This document shows, one piece after another, positions 1 through 64,000 of a stretch of DNA of 64,000 bases. The stretch lies in the NCBI RefSeq assembly GCF_017592555.1, contig NZ_JAGFNS010000001.1, forward strand, positions 1 through 64,000. Reading direction: 5' to 3'. How positions within the stretch are numbered: position 1 is the stretch's first letter; each line of letters begins with the position of its first letter. Below the pieces are notes generated by a model that saw nothing but the letters and a program-made list of their open reading frames with translations, searched no databases and was not told the DNA's origin. The DNA is from Actinoplanes flavus (lineage in GTDB: Bacteria > Actinomycetota > Actinomycetes > Mycobacteriales > Micromonosporaceae). Made by a program: the position numbers and the translations under genes.

Positions 1-100
1 GCTTGCCGAGCCAGTCGTCGATCTTCACGTAAAGTGCGGTGAGAAGGGTGTTGATGTCTGTCGTCACAAACAGATCATCGACACCCTTCGTGTTTCGCAT
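1..100 (-). CDS. IS982-type transposase, N-terminal fragment (cut by window edge)
   Basis: Reading leftwards from ATG at 100 gives 33 residues without a stop, beginning MRNTKGVDDLFVTTD and continuing INTLLTALYVKIDDWLGK. The segment TDxxTLLTALYVKIDD is the characteristic start of IS982-family transposases. Translation may begin at the internal GTG at 67. The rest of the gene lies outside the window, so it cannot be said whether the element is intact. An inverted repeat (43-56 with 76-89) lies inside the coding start. No terminal inverted repeat of the element could be defined with confidence to the right of 100. Confidence 0.7.
   Translation of the reverse strand, partial: MRNTKGVDDLFVTTDINTLLTALYVKIDDWLGK
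43..89. repeat. Inverted repeat in the start of the transposase gene
   Basis: Arms GAAGGGTGTTGATG (43-56) and CATCGACACCCTTC (76-89) pair with one mismatch; the inner TCTG (57-60) and CAGA (71-74) extend the stem. In the transposase mRNA the hairpin would cover codons 4-18, so it could restrain translation, as happens in other insertion sequences. That role is inference. Confidence 0.5.
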
Positions 101-473
101 TGACAAGTGGCTGTGACAACTAGTCATGCGTACAGGGCAGTTGCACACTCCTCGCGCTCAAGGAGTTAGGACTTACTCGTCTAGAGGTACGGGGTGCGCG
201 TTCCCCTACCACGGCCGGGACGTCCCGTGGCGCACCGCGATCGCCGTGCGTGGTCCCGCCCGCGAGGCGCCGCCGGGCGGAGCCGGTGGTCCGGCCGGCT
301 CTCAGCGCTGGTTCGGGCGGCGCGAGACCGCGCTCACGACCAGCCGGAGGGTTACCACCGAGGTAAGCCCGGCGGTCGCGGCAGAGCCTCGACCCGGCAG
401 TGGGCCGCGGTGCGCCACGGGACGTGCCCCGATGCGGTCGCCGAACGGCGGACGGCGTACCGGGAAAGGGGTT
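101..473. other. Intergenic region, no gene recognised
   Basis: This stretch lies between the divergent transposase start and the 3' end of the DUF6282 gene. The open frames here have compositions typical of random GC-rich DNA and match no family I know. It presumably contains the end of the insertion sequence near 101-170, but no target duplication could be identified. Confidence 0.5.
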
Positions 474-1379
474 TCATGAGGCGATGAAGCGTGAGTTGAC
501 GACGGCCATGGTGTGGATCTCGGCCGTGGAGAAGCCCGCGCCGAGCAGGCGGTCGGCGAAGAGGGCGAGCCCGTCCTCGACCGGCGGGTTGAAGGGCTGG
601 CCCAGGTCGCTGGAGAGCACCGAGTACTCGGGACCGACGGCGCGGATGGTGGCGATCAGGTCGTCCCAGGAGACCTTGCCGGTGTGCGGGGTGGTGAAGC
701 AGCGCTCCAGGAGGGCGCCGAGCGAGGCCAGCCGGATCTGATCGGCCACCGGCAGGCGCTGCGAGGTGAACTCAGGATGGGTGACGACGACGCGCCGGAC
801 GCCCTCCTCGCGGGCGGCCAGCACCACGGCGATGATCTCGGCGGCGGCGAGGTGCCCGGTGGCCAGCACCATGTCGTGCCGGGCGATCACCCGGAGCACC
901 CGGCGGACCGATTCCAGGACCCGGCCGTCCGGGGCGACCACCTCGACGATGTCCGGGACGATGCCCTGGGCGTGCAGGTCGGCCTGGAGCGCGCCCCACA
1001 TGGCCGGTTTCGCGCCGGGCAGGTCGCCGGCGGTGCTGGTGCGCTGGTTGCGCGAGTCGACCGTGGGCATCCAGACGACGCGGGCGCCGAGACGGCCGGC
1101 GATCTCGACGGCGGCCGGGTTCATGCCGCCCATCGAGCCGTTCAGGGTGACGGCGCCGAGCACGTCGACGCCGGGGACCGCCTTGCGGACGACGGCGGCG
1201 CGTTCCGCTGTCGTGACATAGTGCGATTTCAGAATGAAACCGGCCAGGCCCACCTCACGGCAGCGCCTGGCCAGGTCCAGATCGTCGATGCGGCGGTCCA
1301 TCACGTCGGGCGCCACGTGCACGTGGGTGTCGTAGGCGCCGGCGACCAGCTCGCGGGCGGCGGCGGACGGCTCCGGCAT
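474..1379 (-). CDS. DUF6282 family protein, amidohydrolase-like
   Basis: This 301-residue protein has an early HxH pair in the segment YDTHVHVAPDVMDRR, which marks the metal site of amidohydrolase-like TIM barrels. Further histidines in KSHYVTT, ATGHLAA and VTHPEF fit the remaining metal ligands. The whole matches the DUF6282 family; the substrate is unknown. The start at ATG 1379 is chosen because GAGGGGG stands 5 nt upstream. A GTG at 1436, overlapping the previous stop as GTGA, is the alternative and would add 19 residues. It is the last gene behind the three prepilin-like genes and may be co-transcribed with them, although nothing in it suggests a pilus function. Confidence 0.75.
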   Translation of the reverse strand: MPEPSAAARELVAGAYDTHVHVAPDVMDRRIDDLDLARRCREVGLAGFILKSHYVTTAERAAVVRKAVPGVDVLGAVTLNGSMGGMNPAAVEIAGRLGARVVWMPTVDSRNQRTSTAGDLPGAKPAMWGALQADLHAQGIVPDIVEVVAPDGRVLESVRRVLRVIARHDMVLATGHLAAAEIIAVVLAAREEGVRRVVVTHPEFTSQRLPVADQIRLASLGALLERCFTTPHTGKVSWDDLIATIRAVGPEYSVLSSDLGQPFNPPVEDGLALFADRLLGAGFSTAEIHTMAVVNSRFIAS

Positions 1380-1432
1380 GGCGGCCCCCTCATCGATCGC
1401 CGCCAATGCTGCCACAGATTCGCCGTGCTCGA

Positions 1433-2926
1433 TCACCTTTCCGTGACATCGCCGATCGGGCTGAAGCCGCTGAGGTTCGCCGGGGCGTTCCACTTCTGCA
1501 ACTCGGAGGCGCCGCATGCGGCGACCTTGACCCGGCTGGTGCCGTCGCTGTGAGTGGTGTCCTTGGTCGCTTTGGCGAGATCCGTGGGTTGCAGGCAGAG
1601 CCCGGCCCGGTCCTCGATGCGGTACGCCTTGGTGTACGTCTTGTCCTGGTGGCGCACCTTCCAGATCAGCCGGTCCGGTAGTGCGGCGACGCTCAGGTTG
1701 CTGGGGCATCGTTCCGTCGTCACCCAGCTCTCGCCGGTCAACGGCGACCTGAGGCAGTACTTGACGTTGTCCTTGGTGACGACGATCGGGCCGTCCTTCT
1801 CGGTGGCGGGTTCCACCGGGATCGGGTGCACCCAGATCTGGTTCCACTCGACGACGCCGCTCGGATCCTGCTTGCAGAACCAAGCGATCATGTAGGCGTA
1901 ACCGGTGTCCTTGTTGGTGACGTCCAGACAGCGGCTGAACTGGGCATAGTTGACCAGCTGGTAGGTCTCCTCACCGGCCATGCCGGCGCCCACGCCGGGG
2001 TCGAAGCGCCAGACGTTCAACGTCCCGCTGGCGCCGCAGGATCCCAGCTGGAGCGGTGTGTCGACCTTGCTGGCGGTCTTCAGGTTCAGGCAGAGGTTCT
2101 CCACCTTCCGATCCGGGCCCGCGGAGTGCATGACACTGCTGCCGTCGAGGCTCCATTGAAACTGCGTCGCGATGGCGGTTCCGCTCGGGCAGGGCTGGAA
2201 CACGGTGCCGGTGCCACTCTTGTGCGCGTCGGCACCCGCGTACAGGCACATGCCCTTGGCGGCGGTGGCCGTCTCCGAGTTCACCAGGCGGACGTACAGC
2301 TCCTTGGTGTACTGGAACTGCTGCGTGCTGCCGCCGTCGCACCGGCGCATGACGACCGCCGCGCCGGGCGCCGGGGACTTCTGCACCCCGTCCATGCACA
2401 GGTCACCGATGGTCGAGGAGGAGATCCGGATGGCACCGCCGTCGACGTTCGAGTTGTCGATCGCGAACGTGTAGGTGCCGTCCAGGATGCGCGAGCCGGG
2501 CGATCTGCTGTTGAAGCCCTGCGACTCCAGCCTCGCGGTCTTCGGCGTCTCCTTGAGCGGGCAGTCGAGCTTCTTGCCGCTCTCGCTGTAGTAGGTGATG
2601 GTCACCTTGTAGGCGAGCTTCTCACCGGCGGCGGACACCCCGGCGTCGCCCTCCACCAGGCACTTGGGAAGATCTTCCAGCAGGCCCCGGACGTCGCCCT
2701 GGGCCACCTTCTCGGAGGCGGCGGCGACGCGGGCCATCACCACGTCCATACCGATGCGGGCGCCGTTGAGGGCGGTGTCGCGGTCGATGAAGCTGCGGGT
2801 GGTGACGACCTGGCGGACGATCGTCGGGAGAAACGCCACGGACAGGGCCAGGCCGACGAAGGTGACCATCATCACCATCGGCAGTGACCCGCGGTCGTCA
2901 CCGGCGCGGCGGTGCAGCTTCATCAT
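1433..2926 (-). CDS. Membrane-anchored pilus-assembly-like protein with ricin-type lectin domains
   Basis: The 497-residue protein starts with a short charged leader followed by one hydrophobic helix (about residues 14-38, GSLPMVMMVTFVGLALSVAF), as in PilX/GspK-like minor pilins, but it lacks the canonical GFxLxE processing site. From about residue 165 on it is Cys-rich with repeated segments such as DLCMDG, CLYAGAD, NLCLNL, SRCLDVTN and GLCLQP, typical of ricin-B beta-trefoil lectin repeats. It overlaps the upstream pseudopilin gene by ATGA, so translation is probably coupled. Likely role: surface-exposed, glycan-binding component of a pseudopilus or pilus tip. Binding is inferred from the fold pattern only; no ligand can be named. 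Confidence 0.7.
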   Translation of the reverse strand: MMKLHRRAGDDRGSLPMVMMVTFVGLALSVAFLPTIVRQVVTTRSFIDRDTALNGARIGMDVVMARVAAASEKVAQGDVRGLLEDLPKCLVEGDAGVSAAGEKLAYKVTITYYSESGKKLDCPLKETPKTARLESQGFNSRSPGSRILDGTYTFAIDNSNVDGGAIRISSSTIGDLCMDGVQKSPAPGAAVVMRRCDGGSTQQFQYTKELYVRLVNSETATAAKGMCLYAGADAHKSGTGTVFQPCPSGTAIATQFQWSLDGSSVMHSAGPDRKVENLCLNLKTASKVDTPLQLGSCGASGTLNVWRFDPGVGAGMAGEETYQLVNYAQFSRCLDVTNKDTGYAYMIAWFCKQDPSGVVEWNQIWVHPIPVEPATEKDGPIVVTKDNVKYCLRSPLTGESWVTTERCPSNLSVAALPDRLIWKVRHQDKTYTKAYRIEDRAGLCLQPTDLAKATKDTTHSDGTSRVKVAACGASELQKWNAPANLSGFSPIGDVTER

Positions 2927-3576
2927 TTCGGCCTTCCCTTACCGCAGTCCGTGCTTCCGGCGGGCGGCGCTTCGCCGGTCATGTTCTGTGAGGTGAAGAC
3001 GCTGTCGAACGGCATGGTGACCGTGCCCTCCTGGACCTGGAACCGCAGCCGGGTCATCTGGTAGGCGTTGCCGAAGCCCGTGCCGACCCCCGCTGTTCCG
3101 GCGCTCTCCTTGACGTACGGGGTGTCGCCGGGCTTGTAGACGGTGAACGGCTTGACGCCGCTCTCCAGGACCACGCCGCTGGCGAGTGCGGCCGGGGTCC
3201 CCGGCGTCTGCGTCGCCCCACCGGACCGGACCCAGCTGGCGAGGCTCAGCACACCACCGTCGAGCTTGAGTTGCCTGCACGGAATGTCGGCAGGGGTCTC
3301 CGCCGGCGCCGGGAGGGCGTACTCCATGTACCAGCCGTCGTGGTACTGGCCGGGCTCGGACATGTAGGTGGCGTACCGCAGCTCCTTGTCCAGCCGACGG
3401 AAACCGTTGTCCATCTGGTCACGGGCGACGGAGGTGTGCTCGATGCGTTTGGCGCCGGAATAGACCTCGATGGTGGCGGTCGTCACCGCGGCCATCACCA
3501 CCGCCATGATCGCGGTGGTGATGAGGATCTCGACGAGGGAGAAGCCATCCTCACCACCCGTTCGACGATCTCGCAC
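2923..3576 (-). CDS. Prepilin-type N-terminal cleavage/methylation protein (GspJ/PulJ-like)
   Basis: The 217-residue protein carries the class III prepilin signal GEDGFSLVEILITT followed by a hydrophobic helix. Cleavage would be after Gly, before Phe. The remainder is a soluble domain of unassigned fold, with Cys residues near the middle and the C-terminus that may form a disulfide. The start is GTG 3576, preceded by GGGGAGG with 5-nt spacing; longer in-frame starts run into the upstream gene. It lies 17 bp after the Ig-domain pilin gene and overlaps the lectin gene by 4 bp. Size and position suggest a minor pseudopilin of a type II secretion or type IV pilus-like system. Confidence 0.75.
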   Translation of the reverse strand: MRDRRTGGEDGFSLVEILITTAIMAVVMAAVTTATIEVYSGAKRIEHTSVARDQMDNGFRRLDKELRYATYMSEPGQYHDGWYMEYALPAPAETPADIPCRQLKLDGGVLSLASWVRSGGATQTPGTPAALASGVVLESGVKPFTVYKPGDTPYVKESAGTAGVGTGFGNAYQMTRLRFQVQEGTVTMPFDSVFTSQNMTGEAPPAGSTDCGKGRPK

Positions 3577-3593
3577 TCGGGCCTCCCCGCGGC

Positions 3594-5372
3594 TCAACTG
3601 ACTCTCCAGACGAAGGTGTGGATCACGGTCTCCACCGGATGGGAACTGACCGCGGTGAGGGCGACGGTGTAGGTACCGGCCAGCAGCGGTGTACCGGAGA
3701 TGGCCTCGTTGCCGTTCTGCCATGACGTGCCCGCCGGCAGTCCGACTGCGGTGATCTTGACGCCCTGCGCACCGACCGTGTCGGCGTTGGTGGTCACCGG
3801 CAACGTCACCTCCTGGCCGACGACGGAGTCCACCTGTCCGGCCGGAGACGTGACGGCCAGGCCGGACGCGGAGGTGACGAGCAGCTCGAAGGTGGTGCTC
3901 ACCGTCGAGCCCCGTCCGTCCGTCACCGTGACAGTCGGCAGGTAGCGACCGGCGATTAGCACCGGAGATCCGGAGATCACCCCGGTGGACGGGTTGATGA
4001 CCGATCCCACGGGCAGACCGGACGCCGCGTAGGTGTACTTCCCGTCACCGCCCGCCGCCGCCATGGCGAGAGTGAGGGTCGACGACACGGCGATCCGCTG
4101 CGGCGGAATCGCCTGCACGGTCAGTGGGTCGAGAACGGTATGGGTGTGCGTGAGTTTGCCGCTCATGCCGTTGGCATCGGTGGCGACGATGGTCGTGGTG
4201 AAGGTCTGGGCCGCGGTTCCGGTGATCAGGCCCGTCTTCGCATCGATCACCAAGCCGGTGGGCAACGGCGCCTCGACCTGGTACGTGAACGGCCCCACAC
4301 CCCCGGTGACGACCGGCTGAATCCGGACGGCGTCCCCGGACCGGCTCGCCGGATCGACGGGCACCGTGACCGTCGGCGGATCGACCACCTCCCAGACCAG
4401 GTTGAGGTCGGCGTCGGTGTCGGAGCGCAGCGAGGCACCGGCCGGCGGGGTGCTCTCGGTCACCTTGATAGCCGTGTTCGTGGTGGCGAACGACCACTTG
4501 CCGGTCTTCGTCGGCGTACCCGACACCTCACCCGTCACCGGGTCGATACGGAGACCGTCGGGCAGGTTGGTGGCGCTCCACGTGTTGGGCAGGTTGCCGC
4601 CGGTGGCCTTCATGTAGACCGTGACACCCGACCGGCCCCGGTAGAAGGTCTGCATGAGCGGCATGCGGATGAGCGGCGTCGGCCGCTTGTCGCTGAACAC
4701 CGCATCGTCCTTGACCCGGGAGACCAGCGTCGAGACGACATACGCGCACTGGTTGGCCGGGCAACTCTTGTGCGGCCAGGAGACGACCACGACGATCCGG
4801 TAGTACTTCAGGATCGAGGTGGTGTCGGTCGGCCGCTTGGGGTCGCCGATCGGGAGCGGACGGACGCAGTCGTCCTTCTCCTCATCCTTCGCGGCGAGTG
4901 GATAGACCTCGCAACCCGACACGAGAAGCCGCTGCTCGAAGGCCATGCCTCCGGTGGAGATCCGCTGTATCGCGGTCGGCAGCGGCGCGTTGTCGCCCTT
5001 GTCGACGGCGCTCGCGTCGTAGGCGTACTCACCCTGCGCGGCGTCGAAGGGCGTGGCCATGGTGTCCAGATACGGCGTCACCTTGTCCTTGAACGGACCG
5101 GCCTGCACCTCCTGCCACTGCGCCTTGACCTTCGCCTCACCGCGACCGTCGAGCAGCGCCGACCCCTCCAGCGCGCGAACCTGCTCCAGCGTGCCGCTGG
5201 CGACCTGCGCCGCCTGCCGTTGGTCCCGCTGCTGCGCGACCGCGAGGCTCCCGTTGACATAGAACGCGCCGAGCCCGGCCATGGCGGTGCTCAAGACCGC
5301 CAGGGAGACGAGCACCTCGATGAGGGTGAAACCCTCGTCGCCGGTGCGTCGGCCGAACGGAACGCTGCGCAT
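3594..5372 (-). CDS. Prepilin-like protein with putative Ig-type repeats
   Basis: The 592-residue protein begins with a class III prepilin signal, DEGFTLIEVLVSLAVLSTA (about residues 12-30), followed by a GspI/PulG-like helix that continues into GAFYVNGSLAVAQQRD. From about residue 245 there are several He_PIG/Ig-like modules, recognisable by phrases such as LPDGLRIDPVTGEVSGTP, LPTGLVIDAKTGLITG and LPVGSVINPSTGVISGSP. Such modules are usual in extracellular adhesins. It is the first gene of the minus-strand set 5372-1433. No assembly ATPase, inner-membrane platform or prepilin peptidase is encoded in the window, so these must be supplied from elsewhere. Confidence 0.75.
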   Translation of the reverse strand: MRSVPFGRRTGDEGFTLIEVLVSLAVLSTAMAGLGAFYVNGSLAVAQQRDQRQAAQVASGTLEQVRALEGSALLDGRGEAKVKAQWQEVQAGPFKDKVTPYLDTMATPFDAAQGEYAYDASAVDKGDNAPLPTAIQRISTGGMAFEQRLLVSGCEVYPLAAKDEEKDDCVRPLPIGDPKRPTDTTSILKYYRIVVVVSWPHKSCPANQCAYVVSTLVSRVKDDAVFSDKRPTPLIRMPLMQTFYRGRSGVTVYMKATGGNLPNTWSATNLPDGLRIDPVTGEVSGTPTKTGKWSFATTNTAIKVTESTPPAGASLRSDTDADLNLVWEVVDPPTVTVPVDPASRSGDAVRIQPVVTGGVGPFTYQVEAPLPTGLVIDAKTGLITGTAAQTFTTTIVATDANGMSGKLTHTHTVLDPLTVQAIPPQRIAVSSTLTLAMAAAGGDGKYTYAASGLPVGSVINPSTGVISGSPVLIAGRYLPTVTVTDGRGSTVSTTFELLVTSASGLAVTSPAGQVDSVVGQEVTLPVTTNADTVGAQGVKITAVGLPAGTSWQNGNEAISGTPLLAGTYTVALTAVSSHPVETVIHTFVWRVS

Positions 5373-5460
5373 CTCACTCCCGACTGCTGCCTGGGCACGG
5401 TTCTACCGGGGCTCCCATCGGCAGGGCGCTGCGAGACTGAAGGAATGCGCGCCCGCGGGG

Positions 5461-6459
5461 TCAGCCGGTGCGATCCGCGATGTAGTGGCAGAACTGCTCC
5501 AGCGTCTGCCGGGCGGCCCCGGCGGGCAGCGTGCCGACGCTGCGGCGGGCCGCCTCGGCGTAGCCGTGCACGGTCTCCCGGGCCTGCTTGAGAGCGGCCG
5601 ACTCGCGCAGCAGGGCGAGCGCCTCGGCGTGCTCACCATCGTCGGTGAGCGGGCCCTTGCTGAGCAGTTCCCGCAGGCGGGGGCTGCCGGCCGAGGGGTC
5701 GGACAGGGCGTAGAGCACCGGCAGGGTGGGCACGCCCTCGCGCAGGTCGGTGCCGGGCGTCTTGCCGGACTGGGCCGACTCGGAGGCGATGTCGAGCAGG
5801 TCGTCGGAGAGCTGGAAGGCGATCCCGATAGCGGTGCCGAACGCGGCGAGCGTCTCCACGTGTGCCGGGGACAGCCCGGAGAACAGTCCGCCGAACCGGG
5901 CCGAGTTGGCGATCAGCGAGGCCGTCTTGTCCTCGATGGCGCGCAGGTGGTGCTGGATCGGGTCGCCGCCGCGCGGGCCGACGGTCTCGGCGAGCTGGCC
6001 GCGGACCAGCTGCGACAGGGTGGCGGCCTGGAGGCGGACCGCCTCGTCGCCCAGGCCGGCGGCCAACGACGCGGCCCGGGCCAGCAGAAAGTCGCCGACG
6101 TACACGGCCAGCCGGTTGCTCCACCGCGAGTTCGCGCTGGCCGCGCCGCGCCGCAGGGCCGCCTCGTCCATCACGTCGTCGTGGTAGAGGGTGGCCAGGT
6201 GGGTCAGCTCCATGAGCACCGCCGCCGGCAGCAGCTCGGGGCGGCCCGGGTCGCCGAACTGGGCGCACAGCGCCACCACCATCGGGCGGAACCGCTTGCC
6301 GCCGGCCCGCACCAGATGCGCCGCGACCTCGGCGACCAGCGGGTCGGGGCTGGCCACGGCGGTGTACAGCCCGGTCTCCACATCCGCCAGGAAGCCCGAG
6401 ACGGCGTCCCGGACGGACGGATCGACGAGGTCACTGAGTCCCGGTATCGCGGCCGCCAT
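5461..6459 (-). CDS. Polyprenyl diphosphate synthase (all-trans, IspA/HepT-like)
   Basis: The 332-residue protein is a trans-isoprenyl diphosphate synthase. The first Asp-rich motif is DDVMD in LYHDDVMDEAALRRG and the second is DDLLD in QLSDDLLDIAS; GGKRFRP near the N-terminus is the IPP-binding segment. It condenses IPP units onto an allylic diphosphate, and in actinomycetes such single-subunit enzymes usually make the menaquinone side chain. Chain length cannot be read with certainty. ATG 6459 has no clear ribosome binding site; TTG 6465 is an alternative. It is divergent from the acyl-CoA dehydrogenase gene, about 60 bp away. Confidence 0.88.
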   Translation of the reverse strand: MAAAIPGLSDLVDPSVRDAVSGFLADVETGLYTAVASPDPLVAEVAAHLVRAGGKRFRPMVVALCAQFGDPGRPELLPAAVLMELTHLATLYHDDVMDEAALRRGAASANSRWSNRLAVYVGDFLLARAASLAAGLGDEAVRLQAATLSQLVRGQLAETVGPRGGDPIQHHLRAIEDKTASLIANSARFGGLFSGLSPAHVETLAAFGTAIGIAFQLSDDLLDIASESAQSGKTPGTDLREGVPTLPVLYALSDPSAGSPRLRELLSKGPLTDDGEHAEALALLRESAALKQARETVHGYAEAARRSVGTLPAGAARQTLEQFCHYIADRTG

Positions 6460-6523
6460 GATCAAGAGGCTAGATCACCCGGCTGAGAGCACGCTGATCA
6501 GGCCCTCGGTGCAGAATCGACGC

Positions 6524-7690
6524 ATGACCGTCACCGATCCACTCGACCTGATCGACATCGACAGCCTGCTCAGCGACGAGGAGCGACAGATCCGGGAGAC
6601 GGTGGCCCGGTTCGTGGCCGACCACGTCCGCCCGCATGTGGCGGACTGGTTCGAGGCCGGCACCTTCCCTCGCGAACTCGCCCCCGAGCTGGGCAAGCTG
6701 GGCGTGCTCGGGATGCACCTGGAGGGGTACGGCTGCGCCGGCACCAGCGCCGTGGCGTACGGCCTGGCCTGCCTGGAGCTGGAGGCCGGCGACTCCGGGC
6801 TGCGCAGTTTCGTCTCGGTGCAGGGCTCGCTCGCGATGTTCTCGATCTGGAAGTACGGCTCCGAGGAGCAGCGTCAGGAGTGGCTGCCCCGGATGGCGGC
6901 CGGCGAGGCGATCGGCTGCTTCGGCCTGACCGAACCGGATTTCGGCAGCGACCCGGCCAACATGCGCACCCGCGCGGTCCGCGACGGCGGCGACTGGATC
7001 CTGAACGGCTCCAAGATGTGGATCACCAACGGCAGCGTCGCCGACGTCGCCACCGTGTGGGCGCAGACCGAGGACGGCATCCGCGGCTTCCTGGTACCGA
7101 AGGACACTCCCGGCTTCACCACGCGGACCATCAAGCGGAAGCTGTCGCTGCGCGCCTCGATCACCGGTGAGCTGGCCCTCGACGACGTCCGGTTGCCCGG
7201 TTCCGCCATGCTGCCCGGGGCGGCCGGCCTGGGCGCCCCGCTGAGCTGCCTGAGCGAGGCCCGGTTCGGCATCGTCTTCGGCTCGGTCGGCGCGGCCCTC
7301 GACGCGTTGCGCACCACGATCGACTACGCGAACAACCGCGTCCAGTTCGGCAAGCCGATCGCCGCCTTCCAGCTCACCCAGGGCAAGCTGGCCGACATGG
7401 CGGTCGACCTCGGCACGTCCGCGCTGCTCGCGCTGCACCTGGGCCGGCTCAAGGACGCCGGCCGGATCAAGCCGCACCAGATCAGCGTCGGCAAGCTCAA
7501 CAACGTGCGCCGGGCGCTGGCCATCGCCCGCGAGTGCCGCGGCATCCTGGGCGGCAGCGGCATCACTCTGGAGTATTCTCCGCTGCGCCACGCCAACAAC
7601 CTCGAGTCGGTGGTCACCTACGAGGGCACCTCGGAGATCCACACGCTGGTCATCGGCCAGACGCTCACCGGCCACGCCGCTTACCGATAA
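6524..7690 (+). CDS. Acyl-CoA dehydrogenase, glutaryl-CoA dehydrogenase-like
   Basis: The 388-residue flavoprotein shows FGLTEPDFGSDP and KMWITNGSVAD (FAD/substrate region), RVQFGKPIAAFQL, and VVTYEGTSEIHTLVIG, where the Glu of YEGT is the catalytic base in short-chain and glutaryl-CoA dehydrogenases. It oxidises an acyl-CoA between C2 and C3 and passes electrons to ETF. The overall pattern (ECRGILGGSGI) is closest to glutaryl-CoA dehydrogenase, but substrate is inferred. ATG 6524 has no Shine-Dalgarno; a possible -10 element (CAGAAT, 6512-6517) ends 6 nt before it, so the mRNA may be leaderless. No pathway partners lie beside it. Confidence 0.85.
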   Translation: MTVTDPLDLIDIDSLLSDEERQIRETVARFVADHVRPHVADWFEAGTFPRELAPELGKLGVLGMHLEGYGCAGTSAVAYGLACLELEAGDSGLRSFVSVQGSLAMFSIWKYGSEEQRQEWLPRMAAGEAIGCFGLTEPDFGSDPANMRTRAVRDGGDWILNGSKMWITNGSVADVATVWAQTEDGIRGFLVPKDTPGFTTRTIKRKLSLRASITGELALDDVRLPGSAMLPGAAGLGAPLSCLSEARFGIVFGSVGAALDALRTTIDYANNRVQFGKPIAAFQLTQGKLADMAVDLGTSALLALHLGRLKDAGRIKPHQISVGKLNNVRRALAIARECRGILGGSGITLEYSPLRHANNLESVVTYEGTSEIHTLVIGQTLTGHAAYR

Positions 7691-7852
7691 AGATCAACAC
7701 CTGTCTCCGGTACGGCGCACCCCGCCCCCGAACCGCATTCCGCCCGCTCCGCGGCACCACGCGATCCCACTGCCGGGTCCGGCCCGCGACGCGACCGCCG
7801 GGCTCAGATCGGTGGCCGGGGGGCGGCGTACGCCGTACCGTTGAAGGTTGTT

Positions 7853-7858
7853 TATGAT
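7853..7858 (+). promoter_or_regulatory. Possible -10 element of the VWA gene (leaderless mRNA)
   Basis: TATGAT lies 8 nt before the GTG start at 7867 in an otherwise GC-rich region. Transcription would then start at or next to the GTG. No convincing -35 element was seen at the normal distance. Confidence 0.4.
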
Positions 7859-7866
7859 CTTGCCGC

Positions 7867-9114
7867 GTGATCCATAGAAAACTGTCCTTAGTGGCAGCAA
7901 TAGGATTGATCGCGGCCTCCGCGTTCCTGGGTGCCGGCCCCGCGCTCGCCGACGAGACCGAGACCGAGCCGCCCGTGGTCGAGCTGGTGCTCGACGTGAG
8001 CGGGTCGATGAAGGCCGCCGACGTCGAGGGCGGCGCCACCCGGATGACCGTCGCCAAGCAGGCGTTCAACGAGGTCGTCGACTCGCTGCCGGAGACCACC
8101 CAGCTCGGGATCCGGGTGCTGGGCGCCACCTACGCCGGCAAGAGCAAGCGGCTCGGCTGTCAGGACACCCAGCAGATCGTTCCGGTCGGCACGGTCAACC
8201 GGGTCGCCGCCAAGAACGCCATCGCCACCCTGAAACCGACCGGCTTCACCCCGATCGGCCTCGCCCTGCGCGAGGCGGCGGCGGATCTGGGCGACACCGG
8301 ATCGGTACGCCGGATCGTGCTGATCACCGACGGCGAGGACACCTGCACGCCGCCCGACCCGTGCGACGTCGCCCGGGAGCTGGCCGCGCAGGGCACCGAG
8401 CTGGTCGTCGACACGCTCGGCCTGGCGCCCGACGAGAAGACCCGCAAGCAGCTGGTCTGCATCTCGCAGGCGACCGGTGGCACGTACGCCGCGGCGCAGA
8501 GCGAGGACGAGCTGACCGACCGGATCAAGCAGCTGGTCGACCGGGCCGCGCTGCCGCCGCCGGTGACCCCGGCCGCGGTGACCGGCGCGAAGGACTGCGC
8601 CAAGGCGCCGCTGCTGGCGGCCGGCGTCTACACCGACCGGGAGCTGATCGGCGAGCACCGTTACTACCGGGTCGCCGTCGACTCCGGCGACGAGCTGCGC
8701 GCCTCGGTGAGCGTGGCGCTGGACCGGCCGCTGAACCGGGACTACGGCGTACTGATCAAGGCGGCCACGATGGACGGCCGGGAACTGGTCCGCGGGGTGG
8801 ACGCGAGCAGCGGCCGCGCCGACGTGATCTCGGCGGGCCTGCGCTGGTCCGGTGACGAGGAGCCGGACCTCTCCGCGACCTCGGACATCTGCCTGGAGGT
8901 CAGCAACTCGTTCGCCTCGGCCACCGCGGCCGGCGCCCCTGGCATGCCGGTCGAGTTGAGCATCGGCCTGGCCCCGGCCTCCGAGGCGCCGGACGCGCCG
9001 GGCCTGGGCCGTGGCCTGCTGCTGCTGTTCGTGCTGGCGATCGCCGGACTGGTGGCCGGTGTGCTGGCCGGATGGCTGACCCGCTGGTGGGTCGCCAAGT
9101 GGGGAGTGAACTGA
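7867..9114 (+). CDS. Exported VWA-domain protein with C-terminal membrane anchor
   Basis: The 415-residue protein has a signal peptide (about residues 1-28, ending GPALA), then a von Willebrand A domain with an intact MIDAS motif, DVSGSM, plus the Thr of TPIG and the Asp of ITDGED. A beta-rich region without recognised domain follows (about 245-370). Near the C-terminus is one hydrophobic helix (LLLLFVLAIAGLVAGVLAGW) followed by a basic stop-transfer. It probably displays a metal-dependent protein-binding domain outside the membrane. The stop overlaps the next start as TGATG, so the two products likely work together. The ligand is unknown. Confidence 0.75.
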   Translation: MIHRKLSLVAAIGLIAASAFLGAGPALADETETEPPVVELVLDVSGSMKAADVEGGATRMTVAKQAFNEVVDSLPETTQLGIRVLGATYAGKSKRLGCQDTQQIVPVGTVNRVAAKNAIATLKPTGFTPIGLALREAAADLGDTGSVRRIVLITDGEDTCTPPDPCDVARELAAQGTELVVDTLGLAPDEKTRKQLVCISQATGGTYAAAQSEDELTDRIKQLVDRAALPPPVTPAAVTGAKDCAKAPLLAAGVYTDRELIGEHRYYRVAVDSGDELRASVSVALDRPLNRDYGVLIKAATMDGRELVRGVDASSGRADVISAGLRWSGDEEPDLSATSDICLEVSNSFASATAAGAPGMPVELSIGLAPASEAPDAPGLGRGLLLLFVLAIAGLVAGVLAGWLTRWWVAKWGVN

Positions 9115-9875
9115 TGCGCGTTCTTCCGGCTCTGATCGCCCTCGGTGTGATCATGCTGCCCTCGCCCGCGTTCGCCGACCCCTCTGCGGAGCCGAAACCG
9201 GCCGCGATCGGCTCGGCGGGCACCTCCTTCCTGACCGCGGTGACCATCACCGCCGAACAGCCGGTGAAGGTCGCCGCGGTCACCGGTGACTACCTCTACT
9301 GGTCGTTCCCCGCCGAGGCCGGGCAGCGCCCGGAGCTCGCGGTCACCGTGGACCTGTCGAAGGCCGCCGACCGATCCGGCGCCCAGTCCTGGACCGTCGA
9401 GGTGTTCGACGGACTGCGGCGGCGGCAGGCGTGCGTGGGCGGCGAGCAGAGCCCGGTCGCCGCGGTCTCCGACACCGAGCTCACCCTCGGCTGCCGGCTG
9501 CGGCAGGTCCGGTCGTGGGCCGAGCCGTGGGACGGTGACCCGCTGCCGGGCACCTACTACGTACGGCTCTCCAGCACCGACCTGCCGGAGAAGGACCTGG
9601 GCCTGCCGATCGACGTGGCCCTGACCCTCACCGTCGCGACCGGCGACACCGGCGCGGACCAGGGAACGCTCGCCGCGCCGCTGGTGCCGGACAACCGGCC
9701 GGGCGAGGTGCTGACCGCCGCGCCGGTGGAGGAGCCGGCCGAGGCCGACGACGGCATCTCGCTGGACTGGCTGCCGGACTTCTCGTCCCGTTGGGTGTGG
9801 ACGATCGCCGGTGGCGTGCTCGCCGCGATCACCGGCCTGATCGGATTCTCCTGGACCCGTAGGCGCCGGGCCTGA
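9114..9875 (+). CDS. Exported membrane-anchored protein, partner of the VWA protein
   Basis: The 253-residue protein has a signal peptide (MRVLPALIALGVIMLPSPAFA), a beta-rich extracytoplasmic part with two Cys residues flanking residues 100-120, a Pro/Glu-rich linker and a C-terminal helix (WTIAGGVLAAITGLIGF) with an RRRRA tail. I recognise no catalytic motif. Its start overlaps the VWA gene's stop by one base and uses GGGGAG inside that gene as ribosome binding site. Same topology and coupling suggest a two-protein surface complex; the function is not known. Confidence 0.65.
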   Translation: MRVLPALIALGVIMLPSPAFADPSAEPKPAAIGSAGTSFLTAVTITAEQPVKVAAVTGDYLYWSFPAEAGQRPELAVTVDLSKAADRSGAQSWTVEVFDGLRRRQACVGGEQSPVAAVSDTELTLGCRLRQVRSWAEPWDGDPLPGTYYVRLSSTDLPEKDLGLPIDVALTLTVATGDTGADQGTLAAPLVPDNRPGEVLTAAPVEEPAEADDGISLDWLPDFSSRWVWTIAGGVLAAITGLIGFSWTRRRRA

Positions 9876-9880
9876 CCGCC

Positions 9881-9908
9881 GGAAAGGGGGGCCTCGGCCC
9901 CCCTTTCC
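9881..9908. terminator. Bidirectional terminator-like hairpin
   Basis: GGAAAGGGGGGCC (9881-9893) and GGCCCCCCTTTCC (9896-9908) pair perfectly over 13 bp. The hairpin sits between two convergent genes and can serve both strands. Confidence 0.75.
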
Positions 9909-9912
9909 CGCA

Positions 9913-11301
9913 TCAGAGCTTGTCGAGCTGGGTGACGACCATCGCGACGGCGAAGAAGCCGTAGAAGCCGATCGCCGCGATCATGCCGCCGAGCCGCCAG
10001 CCGCGCATCCGCACCGGCGCCGGCAGATCCCGGGTGTTCAGCTTCACCAGCAGGATCGAGTAGAGCAGTGTCACCACCGAGGCCGCGCAGGTGGAGACGA
10101 TCAGCAGGCCGAGCGGCTGGGTGAAGCCGGCCAGCAGGATGATCGAGCCGAGCACGATCTCGGCCCACACCACGGTCAGGTAGATACGCGGTTCGGTCCA
10201 GCGCGCGGAATCGGCGAGGTAGTTGCGGCGCAGGAAGTCCGACGCCACCCGGCCGATGATGTCGAGCAGGCCCATCGCGGCGGCCCACAGCGACACCGCG
10301 GCCACCGCCAGGAACAGCAGCTTGAGCCACGGGCCGACCTCGGCCGCGAAGATCTCGCCCTGGATCCGCAGGAACGACGGGTCCGACTTGAGGTCGTCGC
10401 GGCCGAACAGCGTCTCGTACGCGAGCAGGCTCATCACGCCGATGGTCACGAAGCAGACCGCCACGAACGTGACCAGGTGCTCGATGTTGGCGCGCTTCCA
10501 CCACACCGTCCAGCGGCCCATCGACGACTCGTCGAGCGGGAACGTGTAGCGGTCGCCGCCGCCGGCCGCCTCCTCCTGCCCGGTGATCGGGGAGATCAGC
10601 CGGGGGACGTGGGCGCCCATGCCGTACCGCTTGTCGCGGATCCAGTTGCTCAGCACCAGGTTGTGCACGCCACCGGCGCCGGCCGCGCCGATCGCGCTGA
10701 GCAGCATGGTGAAGGTGATGCCGTCCGGGATCTGCCCGAACTCGGTGACCGTGGCCTTCGCGCCGTCGCCCCACGTGCTCAGCGAGATCACGAAGACGAC
10801 CACGACGGCCAGGAAGAACAGCGTCAGGGCGACCTTGACGACCTCGACCCGCTCGACGGTCCGGTAGACCACCTTGGACAGCGACAGCAGCACACCGATG
10901 ATCACCAGGGTGGCCACCGTGATCCAGACCGGGTCGCCACCCCCGATCAGGTAGGTGAAGACGGTCGAGCCGCTGGTCGCCCAGCCGGGCCAGACGTACT
11001 GGAAGGCGCCGGCCAGGCAGATGATGACGCCCCAGCCCTTCCACCAGCGGGAGAAGCCGGCGACCACGGTCTGCCCGGTGGCCAGGGTGTAGCGCTCGAT
11101 CTCCATGTTGATGACGAACTGCACGGCCAGCGTGGTGAACGCCAGCCAGAGCAGGCCCAGGCCGCCGATCGCGGTCAGGTACGGCCAGAGGATGATCTCG
11201 CCGGCCGCCATGCCGATGCCGACGGCGACGACGCCGGGGCCGACCATCCGGCGTAGCGAGAGGGGTTCGGGGAGTTCACGAGTGGTGCTCTCGGTCAGCA
11301 T
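9913..11301 (-). CDS. Nramp-like membrane transporter lacking the metal-site motifs
   Basis: The 462-residue protein has about eleven hydrophobic helices and resembles Nramp (SLC11, LeuT fold) transporters in length and layout. However, the TM1 metal motif DPGN is absent (the region reads GIGMAAGEIILWPYL), and TM6 reads AGGVHNLVLSNW where canonical transporters have MPHN. It therefore probably does not carry Mn or Fe in the usual way. The ATG at 11301 lies inside the end of the shikimate dehydrogenase gene (7-bp overlap, GGAG upstream), so the two are translationally linked. Context suggests uptake of a shikimate- or quinate-like compound, or of the ion needed by the dehydratase; the former is favoured by the lost motifs. 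This is inference. Confidence 0.65.
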   Translation of the reverse strand: MLTESTTRELPEPLSLRRMVGPGVVAVGIGMAAGEIILWPYLTAIGGLGLLWLAFTTLAVQFVINMEIERYTLATGQTVVAGFSRWWKGWGVIICLAGAFQYVWPGWATSGSTVFTYLIGGGDPVWITVATLVIIGVLLSLSKVVYRTVERVEVVKVALTLFFLAVVVVFVISLSTWGDGAKATVTEFGQIPDGITFTMLLSAIGAAGAGGVHNLVLSNWIRDKRYGMGAHVPRLISPITGQEEAAGGGDRYTFPLDESSMGRWTVWWKRANIEHLVTFVAVCFVTIGVMSLLAYETLFGRDDLKSDPSFLRIQGEIFAAEVGPWLKLLFLAVAAVSLWAAAMGLLDIIGRVASDFLRRNYLADSARWTEPRIYLTVVWAEIVLGSIILLAGFTQPLGLLIVSTCAASVVTLLYSILLVKLNTRDLPAPVRMRGWRLGGMIAAIGFYGFFAVAMVVTQLDKL

Positions 11302-12119
11302 TGCCGCTCCAGAATCTGGGAGAGGTGAAGCAACATCCGCGAGATATCGGGGGCGCACCCGGTGAACAGCTCGAACGCCGCGGCGGCCTGGTAGGCGCAC
11401 ATCGCCGTGCCGCCGATGGTCCGCAGGCCGCGGGCACGGGCGGCACGCAGCAGCTCCGTCTCCACCGGCATGTAGACGATGTCGGCGACCCACAGGCCAC
11501 GGTGGAGCGACTCTGCGGGCAGCGGCGTTCCCGGGTGGTGGTGCATGCCGACCGGGCTGGCGTTGACCAGCCCGTCGGCGCCGGCGAGCAGCTCCGGACC
11601 GGCCGTCGTGACGTGGGCCGCGCCGAGACGGTCGGCCAGCTCCCCGCCACGTTCGGCGTCCGGATCGACGATGGTGAGGCGCTCGACACCGAGATCGCGC
11701 AGCGCGTGACCGCAGGCGGCTCCGGCGCCGCCCGCGCCCAACTGCACGACATGGCCGGTGGCCGCGCCCGGCAGACCGGTCCGGAAGGACTCGGCGAATC
11801 CGTACGCGTCGGTGTTGTGTCCCTGTCGCCGCCCGTCCCGGAAGACCACGGTGTTGACCGCACCGATGTCGCGGGCCTGCGGGGACAGGTCGTCGAGGTG
11901 TTTGATCACCTGCTGCTTGAACGGGTGGGTGATGTTGAGCCCGGCGAAACCGGCGCGGTCGGCCTCGTCGAGGAGCCGTTCGAGATCCGCGGGGTCCCCG
12001 GTGTCGAACAGCGTGTAGGTGAGCCCGAGGTGGTGGTGGCGCCCCTCGGCCTCGTGCAGCGCCGGTGACAGCGACGTGCCGATTCCGGCTCCGATCAACC
12101 CGCACCGGCACCGTGCCAT
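11295..12119 (-). CDS. Shikimate/quinate dehydrogenase (AroE family)
   Basis: The 274-residue protein has the AroE substrate motifs SLSPALHEA and NITHPFKQQ with the catalytic Lys, INxxNT-like GAVNTVVF, and HNTDAYGF. The dinucleotide fold is seen as QLGAGGAGAACGHA, and VDPDAERG follows at the NADP/NAD-discriminating loop; an Asp there favours NAD, as in catabolic enzymes, though this is a soft criterion. It interconverts shikimate (or quinate) and the dehydro-acid. Together with the dehydratase across the divergent promoter it forms a catabolic route to protocatechuate. GGAG precedes ATG 12119. Confidence 0.85.
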   Translation of the reverse strand: MARCRCGLIGAGIGTSLSPALHEAEGRHHHLGLTYTLFDTGDPADLERLLDEADRAGFAGLNITHPFKQQVIKHLDDLSPQARDIGAVNTVVFRDGRRQGHNTDAYGFAESFRTGLPGAATGHVVQLGAGGAGAACGHALRDLGVERLTIVDPDAERGGELADRLGAAHVTTAGPELLAGADGLVNASPVGMHHHPGTPLPAESLHRGLWVADIVYMPVETELLRAARARGLRTIGGTAMCAYQAAAAFELFTGCAPDISRMLLHLSQILERQC

Positions 12120-12133
12120 AGGGATCTCCGCTT

Positions 12134-12157
12134 CTAATGTACGAACTGGTACGTTAG
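12134..12157. promoter_or_regulatory. Probable TetR-family operator
   Basis: CTAATGTAC (12134-12142) and GTACGTTAG (12149-12157) form a dyad with one mismatch around a 6-bp centre. It lies between the divergent shikimate dehydrogenase and tetR genes, where autoregulators of this type bind. The effector could be a pathway intermediate; inference. Confidence 0.6.
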
Positions 12158-12226
12158 TTATCGGGTGTGACGGCGGACACTGTCAAGCCCCACGGCAGAC
12201 TTGCCTCCATGACGCAGGAGAAGACG

Positions 12227-12862
12227 GTGACGGCACAGACGGGAGAGCGGCGGCGCGACGCCGAGCGCACCCGCACCGAGATCGTCGACGTGGCCACCGA
12301 GGAGTTCGCGGAACGCGGCTACAGCGGCGCCCGGGTCGACGAGATCGCCGCCCGCACCCGCACCACGAAACGGATGATCTACTACTACTTCGGCGGCAAG
12401 GAGCAGCTCTACCTGGCGGTTCTCGAGCGGGCGTACGCCGAGATCAGGGCCGCCGAACGCACCGTCGACGTCGACCACCTCGACCCGGTCGCCGCGGTCC
12501 GCCGCCTCGCCGAGGTCACCTTCGACCACCACGAGGCGCACCCGGCCTTCATCAAACTCGTCGGCGTCGAGAACGCGCAGCACGCCAAACACATGAACCA
12601 CGTGGCCCGGCTCGTCGACCTGAACAGCTCGGCCGTCGACCTGCTCCGCGGCGTCCTCGACCGGGGCCGCGCGGAAGGCACGTTCCGTGACGACGTCGAC
12701 GCTCTCGACGTACACATGATGATCAGTTCGTTCTGCTTCTTCCGCGTCGCCAACCGCCACACCTGGGGCGCGCTCTTCGACCGGGACCTGCTCGACGAGT
12801 CCCGCCGCGGGCACTACCGCACCATGCTCGGCGACCTGGTGACCGGCTATCTACGAAAGTGA
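12227..12862 (+). CDS. TetR-family transcriptional regulator
   Basis: The 211-residue protein has the N-terminal TetR helix-turn-helix: ERTRTEIVDVATEEFAERG, then VDEIAARTRTTKRMIYYYF. The C-terminal all-helical part resembles TetR_C regulators of aromatic or hydroxy-acid catabolism. GTG 12227 is chosen because AGGAG (12216-12220) stands at proper distance; ATG 12209 and GTG 12167 are alternatives in frame. It is divergent from the shikimate dehydrogenase and ends 6 bp before the dehydratase gene, so it likely controls both arms through the dyad at 12134-12157. Confidence 0.85.
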   Translation: MTAQTGERRRDAERTRTEIVDVATEEFAERGYSGARVDEIAARTRTTKRMIYYYFGGKEQLYLAVLERAYAEIRAAERTVDVDHLDPVAAVRRLAEVTFDHHEAHPAFIKLVGVENAQHAKHMNHVARLVDLNSSAVDLLRGVLDRGRAEGTFRDDVDALDVHMMISSFCFFRVANRHTWGALFDRDLLDESRRGHYRTMLGDLVTGYLRK

Positions 12863-12868
12863 GATCCG

Positions 12869-14944
12869 ATGCGCCGGTCGATCGCTACGGTTTGTGTATC
12901 CGGGACCCTCGACGACAAGCTGACGGCGGCCGCCGCCGCCGGATTCGACGGCATCGAGTTGTTCGAGAACGACCTCGTGGTGTCACCGTGGGCACCGGCG
13001 GAAATCCGGCGGCGCTGCGCCGACCTGGGCCTCACCATCGACCTGTACCAGCCGTTCCGCGACTTCGAGGCGGTGCCGGACGAGCTGCTCAAGGCCAACC
13101 TCGCGCGGGCCGAGCGCAAATTCGAGGTGATGGCCGAACTCGGAACCGACACCGTCCTCGTCTGCTCGTCGGTGTCCCCGGCCGCCGTCGCCGACGACGA
13201 CCTGGCCGCCGCCCAGCTCGCCCTGCTGGCCGACCGCGCGGCGGAACACGGGATGCGGATCGCGTACGAGGCCCTGGCCTGGGGCCGCCACGTGTCCACG
13301 TGGGACCACTCGTGGCGGATCGTCCAGCGGGCCGCCCATCCCGCGCTCGGGCTCTGCCTCGACTCGTTCCACGTACTGTCCCGCGAGATCCCCCCGGACG
13401 GCATCGCCGCCATCACCCCCGGCAAGATCTTCTTCCTGCAGTTGGCCGACGCCCCACACCTGCGGATGGACGTTCTCCAGTGGAGCCGCCACCACCGTCT
13501 CTTCCCCGGCCAGGGCGCCTTCGACCTGCCCCACTTCCTCGACCTGGTCCTGGCCGCCGGCTACGACGGACCCCTCTCCCTGGAGGTCTTCAACGACGTC
13601 TTCCGCCAGTCGGATCCGGCCCGAACCGCAGTCGACGCGATGCGCTCCCTGACCCTCCTCGAAGACCGCCTGGCCACCCTCCCCACCACACCCCACACCG
13701 CCACCACCCCCAGCACCCCCGCACCCATCGTCTCCCCCACCCTCAGCACCCCGGCACCGCACACCGCCACCACCCTCAGCGCCCCCGCACCCCACGCCTC
13801 CCCCACCCCCGGCACCCCCGCACCCGTCGCCTCCCCCGACCTCGGCGCCCCCGCACCCCACGCATCCCCCACCCCCGGCACCCCCGCACCCGTCGCCTCC
13901 CCCGACCTCAGCGCCCCCGCACCCCACGCCTCCCTCGCGGACCGACCGGGCGTTCGCCGGCTTCCTCCCGCCCCGCGGCTGGCCGGACACGCCTTCACCG
14001 AGTTCGCCGTCGACGGGCGCTCGGGGCCCGAGCTGCGGTCCGCCCTGCGCGGACTCGGATTCGCACACACCGGTCAGCACCGCACCAAACCGGTCGAACT
14101 ATGGGAACAGGGCGGCTGCCGGATCGTCCTGAACAGCGCCGTCACCCAGCCCGGCCCGGCCACCATCAGCGCCTTCGCGGTCACCTCCGAGAACCCACCG
14201 CTTTCCCTGGCCCGCGCCGAGGCGCTGTCTGCCCCCGCCCACCCCAACGTGCGCGAACCAGGCGAGGCCGAACTCGCCGCGATCACCGCCCCGGACGGCA
14301 CCAGCGTCTTCGTCACCCACCCCGGCGACGACTGGCGCTCCGACTTCCTGCCCACCGGCACCGCGTCCGGCCCCGGCGGCGGGCTGCTCACCGTCGACCA
14401 TCTCGGCCTTGCCCAGCCGTTCGACCACTTCGACGAGGCCGGGCTCTTCTACCACTCGGTGCTCGGCCTCGATCACCTTCCCACCGAGGAATACGCGGCA
14501 CCGTACGGCCTGATGCGCTCCCGCGCCGTAGCCGATCCGCAGAGGACGGTCCGCGTCGCCCTGACCGTGGCCCTGCTCCGCCGCGGCGAATGGGCACCCG
14601 CCGTGTCCGACCCACAGCACGTGGCCTTCGCGACCGCCGACCTGATCACCACCGCCCGGTCCCTGAGCCTGCCGCCGCTGCCGGTCCCGGCGAACTACTA
14701 CGCCGACCTGGCCGCCCGCTTCGGGCTCACCGACGACTTCGTGGCCACCCTTCGCGAGCACGGCATCCTCTACGACCGCGACCCCTCCGGCGGCGAACTG
14801 CTCCACCTCTACACCCCGGTCCTCGGCGGCCGCGTCTTCTTCGAAATCGTCGAACGCCGCACCGGCTACGACCGCTTCGGCGAACCCAACGCCCCCGTAC
14901 GCATGGCCGCCCAACGCCACCGCCGCCTAACCACCGCCCCCTGA
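12869..14944 (+). CDS. 3-dehydroshikimate dehydratase fused to HPPD-like domain (QsuB type)
   Basis: The 691-residue protein has two domains. Residues 1-265 are an AP-endonuclease-2/xylose-isomerase-like TIM barrel with the metal ligands expected of bacterial 3-dehydroshikimate dehydratases: Glu in YEALAWG, Asp in CLDSFH, Gln in FLQLAD and Glu in SLEVFN. Residues about 370-690 are a 4-hydroxyphenylpyruvate-dioxygenase-like domain with its iron ligands apparently kept (TVDHLGLA, QHVAFAT, FFEIVER). The pair converts 3-dehydroshikimate to protocatechuate; the role of the second domain is not established. Unusually, the domains are separated by about 90 residues of Pro/Ala/Thr/Ser repeats with a 22-residue unit. 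The gene follows tetR after 6 bp. Confidence 0.85.
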   Translation: MRRSIATVCVSGTLDDKLTAAAAAGFDGIELFENDLVVSPWAPAEIRRRCADLGLTIDLYQPFRDFEAVPDELLKANLARAERKFEVMAELGTDTVLVCSSVSPAAVADDDLAAAQLALLADRAAEHGMRIAYEALAWGRHVSTWDHSWRIVQRAAHPALGLCLDSFHVLSREIPPDGIAAITPGKIFFLQLADAPHLRMDVLQWSRHHRLFPGQGAFDLPHFLDLVLAAGYDGPLSLEVFNDVFRQSDPARTAVDAMRSLTLLEDRLATLPTTPHTATTPSTPAPIVSPTLSTPAPHTATTLSAPAPHASPTPGTPAPVASPDLGAPAPHASPTPGTPAPVASPDLSAPAPHASLADRPGVRRLPPAPRLAGHAFTEFAVDGRSGPELRSALRGLGFAHTGQHRTKPVELWEQGGCRIVLNSAVTQPGPATISAFAVTSENPPLSLARAEALSAPAHPNVREPGEAELAAITAPDGTSVFVTHPGDDWRSDFLPTGTASGPGGGLLTVDHLGLAQPFDHFDEAGLFYHSVLGLDHLPTEEYAAPYGLMRSRAVADPQRTVRVALTVALLRRGEWAPAVSDPQHVAFATADLITTARSLSLPPLPVPANYYADLAARFGLTDDFVATLREHGILYDRDPSGGELLHLYTPVLGGRVFFEIVERRTGYDRFGEPNAPVRMAAQRHRRLTTAP
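13781..13935 (+). repeat. 66-bp coding tandem repeat in the dehydratase linker
   Basis: Two full copies of a 66-bp unit start at 13781 and 13847, with a partial third from 13913. Each encodes 22 residues of the type APAPHASPTPGTPAPVASPD plus two more. Less regular Pro/Thr/Ala-rich sequence precedes it from about 13672. Confidence 0.8.
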
Positions 14945-15040
14945 TTCCCGCCCCACCTCACCCCACCGCCCCACCACCCACAGCCCTGCCCCACCACCCA
15001 CCGCCCCGCCCCGCCCCTACCGCCCCGCCCACCACCTACC

Positions 15041-15170
15041 GCGCCCACCACCTACCGCGCCGCCCCTGCCACGCGACCACCACCCACCGCGCGCCCACCA
15101 CCCACCGCGCCGCCCCTGCCACGCGACCACCACCCACCGCGCGCCCACCACCTACCGCGCTGCCCCTGCC
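15041..15170. repeat. 50-bp direct repeat, 2.6 copies
   Basis: The phrase GCGCCCACCACC recurs at 15041, 15091 and 15141 with exactly 50-bp spacing. Intervening sequence (GCCCCTGCCACGCGACCACC) is nearly identical between copies. Confidence 0.75.
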
Positions 15171-15240
15171 GCCTATCGCCCCCGCTGCCCGCCGCAATCA
15201 CCGCGCACCGCCTCACCACATCAAGCAACCCACAGCCGAC

Positions 15241-15842
15241 GATCTTGGACGTTCTCCCACCCAATCCGGCAGCAAGACGCCCAAGATCTCGCCACCCCGG
15301 CACCCGGGCAGTCAAGCCGCCGCGCACCCGGGCAGCCGGGTAGCCGGACAGCTGGCGACCTTGGACGTTTTCCCACCCAACTCGGTGGCAAGACGCCCAA
15401 GATCTCGCCACCCCGGCACCCAGGCACTCAAGCAGCCGCGCACCCGAGCAGCCGGGTAGCCGGACAGCTGGCGACCTTGGACGTTTTCCCACCCGACTCG
15501 GTGGCAAGACGCCCAAGATCTCGCCACCCGGGCACCCGGCAGCCGAGCATCTGGCGACCTTGGACGATCTCCCACCCGATCCGGTGGCAAGACGCCCAAG
15601 ATCTCGCCACCCCGGCACCCGGGCACTCAAGCAGCCGCGCACCCGGGCAGCCGGGCAGCCGGACAGCTGGGCAGCTGGGCAGCTGGGCAGCTGGGCAGCT
15701 GGCGACCTTGGACGATTTCCCACCCGATCCGGTAGCAAGACGCCCAAGATCCAGTTGCCCAAGCATCCCCAGCGCCCAGGCAGCCGCAGCCTGCGACCTT
15801 GGGCGATCGACCATCGAATCCGGTTGGAAATCGTCCAAGATC
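15241..15842. repeat. Six dispersed copies of a ~50-bp hairpin-forming repeat
   Basis: Each copy has a left arm like CTTGGACG and a right arm like CGCCCAAGATC about 35 nt later, joined by a conserved middle (CCCACCC, then GGTGGCAAGA). Left arms begin at 15244, 15360, 15476, 15559, 15707 and 15798. Right arms end at 15288, 15404, 15520, 15603, 15751 and 15842. The sixth copy is degenerate. Spacers of 38-103 bp are themselves built of CAGCCGGG/CAGCTGGG-like short repeats. The arms would pair in RNA or single-stranded DNA. Confidence 0.75.
15661..15702. repeat. Short 9-bp tandem repeat
   Basis: Four to five copies of GGGCAGCTG in a row fill the spacer before the fifth hairpin element. Confidence 0.75.
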
Positions 15843-15927
15843 CGCGTGGGGAGGCCGTGCGACGAGACCCCGCGAGGAGGGTGGGCGGGGAGGGTGGGTG
15901 AGGAGGCCCCGCGCGAGGAGACCACGT

Positions 15928-16150
15928 GAGGAGAGTGGACGGGGCGGATGGGCGAGGAGACACCGCGTGAGGAGAGTGGACGGGGAGACCGCGGGAGGAG
16001 AGTGGACGGGGACACCGCGCGAGGAGAGTGGACGGAGACACCGCGCGAGGAGAGTGGACGGAGACACCGCGCGAGGAGAGTGGACGGAGACACCGCGCGA
16101 GGAGAGTGGGCGGGGAGACCGTGGGAGGAGAGTGGGCGGGGTGGGTGCGG
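15928..16150. repeat. 26-bp tandem repeat array
   Basis: GAGGAGAGTGG occurs at 15928, 15969, 15995, 16021, 16047, 16073, 16099 and 16125; the last seven are spaced exactly 26 bp. The unit continues ACGGAGACACCGCGC with small variations. It ends about 30 bp before the stop codon of the convergent VWA gene. Confidence 0.85.
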
Positions 16151-16181
16151 TTGGGGGCGCTTTATGCCGTACCGGAAGGGG

Positions 16182-17264
16182 TCAAGGGCGACGGACCGCT
16201 GGGCCTCGATTCCACCAGAGGGAGAGGGTCACGCCGGTGACCACCAGGAGCGTGCCCAACAAGAGGAACCACGCGCTGATCTCGACGTCCCGCTTCGTGA
16301 GGCCGAATTCGCGGGGCAGGTCGGCGAGGACGTCGGTGAGTTGTTCGGCGTCCTCGGCTTTGAAGTAGCGGCCGCCGCTCATGTCGGCCACCCGGGTGAG
16401 CGCCTCCTCGTCGATCTCGCGGTTGCCGCCGCCCCGGCCGCCGCCGCCGAAGCCGCCTCCGCCGAAGCCTCCGCCGGTGAAGGCCGAGTCGCCGCTGACC
16501 TGGTCGGCGGTGCAGACCATCTGCTGGGGGTCGGTGGTGCCGAAGCCGATCGTGTAGACCCGCAGGTGGCGGGCGGCGGCCTGCTGGGCGGCGGTGACCG
16601 GGTCGACGCCGGTGGTGTTGGAGCCGTCGGTGAGGACGACGATGGTGTCCGGCTGGTAGTCGATGGGGGCGCCGTCGGGGGTGGTGGCCTCGGGCAGTTC
16701 GACGCCGGTGCCGGCCACCTCGGGGTTGATCTCGGCGATCGCGTCGATGGAGGTGAGGATGGCCTGGCCGATGGCGGTGCCGCGGCCGGTCTTGAGGTTT
16801 TCGATGGCCTCCAGCAGCGGGGCCTTGTCGGCGGTCGGCGCGACCAGCAGGCCGGCGATGCCGGAGAAGGCGACCAGGCCGATCCGGGTGTCGCCTTTCT
16901 GGGCTTCGACGAATTCGCGGGCCGCGTCGACGGCGACGGCCAGCCGGTTGGGGGCGATGTCGGTGTTGCACATCGAGCCGGAGACGTCGATGGCGAGCAG
17001 GATGGTGGTGTCGTTGGACGGCACGGTGACCGACGCCTGCGGCCGGGCCACGCCGCCGGCGAGGGCGACCAGTCCGGCCAGGAACAGGTAGACGGGGATC
17101 CGGCGGCGCCAGGCGGTGCGCCCGGGCAGGGCGGCGCGGATCAGCGCGATGCTGGAGACGGTGACCGCGGTCCGCTTCCGGCGCCGGTTCAGCCACCAGC
17201 GGGCGGCCAGCAGGAGCGGTACGGCCAGCACCGCCAGCAGCGCCCACGGCCAGCTCAGCGACAT
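16182..17264 (-). CDS. VWA-domain membrane protein (BatA-like)
   Basis: The 360-residue protein has two N-terminal hydrophobic helices, then a VWA domain with MIDAS DVSGSM, TAIG and the Asp of LTDGSN, and a C-terminal helix (FLLLGTLLVVTGVTLSLW). This is the BatA/BatB-like layout found behind MoxR and DUF58 genes. A Gly-rich loop (TGGGFGGGGFGGGGRGGG) interrupts the VWA domain near residues 270-290. It is the last gene of the moxR operon, with a TGATG overlap to the preceding gene. The complex is thought to assist maturation of envelope or metal-dependent proteins; the client is unknown. Confidence 0.82.
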   Translation of the reverse strand: MSLSWPWALLAVLAVPLLLAARWWLNRRRKRTAVTVSSIALIRAALPGRTAWRRRIPVYLFLAGLVALAGGVARPQASVTVPSNDTTILLAIDVSGSMCNTDIAPNRLAVAVDAAREFVEAQKGDTRIGLVAFSGIAGLLVAPTADKAPLLEAIENLKTGRGTAIGQAILTSIDAIAEINPEVAGTGVELPEATTPDGAPIDYQPDTIVVLTDGSNTTGVDPVTAAQQAAARHLRVYTIGFGTTDPQQMVCTADQVSGDSAFTGGGFGGGGFGGGGRGGGNREIDEEALTRVADMSGGRYFKAEDAEQLTDVLADLPREFGLTKRDVEISAWFLLLGTLLVVTGVTLSLWWNRGPAVRRP

Positions 17265-18217
17265 CAGATGATCCTTCCGTGCCAGCGGACGCCCAGCAGC
17301 CCGCCGAGGGTGAGGAGCAGCAGGGCCGCCGCGGCGAACGGCGCGGTGAGTTCGATCGGCTCCTTCTCGGTGGTGAGCCGCAGGTCGATCGAGCCGGTGC
17401 TGGCGGCGAGCGCGCCCGCGTCGCCGGCCGCGTAGTAGGTGCCGCCGGTGACCTGGGCGACCGTGGTCAGCAGGGTCTCGTCGAGGGCGGTGGCCAGTTG
17501 GAAGCCGTCCACCTCGACGGTGCCGCCTTTGGCGGTGCCGACGCCGACGGTCTGGATCCGCACTCCGGCGGCCGCGGCGAGTTCGGCGGCGGCCGGTACG
17601 TCGGGACCGCCGGTCTCCTCGCCGTCGGAGAAGACCACGATGGTGGCCGACGGCCAGTAGCCGAGGTCGGGCGCGGGACTGTTCTGTTCGGGCAGGCTGA
17701 CCGGTTTGCCGGTGATGGTGCCGAGCGCGACCAGGATGGCCTTGCCGAGCGAGGTGCCGCCGCTGGGCGAGACGCGTTCGATGGCGGCGACGGCGGCCGC
17801 GTGGTCGTCGGTGGGCGCCTGGGTGAGCAGGGCTTCGCTGCCGAAGACCAGGACGCCGACGTCGACGCTGTCCGGCTGGTCCTCGACGAAGCCTTTCGCG
17901 GCCTGCTGGGCGGCGGCCAGCCGGCTCGGGGCGACGTCGCCGGCCGACATGCTGTTGGAGATGTCGAAGGCGAGCAGGACGGTGCCGGCGACCCGGGGTA
18001 CGGAGACCTCGGCCTGTGGTCGGGCCAGGCCGATCAGCATGACCGGGAGGGCGGCGAGGATCAGCGCGTACGGCAGGTGCCGCCGTTTCGCCAGGGTGGT
18101 GAAGCCGGCCGCCGCCAGGGCCGCCGCGCGTCTCCTGGCGAGTCCGGCGTATCCGGCCACCGCCGCGACGGTCAGCAGGACGGCGACGGCGATCACGGCC
18201 GGGTAGAGGAAGGTCAC
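17264..18217 (-). CDS. VWA-domain membrane protein (BatB-like)
   Basis: The 317-residue protein has N-terminal helices, a VWA domain with MIDAS-like DISNSMS, SGGTSLG and FSDGEE, and a C-terminal helix (APFAAAALLLLTLGGLLG). It is a paralogue of the following VWA gene. Its GTG start overlaps the DUF58 stop as GTGA. The paired VWA proteins presumably form a membrane complex with the DUF58 protein under control of the MoxR ATPase; inferred from conserved gene order. Confidence 0.82.
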   Translation of the reverse strand: MTFLYPAVIAVAVLLTVAAVAGYAGLARRRAAALAAAGFTTLAKRRHLPYALILAALPVMLIGLARPQAEVSVPRVAGTVLLAFDISNSMSAGDVAPSRLAAAQQAAKGFVEDQPDSVDVGVLVFGSEALLTQAPTDDHAAAVAAIERVSPSGGTSLGKAILVALGTITGKPVSLPEQNSPAPDLGYWPSATIVVFSDGEETGGPDVPAAAELAAAAGVRIQTVGVGTAKGGTVEVDGFQLATALDETLLTTVAQVTGGTYYAAGDAGALAASTGSIDLRLTTEKEPIELTAPFAAAALLLLTLGGLLGVRWHGRII

Positions 18218-19094
18218 CGGCGCCTCCGTCCGGAGCGGCGGACCATGTCGACCAGGCCGGCGAGCATGTCCTGGTCGGTGGTGATCCGGTGGGGGTCGAC
18301 GGCGGCCCGGCGCATGGCTTCGGCGATCTCCCGTTCGCGGGTGCCGACCTGGTCGGTGAGGCGGGCGCGCAGCAGCGGGTCGCTGGTGTCGACGAGCAGT
18401 TGTTCGCCGGTCTCGGCGTCCTCGACGAGGATCAGGCCGAGGTCGGGCAGGTCCAGTTCGGCGGGGTCGACGACGCGGATGACGACGACCTCGTGGCGGT
18501 GGGCGAGCCGGGCGAGCGGCCGGTCCCAGCCGGGGTCGCCGATGAAGTCGGACATCACGAAGACGAGGCTGCGCCGTTTCGCCGTAGTCGCGGCGGCCAG
18601 CGCGAGCATCGCCGCAATATCAGTCGTTTTATCCGACTTTTTCAGGACATTTGAGGTCAGCTCACGTGCGATCCGCAGGATCTGATCCCGCCCGGTCCGC
18701 GGTGGGATCACCCGATGTGAACCATTGTCGAACAATATCGCCCCGACCCGGTTCCCCCCTTGGGAGATCAACCGCCCGATACCGATCGCCAGTTCGGCAG
18801 CGACCGATTCCTTACCCACACCCCCGCCGAAGCGCATCGACGCCGACCGGTCGATCACCAGCCAGGCCGTCATCTCACGGTCCTCGGTGTACAACCGCAC
18901 GAACGGCTCGTCCACCCGCGCCGTCACGTTCCAGTCGATGTGCCGGACGTCGTCCTCGGGTGTGTAGGCCCGCAGGTCGGTGAAATCGAGCCCGCCCCCG
19001 TGCCACACGGTCCGGTAGGAACCCTGCAGGCGCCCGTCGAGGCGGCGCCCGAGCTTCCACTCGAGGCGCCGCAGCAGCCGATCGGGGGCCGTCG

Positions 19095-19098
<4 letters not shown>
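18214..19098 (-). CDS. DUF58 domain protein
   Basis: The 294-residue protein contains the DUF58 signature DFTDLRAYTPEDDVRHIDWN. A VWA-like fold follows, seen in VIDRSASM and FVMSDF. No transmembrane helix is evident, so it is probably cytosolic. It overlaps moxR by ATGA and the first VWA gene by GTGA. MoxR and DUF58 proteins are a standard pair; they are believed to act as chaperone and adaptor. Confidence 0.88.
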
Positions 19099-20087
<989 letters not shown>

Positions 20088-20105
20088 TCGTCCTTCGCTT
20101 TCCAT

Positions 20106-20145
20106 CATCAGAGGGGAGGTGACTGCATCAGAGGGGAGGTGACTG
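20106..20145. repeat. 20-bp tandem duplication spanning the protease stop codon
   Basis: CATCAGAGGGGAGGTGACTG occurs twice in a row (20106-20125 and 20126-20145). On the minus strand the unit includes the last codons and stop of the HtrA-like gene, so the duplication left the reading frame end intact and added a copy after it. Confidence 0.9.
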
Positions 20146-20982
20146 GCCGTCGCCCTCGCCGGTGCCGCCGAGCGCCGCCCCGATCGGCACGGCGAACCCG
20201 ATGCCGATGAAGGTGCCGGCGCCGCTCGGGTTGGCCAGCGCGATCACGATCCCGATCACCTGCCCGCGGTCGTTGATCAACGGTCCACCCGAGTTGCCGG
20301 GGTTGACCGCCGCGTCGAACTGGATGAGGCCTTCGATGTCCTGTTCACCATCGTCGCCGTTCAGCTTCCGGTTCAGCCCGGAAACGACGCCGCTGGTGGT
20401 GCTGAAGACCAGCCCCAGCGGGTTGCCGATCGCCACCACGTCGTCGCCGACCGCCGCGCCGCCGCCGAGCACCGCCGGGACCAGCGTCTCCGGCAGTTTC
20501 TCCGGGGTGAGCATGGCGATGTCCCGGGACGGGTCGGCACTGCGCAGTCGCGCCGCGGCCTTGGTGCCGTCGGCGTAGGTGAGCGCGATCGTCTCGGCGC
20601 CGTCGACCACGTGCAGGGCGGTCAGGATGCTGCCGTCGGCGTTGGCGATCACGCCGGTGCCGCTGCCCGCCTCGGCACGGGCCCGCGAGTCGTGCCCGGT
20701 GGTCTCGATGACCACCACCGACGGGGTGAGTGTCTGGTGGATCTGCGCCACGGTGAGGGGCGCGTCCGAGGCGGACGGCGCGGCCGACGGGGCGGTCGCG
20801 GCGGGCGTGCCGTCATCGACCCCACCGCGTACGGCCACGAGCACCGTGATCGCCACGGCCCACGCCACGACCGCCCCGATGAGGATCTTGCGGCGCAGAT
20901 CAGCGGTGTTCCATCGGCTCGTCCGCTCCTCCGGAGGGGGTTCCGGTGCCTCGGCGCCCTCCGCGCGGAGCACCGTCATCAC
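20128..20982 (-). CDS. Membrane-anchored trypsin-like serine protease (HtrA/S1C type, no PDZ)
   Basis: The 284-residue protein has a cytoplasmic Pro/Glu-rich tail, one transmembrane helix (ILIGAVVAWAVAITVLVAV, about 33-51), a Ser/Ala-rich linker and an extracytoplasmic protease domain. The triad is visible: His in TALHVV, Asp in SRDIAML and Ser in NPGNSGGPL. It ends soon after the protease domain, without the PDZ domain of DegP. It probably degrades or processes misfolded envelope proteins. The moxR operon follows after 40 bp. The upstream region holds CCTAAGAA (21027-21034), also found beside the OmpR-type regulator gene at 46888. Confidence 0.85.
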   Translation of the reverse strand: MMTVLRAEGAEAPEPPPEERTSRWNTADLRRKILIGAVVAWAVAITVLVAVRGGVDDGTPAATAPSAAPSASDAPLTVAQIHQTLTPSVVVIETTGHDSRARAEAGSGTGVIANADGSILTALHVVDGAETIALTYADGTKAAARLRSADPSRDIAMLTPEKLPETLVPAVLGGGAAVGDDVVAIGNPLGLVFSTTSGVVSGLNRKLNGDDGEQDIEGLIQFDAAVNPGNSGGPLINDRGQVIGIVIALANPSGAGTFIGIGFAVPIGAALGGTGEGDGQSPPL

Positions 20983-21159
20983 GGCACGACCGCCACACTC
21001 AGCATTTCTCGACCCTAGAAGCCATTCCTAAGAATTTGCCAAGAGAGTGCCCATGGTTTCCGGTACGCGAGATCACCCATAAGCTCCCGAAGCGGACGTT
21101 GTCGGGAGTTCCCTATCGGGGTGACCCGCGAGTAACGTGTTTCGCCGAGGGGGAATGCC

Positions 21160-23058
21160 ATGAGCACGACTCAGCGCAAAACCACCGACGTCTCCGAGAA
21201 GCAGGCCCGCCAGACCGCGGAGGCCGCCCGCGAGTCCGCGTGGACCCGCCCCAGCTTCGGCAAGGAGCTGTTCCTCGGCCGGTTTCGGCTCGACCTGATC
21301 GACCCGCCGCCCGCGGCGGGGCCCCGGCCCGAGTTCCTGGACCGGCTGGAGGAGTTCCTGCGGTCCGGAGTGGACGGCGCCCGCATCGAGCGGGAGGCGC
21401 GGATCCCCGACGAGGTCTTCCACGGCCTCGCCCGGCTGGGCGCCTTCGGCATGAAGATCGACGAGGAGTTCGGCGGCCTAGGCCTGTCCAACCTGCACTA
21501 CTGCAAGGCGCTGACCATGACCGGCTCGGTGAGCGCCTCGGTGGCCGCGCTGCTCTCCGCGCACCAGTCGATCGGTGTGCCGCAGCCGCTCAAGCTGTTC
21601 GGCTCCGAGGCGCAGAAGCGGGCGTTCCTGCCCCGGCTGGCGGCCGGCGAGGTGTCCGCGTTCCTGCTCACCGAACCGGACGTCGGCTCCGACCCGGCGC
21701 GGCTGGGCACGGTGGCCGAGCCGGTGGAGGGCGGCTTCCGGCTCAACGGGGTGAAACTGTGGGCCACCAACGGCACGGTCGCCACTCTGCTGGTGGTGAT
21801 GGCCCGGGTCCCGGAGAAGGGGATCACCGCGTTCGTGGTGGAGGGCGACGCGCCGGGCATCACCGTCGAGCGGCGCAACGCGTTCCTCGGGCTGCGCGGC
21901 CTGGAGAACAGCGTGACCCGTTTCCACGACGTGTTCGTGCCGGCGGAGAACGTGATCGGCGGCCTCGGCAAGGGTCTGCGGATCGCGCTGACCACGCTGA
22001 ACACCGGCCGGCTGTCGCTGCCGGCGATGTGCGTCGGCGCCGGAAAACGGGCGCTGGCGATCGCCCGCGAGTGGTCGGCCGACCGCGTCCAGTGGGGCCG
22101 CCCGGTCGGTGACCACGAGGCGGTGGCCAAGAAGATCGCCTTCATCGCCGCCACGACGTACGCCATGGAGTCCATGCTGGACCTCTGCTGCCGAATCGCC
22201 GACGACCACCGCAACGACATCCGGATCGAGGCCGCCCTGGTCAAGCTGTTCGCCAGCGAGATGGCGTGGCTGGTGGCCGACGAGCTGATCCAGATCCGCG
22301 GCGGCCGCGGTTACGAGACGGCCGACTCGCTGGACGCCCGCGGCGAGCGGGCCGCCGAGGCCGAGCAGATCCTCCGTGACCTGCGGATCAACCGGATCTT
22401 CGAGGGCTCGACCGAGATCATGCATCTGCTCATCGCCCGGGAAGCGGTCGACGCGCACCTGTCGGTGGCCGGCGACATCATCGACCCGGACGCCGATCTG
22501 GCCCGCAAGGCCCGCGCCGGGGCGCGAGCCGGGGCGTTCTACGCACGCTGGCTGCCCACGCTCACGGTCGGTCCGGGTCAGAAACCTTCGGCGTACGGGG
22601 AATTCGGGCCCCTGGCGCACCATCTGCGGTGGGTGGAACGCACCTCGCGACGGCTGGCCCGGTCCACCTTCTACGCGATGTCCCGCTGGCAGGGCCGGAT
22701 GGAGCGCAAGCAGGCGTTCCTGGGCCGGATCGTGGACATCGGCGCCGAACTGTTCGCGATGGCCGCCGTGGTCTCCCGCGCGCACGCCGAGCGCGACGAC
22801 CGTCCCGCCGGCCGGGAGCTGGCCGACCTGTTCTGCCGGCAGGCGCGGCTGCGGGCCGAGGCGCATCTGGCCGCCCTGTGGGACAACACCGACGCCCTGG
22901 ACGCGAAGGCCGCCGAGCGGGTGCTCGGCGGCCGGTACGCGTTCCTGGAGGAGGGTGTGATCCACCCGGAATCGGACAAGCCCTGGGTGGCGGCGTGGGA
23001 GCCCGGCGCCGGCACCGCCGAGGACGTCCGCCGCCGGATCCCTCCGCCGGCCGGCTAG
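21160..23058 (+). CDS. Acyl-CoA dehydrogenase, long (ACAD9/VLCAD-like)
   Basis: The 632-residue protein has the acyl-CoA dehydrogenase core in residues 60-420: LLTEPDVGSDPA, KLWATNGTVA, DRVQWGRPVGDHEAV and RIFEGSTEIMHLLI, where the Glu of FEGS matches the usual base. About 190 further C-terminal residues are helical, as in very-long-chain enzymes (VLCAD/ACAD9), pointing to long or bulky acyl-CoA substrates. Position 21160 has AGGGGGA upstream. The gene ends 4 bp before the convergent ferredoxin reductase. Confidence 0.85.
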   Translation: MSTTQRKTTDVSEKQARQTAEAARESAWTRPSFGKELFLGRFRLDLIDPPPAAGPRPEFLDRLEEFLRSGVDGARIEREARIPDEVFHGLARLGAFGMKIDEEFGGLGLSNLHYCKALTMTGSVSASVAALLSAHQSIGVPQPLKLFGSEAQKRAFLPRLAAGEVSAFLLTEPDVGSDPARLGTVAEPVEGGFRLNGVKLWATNGTVATLLVVMARVPEKGITAFVVEGDAPGITVERRNAFLGLRGLENSVTRFHDVFVPAENVIGGLGKGLRIALTTLNTGRLSLPAMCVGAGKRALAIAREWSADRVQWGRPVGDHEAVAKKIAFIAATTYAMESMLDLCCRIADDHRNDIRIEAALVKLFASEMAWLVADELIQIRGGRGYETADSLDARGERAAEAEQILRDLRINRIFEGSTEIMHLLIAREAVDAHLSVAGDIIDPDADLARKARAGARAGAFYARWLPTLTVGPGQKPSAYGEFGPLAHHLRWVERTSRRLARSTFYAMSRWQGRMERKQAFLGRIVDIGAELFAMAAVVSRAHAERDDRPAGRELADLFCRQARLRAEAHLAALWDNTDALDAKAAERVLGGRYAFLEEGVIHPESDKPWVAAWEPGAGTAEDVRRRIPPPAG

Positions 23059-23062
23059 GGCC

Positions 23063-24415
23063 TCAGCCGCGCGAGATGGCGGTCATCTCGTCGCGGTCGA
23101 CGACCTTGATCCGCTTGCGGCCGTGCGGCTCGCCGAGCGCGATCTCGTACGCGTCCAGGAGCTGCCAGCCGGCCCAGGTGGTGATCGGCAGGCCGCGCTG
23201 CTCCAGGTAGGCGATCGGGGCGTCCGGGTCGCCCTCTGGGGCGAGCGGCAGCCGGCCCTGCTCCTGGTCCTCCAGGAGGCTGGCGACCGTCTCGCCGGAG
23301 CAGCCCTTGGTGTGGCCGATCAGGCCGACCGGGCCACGCTTGATCCAGCCGGCCACGTAGGTGCCGGGGACGTGCTCGCCGTCGAGGTCGATGACCCGGC
23401 CGGCGGCGTGCGGGATGGTGCCGGTCGTGGTGTCGAACGGCAGGTCCGGCAGCGCGCTGCTGAGGTAGCCGACCGCACGGTAGACGGCCTGCACGTCCCA
23501 GTCGGTGAACTCGCCGGTGCCGCGCACCCAGCCGTCGCCGGTCAGCTCCTGGGTCTCGGTACGCAGGCCGACGACCTTGCCGTTCTCGCCGAGCACCTCG
23601 ACCGGGGCCTGGAGGAAGTACAGGTGCAGGCGGCGCGGCCGGTCCCGCGGGTCGCGGACGGCCCAGTTCTGGAGGATGTCCACGCACATCTTGATGTGCC
23701 GGGTCTGGCGCATCGCCTCGAGGCTGGCCTCGTCGAACTCGATGCCCTCGGGGTGGACGATCACCTCGACGTTCGGCGAGTGGTCCAGCTCGCGCAGCTC
23801 CTGCGGGGTGAACTTGACCTGGCCTGGGCCGCGGCGGGAGAACAGGTGCACGTCGGTGACCGGGCTGGACTTGAGCGCCTGGTAGACGTTGTCCGGGATC
23901 TCGGTGACCAGCAGTTCGTCGGCGGTCTTGGCGAGGATCCGGGCGACGTCGATGGCCACGTTGCCGGCGCCGATGACGGCGACCTCCTTGGCCTCCAGCG
24001 GCCAGTCGCGCGGCACGTCCGGGTGGCCGTTGAACCAGGAGGCGAAGTCGGCGCCGCCGAAGCTGCCCTGGAGGTCGATGCCCGGGATGTCGAGGGACCG
24101 GTCCTTCTCCGCGCCGGTGGAGATCACCGTGGCGTCGTAGAAGCGGTTCAGCTCCTCCGGCTTGACGTCGACGCCGTACGAGACGTTGCCGATGAACCGG
24201 ATCCGGGGGTTGTCCAGGATCCGGAAGAGCGCGTTGACGATCTCCTTGATCCGTGGGTGGTCCGGGGCCACGCCGTACCGGATGAGACCGTAGGGGGTCG
24301 GCAGCTTGTCGAAGATGTCGACGGTGACCGTCTCCGATGCCTTGATCAGATGGTCGGCGGCGTAGATACCGGCCGGGCCGGCTCCGATGACGGCAACTCG
24401 CAGGGGGCGGTTCAT
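23063..24415 (-). CDS. Ferredoxin/adrenodoxin-NADP+ reductase, FprA type
   Basis: The 450-residue flavoprotein has an N-terminal FAD site VIGAGPAGIYAADHL, the family phrase YGLIRYGVAPDHPRIK, and an NADP site VIGAGNVAIDVARIL; AGWIKRGPVGLIGHTKGC is typical of FprA of actinobacteria and of mitochondrial adrenodoxin reductase. It transfers electrons between NADPH and ferredoxin, for cytochrome P450s or other redox enzymes. Its promoter has an 18-bp dyad in a 19-bp spacer, the layout of SoxR/MerR-activated promoters, so induction by redox stress is likely. Confidence 0.92.
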   Translation of the reverse strand: MNRPLRVAVIGAGPAGIYAADHLIKASETVTVDIFDKLPTPYGLIRYGVAPDHPRIKEIVNALFRILDNPRIRFIGNVSYGVDVKPEELNRFYDATVISTGAEKDRSLDIPGIDLQGSFGGADFASWFNGHPDVPRDWPLEAKEVAVIGAGNVAIDVARILAKTADELLVTEIPDNVYQALKSSPVTDVHLFSRRGPGQVKFTPQELRELDHSPNVEVIVHPEGIEFDEASLEAMRQTRHIKMCVDILQNWAVRDPRDRPRRLHLYFLQAPVEVLGENGKVVGLRTETQELTGDGWVRGTGEFTDWDVQAVYRAVGYLSSALPDLPFDTTTGTIPHAAGRVIDLDGEHVPGTYVAGWIKRGPVGLIGHTKGCSGETVASLLEDQEQGRLPLAPEGDPDAPIAYLEQRGLPITTWAGWQLLDAYEIALGEPHGRKRIKVVDRDEMTAISRG

Positions 24416-24474
24416 GGTCGCTTCCTAACTCGCGCTTCGATTCCGTCAGCCAAGATCGACGGCAGGCCGAAACG

Positions 24475-24505
24475 ACTTTAAAACCTCAACCTAGGTTGAG
24501 ATCAA
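24475..24505 (-). promoter_or_regulatory. SoxR/MerR-type promoter of the ferredoxin reductase gene
   Basis: On the minus strand TTGATC (24505-24500) and TAAAGT (24480-24475) form -35 and -10 elements separated by 19 bp. The spacer holds CTCAACCTAGGTTGAG (24485-24500), a perfect palindrome, read with one more base each side as CCTCAA-N6-TTGAGA. This is one base off the SoxR box CCTCAA-N6-TTGAGG. An overlong spacer with a dyad is the hallmark of MerR-family activation. Confidence 0.7.
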
Positions 24506-24693
24506 TGCCGCCTCCCTCGACAAAGCGGGCAAAGCGGACTTAGGGTACCCTCATGCAGGGCTCTGACCTGGGAAAACATTCACTTCTGTGTAACGGGTCT
24601 CCCTGTTCACCCGTGAGACGCCCCCCTGAACCCCCGGTCATCGGCTTCTGGGGTTCCCGGCCGGCGCCGCATCGAGCCTTACTGATCTGGCGT

Positions 24694-24705
24694 TACCGAT
24701 CGGTA
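24694..24705. promoter_or_regulatory. 12-bp perfect palindrome before the phospholipase gene
   Basis: TACCGATCGGTA lies 27 bp before ATG 24732. It has the form of a small operator, but no regulator is linked to it. Confidence 0.35.
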
Positions 24706-24731
24706 GCCCCGCCCACCCTGAGGAGCCCTCG

Positions 24732-25244
24732 ATGACCCGCGTCCACCCCCTCCGTGCGCTGCTCGCCACGGTCGCCTCCGTGACCGCCCTGCTCGGCGTG
24801 ACGACCCCGGCGTACGCCGTCACCCCCGCCGAGAAGCTCCAGGTCCTCGCCTCCTTCACGCAGAACAGCGCGGACTCCTACAACAGCTGGAACGCCGCCC
24901 GGCAGAACCAGGCCGCCTGGGCCGCCTACGGGTTCGACTGGGAGACCAACTACTGCACGGCCAGCCCCGACAAGCCGCTCGGTTTCGACTTCACCATCGC
25001 CTGCCAGCGGCACGACTTCGGGTACGGCAACTACGAGGCGGTGGGCGCCTTCTCCGCCAACAAGTCCCGCCTCGACGACGCCTTCTACGGCGACCTCAAG
25101 CGCAAATGCGCCACCTACTCCGCCGCCGTCCGCCCCGCCTGCAACAGCCTGGCCTGGACCTACTACGAGGCCGTGGTCGTCTTCGGCTCGACCGCCGCGG
25201 TCGACCCCGCCGACATCGAGTCCGCCCGGGCCCTGATCGACTGA
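24732..25244 (+). CDS. Secreted phospholipase A2, prokaryotic type
   Basis: The 170-residue protein has a signal peptide of about 29 residues (ending TTPAYA) and the actinobacterial phospholipase A2 fold signature FTIACQRHDFGYGNY, where His-Asp forms the catalytic dyad. Four Cys residues match the two disulfides of the Streptomyces enzyme family. It would hydrolyse the sn-2 ester of phospholipids outside the cell, with Ca2+. GAGGAG precedes the ATG. Downstream is a terminator hairpin shared with the convergent aquaporin. Confidence 0.88.
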   Translation: MTRVHPLRALLATVASVTALLGVTTPAYAVTPAEKLQVLASFTQNSADSYNSWNAARQNQAAWAAYGFDWETNYCTASPDKPLGFDFTIACQRHDFGYGNYEAVGAFSANKSRLDDAFYGDLKRKCATYSAAVRPACNSLAWTYYEAVVVFGSTAAVDPADIESARALID

Positions 25245-25267
25245 ACCCGCCCACACCCGGCACCGCC

Positions 25268-25293
25268 GAGCAGCGCCCCGACGGGCGTTGCTC
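25268..25293. terminator. Bidirectional terminator-like hairpin
   Basis: GAGCAGCGCCC (25268-25278) and GGGCGTTGCTC (25283-25293) pair over 11 bp with one wobble; the loop is 4 nt. It lies at the junction of convergent genes and overlaps the aquaporin stop codon. Confidence 0.6.
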
Positions 25294-26053
25294 AGGCGCC
25301 GGTGGCGCTCTCCAGGGAAGCGGACGGCTCGTTCTGCCCGAGCAGCAGCCCGTAGGCGAACCCCGCGATGAGGCCACCGGCGAGCGGCGCGACGATGAAC
25401 AGCCACAGCTGACCGACGGCGTCGCCACCCGCGAACAGCGCCGGGCCGATCGATCGGGCCGGGTTCACCGAGGTGTTCGTCACCGGAATGCTGATCAGGT
25501 GGATCAGTGTGAGGCCGAGACCGATCGCGATCGGCGCGAAACCGCGCGGCGCCCGGGTGTCCGTCGCACCCAGGATGACGAACAGGAACACCGCGGTCAG
25601 CAGGACCTCCGCGATCAGTGCGGCGAGCAGCGAGTAGCCACCGGGTGAGCGGTCGCCGTACCCGTTGGTCGCGAAGCCCGATTCGACGGCGTCGAACCCC
25701 GGCCGGCCGGACGCGATGACGTACAGCACGCCGGCGCCGGCGATCGCCGCGACGACCTGGGTCACGATGTAGGCCGGTGTGTCCCGCCAGCGGAACTGGC
25801 CGGCCGCCGCCAGACCGACGGTCACCGCCGGGTTGAAATGGCCGCCCGAGATGTGCCCGACGGCGTACGCCATCGTCATCACGGTCAGTCCGAACGCGAA
25901 CGCCACTCCGAGAAAGCCGATGCCGAGTTGCACGTCGGCGGGGCTGAGGAACACGGCGGCGAGTACGGCCGAGCCGCAGCCACCGAAGACCAGCCAGAAG
26001 GTGCCGAGGAACTCAGCGGCGATTCGCTTGCGCATCGGCGCGGGCGTGGACAT
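25292..26053 (-). CDS. Aquaporin / MIP-family channel
   Basis: The 253-residue protein has six hydrophobic helices and two NPA boxes, [11 protein letters not shown] and [12 protein letters not shown]. The residue after the second box and the compact loops favour a water channel of the AqpZ type rather than a glycerol facilitator. ATG 26053 is the first start that leaves the tRNA gene upstream intact. The C-terminal tail is short and Ser-rich. Confidence 0.88.
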
Positions 26054-26142
26054 GTCGTCAGGCTGCCACGACACGGCGGCACGTGAAGCGTTTCCGCCGC
26101 CTGTCACACCCGGGGCCGACAGGGTTCGCGTGATGCAAAGAA

Positions 26143-26217
26143 TGGTGGGCGATACTGGGATCGAACCAGTGACCTCTTCCGTGTCAAGGAAGCGCGCTCC
26201 CGCTGCGCCAATCGCCC
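26143..26217 (-). tRNA. tRNA-Val (GAC)
   Basis: The minus strand reads GGGCGAT at the 5' end (26217-26211), pairing with ATCGCCC. The anticodon stem-loop is CTTCCTTGACACGGAAG, with anticodon GAC. GGTTCGATCC forms the T-arm. A CCA end appears to be encoded (26145-26143). Confidence 0.95.
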
Positions 26218-26227
26218 TGGTGATGCG

Positions 26228-26298
26228 AGGTGGAGACGGGATTTGAACCCGTGTACACGGCTTTGCAGGCCGTTGCCTCGCCTCTCGGCCACTCCACC
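26228..26298 (-). tRNA. tRNA-Cys (GCA)
   Basis: GGTGGAG (26298-26292) pairs with CTCCACC at the 3' end. The anticodon loop CGGCCTGCAAAGCCG contains GCA, and the discriminator base is U, as expected for Cys. CCA is not encoded. Confidence 0.95.
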
Positions 26299-26337
26299 GT
26301 GGCGGCCGATGCAAATGATCAGCAACAGCCTTCTCCG

Positions 26338-26409
26338 AGCGGAAGACGGGATTCGAACCCGCGACCCTCACCTTGGCAAGGTGATGCGCTACCACTGCGC
26401 CACTTCCGC
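26338..26409 (-). tRNA. tRNA-Gly (GCC)
   Basis: GCGGAAG (26409-26403) pairs with CTTCCGC; CACCTTGCCAAGGTG is the anticodon arm with GCC. It is the first of three tRNA genes in the same direction (Gly, Cys, Val), probably one transcript. Confidence 0.95.
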
Positions 26410-26503
26410 GTGCCGCGCCGGTTTCCCTGGCGACGGATGAAACCTTAGCCGAGCCACCGGGGAGATGCCAAAGCGCCCCCCGGTTTTCGCCGCGTGGCGC
26501 TGG

Positions 26504-26692
26504 TCAGCGGTTCTCGCCGAGCAGCCGGCGGACCTCGGCGACCAGCTCGGCCTGGAACGCCGCGACACTGCCGTCGACGACGCCGATCCGGTAGTCGTCG
26601 CCGGTCTCCGGATGGTGGGCGCGCTGCCGGTCGCGCAGTCCGGCCGAGCCGTCGGCGTGACCGGCGGCGTACGCCTCGAACGCTTCTTCCAT
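26504..26692 (-). CDS. Small hypothetical protein
   Basis: The 62-residue acidic protein starts MEEAFEAYAAGHADGSAG, with GAGGAGG 6 nt before the ATG at 26692. It contains RIGVVDGSVAAFQ and a helical C-terminus ending VRRLLGENR. I do not recognise a family. The good ribosome binding site and amino-acid usage support a real gene. It stands alone upstream of the tRNA genes. Confidence 0.6.
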   Translation of the reverse strand: MEEAFEAYAAGHADGSAGLRDRQRAHHPETGDDYRIGVVDGSVAAFQAELVAEVRRLLGENR

Positions 26693-26965
26693 GGGGGCCT
26701 CCTCGAACACGCGCGACAATCTCGCACGCCCGGGTGCGCCGCAATACCGGTCACCCGTCGGAGCGGGCCGGACCGATCGGCAGTGGCACGTCGACCGGAT
26801 GCCGGTGGGCGGACGGCCGCCCCGGAGAGCCGTGGTCGTCCGAACGGATCCGCGGCCCCCTGCCGGTCACGTGGCGGACTGACAGTCATCCCTCAATCAC
26901 GGCACAGGCTCCGCACAAGCCGGCTCCGCACGATGGACGCCGGGACCAGCCGAGGAGCCACGAAG

Positions 26966-27628
26966 ATGACATTGAAAGAACCGATCAACCCGGACGCCGA
27001 GGCGGCCACCGAGGCCGTCGACCCGTGGGCCGAACCCGCCGGTCAGCGGACCGCCCCGGACGAGCCGTCCACCGCGGTGGACGTCAAGCCGGCCGAGGCT
27101 CAGAAGGCCGCCGTCCAGCCGGCCGAGGCCGAGGAGGTCCCGGTCCAGCCGGTCGAGCATGTGGCGCCGTCGGGCGGCGCCGCGCCGCCCAGCCCGTTCC
27201 CGCCCGGCCCGCCGGTTCCGCCGCCGGCCGCGCCGCCGGCGGAGGGCCGGTTCCGCCGGAGCCCGAAGCTGGTGCTGATCGCCGCCGTGCTGATCACCGC
27301 CATCGCCAGCTCCGGGGTCACGGCCGGCGTGATGACGGCGATCGACCGGGACACCGCTCCGGCCGCCACCCGGCAGGACGGCGCCGGGCAGCGCGGGCCC
27401 GGCATGCGCGGCGGTGGCGGTATGCGGGGTGGCGGCGGATTCCCGGGCGGCGGCCAACAAGGCTCCGGCAACACCGGCAACACCGGCAACACCGGCGGCC
27501 CGCAAGGCTCCGGCAACACCGGCGGCCCGCAAGGCTCCGGCAACACCAGCGGCCCGCAAGGATCCGGCGACACCAGCGGCCAGCAGGGCTCCGGAGGCGC
27601 CGGCAGCACGCAGGGAAGCGGAACCTGA
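26966..27628 (+). CDS. Single-pass membrane protein with Gly-rich repeat tail
   Basis: The 220-residue protein has an acidic, Pro/Ala-rich cytoplasmic half, one transmembrane helix near residues 103-121 (LVLIAAVLITAIASSGVTAG) and an outward tail of low complexity. The tail begins with MRGGGGMRGGGGFPGGG and continues with repeats of GGPQGSGNT. GAGGAG precedes ATG 26966. The N-terminal half also has a degenerate PVQPAEAEE/PVQPVEH repeat. No enzymatic domain is visible; it could be a wall-spanning or surface tether. Function unknown. Confidence 0.65.
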   Translation: MTLKEPINPDAEAATEAVDPWAEPAGQRTAPDEPSTAVDVKPAEAQKAAVQPAEAEEVPVQPVEHVAPSGGAAPPSPFPPGPPVPPPAAPPAEGRFRRSPKLVLIAAVLITAIASSGVTAGVMTAIDRDTAPAATRQDGAGQRGPGMRGGGGMRGGGGFPGGGQQGSGNTGNTGNTGGPQGSGNTGGPQGSGNTSGPQGSGDTSGQQGSGGAGSTQGSGT

Positions 27629-27639
27629 CCGACGGCACG

Positions 27640-27664
27640 CGGCGGCGGTGGGTGACCGCCGCCG
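27640..27664. terminator. Bidirectional terminator-like hairpin
   Basis: CGGCGGCGGT (27640-27649) and ACCGCCGCCG (27655-27664) pair perfectly with a 5-nt loop, between convergent genes. Confidence 0.55.
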
Positions 27665-27669
27665 CCGTG

Positions 27670-28092
27670 TCAGACGCCGAGCCAGGACGGGTCGGTGGCC
27701 AGCTCCCGCAGCCGCCCGGCCGGGTCGTCGACCAGCCGCCGGGTCGTCCGGTCCATCAGGCCGGCCACCCCGGTCACCTGGGCCACCGGCACCCCGTCGG
27801 CCCGGGTGTACTCCTGCTCGACCCGGAACGTCTTGCCGTCGCCCCAGACGAACCGGCAGGTCACGTCCACCTCGTCGCCGGCCCGCAGCTCTTTCAGGTA
27901 GCGGATCGTGGTCTCCAGCACCACCGGCCCGACACCGGCGCGGACCAGCACGTCGGGGCCCACCCCGGCGGCCAGGAAGCACTGCCAGCGGGCGTGCTCG
28001 CCGTACTGGAGATAGACCGCCTGATTGACGTGGCCCTGGAGATCGAGCTCGTAACCGCGGACCGCGACGCGTACCTGGAAGACGTCAGCCAT
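27670..28092 (-). CDS. Acyl-CoA thioesterase, 4HBT hot-dog fold (YbgC/FcbC type)
   Basis: The 140-residue protein has the hot-dog thioesterase pattern YELDLQGHVNQAVYLQYGEHAR, with Asp preceding GHVN as the usual catalytic acid, followed by VLETTIRYLKEL. It hydrolyses an acyl-CoA or acyl-carrier thioester; the substrate is not predictable. ATG 28092 is used; an in-frame start a few codons upstream exists. It is divergent from the AfsR-like regulator gene, about 110 bp apart. Confidence 0.82.
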   Translation of the reverse strand: MADVFQVRVAVRGYELDLQGHVNQAVYLQYGEHARWQCFLAAGVGPDVLVRAGVGPVVLETTIRYLKELRAGDEVDVTCRFVWGDGKTFRVEQEYTRADGVPVAQVTGVAGLMDRTTRRLVDDPAGRLRELATDPSWLGV

Positions 28093-28200
28093 CACCCGAT
28101 CCTGGCACACCCCGGCGGCACGGGATCAAGAACGACATAGACGCTGACGATTCCCAGCCCTAGGCTGAGCCGGCGCGAGGACGGTGTCCGAGGGGGTGTG

Positions 28201-31200
28201 GTGCGGTTCCGGCTGCTGGGCCCGGTGGAGGCATCCGAGGGGGCACGGATCGTCGCGCTCGGCGCACTGAAACAGCGGCATCTGCTGGCCGCGCTGCTGT
28301 TCGACGGCGGGCATCCGGTCACCTTCGAGACGCTGATCGACCGGCTCTGGGGCGACGCGCCGCCGGCCGACGCCCGCGGGGCGCTCTACGGCTATGTGGC
28401 CCGGTTGCGCCGGGTGGTCAAGGACAGCACCGGTGTCACCCTGGTCCGCTGGTCCGGCGGCTACACGTTGCAGGTGCCGGACGGCGCGGTGGACCTGTTC
28501 CGGTTCCGTGAGCTGCTCGAGTCGGCCCGGTCCGCCCGGCCCGGCGACCGGCTCGCCGCACTGGACGAGGCGCTCGGGCTGTGGCGTGGCGAGGCGCTGG
28601 CCGGGCTGCCCGGCGAGTGGGCCCGGTTGACCCGGGAGAGCCTGGGGCAGCAGCGGCTCGCGGCGCTGGCCGACTGGGCGGCGGCCGCGGTGGCGGGTGG
28701 CCGGCCCGCCGAGGCGGTCGACCGGCTGGCCGCGGCGCTGACCCGGGACCCGCTGTGCGAGCCGCTGATCGCGGCCATGATGCGCGCGTTGCACGCCTCC
28801 GGTCGTACCGTGGAGGCTCTTGATCTTTTTGCCCGGTCGCGCAACCGGATCGTCGATGAGCTGGGCGCGGAACCCGGGCGGCTGTTGCGCGAAGCGCACA
28901 CCGCCATCCTGCGCTCACCCGCCGCGTCCGTTCCGGAGCGGTCCGGGCCCGTGCCGGCGGAGGCGGCCGGGGGGCCGTTCCTGCTGCCTCCGGACCTGCC
29001 CGACTACACCGGTTTCGGCGAGCGGGTGGCCGAGACCGTGGCGGCGTTGCGGGCGCCCCGGGCCAGCCCGGTGGTGGTGGTCTCCGGGCCGGGCGGCGCC
29101 GGGAAGACCGCGTTCGCGGTGCATGTGGCGCACGCCGTCCGGGACCACTACCCGGACGGGCTGTTCTTCCTGGACGTCGGCGGCGCCGACCCGCTGGAGC
29201 CGGCCGAGGCGCTGAGCCGCCTGTTGCGCATGCTCGGCGTCACCGACGCGGACGCGCAGGGCAATCCGGATCTGCGCGAGCGTGAGGCGCGCTACCGGGC
29301 CGAACTGGCCGGCCGCCGGGTGCTGGTGGTCGTCGACGACGCGGTCCGGGCACGGCAGGTCCATCCGTTCCTGCCCGGGGACGCCGGTTCGGCCCTGCTG
29401 GTGACCAGCCGGTTCCGGCTCGGCACGGTGCCCGCCACCAGCCGGGTCGAGCTGGGCATGATGTCGCTGGGCGAGGCGTGGGCGCTGCTCACCCGGGTGA
29501 TCGGCGCGGCCCGGACGGACGCCGATCCGGAGCAGACCGCCCGCCTCATCGGGTTGTGCGCGCGGCTGCCGCTGGCCGTCCGGGTGGCCGGCGCCCGGCT
29601 GGTGGCCCGGCCGCACTGGGCGGTGGCCCAGCTCGCCGACCGGCTCGACGACGAGCGCCGCCGGCTGGACGAGCTGGCCGTCGACGACATGGAGGTCCGG
29701 GCCGGGCTGGCCGTCGGCTACCGCGGGCTGACCCCGCGGGCCCAGGCCGCCTTCCGGGCGCTGGGCGGCCTGGATCCGCCGTCACTGACCGCGCTCACCG
29801 TGGCGGCGCTGCTCGGCACCGGTCTGGACGAGGCCGGCGACCTGGTCGAGGAGATCACCGACGCGCGGCTGCTCGACGTCATCGGCACGGACGGGTCGTG
29901 CATCCGCTACCGCATGCACGACCTGGTCCGCCTGTACGCCGGTGAGCTGAGCCGGGCCGAACCGGAGTCCGCGCGGGCGACCGTGACCGGGGCGCTGGCC
30001 GCGCTGCTGCGCCTGGTGGAGCGCCTGGCCGAGCAGCTTCCGGTGGCCACCCCGCGGCTCTACCACCCGTCGGGTCTGCCGGAGCCGCCCGCGCACTGGA
30101 CCGCCACCATCGACCGGGTGGACCTGCACTGCTGGTTCACCCACGAGGAGCCGGCTCTGATCGCCGCGGTGGAGCGGGCCGCCGCGCTGGACCTGGTCGA
30201 GCCGGCGTGCGGGCTGGCCGACGCGCTGGTGTTCGCGTCGTTCGCGGCCCGGAACAACTTCGACGGCTGGGAGCGTACGCACACCGCCGTCAGCGTGGCC
30301 GCCCGCCGGGCCGGGAACCGTCTCGCCGAGGCCGCCATGGAGTGCGGCATCGGCCAGTTGCGCTACGCCCAGGACCGGTTTCCGGAGTCGCGGGAGCACT
30401 TCTCGCGGGCGGCCGGGCTGTTCGAGGCGGCCGGGCACGACCGTGGCCAGGCGGTGGCGCTGAACGGCCTCGGCACCGTGGGCCGGGAGCTGGGCGAGCA
30501 CACCACCGCGCTGCCGCAGATCAACCGGGCCCGGGAGATGCTGGACCGGCTGGGTGACGACGCCGGGGTGGCGCACGCCTACTACAGCCTCGGGTTCGCG
30601 CACCGGGAGCTGGGCCACGACACGGTCGCGCTGGGCCATTTCGCGTCCGCCCTGGAGCGGTACCGGCGGATCGGTCACCGGCGCGGCGAGCTGATCTCGA
30701 TCCGCGGCATCGGCCTGGTGCACCGGGCCCGCGGCGAGCTGGCCGAGGCGGCCGAGCACTGTGCGTCGGCGCACGCGATCGCCACCGCGATCGGCGATCC
30801 GCACCTGGCCGCCTACACGGCGCAGGCGCTGGCGAAGGTGTGGATCCGGCAGGGCGATCCGGAGCGGGGCCGGGATCCGCTGCGGACCGCGCTGGCCGCC
30901 ACCACCGGGCGGCGCGACGGGTACGGGACGGCGCTGGTCACCCGTACCCTCGGTGAGCTGCACCTGGCGGCCGGGCGGCCGGCCGAGGCGATCGGGCTGC
31001 TGGAGTCGGCCGCCGAGCAGTGGCGGGCCATCGGGATGGAGCTGGGGTGGGCGCGGACGCTGCGGGATCTGGGCGCCGCGCGCCGCGTGGCCGGCGATCA
31101 CGACGCCGCACACCGGGACTGGGCGGCGGCCGGGGAGATCTTTCAGGAGCTGGGCGTACGGGAGCGCACCGAACTGACCGGGTGGCGTGCCCTGTTCGGC

Positions 31201-31326
31201 TGTCACTGCCCGCCGGAGACCGTCTCGGCGTCCCGCATCACCCGCAGCACGTTGCCGCCGGCCAGCGCCGCCAGGTCCGCGTCGGACCAGCGGCGCGCCG
31301 CCAGTTCCCCGAACAACCGGGGGTAG
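28201..31326 (+). CDS. AfsR/SARP-family regulator with BTAD, NB-ARC and TPR domains
   Basis: The 1041-residue protein begins MRFRLLGPVEA, a typical SARP start, with an OmpR-like winged helix (1-90) and a bacterial transcriptional activation domain (about 95-240). The NB-ARC ATPase has P-loop SGPGGAGKTAFA near residue 297 and VLVVVDDAV as Walker B. TPR-like helical repeats occupy about 640-960. Such proteins integrate signals to activate secondary-metabolite genes, so it may act on the polyketide cluster that begins a few kb downstream; inference. The last 124 bp overlap the convergent dipeptidase gene, giving a Ser/Arg-rich C-terminal tail. GTG 28198 is an alternative start. Confidence 0.85.
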   Translation: MRFRLLGPVEASEGARIVALGALKQRHLLAALLFDGGHPVTFETLIDRLWGDAPPADARGALYGYVARLRRVVKDSTGVTLVRWSGGYTLQVPDGAVDLFRFRELLESARSARPGDRLAALDEALGLWRGEALAGLPGEWARLTRESLGQQRLAALADWAAAAVAGGRPAEAVDRLAAALTRDPLCEPLIAAMMRALHASGRTVEALDLFARSRNRIVDELGAEPGRLLREAHTAILRSPAASVPERSGPVPAEAAGGPFLLPPDLPDYTGFGERVAETVAALRAPRASPVVVVSGPGGAGKTAFAVHVAHAVRDHYPDGLFFLDVGGADPLEPAEALSRLLRMLGVTDADAQGNPDLREREARYRAELAGRRVLVVVDDAVRARQVHPFLPGDAGSALLVTSRFRLGTVPATSRVELGMMSLGEAWALLTRVIGAARTDADPEQTARLIGLCARLPLAVRVAGARLVARPHWAVAQLADRLDDERRRLDELAVDDMEVRAGLAVGYRGLTPRAQAAFRALGGLDPPSLTALTVAALLGTGLDEAGDLVEEITDARLLDVIGTDGSCIRYRMHDLVRLYAGELSRAEPESARATVTGALAALLRLVERLAEQLPVATPRLYHPSGLPEPPAHWTATIDRVDLHCWFTHEEPALIAAVERAAALDLVEPACGLADALVFASFAARNNFDGWERTHTAVSVAARRAGNRLAEAAMECGIGQLRYAQDRFPESREHFSRAAGLFEAAGHDRGQAVALNGLGTVGRELGEHTTALPQINRAREMLDRLGDDAGVAHAYYSLGFAHRELGHDTVALGHFASALERYRRIGHRRGELISIRGIGLVHRARGELAEAAEHCASAHAIATAIGDPHLAAYTAQALAKVWIRQGDPERGRDPLRTALAATTGRRDGYGTALVTRTLGELHLAAGRPAEAIGLLESAAEQWRAIGMELGWARTLRDLGAARRVAGDHDAAHRDWAAAGEIFQELGVRERTELTGWRALFGCHCPPETVSASRITRSTLPPASAARSASDQRRAASSPNNRG

Positions 31327-32294
31327 CCGGACACGTCGTCGAGCCCGGCCGGCATGTCGCCGCAGCCGTCGAAGTCGCCGCCGATGCCGACGTGCTCGAT
31401 CCCGGCCACCTCACGGACGTGGTCGACGTGGTCGGCCACCTGCTCCACCGACACCGGCGGGGGCGGTCCGTCCGGCTGCCGCTCCCAGGCCCACCGGTCG
31501 GCGGACAGGAACGCCGGGACGAACGTCACCATGCACACGCCGCCGTTGCCGGGCAGGCGGGTCAGCACGTCGTCGGGCACGTTGCGGGGGTGGCCGCAGA
31601 GCGCCCGCGCCGACGAATGGCTGAAGATCACCGGTGCGGCGCCGGTGTCCAGGGCGTCGTGCATGGTGCGGTCCGCGACATGGGACAGATCGACGAGCAT
31701 GCCGATCCGGTTCATCTCGGCGATCACCTCACGGCCGAAGTCGCTCAGGCCACCCAGCCGGGGTACGTCGGTGGCGCTGTCCGCCCAGGCGACGTTCTGG
31801 TTGTGGGTCAGGGTCAGATACCGTACGCCCAGCTCGGCCAGCATGCGCAGGACGGCGAGCGAGTCGCAGATGCTGTGGCCGCCCTCGGCCCCGATCAGCC
31901 CGGCGATGCGCCCGGCCCGGAAGGCCGCCTCCACCTGGTCCGCGGTCCGTGCCAGGGCCAGCCGGCCGGAGTGCAGCCGGGTCATCTCGTGGACGAGGTC
32001 GATCTGCTGGAGGGTGCGCACCACGGCGGCGGCCGGTGGCAGGTCGCCGGGCACGTAGACCGACCAGAACTGGGCGCCGACCCGTCCGGCGGTCAGCCGC
32101 GGCAGATCGGTGCGGGTCCGTGGATGCGGCTGGTCCAGGGCGAACTTCTCCAGCTCGGCCGGGGAGACCGGGCCTCCGGCCAGGGTGCGCAGCGCGTCCG
32201 GCAGATCGTTGTGCCCGTCGATCAGTGGGTACGCGCTGAGCAGGCGGGCGATTCGGTCGCCCCCGTCACGAGCAGACTCGTCGATCGGCCACAC
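31203..32294 (-). CDS. Membrane dipeptidase (M19, renal dipeptidase family)
   Basis: The 363-residue protein has the M19 zinc-site motifs: DGHNDLP near the N-terminus, Glu in GAEGGHSI, His in DLSHVAD and in FSHSSARALCGHPRN, and GGDFDG. These enzymes cleave dipeptides, including D-amino-acid ones. No signal peptide is evident, so it may be cytosolic. The annotated GTG start at 32294 gives an extra N-terminal stretch of about 25 residues before the barrel; a later start is possible. It overlaps the AfsR-like gene tail-to-tail. Confidence 0.88.
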   Translation of the reverse strand: MWPIDESARDGGDRIARLLSAYPLIDGHNDLPDALRTLAGGPVSPAELEKFALDQPHPRTRTDLPRLTAGRVGAQFWSVYVPGDLPPAAAVVRTLQQIDLVHEMTRLHSGRLALARTADQVEAAFRAGRIAGLIGAEGGHSICDSLAVLRMLAELGVRYLTLTHNQNVAWADSATDVPRLGGLSDFGREVIAEMNRIGMLVDLSHVADRTMHDALDTGAAPVIFSHSSARALCGHPRNVPDDVLTRLPGNGGVCMVTFVPAFLSADRWAWERQPDGPPPPVSVEQVADHVDHVREVAGIEHVGIGGDFDGCGDMPAGLDDVSGYPRLFGELAARRWSDADLAALAGGNVLRVMRDAETVSGGQ

Positions 32295-32384
32295 CCGCGG
32301 TCACACCCCATCCGAAGCCGTGTCTCGTCCCGGCGCCGTGGTGAGACTGTCACGGGTGTCTGCCGGTTTTCTGGCACGTTTCTG

Positions 32385-33545
32385 TCAGCCCGGCGGGAGG
32401 GTGGCGCCCCAGCGGCGGAACTGGGCCCGCGCCTGCCGCTCGGAGCGGGCCAGCAGCCGGGCGCGGCCACCGGGCAGCCGGCCGAGACCCTGGCTGACCA
32501 GCAGGTTCGCGGCGAGGCGGGCGAGGCCGTACCACGGCGGCCGGTAGGGCAGGCCGAGGTCGCGCAGGGCGGCCCGGCCGAGCAGCCAGCAGCTCACCGA
32601 CAGGGCCCGCTCCCGCTCGTAGCGGCGCCGCCAGCCGGTCGTCACGTCGTCGGTCATGGCGATGAGCGCGCGGGCGAGGGCGACGCTGTTGGCGTCCGGC
32701 GGCGGATCGTGGGACAGGAAGTGGTAGAGCAGCCGCCGGCCCCGCCGCTCGGTGTGCGGGAGCCAGTCCTCGTCGACGCCCATCAGCCAGCCGATGTAGC
32801 TCCACAGGTGCATCACCGCGTCGGCGTCGGCGCGGGACACCCGGACCCCCAGCAGCCGCAGGTGCAGCAGGAAGCTGGTGCTGAAGACGCCGAGGGTGCT
32901 GGCCTGGTCGTACTGGTTGACGGGCACGCCGCGCCGTTCCCGGTCCCATGCCGGATCGTCCTCCAGGCGGGCGTTGACCAGCGCGTGCATGACCCGGACG
33001 TGCAGGGTGAGCCGGTAGCCTTCGGCGCCCGGCTCCAGGCCGCCCGGCGCGGTGACCGCGCGCCACCAGATCGAGGTCTCCCGGATCCGGCGCAGCGTCT
33101 CGCCACCGGTCAGCCGCCCGGTCCGCACCAGCGGCTCCAGCGCGGCCGCGGTGCGGTAGCCGCCGAGCAGCGACCCGTACGCCAGGACCAGGCCGGCGTC
33201 CATGCCGAAGGTCCGGCACGCCTCGGCGCCGCGGGCCAGCAGCGTGTCGTCCACCCAGGACGGCCGCTGCCCGACCGCGTCGTAGAAGGCCCGGAGCGGC
33301 TCCGGCACGTCACCGCCCGGGCCGGCGGCGAGCGCCCGGTGCAGCTCGTTCGGCCGCACCGCCCGGATCAGCGCGGCGGCGAGTTCGTCGCGGCGCGTCA
33401 GGCCGGCGCCGAGCGCGGCCAGTTCCGCCCCGGTGGGGTCCGCTCCCGGGCCGGCGACCAGGCGCAGCGGGCGGGCCGCCCGCTGCGCCCACTCCCGGTC
33501 GGCGCCGAACCGGGTGGGCACCCGCGGATCCGCGTGCGTCGTCAT
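32385..33545 (-). CDS. MpaB/Lcp-like oxygenase (DUF2236)
   Basis: The 386-residue protein matches the DUF2236 family that includes MpaB and the latex-clearing protein. It has the phrase GYRLTLHVRVMHALVNARL, whose His is the expected haem ligand, and SIWWRAVTAPGGL and VNQYDQASTLGVFS as conserved helices. Family members cleave or oxidise hydrophobic substrates with a b-type haem. No signal peptide is present, unlike secreted rubber oxygenases. It is 40 bp downstream of metK's start region on the same strand but separated from that gene's 3' end only by a short gap, so a role in polyketide tailoring is possible. Confidence 0.75.
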   Translation of the reverse strand: MTTHADPRVPTRFGADREWAQRAARPLRLVAGPGADPTGAELAALGAGLTRRDELAAALIRAVRPNELHRALAAGPGGDVPEPLRAFYDAVGQRPSWVDDTLLARGAEACRTFGMDAGLVLAYGSLLGGYRTAAALEPLVRTGRLTGGETLRRIRETSIWWRAVTAPGGLEPGAEGYRLTLHVRVMHALVNARLEDDPAWDRERRGVPVNQYDQASTLGVFSTSFLLHLRLLGVRVSRADADAVMHLWSYIGWLMGVDEDWLPHTERRGRRLLYHFLSHDPPPDANSVALARALIAMTDDVTTGWRRRYERERALSVSCWLLGRAALRDLGLPYRPPWYGLARLAANLLVSQGLGRLPGGRARLLARSERQARAQFRRWGATLPPG

Positions 33546-33585
33546 GAACCGACGATAAGTGAATCCGGATTCGCACGCTACCGGC

Positions 33586-34776
33586 TCAGGCCGCGGCCGC
33601 CTTGAGGTCCGCGGCCCGGTCGGTGCGCTCCCAGGTGAACTCGGGCAGCTCCCGGCCGAAGTGGCCGTAGGCGGCGGTGCCGACGTAGATCGGGCGGCGC
33701 AGGCCGAGATCCCGGCAGATCGCGGCCGGGCGCAGGTCGAACACCTCGCCGACGGCCTTCTCGATCCGTTCCGGCGGCACGTTCTCGGTGCCGAACGTCT
33801 CCACCGACAGGCTCACCGGGCGGGCCGTGCCGATCGCGTACGCCACCTGCACCTCGCAGCTCGCCGCCAGCCCGGCGGCCACCACGTTCTTGGCGACCCA
33901 GCGCATCGCGTACGCCGCGGACCGGTCCACCTTGGACGGGTCCTTGCCGGAGAACGCGCCGCCGCCGTGCCGGGCGTAGCCGCCGTAGGTGTCCACGATG
34001 ATCTTCCGGCCGGTCAGGCCGGCGTCACCCATCGGGCCGCCGACCTCGAAGCGCCCGGTCGGGTTGACCAGCAGCCGGTAGCCGTCGACGTCCAGCCCGA
34101 GACCCTCCAGCTCCGGCTCGATCACGTGCTCGCGCACGTCCGGGGTGAGCAGGCCGTCCAGCGAGACGCCGGCCGCGTGCTGGCTGGACACCACGACGGT
34201 GTGCAGCCGCACCGGGCGGCGGCCGGCGTACTCGACGGTGATCTGGGTCTTGCCGTCCGGCCGCAGGTAGGACATCGTGCCGTCGCGGCGGACCTGGGCG
34301 AGGCGGCGGGCCAGCCGGTGCGCCAGGGCGATCGGCAGCGGCATCAGCTCGGGCGTCTGGTCGCAGGCGAAGCCGAACATCAGACCCTGGTCGCCGGCGC
34401 CCTGGGCGTCCAGCGGGTCGTCACCGTCCCCGGCACGCTGTTCCAGCGCCCGGTCGACGCCCCGGGCGATGTCCGGTGACTGGGTGCCGATCGCGACGTT
34501 CACCCCGCAGGTGGCGCCGTCGAAACCCTTGTACGACGAGTCGTACCCGATGTCCAGCAGGGTCGAGCGGACCACCGCCGGGATGTCGACCCACGCCTGG
34601 GTGGCCACCTCGCCGGCCACGTGGACCTGCCCGGTGGTGATCAGTGTCTCGACCGCGACGCGGGACGCCGGGTCACCGGCCAGCATGCAGTCCAGGATGG
34701 CGTCGCTGATCTGGTCGGCGATCTTGTCGGGGTGTCCCTCGGTCACCGATTCGGAGGTGAACAGATGTGTTCTCAC
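33586..34776 (-). CDS. metK: S-adenosylmethionine synthetase
   Basis: The 396-residue protein has all MetK signatures: [51 protein letters not shown] and the dimer segment KNVVAAGLA. It makes SAM from Met and ATP. GTG 34776 overlaps the methyltransferase stop by 4 bp, so the SAM-making and SAM-using enzymes are translationally coupled. That position suggests a pathway-dedicated copy within the polyketide cluster; whether another metK exists elsewhere cannot be seen here. Confidence 0.95.
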
Positions 34777-35612
34777 CGGTCCGCGCCCTCCTGGACGGCG
34801 TCCACCAGCCACAGCCGGGCGTCGCCCATCACCGCGACGTCGGCGATCGGCGGGATGTCGCGGCCGTTGCGTTTGGCGATCTCCGCCTGCCCGGTGATCC
34901 GGCCGCGCCAGCCGTGCCCGGCCAGCCAGGCGACCGGGTCCTCCACCGACGACTGCCAGGAGGCGGCGGTGGCGGCGAGCCGGTTGTGCGCCGGCTTCAT
35001 CCGCGGGTGCTCGCTGTACGCCTGGTTCACGTGCTCGATCGCCAGCCTGCTGCCGGTGCCGCTGAGGGCGCCGATCCGGGCCAGCAGGAGGTCGTTGTCC
35101 GCCTCGGTGAGGTAGACCATCAGGCCCTCGACCAGCCATGCGGTGGGCAGGTCCGGGTCGAAGCCGGCGTCCCGCAGCGCGTCCGGCCAGTCCTCGCGCA
35201 GGTCGGCCGGCACCGGCACCCGTTCGCAGGACGGCACCGCGCCCCGCTTGGCCAGCACCTCGTTCTTGAAGCTGAGCAGGTCCGGCAGGTCGACCTCGAA
35301 GACCTTGGTGCCGTCCGGCCACAGCATCCGGTACGCGCGGCTGTCCAGCCCCGCGGCGAGCAGCACCACCTGCCGGATGCCGTCGTCGAGCGCCGCGGTG
35401 AGGTAGTCGTCGAAATACCGGGTACGCAGCACGAAGTGATCCTCGACGAGCATTCCGGCCCGGCTCAGGTTGCCGATCCAGCCGGCCGCGGCGGCGAGCG
35501 GTCCGGCGTACTGGTCGATGAACATCCGGTCCCGGCGGCGGCCCTCGCGTGCCCGGGCCTGCGCGATCAGGACGGCGGTCCGGCTGACTCCGGTGGGGGT
35601 GGGCGGGTGCAT
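34773..35612 (-). CDS. SAM-dependent methyltransferase (LCMT/PPM1 family, TIGR00027 type)
   Basis: The 279-residue protein shows the family phrases [29 protein letters not shown] (SAM-binding loop), [14 protein letters not shown] and [10 protein letters not shown]. Members methylate carboxyl or hydroxyl groups, and in secondary-metabolite clusters usually act as O-methyltransferases. AGGAGG precedes ATG 35612. It lies between an FAD monooxygenase and metK on the same strand, consistent with hydroxylation then methylation of an aromatic polyketide. Confidence 0.82.
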
Positions 35613-35638
35613 GGGTGTCCTCCTAGAAGACGCGGGAG

Positions 35639-36799
35639 TTAGAAGTCGACGCGCATGGTCAGCTGGTACGTCTTGTGCCGCACCAGCCGGTCGAACGTCA
35701 GGCGCATGAAGGCGTCCCGGAACAGGCAGGCCGGCAGGCTGTGCCAGCGGGTGAACTCGCCGTTGGCCCGGGACCGGTTCGCGATCCGCCGCACCCGGTC
35801 GGCGCGGCGCCGCTCGTACCCGGCCGGCCCGGAGCCGTCGGCGAGGCACTGGGCGAGCACCACGGCGTCCTCGATGGACTGCCCGGCGCCCTGCCCGAGG
35901 TTGAAGGTCATCGGGTGGGCGGCGTCGCCGAGCAGGGTGACCCGGCCGGTGCTCCACCGGTCGACCGGCGGGCGGTGGAAGATGTGGGCCGGGACGATGC
36001 CCTCCTCGCCGGTGGCCTCGATCAGGTCGGTGATCGGGGCCGGCCAGCCGGCGAACTCGTCCAGCAGCAGCTGCCGGCGACCGCCGCCGACCCCGGACCG
36101 GCGGCGGACCCGGCGGTCGCCCAGGATGCCGTCCCAGTAGACCCGGCCGTCGGTGAGCCGGTAGTACACGAACCACCGGCCCCGGCCCCAGGTGCTGACG
36201 AACGCGTGGTCGCGCACGCTCGGCAGGCCGGTGGCGATCACGCCCTGGAAGGCGGTGAAGCCGGCGTAGACCGGCGGCGGCTCGTACGGCATGAGCGCGG
36301 CCCGGACCCCCGACCGCAGCCCGTCCGCCCCGACCAGCAGCCCGGCCCGGACCGTGCGCCCGCCGCCGAACCGCACGGTCACCCCGTCGTCGTCCTCGGT
36401 GTGACCGGCGTAGGGCTGGCCGAGCACCACGTCGCCGCCGGCCGCGTCGAGCAGCATCCGGTGCAGGGCCGGGCGGCTCACCGAGTAGACCGGGGCGCCG
36501 GTGCGGGCGGCGCCCTCGTCGAGCGGCCAGTCGGCGAGGTTGGGGCCGTACCAGGTCCAGAACTGGTGCCGGGACAGCTCGTACCCGATCTTGGCGATCT
36601 CCTCGCCCAGACCCAGCGCGCGCAGCGCCAGCACCGCGTTGTGCCAGAGCACCAGCCCGTGTCCGGCCTGCGCCCGGCTCAGCTCGGCGGCTCGTTCGTA
36701 GACGGTGACCGGGATCCCGGCCCGGCGCAGCGCCACCGCGGCGGCGAGCCCACCGATGCCGGCGCCGGCGATGACCACCTTGGGGGTGCGCTCGTTCAT
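35639..36799 (-). CDS. FAD-dependent monooxygenase (aromatic hydroxylase type)
   Basis: The 386-residue flavoprotein has the Rossmann motif VVIAGAGIGGLAAAVALRRAG, the DG motif GADGLRSGVR and the FAD motif LLGDAAHPMTFNLGQGAGQSIEDA, as in group A hydroxylases of aromatic polyketide pathways. It is smaller than the PgaE class because the C-terminal thioredoxin-like domain is missing. It begins the minus-strand arm and is divergent from the SchA/CurD gene; 162 bp between them must hold both promoters. Confidence 0.88.
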   Translation of the reverse strand: MNERTPKVVIAGAGIGGLAAAVALRRAGIPVTVYERAAELSRAQAGHGLVLWHNAVLALRALGLGEEIAKIGYELSRHQFWTWYGPNLADWPLDEGAARTGAPVYSVSRPALHRMLLDAAGGDVVLGQPYAGHTEDDDGVTVRFGGGRTVRAGLLVGADGLRSGVRAALMPYEPPPVYAGFTAFQGVIATGLPSVRDHAFVSTWGRGRWFVYYRLTDGRVYWDGILGDRRVRRRSGVGGGRRQLLLDEFAGWPAPITDLIEATGEEGIVPAHIFHRPPVDRWSTGRVTLLGDAAHPMTFNLGQGAGQSIEDAVVLAQCLADGSGPAGYERRRADRVRRIANRSRANGEFTRWHSLPACLFRDAFMRLTFDRLVRHKTYQLTMRVDF

Positions 36800-36961
36800 T
36801 TCGCCGACGCTAGGAGCCGGTCCGTGGGAACGTCTTCCACCAGGCGGCGGAGCCGGTCATCCGTGCGCCGGAGACGGCATTTCCGACCGGCGGCGGAAGA
36901 CCGCTCAGCGCCGTTGCGGCCAGGCTGATGCCCCATGCCACTGTCAAACGGAGGGAAAGCG

Positions 36962-37330
36962 ATGCAACGGTACGCCGTGATGTTCCGGATCAGGCCCGGT
37001 ACCGAGGACAAGGTCCGGGAGCTGCTCGCCACGTACGCGCCCCCGGAGTGGGTCACGCCGGACGGCACCCGGCTGCTGAGCACGTCCATCTTCATGAAGG
37101 ACGGTCTGGTGATCCGCATGATCGAGATCGACGGGAACCTGCCGTCGGTGATGGCCCACCTCGGCCGCCAGCCCAGCGTGCAGAAGCTGGAGCAGGAGCT
37201 GAACCAGTACCTGGCGGACGGGCACCAGCGTGACGTGAGCTCGCCGGACGGCGCCCGCGCGTTCTTCCAGAAGGCGCTGATGGAGCACGTCACCACCCGG
37301 CGGGCGACCTTCGAGGACGTGCCCACGTGA
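36962..37330 (+). CDS. SchA/CurD domain protein (aromatic polyketide cluster)
   Basis: The 122-residue protein begins MQRYAVMFRIRPGTEDKVRELL and ends with a helix-rich region. This matches the SchA/CurD-like domain found in spore-pigment (whiE-like) and curamycin-type clusters, where a ferredoxin-like dimeric barrel protein of uncertain role is encoded next to the minimal PKS. GAGGGAAAG stands before ATG 36962. The next gene overlaps by GTGA. Confidence 0.75.
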   Translation: MQRYAVMFRIRPGTEDKVRELLATYAPPEWVTPDGTRLLSTSIFMKDGLVIRMIEIDGNLPSVMAHLGRQPSVQKLEQELNQYLADGHQRDVSSPDGARAFFQKALMEHVTTRRATFEDVPT

Positions 37331-38091
37331 GCGTCTTCCTGGTCACCGGCGCGACCGGGAAACTGGCACCGCCGATCATCGAGCTGCTCGCCGGCCGGGG
37401 TGACCGGATGCTGCTCACCTCCCGCAACAAGGAGAAGCTGGACGGGCTGGCCGAGCGCTACGGCCGGGCCGGCGAGGTGGAGACCGCCGAGGCGGACGCC
37501 GTCGACCCGATCTCGATCAACCGGGCGGCGGACACCGCGGTGGCCCGGTTCGGGCGGCTGGACGGGCTGGTCCACCTGGTCGGCGGGTTCGCGGTCGGGC
37601 CGCTGTTCCGGACCGAGCCGGCCGCGTACGAGGATCTGTGGCGGTCGAACTTCCTGTCCGCGGTGATCGCCACCCAGGCCGTGCTGCCGCATCTGGGTGA
37701 GGGCGGGCGGCTGGTCTACTTCGCCACCCCGCTGGCCACCGAGCCGCTGCCGGCCTTCTCCGCGTACGGCGCCGCGAAGGCCGCCCTGCTCACCTGGATG
37801 CGGTCGATCGCGCACGAGGTCAAGCGCAAGGACGTGCACGCCAACGCGGTGGTGATGACCATCGCGGACACCGAGGACGTCCGGGCGAACCGGCCGAACC
37901 TGGACTTCGACCACACGGTCAGCCCGGAGCTGATCGCCCGGGTGGTGGGTTTCCTGACCAGCGAGGCGGCCGACGGCCTGTACGGCAGTTGCGTGCCGGT
38001 GCTGAACAAGTTCGAGTTCGGCTCGGCGCTGGCCGGTCCCCCGCCCGGTCGGGGCGGCCCGGGTGGACCGCCGCCGGGGATCGCCGCATGA
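37327..38091 (+). CDS. Short-chain dehydrogenase/reductase
   Basis: The 254-residue protein has the SDR cofactor motif TGATGKLAPPIIELL, an NADP-type Arg in TSRNKEK, and the active-site YGAAKAALL (Tyr-xxx-Lys); the catalytic Ser position reads FATPLAT. It presumably reduces a ketone of the polyketide or acts as a C-9-type ketoreductase; regiochemistry is not predictable. A Gly/Pro-rich tail (GPPPGRGGPGGPPPG) is unusual. It overlaps its neighbours by 4 bp on both sides. Confidence 0.82.
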   Translation: MSVFLVTGATGKLAPPIIELLAGRGDRMLLTSRNKEKLDGLAERYGRAGEVETAEADAVDPISINRAADTAVARFGRLDGLVHLVGGFAVGPLFRTEPAAYEDLWRSNFLSAVIATQAVLPHLGEGGRLVYFATPLATEPLPAFSAYGAAKAALLTWMRSIAHEVKRKDVHANAVVMTIADTEDVRANRPNLDFDHTVSPELIARVVGFLTSEAADGLYGSCVPVLNKFEFGSALAGPPPGRGGPGGPPPGIAA

Positions 38092-38387
38092 GTGCCCGGA
38101 TCGTCTTCCTCATCCGGGTTCCGGCCGACCGCCAGGAGGCGTTCCTGGCCGCGTACGAGAAGATCCGTCATCTGGTGGCCGGCGGCGTGCCGGGACACCT
38201 GCGGGATCAGGTGTGCCAGTCGTCCACCGATCCGGAGCAGTGGCTGATCACGAGCGAGTGGCGCTCGCTGGACGACTTCACCACCTGGGAGGCCACCGAG
38301 GAGCACCGGGACCTGGTCCGGCCGATGCGGGAGAACTTCACCGAGGCACGCTCGCTGCGCTTCCTGATCCGGGCCGAGACGGCCTGA
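38088..38387 (+). CDS. Antibiotic biosynthesis monooxygenase (ABM) family protein
   Basis: The 99-residue protein is a dimeric alpha-beta barrel with SARIVFLIRVPADRQEAFLAAY, then WLITSEWRSLDDFTTWEATEEH and a C-terminal strand RSLRFLIRAE. Members oxidise anthrone-type intermediates to quinones without cofactor, or act as cyclases. It ends the three-gene arm; a strong terminator follows 15 bp later. Confidence 0.8.
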   Translation: MSARIVFLIRVPADRQEAFLAAYEKIRHLVAGGVPGHLRDQVCQSSTDPEQWLITSEWRSLDDFTTWEATEEHRDLVRPMRENFTEARSLRFLIRAETA

Positions 38388-38402
38388 ACCCCACTGAACC
38401 GA

Positions 38403-38434
38403 AGGGCTCCTCCGCGTTTTTTCGGAGGAGCCCT
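38403..38434 (+). terminator. Rho-independent terminator
   Basis: AGGGCTCCTCCG (38403-38414) and CGGAGGAGCCCT (38423-38434) form a 12-bp stem around CGTTTTTT. It closes the SchA-SDR-ABM transcript. Confidence 0.8.
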
Positions 38435-38821
38435 CACGTATTTGTTACCGGCAGGTGAATTAGACCCGCGGGTAACCGATTGCCGGGGGTCTCACAGCGA
38501 TTCAGATGAAACTCTAAGAACTCTCGAAGCAAGGGCATTAATCAGCGGCCTTGGTCACATTATCGACACGCGAAGTCCGGGTATTACGGACAAGAAGGAC
38601 CAGTAAATCAAGCAGCTGAGGAATGTCAACAATCCCCGTCCTTAGAGCTGTCACATAGATGCCTTGCAGTGCGTTGTGTGGTCCATTAGCGTTTCGCCGG
38701 AAGGCTGCGGCGGGGGCGGTCAGCAGGGTTGTTCAGTTCTGGCAAAGGTTTCGGTCTCAACCATCTTCGCCGTTAATGATCTTTCACGCCGTGTCGAGAT
38801 CGCGTCGAGCAGGAGTGGCTG
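38435..38821. other. Relatively A+T-rich intergenic region before a two-component pair
   Basis: About 390 bp without a gene. It is markedly richer in A+T than its surroundings, as promoters of regulatory genes often are. It contains TCACAGCGAT (38492-38501) and AACTCTAAGAAC (38510-38521), both also present in the intergenic region 46783-46887. Confidence 0.6.
38492..38521. promoter_or_regulatory. Motif pair shared with the 46.8-kb promoter region
   Basis: TCACAGCGAT followed 8 bp later by AACTCTAAGAAC. Exact copies of both words occur at 46842-46851 (plus strand) and 46836-46825 (minus strand). This suggests a common regulator, possibly the OmpR-type protein encoded at 46888. Confidence 0.4.
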
Positions 38822-39604
38822 ATGCCGTTGAATTCCTACGATCACACCCACGGCACGGCTTTCGCGATCGGCATCGTTCTCGGCGTGCTCACCGCGGTGG
38901 CCGCGGCCCTGGTGATCCGCAAGCGGGCCAGGGAACGCGCGGCCGATCCCTCGATCGCCGCCGTCCACCGCGAACGCCGGCGGATCGCCCGCGAGTTGCA
39001 CGACGTCGTCGGCCACGGTCTGGTCGTGATCTCGATGCAGGCCCGCCGGCTGCGGACCGGGCCTACCGATCCGGAGCCGGTCGCCACCGCGATCGACGAA
39101 CTGGCCCAGGCCACCATGACCGAGGTCCGCTCGCTGGTCGGCGAGCTGCGCCGGGAGCCGGACGCCGAGGAGACGCTGCTCGGCCGGACCCACGAGCTGA
39201 TCACCCGGCTGGCCGCCGCCCACCTGACGGTCACCCTGCACACCTCGGGCACCGAGCCACGGCTGTCCGTGCCGACCCGCACCACCGCGCTGCGCGTCGT
39301 CCAGGAGAGCCTGACCAACGCCATCAAACACGGCGCCGGCCCGGCCCGGATCTCGCTGCGCTTCGGCGCCGACGTCGAGATCGAGATCTCCTGCCCGGCG
39401 AAGGAGAACCACCGCCGCGGCGGCAAGGGCCTGGCCGGGCTGCGCGAACGCGTCGCCGAGGTCGGCGGCGAGTTCACCCACGGCCGCCGCGACGGCGGAG
39501 TCTTCGTGATCCACGCCCGGCTGCCAGTGGAGCCCGCCGGTGTCACGCGGATCGCTCGCACACACGAACACGGGGAGCGGGAATGGATGGAATTCGCATC
39601 CTGA
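38822..39604 (+). CDS. Sensor histidine kinase, NarL/DesK-type (HisKA_3)
   Basis: The 260-residue protein has one N-terminal transmembrane helix (FAIGIVLGVLTAVAAALVI), the phospho-acceptor box RIARELHDVVGHGL, and an ATPase domain with VVQESLTNAIKHG (N box) and GKGLAGLRERV (G box). No sensory domain is present, so the stimulus may be membrane-related or passed by a partner. AGGAG precedes ATG 38822. Its last 22 bp overlap the response regulator gene. Confidence 0.88.
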   Translation: MPLNSYDHTHGTAFAIGIVLGVLTAVAAALVIRKRARERAADPSIAAVHRERRRIARELHDVVGHGLVVISMQARRLRTGPTDPEPVATAIDELAQATMTEVRSLVGELRREPDAEETLLGRTHELITRLAAAHLTVTLHTSGTEPRLSVPTRTTALRVVQESLTNAIKHGAGPARISLRFGADVEIEISCPAKENHRRGGKGLAGLRERVAEVGGEFTHGRRDGGVFVIHARLPVEPAGVTRIARTHEHGEREWMEFAS

Positions 39605-40257
39605 TCGTCGACGACCAGCCGCTGGTCCGGCGCGGCCTACGGTCGGTCTTCGAGGGTCTGCCGGGCATCGTCACGGTCGGTGAGTCGCCGGACGGGCTGG
39701 ACGCGGTCCGCGACGTGCGCCGGCTCCGGCCGGACGTGGTGCTCATGGACGTCAACATGCCCCGGATGGACGGGCTGGAGGCCACCCGGCGGATCTGCGC
39801 GCCGGAGCGGAACAACGGCACCCGGGTGATCATCCTGACCATGTACGACCGGGACGAGCACGTCTTCGAGGCGCTGCGCACCGGCGCCAGCGGGTTCCTG
39901 CTGAAGGACTCCCCGACCAGCACGCTCGAACAGGCGGTCCGCGAGGTGGCGGCCGGGGAGGCGCTGCTGTCGCCGTCGGTCACCCGGCGGCTGATCGGGG
40001 AGTTCGCCCGGCGGCCGTCGCTGTCCACGCCGGGCGCCGATCTGGGCCACCTGACCGATCGCGAGCTGGACGTCTTCCGGTTGCTGGTCTGCGGGCACTC
40101 CAACCAGGAGATCGCCCGGATGCTGGTGCTCGGGGAGAGCACCGTGAAATCACACGTCCAGCACCTCTACCAGAAACTCGGGGTGCGCGACCGGGTCCAG
40201 GTCGTCATCTACGCGTACGAGAACGGTCTCATCGATCGCCGGCTCCTGCCGGCGTAG
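39583..40257 (+). CDS. Response regulator, NarL/FixJ family
   Basis: The 224-residue protein has a receiver domain (acidic pair DD in LIVDDQPLVRRG, phospho-Asp in VLMDVNMPRMDG, Lys in FLLKDS) and a LuxR-type HTH (LTDRELDVFRLL, SNQEIARMLVLGESTVKSHV). It is cognate to the overlapping kinase and, by position inside the polyketide cluster, a likely cluster-specific regulator. GGGGAG precedes ATG 39583. A terminator follows directly. Confidence 0.92.
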   Translation: MDGIRILIVDDQPLVRRGLRSVFEGLPGIVTVGESPDGLDAVRDVRRLRPDVVLMDVNMPRMDGLEATRRICAPERNNGTRVIILTMYDRDEHVFEALRTGASGFLLKDSPTSTLEQAVREVAAGEALLSPSVTRRLIGEFARRPSLSTPGADLGHLTDRELDVFRLLVCGHSNQEIARMLVLGESTVKSHVQHLYQKLGVRDRVQVVIYAYENGLIDRRLLPA

Positions 40258-40285
40258 GTGGTCTCCCCCGCCCGGGGGAGACCAC
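40258..40285 (+). terminator. Terminator hairpin after the response regulator
   Basis: GTGGTCTCCCCCG (40258-40270) and CGGGGGAGACCAC (40273-40285) pair perfectly. The stem starts immediately after the stop codon. Confidence 0.7.
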
Positions 40286-40370
40286 GCTTCATTCCGCAGC
40301 GGACGACAGCCCGGGCCGGGCACCCTAACGTGACGGCATTCGACCATCACGACGACCAGGGAGCTGTCAC

Positions 40371-40694
40371 GTGAGCGACCGGATCCTCATCGTTGCCCGG
40401 ATCAAGCCGGACGCGTCGCCCGACGTCGCCCGCCTCTTCGCCGCCTCCGACGCGGGCCCGCTGCCGCACGCCCTGGGCGTCACCCGGCGGCACCTCTTCC
40501 AGTACCGGGACCTGTACTTCCACTACGCGGAGTTCGACGGGGACAGCCGGGAGGCGGTGTCGCGGGCCCGGGAACGCGACGACTTCCGCGATCTCAGCAC
40601 GGCCCTCGACGCCTACATCACGCCCTACGATCCGGCGACATGGCGCAGCCCGGCCGACGCCATGGCGCAATCGTTCTACACCTGGACCCGCTGA
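40371..40694 (+). CDS. TcmI-family polyketide cyclase
   Basis: The 107-residue protein begins MSDRILIVARIKPDASPDVA and contains TRRHLFQYRDLYFHYAEFDG and ARERDDFRDLS, the core of TcmI-type (Pfam Cyclase_polyket) second/third-ring cyclases; ITPYDPATWRSPADAMAQ is the conserved C-terminal phrase. It closes later rings of an aromatic polyketide. GTG 40371 has GGGAG upstream. Confidence 0.9.
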   Translation: MSDRILIVARIKPDASPDVARLFAASDAGPLPHALGVTRRHLFQYRDLYFHYAEFDGDSREAVSRARERDDFRDLSTALDAYITPYDPATWRSPADAMAQSFYTWTR

Positions 40695-40713
40695 TCTCCC
40701 GCACTCTACCGTG

Positions 40714-40735
40714 GCGCCCGCCCGTCGGCGGGCGC
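40714..40735. terminator. GC-rich hairpin between cyclase and ACP genes
   Basis: GCGCCCGCC (40714-40722) and GGCGGGCGC (40727-40735) with a 4-nt loop. No T-tract follows, so termination would be partial. The ACP operon may have its own promoter in the remaining 140 bp. Confidence 0.45.
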
Positions 40736-40879
40736 TGCGGCGTCTCCTCCCCCGGGCGGGCACATCATCCCTGGTGGGAGGCCCTTTCTCATCACGCCGG
40801 TGGAAGACTGGGCGCGCATACCGACCTAGCGTCGTGGCGACGCCCGGCCAGGGCGCTCTGATGAGGAGGACAAGCCCGC

Positions 40880-41131
40880 ATGGCATCCCACGCCTTCACC
40901 GAAGACGATCTGCGCGCCCTGCTGCTGGCGGTCGGTGCCGACCCCGGCATCGGCTCCGCCGACTACGGCCGCTCGTTCACCGACCTCGATCTGGACTCGC
41001 TGGCCCGGACCGAGATCGCCACCCGGATCCAGGACCGCTACGGCGTCGACGTCGAGCCGTCGCTGGACGCCGACAGCACGCCGGAGGGCCTGCGCACCCT
41101 GGTCAACGACCTCACCGCCGCGAACGCCTGA
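40880..41131 (+). CDS. Acyl carrier protein of the type II PKS
   Basis: The 83-residue protein has FTDLDLDSLARTEI, with Ser40 as the phosphopantetheine site. It carries the growing poly-beta-ketone chain. It precedes the aromatase and KS genes, whereas in most clusters the ACP follows the KS pair. AGGAGGA lies 9 nt before ATG 40880. Confidence 0.92.
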   Translation: MASHAFTEDDLRALLLAVGADPGIGSADYGRSFTDLDLDSLARTEIATRIQDRYGVDVEPSLDADSTPEGLRTLVNDLTAANA

Positions 41132-43259
<2,128 letters not shown>

Positions 43260-43263
<4 letters not shown>

Positions 43264-44525
43264 GCGCTCGCACCCCGGTGATCACCGGGATCGGCGTGGT
43301 CGCGCCCACCGGCGTGGGCGTGGCCGAACACTGGCGCAACTCGCTGGCCGGCACGACCCGGATCGCCCCGATCTCGGCGCCCGAGCCGCCCGCCCCCACG
43401 GGTGGCTCCACCTCCTCGGTCGACCGGGATCTGCCGATCTCGGTCGCCGGGGAGGTGGCCGGCTTCACGCACACCGAGTTCGTGGCGAACCGGCTCGCCG
43501 TACAGACCGACCGGTGGACGTGGATGGCGCTGGCCGCCACCGAGATGGCGCTCACCGACGCGGACCTGGATCCGCGCCGGGAGGTGCCGATGGACCTGTC
43601 GGTGGTCACGGCGAGCGGCTCGGGCGGCAACGCGTTCGGGCAGCGGGAGATCCAGGCGCTCTGGCGGGACGGGCCGCGGATGGTCAGCGCGTACCAGTCG
43701 ATCGGCTGGTTCTACGCCGCGAGCAGCGGGCAGATCTCCATCCGGCACCAGCTCAAGGGCGCGTGCGGGGTGCTGGTCGCGGACGGCGCGGGCGGCATCG
43801 GGGCGGTCGCCCAGGCCCGCCGGCTGATCCGCCGGGGCAGCGCGGCGGTGGTGGCCGGGGGCACCGAGGCGCCGCTGTCGCCGTACGCGCTGGCCTGCCA
43901 GAGCAGTGTGGCCACCCTGCACCGCGGCGCCGATCCGGCGCTCGCGTACCGGCCGTTCGCGGCCGGCGCGAGCGGCTACGTGCCGGGCGAGGGCGGCGCG
44001 ATGCTGGTGCTGGAGGCGGCACACCGGGCCCGTGGCCGGTCGGCGCGGGTCTACGCCGAGATCGCCGGCACCGCCTCCACCCACGACGCGCACCATCCGT
44101 CCGAGCCGGCCCCGGACCATCGCCAGCTGGCCCGGGCCATGCGCACCGCCCTGGACCGGGCCGGCGTGTCACCGGACGAGATCGGCGTGGTCTTCGCCGA
44201 CGGCGCCGGGGACCCGCTCGGCGACCGCCGGGAGGCCGCGGCGATCGCCGAGGTGTTCGGTGGCCGGCGGGTGCCGGTGACCGTGCCGAAGACGATGACC
44301 GGCCGGCTCTGCTCGGGCGGGGCCTCGCTCGACCTGGCCTGGGCGGCGCTGGCCCTGCGGCACGACGTGGTGCCGCCGACCGTCAACGTGGACCCGGCGG
44401 ACGCCGCGGCGTCCGGGCTGGACCTGGTCACCGAGGCCCGCGAGGGTGCCGGCCTGCGGGCCGCGCTGGTGGTGGCGCGGGGCGTGGGCGGTTTCAACGC
44501 CGCAGCCGTGCTCACCGCTGCCTGA
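43260..44525 (+). CDS. Ketosynthase beta subunit / chain length factor
   Basis: The 421-residue protein is a KS paralogue lacking the catalytic residues: the Cys position aligns with Gly176 in VADGAGGIGA, and the HGSGT box reads FADGAGD. It sets chain length with KS-alpha. Most chain length factors have Gln at the Cys position; here it is Gly by my alignment. A strong convergent terminator follows the stop. Confidence 0.93.
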
Positions 44526-44536
44526 CACCCACGAGA

Positions 44537-44571
44537 AACGGCCCCCGCATCCGATGGATGCGGGGGCCGTT
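44537..44571. terminator. Strong bidirectional terminator
   Basis: AACGGCCCCCGCATCC (44537-44552) and GGATGCGGGGGCCGTT (44556-44571) pair over 16 bp with a 3-nt loop; T-rich on one side and A-rich on the other. It separates KS-beta from the convergent MMPL gene. Confidence 0.85.
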
Positions 44572-44583
44572 CCCTGCGGTGGC

Positions 44584-46782
44584 TCAGGCCGGGGTCAGCT
44601 CCGGCTCCCGGGTCTCGCGCGGGGTCTCGTCGCGCAGCGGCGACGGCTCGACCCGCAGCAGCCGGGCCGCCCAGACCGGCAGCCACCAGTTCCAGCGGCC
44701 CATCATCGCCACCGTGGCCGGGACCAGCACCGCCCGGATCAGGGTGGCGTCGAGCAGGATGCCCAGGCCCATGCCGGTGGCGAAGACCGCCACGTCGAAC
44801 TCGCCGCCACCGGCCATCGAGGCGAACGAGAAGAACAGGATCAGCGCCGCCGAGGTGACCAGCCGGCCGGTACGCCCGATGCCCTGCACCACCGCCTCCG
44901 GAGTGGAGCCGGTGCGGTCGTACTCCTCGCGCATCCGGGCCAGGATGAACACCTCGTAGTCCATGGACAGCCCGTACAGGAACGCGAAGATGGTCAGCGG
45001 CACGAACGTGCCCACCGTGCCGTTCGGCTGGATGCCGAGCGCCTGCTCGGTGCCCCAGCCCCACTGCCAGAACACCACCATGGCGCCGATCACCGCGCCC
45101 AGCGACAGCAGGTTCAGCACGATCGCCTTGAGCGGCAGCAGCAGGGACCGGAACGCCCGGGCCAGCATGACGAAGGTGACCAGGAAGATCAGCGCCAGCA
45201 CGTACGGGAAGGCGCCGTACGTGGTGTTCACGTAGTCGACCGTCTGCGCCGCGCTGCCACCGGCCAGCACCCCCTCCGGCAGCGAGTCGCGCAGCGCGGC
45301 CAGCTCCGCCGCGCCGGCCGTCGACGGGCTCTCGTGCACCGGCACCACGGTCAGCAGCGCGGTGCCGTCGGCTCGCCAGGACGGCAGGTCGACCACGGTG
45401 TACACGCCCTCCGCGGCCCGCAACCCGTCGGCGACCGGCCCCGGATCCACACCGGCCGGCACGAACACGTCGAACGAGCTCAGCACCCCGGACGGCAACC
45501 CGGCGTCGGTGAGCGCGGTCAGCCCCTCCCGGCCCGGCCCGGTGTCGGCCAGGTTCCTACTCTCCGGCAGGCCCAGGTTGATCTGCAGACCGATGATCGA
45601 CAGGACCACCAGCAGGGTGGCCGAGGAGAGCGCGACCGGCCAGCGGAACCGCACCATGAGCCGGGCCCAGGCGGTCCAGAGACGGCCCGCGTTCGCCTCC
45701 CGCTGGATCAGCCGCTCGCCGCGGCCCGTGCCCTGCTCCAGCCGCTGCCGGTCCAGGCGCCGGCCGATGGTGGCCAGCAGGATCGGCAGCAGGGTCAGCG
45801 AGATCAGCGCGCTCACCGCCGCGATGATCATGCCGGCCACACCCAGGCTGCGCAGGAACGGTATCGGCAGGATGGCCATGGTGATCAGGCCGATCGCCAC
45901 CGCGCCGCTGCTGAAGATGATCGCCTTGCCGGCGGTCCGCATCGCCCGGTGCACCGCCTCGTCGCCGCGGTGGCCGTGCGCCTGCTCCTCCCGCCATCGG
46001 GTGATCAGCAGCAGCGCGTAGTCGATGGCGATGCCCAGGCCGAGCAACGGCATGGTGGTCAGCGCGCTGTCGTGCACCTCGGTGAACAGGGTCAGCACCA
46101 GCAGGATCAGGAACGCCACCGGGATGGCGACGGCCGAGATGACCAGCGGTACGAAGGCGAGGGCCGACCGGAAGACCATGAGCAGCACGATGACCGCGGC
46201 GATGGCGGCCACACCGATCTTCAGCGGCACGTTGAGCCCGCCGGAATCGACCCCGGTGGCCAGCGTGTCCAGGCCGGTGACCCGCAGCTCGGAGCCGGCC
46301 GGCAGCTCCCGCTGGAGCGCCTCGATGATGTGCGGCGTCTCGTCGGGCACCTCGCCGAGGCCACCGCCCGGCGGGCTGCCGTCCGCCGTCGGGCCGGTGA
46401 AGACCAGCGCGTACGTGGTCCGCCCGTCCTCGCTCACGAACCGGCGGTCGCCGGTGTCGGCATAGGACGCGACCCGGGCCTCCAGCTCGGTGCCGACCCC
46501 GGCGAAGGCGCGGCCGAGCGCGTCCCGCACGCCCGGCGAGTCGACGGTCTGCCCGGCCGGCAACACCACGACCGGAACGTACGGCCGCTGGTAGCCGCCG
46601 CTGCCGTAGTGTTCCAGGACCGCCTGATTGGCCTGATAGGACTCCATGCCGGGGTAGGCGTACTCCTCGGAGATCCGGCTGACGGTCAGCGGGGTGGCCG
46701 CCATGCCGAGCAGGAATCCGAGCAGCACCAGCAGTCCGACCAGGCGCTTGCGGCGCAACACGATCTCAGAGACTCGTTCCAT
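44584..46782 (-). CDS. MMPL-family membrane transporter
   Basis: The 732-residue protein has the RND/MMPL layout: TM1, a large extracytoplasmic loop, TM2-6 (with GLGIAIDYALLLITRWREE, the proton-relay region), a second loop and TM8-12 (with YGLSMDYEVFILARMREEYD). Such proteins export lipids or hydrophobic metabolites. It is convergent with the polyketide KS genes and divergent from an OmpR-type two-component system, so it may export the polyketide or an envelope lipid under that system's control. ATG 46782 is chosen; upstream in-frame sequence is antisense to the regulator genes. Confidence 0.88.
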   Translation of the reverse strand: MERVSEIVLRRKRLVGLLVLLGFLLGMAATPLTVSRISEEYAYPGMESYQANQAVLEHYGSGGYQRPYVPVVVLPAGQTVDSPGVRDALGRAFAGVGTELEARVASYADTGDRRFVSEDGRTTYALVFTGPTADGSPPGGGLGEVPDETPHIIEALQRELPAGSELRVTGLDTLATGVDSGGLNVPLKIGVAAIAAVIVLLMVFRSALAFVPLVISAVAIPVAFLILLVLTLFTEVHDSALTTMPLLGLGIAIDYALLLITRWREEQAHGHRGDEAVHRAMRTAGKAIIFSSGAVAIGLITMAILPIPFLRSLGVAGMIIAAVSALISLTLLPILLATIGRRLDRQRLEQGTGRGERLIQREANAGRLWTAWARLMVRFRWPVALSSATLLVVLSIIGLQINLGLPESRNLADTGPGREGLTALTDAGLPSGVLSSFDVFVPAGVDPGPVADGLRAAEGVYTVVDLPSWRADGTALLTVVPVHESPSTAGAAELAALRDSLPEGVLAGGSAAQTVDYVNTTYGAFPYVLALIFLVTFVMLARAFRSLLLPLKAIVLNLLSLGAVIGAMVVFWQWGWGTEQALGIQPNGTVGTFVPLTIFAFLYGLSMDYEVFILARMREEYDRTGSTPEAVVQGIGRTGRLVTSAALILFFSFASMAGGGEFDVAVFATGMGLGILLDATLIRAVLVPATVAMMGRWNWWLPVWAARLLRVEPSPLRDETPRETREPELTPA

Positions 46783-46824
46783 GCAATCCAGGACAACACC
46801 GCGTTCTTCCACCGCTCTGCGCCC

Positions 46825-46860
46825 GTTCTTAGAGTTCGGTGTCACAGCGATCCCTAAGAA
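46825..46860. promoter_or_regulatory. Inverted-repeat motif in a divergent promoter
   Basis: TTCTTAG (46826-46832) and CTAAGAA (46854-46860) form an inverted pair 21 bp apart, with TCACAGCGAT (46842-46851) between. It lies between the divergent MMPL and OmpR-type regulator genes and is a candidate autoregulatory site. Confidence 0.45.
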
Positions 46861-46887
46861 ATTCAGCGCTGCGTAGGGTTGAGACTC

Positions 46888-47592
46888 GTGAGCGTGACGG
46901 ACACGGGTATCAAGATTCTGGTAGTCGACGACGAGCGCTACCTGGCCGATCTGGTGGCCACCGCGCTGCGCTACGAGGGCTTCGAACCGGCCACCGCCGG
47001 ATCCTGCCGGCAGGCGCTGGAACAGGCGGCCGCGATGCGCCCCGACCTCATCGTGCTGGACGTGATGCTGCCGGACGGGTCCGGTCTGGACACCTGCCGC
47101 CGGCTGCGGGACGACGGCTGCGAGGCGCCGATCGTGTTCCTGACCGCGCGGGACGCCACCGAGGACAAGATCGCCGGGCTGACCGTCGGCGGGGACGACT
47201 ACGTCACCAAGCCGTTCAGCCTGGAGGAGCTGGTGGCCCGGGTGCGGGCGGTGCTGCGGCGCACCCGGCGCGACACCCGGGCGACCCGGCTCACGGTGGC
47301 CGACCTGGAGATCGACGAGGAGGCGTACGAGGTGCGCCGGAACGGCCGCCCGATCGACCTCACCCCGACCGAGTTCAAACTGCTGCGCTACCTGGTCGCC
47401 AACGCCGGCCGGGTGCTGACCAAGCGGCAGATCCTGGACCACGTCTGGGAGTACGACTTCGGCGGCAACGACGGCGTGGTCCAGACCTACATCAGCTATC
47501 TGCGCCGCAAACTGGACGCGGCCGGCCCACCGCTGATCCGGACCGTGCCCCGGGTGGGTTACGTGGTCCGGCCCGACACGCCGCGGAGCTGA
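46888..47592 (+). CDS. Response regulator, OmpR/PhoB family
   Basis: The 234-residue protein has a receiver domain (LVVDDERYLADL, phospho-Asp in IVLDVMLPDGSG, Lys in YVTKPFSLEELVARV) and a winged-helix DNA-binding domain (PIDLTPTEFKLLRYLVAN, ILDHVWEYDFGGND). It pairs with the kinase 3 bp downstream. GTG 46888 is preferred; TTG 46879 is in frame upstream. It is divergent from the MMPL exporter, a common regulator-transporter arrangement. Confidence 0.92.
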   Translation: MSVTDTGIKILVVDDERYLADLVATALRYEGFEPATAGSCRQALEQAAAMRPDLIVLDVMLPDGSGLDTCRRLRDDGCEAPIVFLTARDATEDKIAGLTVGGDDYVTKPFSLEELVARVRAVLRRTRRDTRATRLTVADLEIDEEAYEVRRNGRPIDLTPTEFKLLRYLVANAGRVLTKRQILDHVWEYDFGGNDGVVQTYISYLRRKLDAAGPPLIRTVPRVGYVVRPDTPRS

Positions 47593-47595
47593 CCC

Positions 47596-49023
47596 GTGCC
47601 GTTGCGCACCCGGCTCGTGCTCACCCTGGTCGGCCTGCTCGCCCTCGGCCTGTTCCTGTCGGTCGGCGCGATCTACGGTGCGATCCAGGACTGGCGCAAT
47701 GACCGCAACCACGACGTGCTGACCGCGATGAGCACGGACCTGGACCGGCGGCTGACCACGACACCGCTCGCCGACCGGCGGCTGACGCCACCCGGGGCGC
47801 CGGCGGACGATCTGGGCGGTCTGTGGCTGCGGGCCGCCGAGAACGGGGACATCCCCTCCTTCGTGCAGCTGCGCTCCCCCACCGGCCGGGTGATCGACAC
47901 GCTGGCCGTGGGCCGGTCGCCGGAACTCCCCGACCCGCTGCCGGCCGGGGCGGACGCCTCCTTCCACCGGGCGCCGAGCGTGGGCGGCGGGCCGTACTGG
48001 CTGGTCCGGGTGGCCCGGCTGAGCGACGGCAGCGGGCTGGTGCTGGTCGGCATGCACTCCACCGACTCGGACGAGCTGGTGCAGCGGACCACCAACGTGG
48101 CGATCGTCTCGAGCCTCGTGGTGCTGCTGGCGATGGCGGTGCTGTCGGCCCGCGCGGTGCGGACGGCGCTGCGGCCGCTGACCCGGATCGAGGTGGTGGC
48201 CGGCGCCATCGGGCACGGGGATCTGGGCCGCCGGGTGCCGTACAACTCGCCGAAGACCGAGGTGGGGCGGCTGGGAGTGGCGCTCAACGCGATGCTGGGC
48301 CAGATCGAGCGGGCGTTCCGCGCCCGCGAGGAGTCGGAGCAGCGGCTGCGCCGCTTCGTCGCGGACGCCTCGCACGAGCTGCGCACGCCGGTCGCCACCA
48401 TCCGGGGGTACGCGGAACTGTTCCGCCGCGGGGCCGCCGACCGTCCCGGCGACCTGGCCGTGGCGATGCGCCGCATCGAGCTGGAGGCCGGCCGGATGGG
48501 TTCGCTGGTCGACGAACTGCTGCTGCTGGCCCGGCTGGATCAGGGCCGTCCACTGGCGAACGAGCTGGTGAACCTGAGCGAGCTGGCCGCCGACGCGGTG
48601 GCCGACGCCCGCGCCGTCCAGCCGGACCGGGTGCTGGAGCTGGCCGTCGCCGGGCCGGTGCTGGTCGTCGGGGACGCCGAACGGCTCCGGCAGGTGCTCG
48701 GCAACCTGGTCGGCAACGTTCTGCGGCACGTCCCGCCGGAGGCCCCGGCCACGGTCCGGGTGAGCCGGCTGGACGGGCAGGCCGTGGTGGAGGTGGCCGA
48801 CTCCGGCCCGGGTCTCGCTCCGGCGGACGCGGCCCGGGTGTTCGAGCGCTTCTACCGGAGCGAGACGGCCCGTGCCCAGGAGGACGGCGGCAGCGGCCTC
48901 GGCCTGTCGATCGTGGCCGCGGTCGCCGCCGCCCACGGGGGCGCCGCCGACGTGGAGCCGTCGCCGGGCGGAGGCGCCACCTTCCGGATCCGGCTGCCCG
49001 CGGCGCCGGACGAGCCGGAATGA
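47596..49023 (+). CDS. Sensor histidine kinase, classic HisKA type
   Basis: The 475-residue protein has TM1 (LVLTLVGLLALGLFLSVGAI), an extracytoplasmic sensor domain (about 30-160), TM2 (VAIVSSLVVLLAMAVLSA), HAMP, HisKA with FVADASHELRTPVATIRGY and an ATPase domain with QVLGNLVGNVLRH, DSGPGL and GGSGLGLSIV. It senses an envelope signal and phosphorylates the adjacent OmpR-type regulator. It ends 6 bp from the convergent Cthe_2159-like gene. Confidence 0.92.
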   Translation: MPLRTRLVLTLVGLLALGLFLSVGAIYGAIQDWRNDRNHDVLTAMSTDLDRRLTTTPLADRRLTPPGAPADDLGGLWLRAAENGDIPSFVQLRSPTGRVIDTLAVGRSPELPDPLPAGADASFHRAPSVGGGPYWLVRVARLSDGSGLVLVGMHSTDSDELVQRTTNVAIVSSLVVLLAMAVLSARAVRTALRPLTRIEVVAGAIGHGDLGRRVPYNSPKTEVGRLGVALNAMLGQIERAFRAREESEQRLRRFVADASHELRTPVATIRGYAELFRRGAADRPGDLAVAMRRIELEAGRMGSLVDELLLLARLDQGRPLANELVNLSELAADAVADARAVQPDRVLELAVAGPVLVVGDAERLRQVLGNLVGNVLRHVPPEAPATVRVSRLDGQAVVEVADSGPGLAPADAARVFERFYRSETARAQEDGGSGLGLSIVAAVAAAHGGAADVEPSPGGGATFRIRLPAAPDEPE

Positions 49024-49038
49024 ACCGGACTACCGGTT
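49023..49038. terminator. Small hairpin between convergent genes
   Basis: AACCGG-ACTA-CCGGTT lies exactly at the junction of the kinase and the convergent beta-protein gene. The stem is only 6 bp, so termination is uncertain. Confidence 0.3.
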
Positions 49039-50676
49039 ACCGGCGACCACCGTGGCGACCTGGGTGCCGTTGAGGGTGCCGCCCAGGTAGAGGCCGCCGC
49101 CGACCGCGGTGCCGGAGACGCTTCCCCCGGTTCGGATGGCGTAGGTCGTACCCCGGGTGATCTGGTTCGAGGAGAAGACCACGCCGCGGAACGCCTTCGC
49201 CGCCGTGTACGACGCGATCTGGGTGCCGGAGGTGGTGGCGATGTGCACCACGGTTCCGGCCGGCTGGTTGGCGCTGAGGGTGACCGACACCCAGCCCTGC
49301 CCGGAGGTCGGGAGCGTGCTGGTGGTGGCGCTGATCCCGGTGGAGATCAGGGTGCCGCCGGTGATGGTGACCGCGCCGTTGGCGTCCAGGCCGCCCTCGC
49401 CGCCGCCGCGGGTGCCGGAGCCGCTGACCACGACCGTGCCGCCGCCGATGGCCAGCGAGCCGTTGGAGTCGAGGCCGTCGGTGCCGGCGTTGACGTTCAC
49501 GGCGCCGCCGGTGATCGAGATGAGGGCGTTCGGCGAGTTCTGCATCTCCCCGTAGGTGGGGTCGGAGGCGTTGAACGCGTCGTCGGTGGCGACGGCCGTG
49601 ACGCTGCCGCCGGTCACGTACACCTTGAGACCCTCCACCCCCTCGTACGACCTGGTGACGTTGACCGTGCCGCCGCCGATCCGCACGTCGGTCTCCGCGT
49701 GCACGCCGTCGTCGCCGCTGGCCACGGTGGTCGTGCCGCCGTCGATGGTGACCGCCGCGTCGGAGTGCACGCCGTCGTCGGTGGCGTTGACGTTGACCGT
49801 GCCGTCGCTGATCACGGTGAGCACGCCGGCCTTCAGCCCCTTGGCCGAGTCGGCGCCGGTGGTCCGCGCGGTGATCGAGCCACCGTTGACGATCACGTCG
49901 GTCTGCCCGGTGAGCGCGTCGCCGGTCGAGGTGACGTTGACGGTGCCGCCGGTGACCGCCACGTACCCGCGGGTGGCGTCCTCCTCGTTGTCCGACTTGA
50001 GGCCGTCGCCGCCGGCCGTCGCGGTGATCGAGCCGCCGGAGACGATCACGTAGTCCTGGCCGCGGATGGCGTCGTCCGGCGCCGTCGCGGTGATCGTGCC
50101 GCCCGCGATGACCAGGCCGTCCTTGACGTTGATGGCGTCGTTGGCGTTGCCGGTGAGGATCAGGGCCCCGGTGCCGGCGATGGTCGTGTCGGCGGCCGAG
50201 GCGAGCGGGGCGTCGGCGGAGGCGGTGCCGTCGGTCAGCCGGTTGGTGGTGCCGGCCGTCAGGTGCACCAGCACCTCGTCGGCGGCGACCACGTTGATCG
50301 CGCCGGTGCCGCCGGTGATCGTCACACCGTTGAGGATGAGCCGGACGATGCCGGTGCCGGTGCTGTTCACGACGATCTGGCCGCTGGTGAGGGTGCCGCT
50401 GAACCGGTAGGTGCCGGCCGCCGTGACGGTCACCGTGCTGCCGGAGACGGTCACGTTCGAGCTGGTCGTGGTGGCGCTCGTACCGGTCAGGGTGACCGCC
50501 GCGACGTCCGACTCGTTCCAGGTCAGGTCGGCGGCGCTCAGGTGGGAGGCCTGGTTGGCGGCGAGCGCGGCCGCCGCGGCGGGCCCGGCGGCGAACGCGG
50601 GGGTGGGGGCCACCCACGTCGCCAGGGCGGTGGCGGTGAGCACCGCGGGGACGGCCAGACGGGGGATTCTGGGCAT
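49030..50676 (-). CDS. Exported Cthe_2159-like carbohydrate-binding beta protein
   Basis: The 548-residue protein has a signal peptide (about 1-29, ending TPAFA) and many beta-strand turns of the type VTITGGT, IVSGGSI, LVIAGGTI and VTGGTVNV, each followed by DDAI/DDGVHSD/DGLKSDNE. This is the right-handed beta-helix pattern of the Cthe_2159 family (polysaccharide-binding, Ca-binding Asp clusters). The C-terminal 100 residues look like a separate beta domain. It follows VTC and DUF4956 genes on the same strand, an association seen in other actinomycetes, suggesting a role at the cell surface connected with polyphosphate or polymer synthesis. Confidence 0.78.
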   Translation of the reverse strand: MPRIPRLAVPAVLTATALATWVAPTPAFAAGPAAAAALAANQASHLSAADLTWNESDVAAVTLTGTSATTTSSNVTVSGSTVTVTAAGTYRFSGTLTSGQIVVNSTGTGIVRLILNGVTITGGTGAINVVAADEVLVHLTAGTTNRLTDGTASADAPLASAADTTIAGTGALILTGNANDAINVKDGLVIAGGTITATAPDDAIRGQDYVIVSGGSITATAGGDGLKSDNEEDATRGYVAVTGGTVNVTSTGDALTGQTDVIVNGGSITARTTGADSAKGLKAGVLTVISDGTVNVNATDDGVHSDAAVTIDGGTTTVASGDDGVHAETDVRIGGGTVNVTRSYEGVEGLKVYVTGGSVTAVATDDAFNASDPTYGEMQNSPNALISITGGAVNVNAGTDGLDSNGSLAIGGGTVVVSGSGTRGGGEGGLDANGAVTITGGTLISTGISATTSTLPTSGQGWVSVTLSANQPAGTVVHIATTSGTQIASYTAAKAFRGVVFSSNQITRGTTYAIRTGGSVSGTAVGGGLYLGGTLNGTQVATVVAGNR

Positions 50677-50693
50677 CGTGTGTCCTGTTCTGA

Positions 50694-51425
50694 TCAGGGG
50701 AAATGGCGGCGCATGAGTCGGCGCCAGGGGACGGCGGGCAGATCGGGCCGCAACGCTGCGAGCCCGGTCGCGTACTTGGAGATGCTGGTGGGCCGGTGCC
50801 CGCGGGCCCACAGCAGCCGGTCGACCGGCGAGACGGCCGATCCGGTCTTGGTCTCGACCACCGCGACGTGCGGGAGGGTCAACCCGGTGCCGTCCACGCC
50901 GGTCCAGGTGAGATCGACGTCGACGGTCGCCCGCGAGTCGTCCGCGGGCTGGTAGAACGTGGTCCGCCGGTAGTGCGTGAGCAGCGTCGGCGCGAGATCC
51001 AGCCCGGCGCTGTGACCCAGCACGTCGTCGACGAACCAGCGGCCCGGCTCGACCGTGTCGTGGTGGCAGGCCTGGTAGGGCAGCCGGTTCTTGACGGTCC
51101 CGCCGCGGTGGCCCTCGGTCTTCACCTCCAGCCAGCACAGCGCGGAGTCCAGGTAGGTCCGGGTGCGGACCTTGAACCGCCGCCGCCTCCGATGCGCGGT
51201 GAGCCGGTAGCTGACCAGGTCCGGGGTGTCGAAGTAGACCGACCGGTAGCGGAACGTGCGCTCCCCGTCGATCTCCAGCACCCGGGTCCGCGGATCGAGG
51301 AGTTCCAGCAGCTCCCGGGCCGCTTCCAGGGGGAGGACGTACTTGCGGTCGACCCGCGTCTGCAACTCGGCCTTCGCGGTGAGCTCGGCCAGCGAGATCG
51401 GATCCAGGTGGGTGGTCGCGCTCAT
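50694..51425 (-). CDS. VTC-domain polyphosphate polymerase-like protein
   Basis: The 243-residue protein has the tunnel-fold motifs of the VTC domain: RVDRKYVLP, YRSVYFDT, RRFKVRTRTYLD, CWLEVKTEG, ETKTGSA and SISKYATG, with the conserved Lys/Arg and Glu residues that bind nucleotide phosphates and metal. It may elongate polyphosphate or a related polymer from nucleoside triphosphate. No transmembrane segment is present; the DUF4956 membrane protein encoded just upstream (ATGA overlap) is its likely partner. Confidence 0.85.
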   Translation of the reverse strand: MSATTHLDPISLAELTAKAELQTRVDRKYVLPLEAARELLELLDPRTRVLEIDGERTFRYRSVYFDTPDLVSYRLTAHRRRRRFKVRTRTYLDSALCWLEVKTEGHRGGTVKNRLPYQACHHDTVEPGRWFVDDVLGHSAGLDLAPTLLTHYRRTTFYQPADDSRATVDVDLTWTGVDGTGLTLPHVAVVETKTGSAVSPVDRLLWARGHRPTSISKYATGLAALRPDLPAVPWRRLMRRHFP

Positions 51426-52003
51426 CGGTTCGCTCCGGCGAGCGTCGGCGCTTTCCTTCCCTGGGCGTACGAGTAGCGCACCTCGACCACAGTCGTCTCG
51501 TTGACCAGGTCCAGCCGCTCCACGGTGGCCTTGTGCACGCGTGCCCCGAGGATGCCCTCCAGTTGCACGGTCAGGGTGAGCGGATCGGTGACGGCGCTGT
51601 CCAGCACCAGGACCTGCCGCCCGTACGACCGGAACAGGCGGGGGTGGTCACCCAGGTACATGACCGTCAGGATCAGCCCCATCAGCGCCGGCACCAGCCA
51701 CTGCTCCCCACCGCTGAGCGGACCGAGGATGCCCAGCGCGAGCGCCGAGAAGTAGTACGCCACCTCGTGCTGGTCCAGCTCGGTGGATCGCAGCCGAATG
51801 ATCGACAGCACCCCGAAGAGCCCGAGCCCGAGCCCCGCGCCGACCGTGCTGGAGCTGAGCGACCCGGCCACCGCGAGAACGCCCACGTTGACCCCGAGAT
51901 AGGCCACCACCAGGTCGCGCCGCCGGTGCCGGGGAAAGTACAGCCCGAAGACCAGAACGGACACCGCTACGAGGTCTAGCGCAAACATGGCAAGCCGGGG
52001 CAT
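51422..52003 (-). CDS. DUF4956 membrane protein
   Basis: The 193-residue protein has four hydrophobic helices within residues 1-115 (FALDLVAVSVLVFGLYF, VVAYLGVNVGVLAVAGSL, VAYYFSALALGILGPL, WLVPALMGLILTVMYLG) and a soluble C-terminus of mixed alpha/beta type. The phrase GLFGVLSIIRLRSTELDQHEVAYYF is the DUF4956 signature. It starts the set DUF4956-VTC-Cthe_2159 and probably anchors or exports the polymer made by the VTC protein; inference. Confidence 0.85.
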   Translation of the reverse strand: MPRLAMFALDLVAVSVLVFGLYFPRHRRRDLVVAYLGVNVGVLAVAGSLSSSTVGAGLGLGLFGVLSIIRLRSTELDQHEVAYYFSALALGILGPLSGGEQWLVPALMGLILTVMYLGDHPRLFRSYGRQVLVLDSAVTDPLTLTVQLEGILGARVHKATVERLDLVNETTVVEVRYSYAQGRKAPTLAGANR

Positions 52004-52128
52004 AGTGACACGACCTCTCGAGGGCTCCGGCCGGACCTCCCCCGTGAACACCATCCGGACCGCAGGTTACATATCGATGAACTTCGATTAGACCGTAACC
52101 GTGACCGGCCGCTTTTCCATCGAACACA

Positions 52129-52148
52129 ACCTCAGAGCTACCTCAAAG
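52129..52148. promoter_or_regulatory. Direct repeat with 11-bp period
   Basis: ACCTCAGAG (52129-52137) and ACCTCAAAG (52140-52148) are spaced one helical turn apart, the format bound by OmpR/PhoB-type regulators. It lies between the divergent DUF4956 and DUF4190 genes. Confidence 0.35.
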
Positions 52149-52245
52149 ACCCCTGTGCGCCGGCTGTCCCGTCACATCGATGTCGATATCGATTCTTGAT
52201 CAGGAGGGGACACCGCACGGTTGAGGTGGGAACTACCGTGCGACC

Positions 52246-53040
52246 GTGCACAACCACGTTCCTTCCGACCCCTTCCAGCAGCCGGCCGCTGCTTCTCCGC
52301 CGTTCCCTCCGGCCCCACCGGCCCATCCCCCCGCGGCTCCGCCGGCCTATCCCGGTGCGGCGCCGCAGCCCTATCCGGCGGGCTGGGGCGGTCCGCCGCC
52401 GGCGGGCGGCCCCGGCCAGCCCGGCTATCCGTTCACGCCGCCGCAGCAGCCCGGCACCAACGGGTTCGCGATCGCCGCTCTGCTGGCCAGCATCCTCGGC
52501 GGCCTCGGCCTCGGCACCATCGGCGGCATCGTCTTCGGCATCATCGCGCTGCGGCAGATCAAGCGGCAGCCGCAGCGGGGCCGCGGGCTCGCCATCACCG
52601 GCCTGGTCTTCGCCGGCCTGCACATCCTCTTCGCCGTCGCGCTCGTGGCCTTCCTGGTCATCGACGAGCGCCGGGACACGGCCGCCGGGATCGACGACGT
52701 CGCGGTCACCGAGCTGAAGGCGGGCGACTGCATCCGCGACTTCGACGGGTCGGTGGCGATCTACGACCTGCCGACGGTGTCCTGCACCGATCCGCACAAG
52801 GCCGAGGTCTACCACGTCTACACCTTCCCGGCCGGCTCCTACCCCGGCCGAACCCAGGTCGAGGCGGAGAGCGACAAGCGGTGCGGCGCGGCCTTCGAGC
52901 CGTACCTGACCCCGCAGACCGAGAACATGGACATCTACTACCTCTACCCCCGAGACAGCAAGGAATGGCGACAGGACCGCAGCATCTCCTGCGTCGTGGT
53001 CGCCCCGAGCGGCACCCTCACCGCCCCGATCACCAAGTGA
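52246..53040 (+). CDS. DUF4190 membrane protein with septum-formation-like C-terminal domain
   Basis: The 264-residue protein has a Pro/Ala-rich cytoplasmic N-terminus (1-72), two transmembrane helices with the DUF4190 pattern (FAIAALLASILGGLGLGTIG, GIIALRQIKRQPQRGRGLAI) and an extracytoplasmic domain (about 150-264) with Cys pairs, KAGDCIRDF and VSCTDPHKAEVYHVY, as in actinobacterial septum-formation-family proteins. Role unknown; probably envelope-associated. GTG 52246 is the start. Confidence 0.75.
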   Translation: MHNHVPSDPFQQPAAASPPFPPAPPAHPPAAPPAYPGAAPQPYPAGWGGPPPAGGPGQPGYPFTPPQQPGTNGFAIAALLASILGGLGLGTIGGIVFGIIALRQIKRQPQRGRGLAITGLVFAGLHILFAVALVAFLVIDERRDTAAGIDDVAVTELKAGDCIRDFDGSVAIYDLPTVSCTDPHKAEVYHVYTFPAGSYPGRTQVEAESDKRCGAAFEPYLTPQTENMDIYYLYPRDSKEWRQDRSISCVVVAPSGTLTAPITK

Positions 53041-53046
53041 CCGGGT

Positions 53047-53077
53047 CCCGGCCACGCCCCCCCCGGGCGTGGCCGGG
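53047..53077. terminator. Bidirectional terminator
   Basis: CCCGGCCACGCCC (53047-53059) and GGGCGTGGCCGGG (53065-53077) form a perfect 13-bp stem with a 5-nt loop. It ends both the DUF4190 gene and the 10-kb minus-strand operon. Confidence 0.75.
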
Positions 53078-53123
53078 AGCTCGAACACCGCCGCCCGGCC
53101 TCCCGCTCAGATGCCGGCCGTGG

Positions 53124-54065
53124 TCACAGGTCGTCCAGCAGGCTCGTCACCGAGCCGTTCTCGAAGATCTCCCGGACCGCCTGGGCGATCAGCGGTGCGA
53201 TCGACAGCACCTCCACCTTGTCCAAGCCGGTGTCGGCGGCGCTGGGCAGGGTGTCGGTGAAGACGAACCGGCTCACCCGGCTGTTCTTGAGCCGGTCGAC
53301 GGCGGGCCCGGACAGGATCCCGTGTGTGGCGGCCACGATGACGTCGTCCGCGCCGGCCTCGTAGAGCGCCTCCGCGGCCGCACAGATCGTGCCGGCAGTG
53401 TCGATCATGTCGTCCACCAGCACGCACACCCGGCCGGCCACGTCTCCCACCACCTCGTGCACGCTCACCTGATGCGCGACGTCCTTGTCCCGCTTCTTGT
53501 GGACGATGGCGAGGGGCACCCCGAGCCGGTCGCACCAGCGGTCGGCGACGCGGACGCGCCCGGCGTCCGGTGAGACCACCGTGAGCCGGTCGCGCGGCTC
53601 CAGCCCGGCGATGTGGTCGGCCAGGATCGGCATCGCGAACAGGTGGTCCACCGGACCGTCGAAGAATCCGACGATCTGGTCGGTGTGCAGGTCGATCGTG
53701 ATGATCCGGTCGGCTCCGGCGGCGCCCATCAGGTCCGCCACCAGCCGGGCCGAGATGGGCTCGCGGCCCCGGTGCTTCTTGTCCTGCCGGGAGTAGCCGT
53801 AGAACGGGGCCACGACGGTGATGCTGCGTGCGGAGGCTCGCTTCAGGGCGTCGACCATGATCAGCTGTTCCATGATCCAGGTATTGATCGGGTCGGTGTG
53901 CGACTGGACGACGAAGCAGTCGGCACCTCGTACCGAAGCCTCGTGCCGTACGTAGATCTCGCCGTTCGCGAAGTCCCGCGCCTGCGTGGGCACGATGCCG
54001 GTGCCGAGTTCGGCCGCGATGTGCCCGGCGAGGGCGGGATGCGCCCGGCCGGTGAACAGCAGCAT
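53124..54065 (-). CDS. prs: Ribose-phosphate diphosphokinase (PRPP synthetase)
   Basis: The 313-residue protein has ITVVAPFYGYSRQDKKHRGREPISARL, VVSPDAGRVRVAD, and the PRPP loop VCVLVDDMIDTAGTI. It makes PRPP from ribose 5-phosphate and ATP. ATG 54065 aligns with the usual N-terminus; GTG 54098 overlaps the preceding stop as GTGA and is an alternative. It is the last gene of the operon and appears dedicated to ribose-phosphate supply for the pathway, alongside the PRPP-using uracil phosphoribosyltransferase. Confidence 0.92.
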   Translation of the reverse strand: MLLFTGRAHPALAGHIAAELGTGIVPTQARDFANGEIYVRHEASVRGADCFVVQSHTDPINTWIMEQLIMVDALKRASARSITVVAPFYGYSRQDKKHRGREPISARLVADLMGAAGADRIITIDLHTDQIVGFFDGPVDHLFAMPILADHIAGLEPRDRLTVVSPDAGRVRVADRWCDRLGVPLAIVHKKRDKDVAHQVSVHEVVGDVAGRVCVLVDDMIDTAGTICAAAEALYEAGADDVIVAATHGILSGPAVDRLKNSRVSRFVFTDTLPSAADTGLDKVEVLSIAPLIAQAVREIFENGSVTSLLDDL

Positions 54066-54094
54066 CCGCCGGACCGCCGCGGTGCCGGTCCGCC

Positions 54095-55177
54095 TCACCG
54101 GTCGCTGCCTGGGCCGAGCACGGCGTAGTCGGTGTAACCGCGGTGGTCCCCGCCGTAGAAGGTGGACTCGTCGGCCGTGTTGAACGGGCCACCCGCGCTG
54201 ATCCGGGCCGGCAGATCCGGATTGGCGAGGAAGAGCGCGCCGAGCGACACCGCGTCGGCGAGACCCTCGTCGAGAACCTGCTGGGCGGACTCGACGGCGG
54301 CGGGGAACGAGTCCGGCGTGGCGTGCGGGTTGACGATCAGGTTGCCCTGCCACCGGTCCCGGACGGCACGGGTGACCGGACGGCTGACGATCTCGCAGAC
54401 CTCCAGGAAGGCCAGCTCGGGCAGGGCGGGCACCAGGGACGCGTACAGGGCGTCGGTGTCGCCCTCGGCGATGTCGTTGTAGGTGTTGGCGGGCGACACC
54501 CGTACGCTGGTCCGCTCGTTGCCGATCGCGGCGGCGACCGCCTCGGTGACCTCGACGGTGAATCGGATCCGGTTCGCCACGGATCCGCCGTAGGCGTCCG
54601 TGCGCCGGTTGGTGTTCTCGGCGAGGAACTGGTGCAGCAGGAAGCCGTTGCCGGCGTGGATCTGCACGCCGTCGAAGCCGGCCTCGATCGCGTTGCGCGC
54701 GGCGTCGGCGAAGTCCCGCACGGTGTGCTGGATCTCCTCGACCGTCAGCTCGCGCGGCGTGGGATAGGCGGCGAGGCCGTTCGGGGTGAAGCACTGCCCG
54801 GCGGCGGCCACCGGGGAGGGTGCCACGGACTGATGCGCGCTGTCGTAGAGGGAGGGGTGGCCGATCCGGCCGGAGTGCATCAGCTGCACGACGATCCGGC
54901 CGCCGCGGGCGTGCACGGCGTCGGTCACGGCCCGCCAGGTCTTCACCTGCTCCGGGTGGTGCAGCCCGGGCGTGTTCATGAAGCCCTGGCCGATCTGCGA
55001 CGGCTGGGTGCCCTCGGTGATGATCAGGCCGGCGGAGGCGCGCTGGGCGTAGTACTCGGCCATCAGATCGGTGGCGCCGCCGCAGGGCTTGGCGCGGTTG
55101 CGGGTCATCGGAGCCATGACGAGGCGGTTGGCGAGCGCGATCTTGCCGAACGTGACGGCGTCGAACAGGGAGGTCAT
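54095..55177 (-). CDS. Old yellow enzyme family alkene reductase
   Basis: The 360-residue FMN protein shows LVMAPMTRNRA, the substrate pair His-xx-Asn in QIHAGNGFLLHQFL, and NRRTDAYGGSVANRIRF. It uses NAD(P)H to reduce activated C=C bonds, for example maleimides and enones. In the operon it may reduce an intermediate ring or detoxify a reactive product. It lies 12 bp after the PsuG gene; GGAAGA precedes ATG 55177. Confidence 0.9.
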   Translation of the reverse strand: MTSLFDAVTFGKIALANRLVMAPMTRNRAKPCGGATDLMAEYYAQRASAGLIITEGTQPSQIGQGFMNTPGLHHPEQVKTWRAVTDAVHARGGRIVVQLMHSGRIGHPSLYDSAHQSVAPSPVAAAGQCFTPNGLAAYPTPRELTVEEIQHTVRDFADAARNAIEAGFDGVQIHAGNGFLLHQFLAENTNRRTDAYGGSVANRIRFTVEVTEAVAAAIGNERTSVRVSPANTYNDIAEGDTDALYASLVPALPELAFLEVCEIVSRPVTRAVRDRWQGNLIVNPHATPDSFPAAVESAQQVLDEGLADAVSLGALFLANPDLPARISAGGPFNTADESTFYGGDHRGYTDYAVLGPGSDR

Positions 55178-55189
55178 GGAGTGTCTTCC

Positions 55190-56137
55190 TTACCGGCTGG
55201 AGGAATCGGACAGGTGGCGGGCGTAGGCGGCGGCCAGCCGGCCCCCGACCTCGGCCGTGGAGATGAGGACGGCCATGTTGGCCTGGGCGGTCCGGCCTCC
55301 GGTGGCCCGGTCGACCGCGTGCATGAGGTACTTGGTCAGCCCCTGGCCACCGACACCGTCCCGCTCGGCCTGGGCGAGCGCGTCCGCGATGGCGGCTTCG
55401 GCCTCGGCGGAGTCGACGGCGTCCTCGGCGCGCGGCGGGGTGGTGACGACCACGCCGCCCGGGTGGCCGGTCGCCCAATGGGTCGCGACGACCTTGGCGA
55501 TCATGTCCTCGTCGTCGATGCGGTGCGGTGCGCGTACGCCGCTGGACGAACAGTAGAACGCGGGGAAGTCGTCGGAGCCGTGGGCGATGACCGGGACGCA
55601 GTGCGTCTCCAAATACTCCATGGTCAGCTTCAGATCGAGGATCATCTTCGCGCCCGCGCAGACCACCGCGACCTTGGAACGGGTCAGCTGGATCAGGTCG
55701 GAGGAGATGTCCATGGTCGTCGCCGCGCCGCGGTGCACGCCACCGAGCCCGGCCGAGGAGAAGAACGGGATCCCGGCGAGTTCCGCGGCCACCAGCGAGG
55801 AGGCGACCGTGGTGGCGCCGCGTCCGCCGCGGGCCAGCACGACCGGCAGGTCTCGGCTGGAGACCTTCGGGATGCCCGGCTCGGAGGCGAAGTTCTCGAT
55901 GTCCCGCTCGGTCATCCCGGCCCGGATCACGCCGTCCTCGACGCAGATGGTCGCCGGTACCGAGCCGCCGTCGCGTACGGCCTTCTCGACCCGTCGCGCG
56001 GTCTCCGCGTTCTCCGGAAACCGCAGGCCGTGCGTGATCACGTTGGATTCGAGCGCGACGACCGGACGCCCCTCGTGCAGGGCCTCTCGTACCTCCTCGG
56101 TGTACACGACGGGAATGCGGTAGCTGGTGGAACTCAT
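55190..56137 (-). CDS. Pseudouridine-5'-phosphate glycosidase family C-glycosidase/synthase
   Basis: The 315-residue protein is a PsuG-family member with VALESNVITHGLRFPEN, PKVSSRDLPVVLA, GLGGVHRGAATTMDISSDL and VVCAGAKMILDL. Glu30, Lys91 and Lys164 occupy the positions of E. coli PsuG Glu31, Lys93 and Lys166 (Schiff-base Lys), so it should be active. PsuG enzymes reversibly join uracil and ribose 5-phosphate by a C-C bond. Homologues in minimycin, showdomycin and indigoidine clusters act as C-glycosynthases on other nucleobase-like rings. It overlaps the tautomerase gene by ATGA. Likely the key C-nucleoside-forming enzyme here. Confidence 0.88.
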   Translation of the reverse strand: MSSTSYRIPVVYTEEVREALHEGRPVVALESNVITHGLRFPENAETARRVEKAVRDGGSVPATICVEDGVIRAGMTERDIENFASEPGIPKVSSRDLPVVLARGGRGATTVASSLVAAELAGIPFFSSAGLGGVHRGAATTMDISSDLIQLTRSKVAVVCAGAKMILDLKLTMEYLETHCVPVIAHGSDDFPAFYCSSSGVRAPHRIDDEDMIAKVVATHWATGHPGGVVVTTPPRAEDAVDSAEAEAAIADALAQAERDGVGGQGLTKYLMHAVDRATGGRTAQANMAVLISTAEVGGRLAAAYARHLSDSSSR

Positions 56138-56403
56138 CGGGATCCTTCGTTCTCGGGCTGGTCGATCGGGAGGGGGGAGCCGTAGTCGGGCCTCTTCCAC
56201 AGCTGGTGCTGCTTGGCCGCGATGTCCGGGGCGTGGACGGCGGTCATCCACTCGGCCGGATCAACGGACTCCACCGCGATGGACACCGTGCCGGGCTCGG
56301 TGTCGAACACCCGGGTGACGACGCCGGTCATCGAGGCGACCAGGTCGGCCTTCTCGGCCTCGGTGAACGTGCGGGTGAAGTGTTTGATGCTGACGTGCGG
56401 CAC
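56134..56403 (-). CDS. 4-oxalocrotonate tautomerase-like protein
   Basis: The 89-residue protein starts Met-Pro when read from GTG 56403 (PHVSIKHFTRTFTEAEKADL), placing the catalytic Pro1 of the tautomerase superfamily right behind the initiator. An ATG at 56421 would bury the Pro and is disfavoured. VVTRVFDTEPGTVSIAVESV is the family core. It could shift a keto-enol or imine-enamine equilibrium of the ring made by the NRPS. AAGGGA precedes the GTG. Confidence 0.8.
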   Translation of the reverse strand: MPHVSIKHFTRTFTEAEKADLVASMTGVVTRVFDTEPGTVSIAVESVDPAEWMTAVHAPDIAAKQHQLWKRPDYGSPLPIDQPENEGSR

Positions 56404-56432
56404 GGTGGCGGTCCCTTTCATGCGCTGGAGGG

Positions 56433-56472
56433 GCCTCGCCCCGTGGGCACGGGGGAACACACGGGGCGAGGC
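56433..56472 (-). promoter_or_regulatory. Two mutually exclusive intercistronic hairpins
   Basis: GCCTCGCCCCGTG (56433-56445) pairs perfectly with CACGGGGCGAGGC (56460-56472). The inner CCCCGTG (56439-56445) can instead pair with CACGGGG (56448-56454). They lie in the 86-bp gap between NRPS and tautomerase genes. No U-tract follows, so attenuation by alternative folding or mRNA processing is more likely than plain termination. Confidence 0.5.
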
Positions 56473-56489
56473 GTTCAAGGGGCGGCAGG

Positions 56490-59400
56490 TCACGGGTGCG
56501 GCGTCGCCTCGCGGATCCGGGCGATCAACTCGTCGACCCCGTGCTGCTTGAGGACGCTGTAGTGGTCCCCGTCCAGGTCCACCACCCGGGGCGGGCGGGC
56601 GGAGTACCCGGAGCTGTTCTCCAGGAAGGAGTAGTCGTCACCGCGGGCCTTGAAGATGGTCACCGGCGCGTCGATCCGGCGCTCCCGCAGCTCGTGGAAC
56701 GAGTACTCGAACTCGTAGGTCTCGGCCACGATCCGGATGATGCGGCGGATCGTCGCCTCGTCCAGGCCGGGCATGGTGCGGTGCACGAAGGAGACGAAGG
56801 TGTCCTCGTCACGGACCTCGCGCAGGCAGTCCCGCACGACCTCGCCGTGCACGGTTCCGGCGAAGACGGAGAACAGGATGGTGAGGTAGGCCGGGTCGGC
56901 GAACGAGGCGGTCCGCCCCCCGCGCCCGGTCGCCGCACCGCGTACCCGCGGATTGCCGGGGCAGATCAGCAGCAGGTTCGCCACCTTCTCGCCGGCCTGC
57001 TCCAGCTGCCACGCGGCCTCGAAGGCGACCCTGGCGCCGAAGGAATATCCCCACAACGTGTACGGCCCGGACGGCTGCATGCCGCGGATCTCCGCGACGT
57101 CGGCCGCGGCGGTCTCCCGGATCGTGGCGTACGGGTCCTCGCCGGCGTTGATGCCGTGGGCCTGCACGCCGGTCACCGGCCGGCCGAGTCCGGCGCCCTG
57201 GGCGAGCAGGCGCAGGTTCATCGGGTAGCCGCCCAGTCCCGGCCAGACGAACACGGGGTCGCCGGAGCGTTCCCGGTGCAGCGGCACCAGCCGGGAGCGG
57301 TGTGCGGCGCCACCGGCGTCGACGCGGGCGGCCAGGTCGGCGAGTCTCGGCGCCTCGAAGACCACCTGGAGCGGCAGAGCCGATCCGAACTCCCGGTTGA
57401 TCCGGTTGACCAGTGCCACAGCGTGCAGGGAGTTGCCGCCCGAGGCGAAGAACTCGTCCTGGGTGGAGACCTGCTCGTACCTCAGCATCCGGCCCCACTC
57501 GGCGGCGAGCCACCGTTCGGTCGGGGTGGCGGGCGCCACATAGCGGGCCGGCGTGCGGGCCGCGACGACATCCGGCAGCTGCGCGGTGGCCTTGATGTCG
57601 ATCTTCCCGTTGGCGGTGAGCGGGAGTTCGTTCACGACCAGGACCCGCGCCGGGATCATGTAGTCGGGCAGGAACTGCGCGAGGTCGTCCCGGATCATCT
57701 CGGCCGGGCCCTTGGTGTGCACGGCGTCCTCGTTCATGCCCTCGTGCGCGGCCTGTTCGGGCGTGATCGGGCCACCGACGAAGAAGTACGACGCGGTAGC
57801 CGGGGCGGCGCCCGCGGCGGCGAGCAGGTCGTCCAGGCGCCGGGCGGCGGCCAGCGGGTTGCCGGACTTCGACGAGTAGCCCGAGGCCATCAGCCCCACG
57901 CCGGGGACGCGTTGCAGGCGGTGCAGGCACGTACCGAGCACGATGTAGTGCCGCCATGCCTCACCGGCCCGGGACACCGCCGCGATCCCGATCGACGATC
58001 GATCGTAGACACCCTGGTTGATGGCGATGACATGGCGGCGTTCGACCACCTCGTCGCCCAGACGTTCCAGCCCGCCGCCGTGGTGGCGGTACAGCCCGGC
58101 CGGCAGGCCGGCCACCCGGTCGCCGTGCGCCTGTACGAACAGCTCGACCTCGTCGCCGGTGGGCCGATCGTGGTACGCGGTGACGGCGAACGTCCCGAGA
58201 TAGTGGTCGTCGGCGGCCACGTCGAGCCGCGAACGCACCGTGGGGTGGTAGCCCTCGGGCACGATGGTGAGCCCGTGGCGGGGCAGCACCTCCTCGAAGA
58301 GGCCCAGCATGTGCCCGGCCTCGAACTCCAGCACCTCGACGATGTTGTTCTTGTAGACCGGCTCGATGGCCTGGCGTTTGCCGAGAAGATGCACTTTGAG
58401 TGGTGCGCCGCCGGTGCCGTCCACGTCGCCCACCCGGACCAGGGTGTGGTCGACCGGGTGGTGGTAGTAGACGCCCGACAGGCCGAACAGGCCGTCAATC
58501 TCCAGATACATCTGGGTGGCGTACAGGGCTCCCGGTGAGGAGTAGGCGTACTTGGGCAGCAGCCGCTGCTCGCTGTGGAACGGCCCGAACCAGCGCAGCA
58601 CCGAGCCGAGTTCGGCGAGCGTGAGCTCGGTGACCGCCCGGGGCGCGGCGGCCTCGGGGGCACGCGGTGTGAGCAGCGCGACGACGTCGGCGGCGGTCAT
58701 GGCGTCGCCCTCGTAGAAGCGGTACGTCTTGCGGGCGAAGGCCACTTGGCGCTGCTCCGTGGTGCTCTCGGCACCCGGCAGCCGGAGGACCGGACGGCCG
58801 GCCAGCGCCGTCGCGTCGCGCAGGCCCGGATTGGACAGCTGGGTCCGCACCTGCAACTTGGACGACTTCGACTGATGGTGGGCGGCGTCGTCGCGCCCCT
58901 GATCCATCACCGTGGCCGTCCGCTCATTCAGCTCCACGGCCGCGAGCAGCGTCTGGCCCTCGGTACGGGGGTCGTCGACGACCACCGCGGCCGCGCGGCG
59001 TACCCAGGTGTGTTCCTCGATCCGGGAGGCGACCTCCTCCAGCTCCACCCGGTAGCCGCGCAGTTTGACCTGGTTGTCGGTACGGCCGAGGAACTGGATG
59101 GTGCCGTCCGGCTCCCACTGTGCGAGGTCGCCGGTCCGGTAGAGGCGTTCCGTCGGGTTGAACGGCGAGACCAGGAATCGCTGTCGCGTCACCTCGGGCA
59201 GGCCGATGTATCCGCGGGCCACCTGGATGCCACCGATGAACAGCTCGCCGCTCTCGCCGATGTCCACCGGCCGGCGGTCCTCGTCGAGGATGTAGCAGGT
59301 GACGTTGTCCACCGGGATACCGACCGGGACGATCGCGGGGAAGGAATCGTCGAGCGTCTGCGGGTCGACCCAGTAGGACGTGGCGTTGATGGTCGCCTCG

Positions 59401-60323
59401 GTGGGGCCGTAGAGGTTGACCACCGACATCTCGGGCCGGATCGCGCACAGCTCCTGGGCGAGGGCGCGGGTCAGGGCCTCACCACCGGCGAACACGTGGG
59501 TGAGGGAGTCGCAGGCATCGAGCATCTCGGTGTCGACGAGAGCCTGGAGCAGTGTCGGAACGCCCTGCAGCACGGTCACCCGGTGCTTGCGGATCATGGT
59601 GATGATGGCCTCGGGGTCACGGAACAGGCCGGGCGTGCCGGCGACCACCCGGGCGCCGGCGGCACAGGCCAGGATCTCCCACTGCGCGGCGTCGAAGCTC
59701 ATCGGCGTCTTCTGCAGGATCGACACCCCGGGGCCGAGATGTCCGCAGTTCGCGAGCCACCGCAGCTGCGAGACGATGCTGCGCTGCTCGATCATCACGC
59801 CCTTGGGGCGGCCGGTGCTGCCGGAGGTGTAGATGACGTAGGCGAGGTGGTCGCCCTGCCCCTTCGCCGCGGCGGCCGGCCTGTCACCGGCCGGCTCCTC
59901 GCCGGTGACGCTGACGACGGTCGTACCCTCCGGCGCCAGGCGGCGCAACCGCTCACGCAGGTGCGGCTGGGTGACGATGACCCGGGTGCCGGAGTTCTCG
60001 ATCATGTACCGCAGGCGCGCCTCAGGGTAGTCCGGCGACAGTGGCAGATAGGCGGCGCCGGCGGTGAGGATGCCCCACACCGCGGTGATGAGATCGGCGG
60101 AGGGCTCGGCGTAGAGGCCGACACAGGTGTCGGGGGCGACGCCGAGACCGGTCAGCACATGTCCCAGCCGGTCGGCGGCCCGGGTCAGTTCGCGGAAGGT
60201 GAGGTCGCCGTCCTCGGCGGTGACCGCGATGTCGTCCGGGCGCTGCCGAGCCTGATGACTCAGGAGTCCTCGCAGGGTGGCCTGCTTCGAGGACACACCG
60301 GACGCGGAAGTCTGGATGCTCAT
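56490..60323 (-). CDS. Indigoidine synthetase-type NRPS (A-Ox-T-TE)
   Basis: The 1277-residue protein has the length and domain order of IndC/BpsA. The adenylation domain spans about 1-430 (YTSGSTGRPKG, NLYGPTEATI, YRTGDLA, VKLRGYRVELEEV), with FDAAQW at the specificity position 235-239. An FMN oxidation domain (about 480-850; KYAYSSPGALYATQMYLE, GYSSKSGNPLAAARRL) is inserted before the last A motif (TANGKID, Lys near 907). The thiolation Ser is near 965 (ASGGNSLHAV) and the thioesterase Ser near 1094 (WGYSFGAR). Such enzymes cyclise and oxidise L-glutamine to an amino-pyridinedione-type product, giving blue indigoidine on dimerisation. The operon partners suggest the product is diverted into a C-nucleoside. 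Confidence 0.92.
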   Translation of the reverse strand: MSIQTSASGVSSKQATLRGLLSHQARQRPDDIAVTAEDGDLTFRELTRAADRLGHVLTGLGVAPDTCVGLYAEPSADLITAVWGILTAGAAYLPLSPDYPEARLRYMIENSGTRVIVTQPHLRERLRRLAPEGTTVVSVTGEEPAGDRPAAAAKGQGDHLAYVIYTSGSTGRPKGVMIEQRSIVSQLRWLANCGHLGPGVSILQKTPMSFDAAQWEILACAAGARVVAGTPGLFRDPEAIITMIRKHRVTVLQGVPTLLQALVDTEMLDACDSLTHVFAGGEALTRALAQELCAIRPEMSVVNLYGPTEATINATSYWVDPQTLDDSFPAIVPVGIPVDNVTCYILDEDRRPVDIGESGELFIGGIQVARGYIGLPEVTRQRFLVSPFNPTERLYRTGDLAQWEPDGTIQFLGRTDNQVKLRGYRVELEEVASRIEEHTWVRRAAAVVVDDPRTEGQTLLAAVELNERTATVMDQGRDDAAHHQSKSSKLQVRTQLSNPGLRDATALAGRPVLRLPGAESTTEQRQVAFARKTYRFYEGDAMTAADVVALLTPRAPEAAAPRAVTELTLAELGSVLRWFGPFHSEQRLLPKYAYSSPGALYATQMYLEIDGLFGLSGVYYHHPVDHTLVRVGDVDGTGGAPLKVHLLGKRQAIEPVYKNNIVEVLEFEAGHMLGLFEEVLPRHGLTIVPEGYHPTVRSRLDVAADDHYLGTFAVTAYHDRPTGDEVELFVQAHGDRVAGLPAGLYRHHGGGLERLGDEVVERRHVIAINQGVYDRSSIGIAAVSRAGEAWRHYIVLGTCLHRLQRVPGVGLMASGYSSKSGNPLAAARRLDDLLAAAGAAPATASYFFVGGPITPEQAAHEGMNEDAVHTKGPAEMIRDDLAQFLPDYMIPARVLVVNELPLTANGKIDIKATAQLPDVVAARTPARYVAPATPTERWLAAEWGRMLRYEQVSTQDEFFASGGNSLHAVALVNRINREFGSALPLQVVFEAPRLADLAARVDAGGAAHRSRLVPLHRERSGDPVFVWPGLGGYPMNLRLLAQGAGLGRPVTGVQAHGINAGEDPYATIRETAAADVAEIRGMQPSGPYTLWGYSFGARVAFEAAWQLEQAGEKVANLLLICPGNPRVRGAATGRGGRTASFADPAYLTILFSVFAGTVHGEVVRDCLREVRDEDTFVSFVHRTMPGLDEATIRRIIRIVAETYEFEYSFHELRERRIDAPVTIFKARGDDYSFLENSSGYSARPPRVVDLDGDHYSVLKQHGVDELIARIREATPHP

Positions 60324-60355
60324 TTCGATATCCCCCGTTACAGATGTGTGAAGCG

Positions 60356-61264
60356 CTACACCTGACTCGTCGCTGGAGCGGGCGGCACGGTCTCGGCGGT
60401 CTTCGCCGGGGTACGCGGCTGGGCGAGGACGACGGCTCCGATGACCGCGGCGGCACCGAGCAGTTGGAGCGGTCGTAGCGTCTCGTCCAGGAACAGGTAA
60501 CCCAGGACCGTCGCGCACAGCGGAGAGGCGAACGACAGGAACGAAGCGGCGAGAGCGGGCAACTGGGCGAGCCCGCGGAACCACAGCACATAGGCCAGCA
60601 GCGCGCCGATGACACCGAGGTAGAGGAAGCCGCCGATGTTCTCCCCGGTGAAGTGGTCCGGCAGGTCCTCGCCGGCGAGGGTGATCGGCAGCAGCACCAG
60701 GCCACCGACGGTGAGCTGCCAGCCGGTGAAGGTCAGCAGGCTCACCCCCTCGGGGCGGCCCCACTTCTTGGTGAAGACGATGCCGGACGCCATCGACAGC
60801 GCACCGAGCAGCCCGGCGCCGACACCGATGCCGTCGAGGCCGGCGTTCGGCTGCAACACCAGCATGGCCACACCCGCGGCGCCGAGCAGGCAGGACACCA
60901 CGTGCACCGGCCGGATCCGGTCCTGGAGCAGCGCCGAGCCGAGCAGCAGCACGATCATCGGCTGCACCGACATCACCAGCGCGGCCACGCCGCCGGGCAG
61001 GTGATAGGCGGCCAGGAACAGGAAGTAGAAGAAGGCGCCGATGTTCAGCACGCCGAGGACCACGGCGCGCAGCCACCAGATGCCCTTCGGCAGGGTACGG
61101 GTGATCAGCAGGAGGACCAGGCCGGCGGGCAGTGCTCGCAGCATGGAGGCGAGAAGTGGCCGGTCGGGCGGCAGGAACTCGGTGGTGACCAGGTAGGTGG
61201 AGCCCCACACGGCGGGGGCGATCGCGGTGACGGCGGACGACATCGCGAGACGTCGACTGTTCAT
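60356..61264 (-). CDS. EamA/DMT-family exporter
   Basis: The 302-residue protein has ten hydrophobic helices in two EamA repeats (APAVWGSTYLVTTEFLP; GIVFTKKWGRPEGVSLL). Members export metabolites or amino-acid derivatives. It overlaps the uracil phosphoribosyltransferase gene by ATGA and precedes the NRPS by 32 bp, so it is the likely exporter of the operon's product and part of self-protection. Confidence 0.88.
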   Translation of the reverse strand: MNSRRLAMSSAVTAIAPAVWGSTYLVTTEFLPPDRPLLASMLRALPAGLVLLLITRTLPKGIWWLRAVVLGVLNIGAFFYFLFLAAYHLPGGVAALVMSVQPMIVLLLGSALLQDRIRPVHVVSCLLGAAGVAMLVLQPNAGLDGIGVGAGLLGALSMASGIVFTKKWGRPEGVSLLTFTGWQLTVGGLVLLPITLAGEDLPDHFTGENIGGFLYLGVIGALLAYVLWFRGLAQLPALAASFLSFASPLCATVLGYLFLDETLRPLQLLGAAAVIGAVVLAQPRTPAKTAETVPPAPATSQV

Positions 61265-61926
61265 CGCTGGGATCCCGCATCGATCGTGCCGAAGAATCGG
61301 TCACCGAAGTCGCCGATGCCGGGGATCATGAAAGCGTGCTCGTTGAGCTGGTCCTCGATCGCACTCGTGACGATTCTCAGACGGGGCCGCTCGGCGGCGA
61401 TCCGGCGCAGCCCCTCCGGCGACGACAAGAAATTGATCATGATGATCCGGTCCTCGCGTACCCCGGCCTCGGCCAGCACGTCGACCGCGGCGAGCGCGGA
61501 TCCCGCGGTGGCCAGCATCGGCTCCAGCAGCAGGACATGCCGCTGGGCGATGTCGTCGGGCAGGTGCTTGTAGTAGAGGTGCGGCTGCTTGGTCCGCTTG
61601 TCGCGCTGGATGAGGATCTTGCCGAGGCGGATGCCGGGGCAGACGTCGCGCAGCTCGCTCTCCATCGCCTCACCGGCCCGGATCACCGGGACGGCGCAGA
61701 TCTTCGAGGCGAACTCCAGCCCCGGGTAGGTGGCCCCGACCGGCGTGGTGACTTTCTTCTCGGTGAACGGCAGCAGGTTGAGGCCGTGCTCCAGCAGCAG
61801 CCGGATGACTCGCCGCGCATAGAAGACGAAGTCCGCGCGGCTGCAGTCCTTGTCCCGGATGATCGTGTGCATGGCGCGCAGCTGATCGGTCTGCGGTAGA
61901 AGGTGAACGTTATGGCCCGTGGTCAC
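61261..61926 (-). CDS. Uracil phosphoribosyltransferase, eukaryote-like type
   Basis: The 221-residue protein matches UPRTase: LLPFTEKKVTTPVGATYPG, RAGEAMESELRDV, GKILIQRDKRT, LLLEPMLATAGSA (PRPP loop) and PGIGDFGDRFFGT (uracil site). The phrases LPFTEKKVTTP, YYKHLPDDIA and GDFGDRFFGT resemble fungal/plant enzymes more than standard bacterial Upp, whose end reads GDAGDR. A UPRTase is also part of the minimycin cluster, where it contributes to self-resistance. Here it could supply UMP or salvage uracil analogues. Confidence 0.85.
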   Translation of the reverse strand: MTTGHNVHLLPQTDQLRAMHTIIRDKDCSRADFVFYARRVIRLLLEHGLNLLPFTEKKVTTPVGATYPGLEFASKICAVPVIRAGEAMESELRDVCPGIRLGKILIQRDKRTKQPHLYYKHLPDDIAQRHVLLLEPMLATAGSALAAVDVLAEAGVREDRIIMINFLSSPEGLRRIAAERPRLRIVTSAIEDQLNEHAFMIPGIGDFGDRFFGTIDAGSQR

Positions 61927-62052
61927 GTCGGACTCCTCGGGGTCGCCGGTCAGCTGGATGTGGGCAGGCGGGAGCCCGCGCCGTGCCTGGCCGGCACGGG
62001 CGCCCGTCGGTTTCGGAAGGTGTGTGGTGAGCGGCTACGCCGATCCGCGATG

Positions 62053-62736
62053 TCAGCCGATCTCCGCGAAGGCGGCGCGCGCCTCGGCGACGAACTTCGC
62101 GACCTTGGCCCGGTCCTTGCGCCCGTCCGGGCCCTCCAGGCCGGTGTGGGCGTCGACCGCGGCCGGGCGGACGGCACGGATCGCCGCGCCGACGTTCTCC
62201 GGGTTCAGCCCACCCGCCATCATCAGCGGCTTGGGGGAACGGCGGACCAGCTCGGCGGAGACGTTCCAGTCGTGGGTGAGCCCGGTCGCGCCCTTGGCCC
62301 CGGTCCTCGGGTCGAAGGTGTCGGTGATGTACATGTCGACGAACGGATGCGTCTCGTCGACGAGTTTCACGAGCTCGTCGGCGTTGTCCTGCTTGACCAC
62401 CAGGGACTTGAGGACGAACAGGTCGGGTCGCAGTTCCTTGAGCCGGCGCAGCTGCGTGGTCTCCACGTCGCCGTGCAGCTGGACGGCGACGACACCCAGC
62501 TCCTGGCAGAACTCGCTGATCTCTTCGGCCTCGGTGAGGTAGCTGATGAGCACGCCCGCGTGCGGGGGCTCCAGGCCCTTGATGATGGCCGCGGCATCCG
62601 GCTCGGCGATGTCGTCCTTGCCGGACGGCAGCCGCAGGGCGAAACCGATCCAGTCGGCGCCCTCTTCGATGATCATGCCGGCCTCGGCGGCGTCGATGAT
62701 GCCGGCTACCTGAACGAGCTTGTCAACAGTGGTCAC
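62053..62736 (-). CDS. TrpF-like protein (phosphoribosylanthranilate isomerase family)
   Basis: The 227-residue TIM barrel resembles TrpF: VQVAGIIDAAEAGMIIEEG at the N-terminus, VQLHGD in the middle, ITDTFDPRTGAKGATG and MAGGLNPENVGAAI near the end. The general-base Cys of TrpF (KICGIT) is replaced by Ala11, while the Asp (ITDTFD) is kept. Phosphate-binding loops are present, so it probably acts on a ribose-phosphate conjugate but not by the normal Amadori route. GTG 62736 has GGGGGACGG upstream. Second gene of the operon. Confidence 0.78.
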   Translation of the reverse strand: MTTVDKLVQVAGIIDAAEAGMIIEEGADWIGFALRLPSGKDDIAEPDAAAIIKGLEPPHAGVLISYLTEAEEISEFCQELGVVAVQLHGDVETTQLRRLKELRPDLFVLKSLVVKQDNADELVKLVDETHPFVDMYITDTFDPRTGAKGATGLTHDWNVSAELVRRSPKPLMMAGGLNPENVGAAIRAVRPAAVDAHTGLEGPDGRKDRAKVAKFVAEARAAFAEIG

Positions 62737-62791
62737 GTGGACCGTCCCCCCATGTGTGTCGCGCCAGGAGCGCGTTGTACGGATGTGCCGC

Positions 62792-63451
62792 CTACCGGCC
62801 GTACGCCTCCCGGAAGACCGTCAGGGAACGGTCCCGGCGGCCGGGATGAAGGCGGCTCTCGGCCGGACGGCCGAGCGGCAGCAGCAGAGCGATGTGCAGG
62901 TCGTCGCGGAACGGGATGCCGACAGCCGCCTTGACCTTGGCCTCGTCCCAGCCGTTCATCGGGCTGGTGGCCAGGCCGGCCGCGTGTGCGGCGATCATCA
63001 GAAAGGACGCGGCGATCATGGCGTCCTTGACGGCCAGCTCCCGCTCCAGGCCGCGTCGTTGCGGCTCCTCGTGGAAGGCCCGCACGTCGTCCGGTGAGGC
63101 CGCGGCGAACCGCGCCGACCAGGCTCCGCAGCGGCGCGCCTGCTCCCAGACATCGGCGCGGTCCTCACGCCAGGCGCCGGACTCGGCGACGAACACCAGC
63201 ATCACGGGTGCCTCCCGTGGATGCGGCTGGCCTCCGGTGGCCTCGACGAGCGCCTCGCGACCGGCCTCGGCCGTGACGACGACGATGGACCGGGCCTGGA
63301 GGTTGAAGCTCGACGGTGCCTCGAGGGCCAGCTCGATCAGGTCGTTGAGCAGGTCCTCAGGCACCGGATCGGGCAGGTAGTGGCGGATGCTGCGCCGCGA
63401 CCGGATGATCTCCGACACGGTAGCGTGGGCCCGTGACATCCGTTCCCCCAT
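62792..63451 (-). CDS. Nitroreductase-family FMN oxidoreductase
   Basis: The 219-residue protein has IIRSRRSIRHYLPDPVPEDLLNDLI and LEAPSSFNLQAR (FMN site), and GLATSPMNGWDEAKVKAAVGIP, typical of NfsB/NfnB-like enzymes. It may reduce or oxidise a quinone, nitro or iminoquinone group. ATG 63451 has AGGGGGAGG at 5 nt; ATG 63439 is an alternative. It is the first gene of the operon, behind a promoter overlapped by MarR-type palindromes. Confidence 0.85.
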   Translation of the reverse strand: MGERMSRAHATVSEIIRSRRSIRHYLPDPVPEDLLNDLIELALEAPSSFNLQARSIVVVTAEAGREALVEATGGQPHPREAPVMLVFVAESGAWREDRADVWEQARRCGAWSARFAAASPDDVRAFHEEPQRRGLERELAVKDAMIAASFLMIAAHAAGLATSPMNGWDEAKVKAAVGIPFRDDLHIALLLPLGRPAESRLHPGRRDRSLTVFREAYGR

Positions 63452-63488
63452 CAGCCTCCCCCTTCGACGTCGGCCGATCTCCCTTCGA

Positions 63489-63535
63489 AAGTTAGTAGGG
63501 CACCCGCTTGACGTCAAACATTTCGACGTCGAAAT
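63489..63535. promoter_or_regulatory. Divergent promoter with two MarR-type palindromic operators
   Basis: TTGACGTCAA (63508-63517) and ATTTCGACGTCGAAAT (63520-63535) are perfect palindromes sharing a GACGTC core. On the minus strand TTGACG (63517-63512) and TAACTT (63494-63489) are -35 and -10 elements 17 bp apart for the nitroreductase operon. The first palindrome covers that -35, so binding would repress. The second lies where the marR promoter should be. Confidence 0.7.
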
Positions 63536-63581
63536 AATGTGCTGAACGTAACTACGTGATTCCAAGACTTGAGGTGACCCC

Positions 63582-64000
63582 ATGCGCGACGCTGCCGACG
63601 ACTTCCTCGACCAGTGGGCCGCCCAGCGTGACGACCTCGACCTCGACGCGATGGGCACCATCGGCCGCATCCTGCGCCTGTCCCGATTCGTCAACGCCCG
63701 CCTGAAGGAGTACTTCGCCGAGCACGACCTGGAGACCTGGGAGTTCGATGTGATCGCCACGCTGCGCCGCAGCGCCCGGCCCCTCACCCCCAAGGAGCTG
63801 GCCGAGAGCGTCATGATCGGCTCGGCGGCACTGACGAATCGGATCGACCGGCTCGTCGCACGCGGTCTCGTCAGCCGCGAGGCGGTGCCCGGAAACCGGC
63901 GGAGCCTGCACGTGACCCTGACCGCCGAGGGCCGCGACCTCGTCGACGCCACCATCGAAGGGCATGTGCGCAATCAGCGCGGCATGCTCGGGGGCCTGGA
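63582..64000 (+). CDS. MarR-family transcriptional regulator (3' end beyond the window)
   Basis: From ATG 63582 (GAGGTGA upstream) an uninterrupted frame runs to the window end, 139 codons. It contains a winged-helix domain: LTPKELAESVMIGSAALTNR, then RLVARGLVSREAVPGNRRS and LHVTLTAEGRDLVD, all typical of MarR. It is divergent from the nitroreductase operon and probably represses both through the palindromes at 63508-63535, released by a small phenolic or pathway ligand. The last residues are missing. Confidence 0.9.
   Translation, partial: MRDAADDFLDQWAAQRDDLDLDAMGTIGRILRLSRFVNARLKEYFAEHDLETWEFDVIATLRRSARPLTPKELAESVMIGSAALTNRIDRLVARGLVSREAVPGNRRSLHVTLTAEGRDLVDATIEGHVRNQRGMLGGL

Follow-up and report, generated by a model that had tools for sequence, protein, structure and literature searches.

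A probable nine-gene operon of Actinoplanes flavus related to the minimycin cluster, with a cysteine-less TrpF-like protein and a predicted C-nucleoside product

Does a nine-gene set of Actinoplanes flavus, in which an indigoidine-synthetase-type non-ribosomal peptide synthetase (NRPS) lies close to a PsuG-family C-glycosynthase, serve to make a blue pigment or a C-nucleoside, and is this combination of genes new? A preliminary description had regarded it as a relative of the minimycin and indigoidine clusters making a C-nucleoside, with a possibly new gene content. In this work we analysed the 64,000-nucleotide stretch that contains the set (the window). The analysis covered motifs and gene content, one predicted fold, how widely the set recurs, and the mutual exclusion of TrpF-like and HAD genes among the loci examined. 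All nine genes are present at 53124-63451 on the minus strand, each with a start and a stop. They are listed below with two neighbouring features.

62792..63451, minus strand: nitroreductase-family flavoenzyme, 219 aa (PF00881, E 1.6e-27)
62053..62736, minus strand: TrpF-like protein of the phosphoribosylanthranilate isomerase (PRAI) fold, 227 aa, Ala replacing the catalytic Cys
61261..61926, minus strand: uracil phosphoribosyltransferase (UPRT), extra copy (PF14681, E 4.3e-76)
60356..61264, minus strand: predicted EamA/DMT-family exporter (PF00892, E 9.2e-39)
56490..60323, minus strand: indigoidine-synthetase-type NRPS, A-Ox-T-TE, 1277 aa, without fused tautomerase (Pfam A, T, TE)
56134..56403, minus strand: 4-oxalocrotonate-tautomerase-family protein, GTG start (PF01361, E 2e-05)
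55190..56137, minus strand: PsuG-family C-glycosynthase (PF04227, E 1.3e-106)
54095..55177, minus strand: old yellow enzyme (OYE), N-ethylmaleimide-reductase type (PF00724, E 6.9e-75)
53124..54065, minus strand: ribose-phosphate pyrophosphokinase (PRPP synthetase), extra copy (NF002844, above its cut-off)
63582..64000, plus strand: divergent MarR-family regulator gene, continuing to about 64070 beyond the window (Pfam MarR_2/MarR)
63520..63535, no strand: perfect palindrome of 16 bp, ATTTCGACGTCGAAAT, in the gap between the two divergent genes, a candidate operator for MarR

Pfam agreed with the gene assignments for all nine. The preliminary description had spoken of co-directional genes with 4-bp overlaps or short gaps, and this was confirmed: from the nitroreductase to the PRPP synthetase gene the gaps are 55, 126, -4, 32, 86, -4, 12 and 29 bp, and all genes are intact. 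Judging by spacing and strand, the set likely forms one operon. The MarR protein, whose gene was read full length on locus L046, likely controls this unit; a divergent MarR gene also occurs in L049, L053, L055, L056, L103 and L071. Allowing up to 2 mismatches, the 14-bp core of the palindrome occurs once in the 64 kb, with 0.13 occurrences expected. The core TTCGACGTCGAA was found again in the equivalent gap of L055 and in partial form in L049, and no such palindrome was seen in the corresponding gap of L053, L056 or L071.

The gene set recurs in many genomes and is therefore not a product of chance. A common core was found in 30 loci of Actinomycetota and Alphaproteobacteria, referred to here as TrpF-type loci, after removal of L061 (a repeat of L034) and L072 (a repeat of L060) from this sample and from the trees. 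The TrpF-like and UPRT genes are present in all 30, EamA in 29 (on varying strands), PsuG in 27 (the remaining three lie on contigs ending inside the operon) and the tautomerase in 24, as a separate gene in 15 and as an NRPS tail in 9. OYE and PRPP synthetase (15/30 each) and the nitroreductase (6/30) are outside the fully conserved core. In four further loci, eight or more of the genes are found in the same order. The suggestion of a new combination did not survive this comparison, since near-identical sets exist elsewhere, with eight of the nine genes on plasmid pSA3239, seven in Epibacterium ulvae and six in Corynebacterium aurimucosum. The NRPS gene is missing from four Kitasatospora-type operons; a single copy lies elsewhere in three of the genomes concerned, and none was found in the fourth (G897). 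Gammaproteobacterial relatives (Pseudoalteromonas, Rheinheimera, Shewanella) are known as proteins only, and the PLSDB matches H3, H5-H7 and H9 from the match list only.

The indigoidine-type A-Ox-T-TE organization proposed earlier for the NRPS was borne out by the Pfam A, T and TE matches, the adenylation code and the Ox part, which has no Pfam match and was assigned by 51-59% identity to 12 relatives. The GGxS and GxSxG motifs are present, and there is no C-terminal tail. The adenylation code reads DAWQFGLIN, which we take to specify glutamine. Of the 29 other loci with such an NRPS, 27 have DAW, FG and (L or V)IN in common with it; in L045 and L071 DAW and FG were read and the last motif is unreadable, and the Q is a reading from the window alone. 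The TE motif was unmatched in L040, L043, L044 and L056. Loci L035, L039 (cut by a contig end), L042 and L045, which came from the family survey and have no nearby PsuG, are not TrpF-type, and the weak match to the NRPS in L054 (29% over 182 residues) was attributed to a different NRPS gene and left uncounted. The small tautomerase has a Pro directly after the start Met and matches the PptA model at E 3.7e-18, under the model cut-off. A review places the tautomerase domain at the step preceding C-glycosylation. The single module, the glutamine code and the tautomerase function of a minimycin-type cluster are thus all found here, the last as a separate gene.

The operon PsuG is 71% identical to that of the minimycin-type cluster L087. 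Aligned to E. coli PsuG, it matches the catalytic residues E31, K93, H137, D149, K166 and N289, in line with the catalytically intact enzyme claimed earlier. PsuG might instead run in the breakdown direction, making the operon a unit for pseudouridine or C-nucleotide salvage with a neighbouring pigment gene, and enzymes of the salvage type are present (PsuG, UPRT and PRPP synthetase). However, the operon contains no kinase, and a second PsuG, at C1:184168-185037, adjoins a gene resembling a sugar kinase by eye, with which it likely forms the salvage pair. In the tree, PsuG of the operon falls among the cluster PsuGs, and its identity to the C1 copy is 38%. We consider salvage extremely unlikely. 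Synthesis of a C-nucleoside is supported as far as the predicted PsuG step, and the late steps appear to differ from those of minimycin.

The late steps bring in the TrpF-like protein. In PRAI the catalytic Cys is carried by the KICG motif. The TrpF-like protein is predicted to have the PRAI fold; it retains the phosphate-binding loops and the Asp and has lost the Cys. All 24 cluster rows show QVAG at the KICG position (L065, which has KICG, excluded; one row, L061, repeats L034), and Ala occupies the Cys position, as QVAG or QIAG, in 136 of 136 among the relatives listed. The best NCBIfam PRAI score is 113.2 bits against an equivalog cut-off of 215, and the protein falls under every PRAI cut-off matched. 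A housekeeping TrpF was rejected, since the catalytic Cys is absent and no further PRAI match exists in the genome; actinobacteria usually use PriA instead of TrpF.

Such proteins are infrequent. At E 1e-30 a TrpF-like protein was found in 2 of 396 genomes of the phylum of A. flavus, namely its own and that of L084, which has the Cys; at 1e-45 in 9 of 297 genomes of the family of S. bikiniensis, including the central genome and two known Kitasatospora genomes; and in 1 of 398 genomes of the phylum of E. ulvae, the central genome itself. L065 and L084 (36-37% matches) and L073, a TrpF-like gene standing alone in Ensifer, are not members of the Cys-less cluster family. In L085 a degenerate TrpF remnant lies adjacent to the other genes, OYE being absent, so the TrpF-like protein is not indispensable. 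One protein, P0124, consists of a TrpF-like domain followed by a C-terminal PsuG piece; it looks like a deletion product and was therefore not used as evidence of a functional link.

The TrpF-like protein and the cluster-type HAD were mutually exclusive in the loci examined, which include only four HAD loci, three of them used to build the HAD profile. Neither the HAD nor DUF4243 was found in any TrpF-type locus (0 of 30 each), apart from a weak remote HAD match in L052, and the TrpF-like protein was found in none of the four HAD loci, one of which (L041) has no DUF4243 match. Within 44001-64000 of the window no HAD or DUF4243 match was seen, in line with the earlier remark that the operon lacks the HAD phosphatase of known clusters. 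Nor was a MinC equivalent accepted elsewhere in the genome: the sole match to PF14027 (DUF4243) is incomplete, at 34.5 bits over 80 positions, its protein being 29% identical to a MinC-like protein over 116 residues. The missing phosphatase, for which the preliminary description proposed to search the genome, was not traced either; the L041 HAD gave 16 genomic matches at 24-35% identity, none close (best match 31% identical), and no dedicated phosphatase was found. The PsuG and NRPS trees, midpoint-rooted, with several weak forks and very long branches for L071, L088 and the salvage PsuG, do not split TrpF-type from HAD-type clusters, and a separate clade was rejected.

These observations also bear on whether the operon makes minimycin or showdomycin by another late route, with the TrpF-like protein and the flavoenzymes replacing MinC. 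Streptomyces lavendulae FRI-5, of the species that hosts pSA3239, makes minimycin, showdomycin and indigoidine, and self-protection by UPRT suits a uridine analogue. Against this route, which we hold to be very improbable, stand the absence of DUF4243 from the 30 loci and the partial PF14027 match; moreover, the nine genes include neither a cyclase nor a dissociated NRPS of the showdomycin type.

For the remaining genes, the UPRT, with a predicted protective role, and the exporter noted in the preliminary description were both recovered by Pfam, as in minimycin-type clusters. A further UPRT above the cut-off lies at C7, and by analogy with MinD, a UPRT reported to protect the producer via the UMP pool, the extra copy likely serves self-protection. 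The genome has two more copies of PRPP synthetase; the one in the operon would supply the extra UPRT, which would thereby raise the UMP pool. The OYE matches the NemA-type model at E 8.9e-90, under the model cut-off.

We therefore propose that the operon is probably a minimycin-type cluster without MinC, in which a C-nucleoside 5'-phosphate predicted to arise from glutamine and ribose 5-phosphate is processed by the Cys-less TrpF-like barrel in MinC's place. By homology, the NRPS would load and oxidise glutamine and release the cyclic indigoidine monomer, the tautomerase would turn it into a form accepted by PsuG, and PsuG would link it to ribose 5-phosphate via a C-C bond. From the anatomy of the operon, the TrpF-like protein may act on the C-nucleotide at its phosphoribosyl moiety; OYE and nitroreductase may reduce the base, or keep the monomer reduced and so block dimerisation to indigoidine; a host phosphatase may take off the phosphate, and EamA export the product. 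We counted for this proposal the adenylation code, the tautomerase, the PsuG residues and the closeness of PsuG to that of L087, the frequency of PsuG and UPRT in the loci, the TrpF-like/HAD exclusion, the trees that do not split the two types, the fold and lost Cys of the TrpF-like protein, and the activity of fosmid 19F10 (see below). Counted against it were the products reported for TrpF-type clusters in the accessible parts of the literature (indigoidine in E. ulvae and S. lavendulae CCM 3239, and a black pigment), the incomplete conservation of OYE, nitroreductase and PRPP synthetase, the degenerate TrpF remnant of L085, the Kitasatospora-type operons without NRPS, the four-locus HAD sample, the unmatched TE motifs and the lack of a dedicated phosphatase.

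A bolder extension, which we regard as improbable, is that the Cys-less barrel opens the furanose ring of the C-linked ribose phosphate in an Amadori-like reaction, as TrpF does on the N-linked one, in a C-nucleoside class spread over Actinomycetota and Pseudomonadota under the 'indigoidine' label. Ring closure between the sugar chain and the pyridine amino group adjacent to the newly formed C-C bond could follow, giving a fused azaindole-like product. If true, this would explain why a dedicated phosphatase and oxidase are lacking and why the pigment of C. aurimucosum is black, not blue. If the C-nucleoside proposal is right, 'blue-pigment' clusters of Streptomyces, Agrobacterium, marine roseobacters and corynebacteria would make an undescribed nucleoside, from a class with RNA-polymerase inhibitors among its members. 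The proposal would also offer a candidate explanation for that black pigment and for the non-blue antibacterial activity of 19F10, and would assign a likely substrate class to a TrpF-fold family that has lost the textbook catalytic Cys.

Comparison with known systems brings in the rival that deserves most attention, a plain indigoidine operon whose PsuG, TrpF-like, UPRT and other genes are accessory to pigment handling. On pSA3239 of S. lavendulae CCM 3239 (formerly S. aureofaciens), TrpF-like, UPRT, EamA, tautomerase, PsuG, OYE, PRPP synthetase and NRPS are shared at 39-80% identity; the gene order differs, with the NRPS last, and a SARP regulator is found instead of a nitroreductase or MarR match. 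The accessible literature calls the cluster of this strain indigoidine, and the two are apparently the same, MIBiG BGC0000727. A near-identical set with a labelled product thus exists, although the label may be incomplete, as that of the minimycin cluster was. The cluster of E. ulvae U95 and fosmid 19F10 has TrpF-UPRT-EamA-NRPS-Tau-PsuG-OYE in the same order (34-63% identical), with no nitroreductase, PRPP synthetase or MarR match within the 20.7 kb compared; E. ulvae has no second NRPS locus of this kind, and this one is filed as indigoidine; the blue organism makes indigoidine by HPLC/MS. The readable adenylation-code letters are also identical. However, E. coli bearing fosmid 19F10, and with it the E. 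ulvae NRPS, showed antibacterial activity but no blue colour; according to the 19F10 paper, other indigoidine genes are absent from the fosmid. E. coli may activate the NRPS poorly, and other genes are also on the fosmid. The C. aurimucosum plasmid pET44827 shares divergent MarR, TrpF-like, UPRT, NRPS, tautomerase, PsuG and EamA (34-53% identical), with an NAD(P)H-binding protein instead of OYE, nitroreductase or PRPP synthetase matches; this organism is black, a colour that the accessible part of the genome paper infers to come from this region. A BpsA-type NRPS alone is reported to yield indigoidine in E. coli BAP1, so PsuG, UPRT and TrpF-like would be unneeded for the pigment, and the minimycin cluster is reported to make both compounds while a fully homologous cluster is filed as indigoidine only. 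We thus find a plain pigment operon unlikely, and a C-nucleoside the best-supported product class on the predicted functions. Of the earlier view, the family relationship stands (NRPS, PsuG, UPRT, exporter) and the novelty of the combination does not; the product may have the different or reduced base suggested there. The showdomycin cluster shares a PsuG-family C-glycosynthase, but its dissociated A and carrier proteins, cyclase and phosphatase are not among the nine genes; L088 is the analogue with such a set, including a HAD phosphatase beside PsuG. With the minimycin cluster (MinA, B, C, D, T; BGC0002295) the operon shares an NRPS with tautomerase function, PsuG, UPRT and an exporter, and the analogue L087 has NRPS plus tautomerase, PsuG, HAD plus DUF4243, and UPRT. 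The operon differs in its separate tautomerase gene, in the added OYE, nitroreductase and PRPP synthetase and in having no MinC (HAD phosphatase plus DUF4243 oxidase); no TrpF-like protein is named among the five min genes or was found in L087, and it is the TrpF-like gene that separates the nine-gene set from the minimycin-type cluster.

Nine co-directional genes run on the minus strand from position 63451 down to 53124, as the preliminary description had proposed, with intergenic gaps of 55, 126, -4, 32, 86, -4, 12 and 29 bp in operon order (range -4 to 126 bp). The operon and its upstream region, with genes assigned by Pfam, comprise:

63451 down to 53124, minus strand: nitroreductase, TrpF-like protein (PRAI), uracil phosphoribosyltransferase (UPRTase, here UPRT), EamA, A-T-TE NRPS, tautomerase, PsuG (Indigoidine_A), old yellow enzyme (OYE) and PRPP synthetase, in this order
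63582: start of a MarR gene, divergent to the operon
63520-63535: a perfect palindrome of 16 bp in the gap between MarR and the operon

The 14-bp core of the palindrome occurs once in the window, against 0.13 expected, and its 12-bp core is also found in the corresponding gap of S. somaliensis (locus L055). No perfect palindrome was found in the MarR/operon gap of the related loci L049, L053, L056 and L071. The palindrome may be considered a candidate operator.

The NRPS (1277 aa) was correctly described earlier as an A-Ox-T-TE protein: Pfam identified the A, T and TE domains, and the Ox insertion showed 51-59% identity to 12 other genomes when 300 genomes from the host's family were surveyed, 18 further genomes of the same survey giving weak partial Ox matches only. 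Motif reading of the A domain gave the letters DAWQFGLIN, which we take to be the glutamine code of indigoidine synthetases. The DAW, FG and (L or V)IN letters are common to 27 of the 29 other NRPS-bearing loci, including those of pSA3239, a plasmid of S. lavendulae CCM 3239, and of E. ulvae; the fourth letter was readable by motif pattern in the window only. No C-terminal tautomerase tail was found on the window's NRPS, and in relatives the tautomerase is either an adjoining gene or an NRPS tail. Two genomes (G860 and G879, loci L108 and L109) carry a second indigoidine-type NRPS far from their TrpF-type cluster, with an Ox part 64% identical to that of the window.

Alignment of the operon PsuG to E. 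coli PsuG showed that E31, K93, H137, D149, K166 and N289, presumably the catalytic residues, are all kept, so that the enzyme appears intact, in agreement with the earlier claim. A second PsuG, 38% identical to the operon copy, lies about 128 kb away and adjoins a gene that by eye resembles a sugar kinase. This second PsuG and the kinase-like gene are likely a salvage pair, and the operon PsuG would therefore not be needed for salvage.

When named genomes were scanned with the operon's TrpF-like protein, 17 loci came up, of which 16 belong to its family (902 members at E <= 1e-30, the best 120 of the 902 being listed); further loci came from plasmids and from the surveys of two families, the host's and that of S. 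bikiniensis. In total, 30 different TrpF-type loci, that is, loci with a Cys-less TrpF-like gene of the PRAI fold, were compared, counting the window and leaving out two duplicate records. UPRT is present in all 30, EamA in 29, PsuG in 27 (the remaining three break off within the operon) and the NRPS in 25, its absences corresponding to one contig end and four operons devoid of it. The tautomerase was found in 24 loci (15 as a separate gene, nine fused), OYE and PRPP synthetase in 15 each, a WrbA-like flavodoxin in seven and the nitroreductase in six; contig or fetch ends account for some absences (L050, L052, L055 and L063). OYE and the WrbA-like protein are mutually exclusive across the 30 loci, one or the other occurring in 22. 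All nine genes together with the divergent MarR gene are present in L049, L053 and L103, the PRPP synthetase match of L049 being a single piece of 134 residues only, and L056 has eight genes, without OYE. The combination, initially presented as possibly new, is thus neither unique nor categorically new.

Hosts of TrpF-type loci include Streptomyces, Kitasatospora, Glycomyces, Corynebacterium, Agrobacterium vitis and Epibacterium. The simplest reading of these sequences would be horizontal transfer, because the window's nearest relatives among the compared loci are from Streptomyces (TrpF-like 90%, PsuG 89%) while the same-genus loci L036 and L037 are a different variant (TrpF-like 64-66%, PsuG 70-73%). 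The gene set is real, recurrent and apparently spread horizontally.

Three other TrpF-like sequences were observed. In P0124 (metagenome proteins, 33 member sequences) a Corynebacterium-type TrpF-like domain runs into a C-terminal piece of PsuG, which looks like a deletion product of a TrpF-type operon. P0127 of Corynebacterium glaucum, on a 2.5-Mb contig, is 61% identical to the C. aurimucosum protein. A distant, solitary TrpF-like gene lacking the PRAI Cys motif lies among sugar-transport genes on pT173d of Ensifer canadensis (L073, 9833-10510).

The four operons without an NRPS are those of L051, L054, L101 and L102. Genomes G300 and G301 carry an indigoidine-type NRPS on a separate contig and G834 carries one about 380 kb from the operon; because the NRPS co-occurs in trans, a functional link is supported in these three cases. 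No indigoidine-type NRPS was found in the genome of the fourth (G897). The cluster on a plasmid of Streptomyces sp. NBC_00158 (L085) is otherwise like that of pSA3239, with a degenerate TrpF-like remnant at 7673-7998 and OYE also gone, so that the TrpF-like step can be lost.

Related clusters have been recorded under indigoidine or pigment. The aur1 cluster was reported to be interrupted by indigoidine genes (PMC10409956), and BGC0000727 of S. aureofaciens was named an indigoidine cluster, its separate tautomerase gene being discussed (PMC12766979); we infer that these and the pSA3239 set, which holds eight of the window's nine genes, are one cluster. In E. ulvae U95, indigoidine was detected by HPLC/MS and a six-gene cluster named (PMC7989816), which we take to be the TrpF-type locus, given that the genome has one indigoidine-type NRPS. 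Fosmid 19F10 from U95 was described as antibacterial in E. coli, not blue and without other indigoidine genes (PMC3564156); its antinematode activity is given as none in Table 1 of that paper and as some in PMC7989816. An NRPS region of the C. aurimucosum plasmid pET44827, including PRAI-like orf20 and IndA-like orf17, was assigned to the black pigment from annotation (PMC2830990). Among the matches listed from the open-licence PMC literature, this last paper alone contains both 'indigoidine' and 'phosphoribosylanthranilate isomerase', and none connects TrpF-type clusters with a C-nucleoside product or with any role for the TrpF-like protein.

The analysis establishes the gene content and motifs, the predicted fold, the recurrence of the set and, within the loci examined, the mutual exclusion of TrpF-like and cluster HAD genes; beyond this, a pathway may be proposed. 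By family, the NRPS would load, oxidise and cyclise glutamine, the tautomerase would tautomerise its product and PsuG would carry out C-glycosylation. Going by anatomy alone, the TrpF-like protein may act on the phosphoribosyl end of the C-nucleotide, and the flavoenzymes (OYE or WrbA-like, at times nitroreductase) may reduce the base or prevent its dimerising. Host phosphatases could perform the final step and EamA the export, UPRT and PRPP synthetase possibly raising UMP. Counting against this scheme are the L085 cluster and the fact that, in the open-licence literature examined, indigoidine alone has been reported as an identified product of TrpF-type clusters.

The minimycin cluster combines an NRPS that carries a tautomerase domain (MinA) with the C-glycosynthase MinB; MinC joins a HAD phosphatase to a DUF4243 domain, the UPRT MinD protects the producer and MinT is an exporter (PMC8724604). 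This cluster was reported to yield both minimycin and indigoidine, a fully homologous one being filed as indigoidine only (PMC12701797). All its parts are present in the window except MinC. The likeness to minimycin and indigoidine clusters noted earlier thus stands for NRPS, PsuG, UPRT and exporter; it does not extend to MinC, and most of the set is also found on pSA3239, in the cluster labelled indigoidine. Three of the four loci with a cluster-type HAD phosphatase are given below, the first of which, without prior annotation, served as working analogue of the minimycin cluster:

L087, S. mirabilis NBC_01248 plasmid NZ_CP108478.1, about 4249-13678: minimycin-type; MFS protein, NRPS with fused tautomerase, PsuG, HAD+PF14027 protein, UPRT
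L041, G042:C17 (host's family), 7834-15295: NRPS, tautomerase, PsuG, HAD, UPRT, EamA; no TrpF-like gene, no DUF4243 match
L088, Burkholderia stagnalis plasmid NZ_CP156687.1, 5806-13011: showdomycin-like; AMP ligase, carrier protein, ectoine-synthase-like cupin, acyl-CoA dehydrogenase, PsuG, HAD, MFS

A profile built from the cluster HADs of L041, L086 and L088 detected no cluster HAD at any of the 30 TrpF-type loci, and the absence of this phosphatase from the operon, already remarked upon, was thereby confirmed. One weak HAD match (profile E 1e-13; 32% to the HAD part of MinC, E 4e-5) lies in L052, about 3 kb away on the opposite strand. Likewise, none of the 30 loci matched the DUF4243 portion of the protein from L087. 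Conversely, no TrpF-like gene occurs at the four HAD loci (L041, L086, L087 and L088), three of which are the sources of the profile. TrpF-like gene and cluster HAD are therefore exclusive of each other in the loci examined. L041, with a HAD and no DUF4243 match, is intermediate between the two cluster types.

PsuG and NRPS trees (midpoint root, several weak forks) did not separate TrpF-type from HAD-type clusters. From this and the distribution of HAD/DUF4243 versus TrpF-like genes, the two types have the front of the pathway in common and differ at its end. The DUF4243 protein OzmD reportedly forms the oxazine of oxazinomycin (= minimycin) from a pyridine C-nucleotide, so that a cluster without such a protein would stop at, or branch from, the pyridine C-nucleotide. 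The set in the window is a new variant of minimycin-type clusters, marked by a probably repurposed TrpF-like protein.
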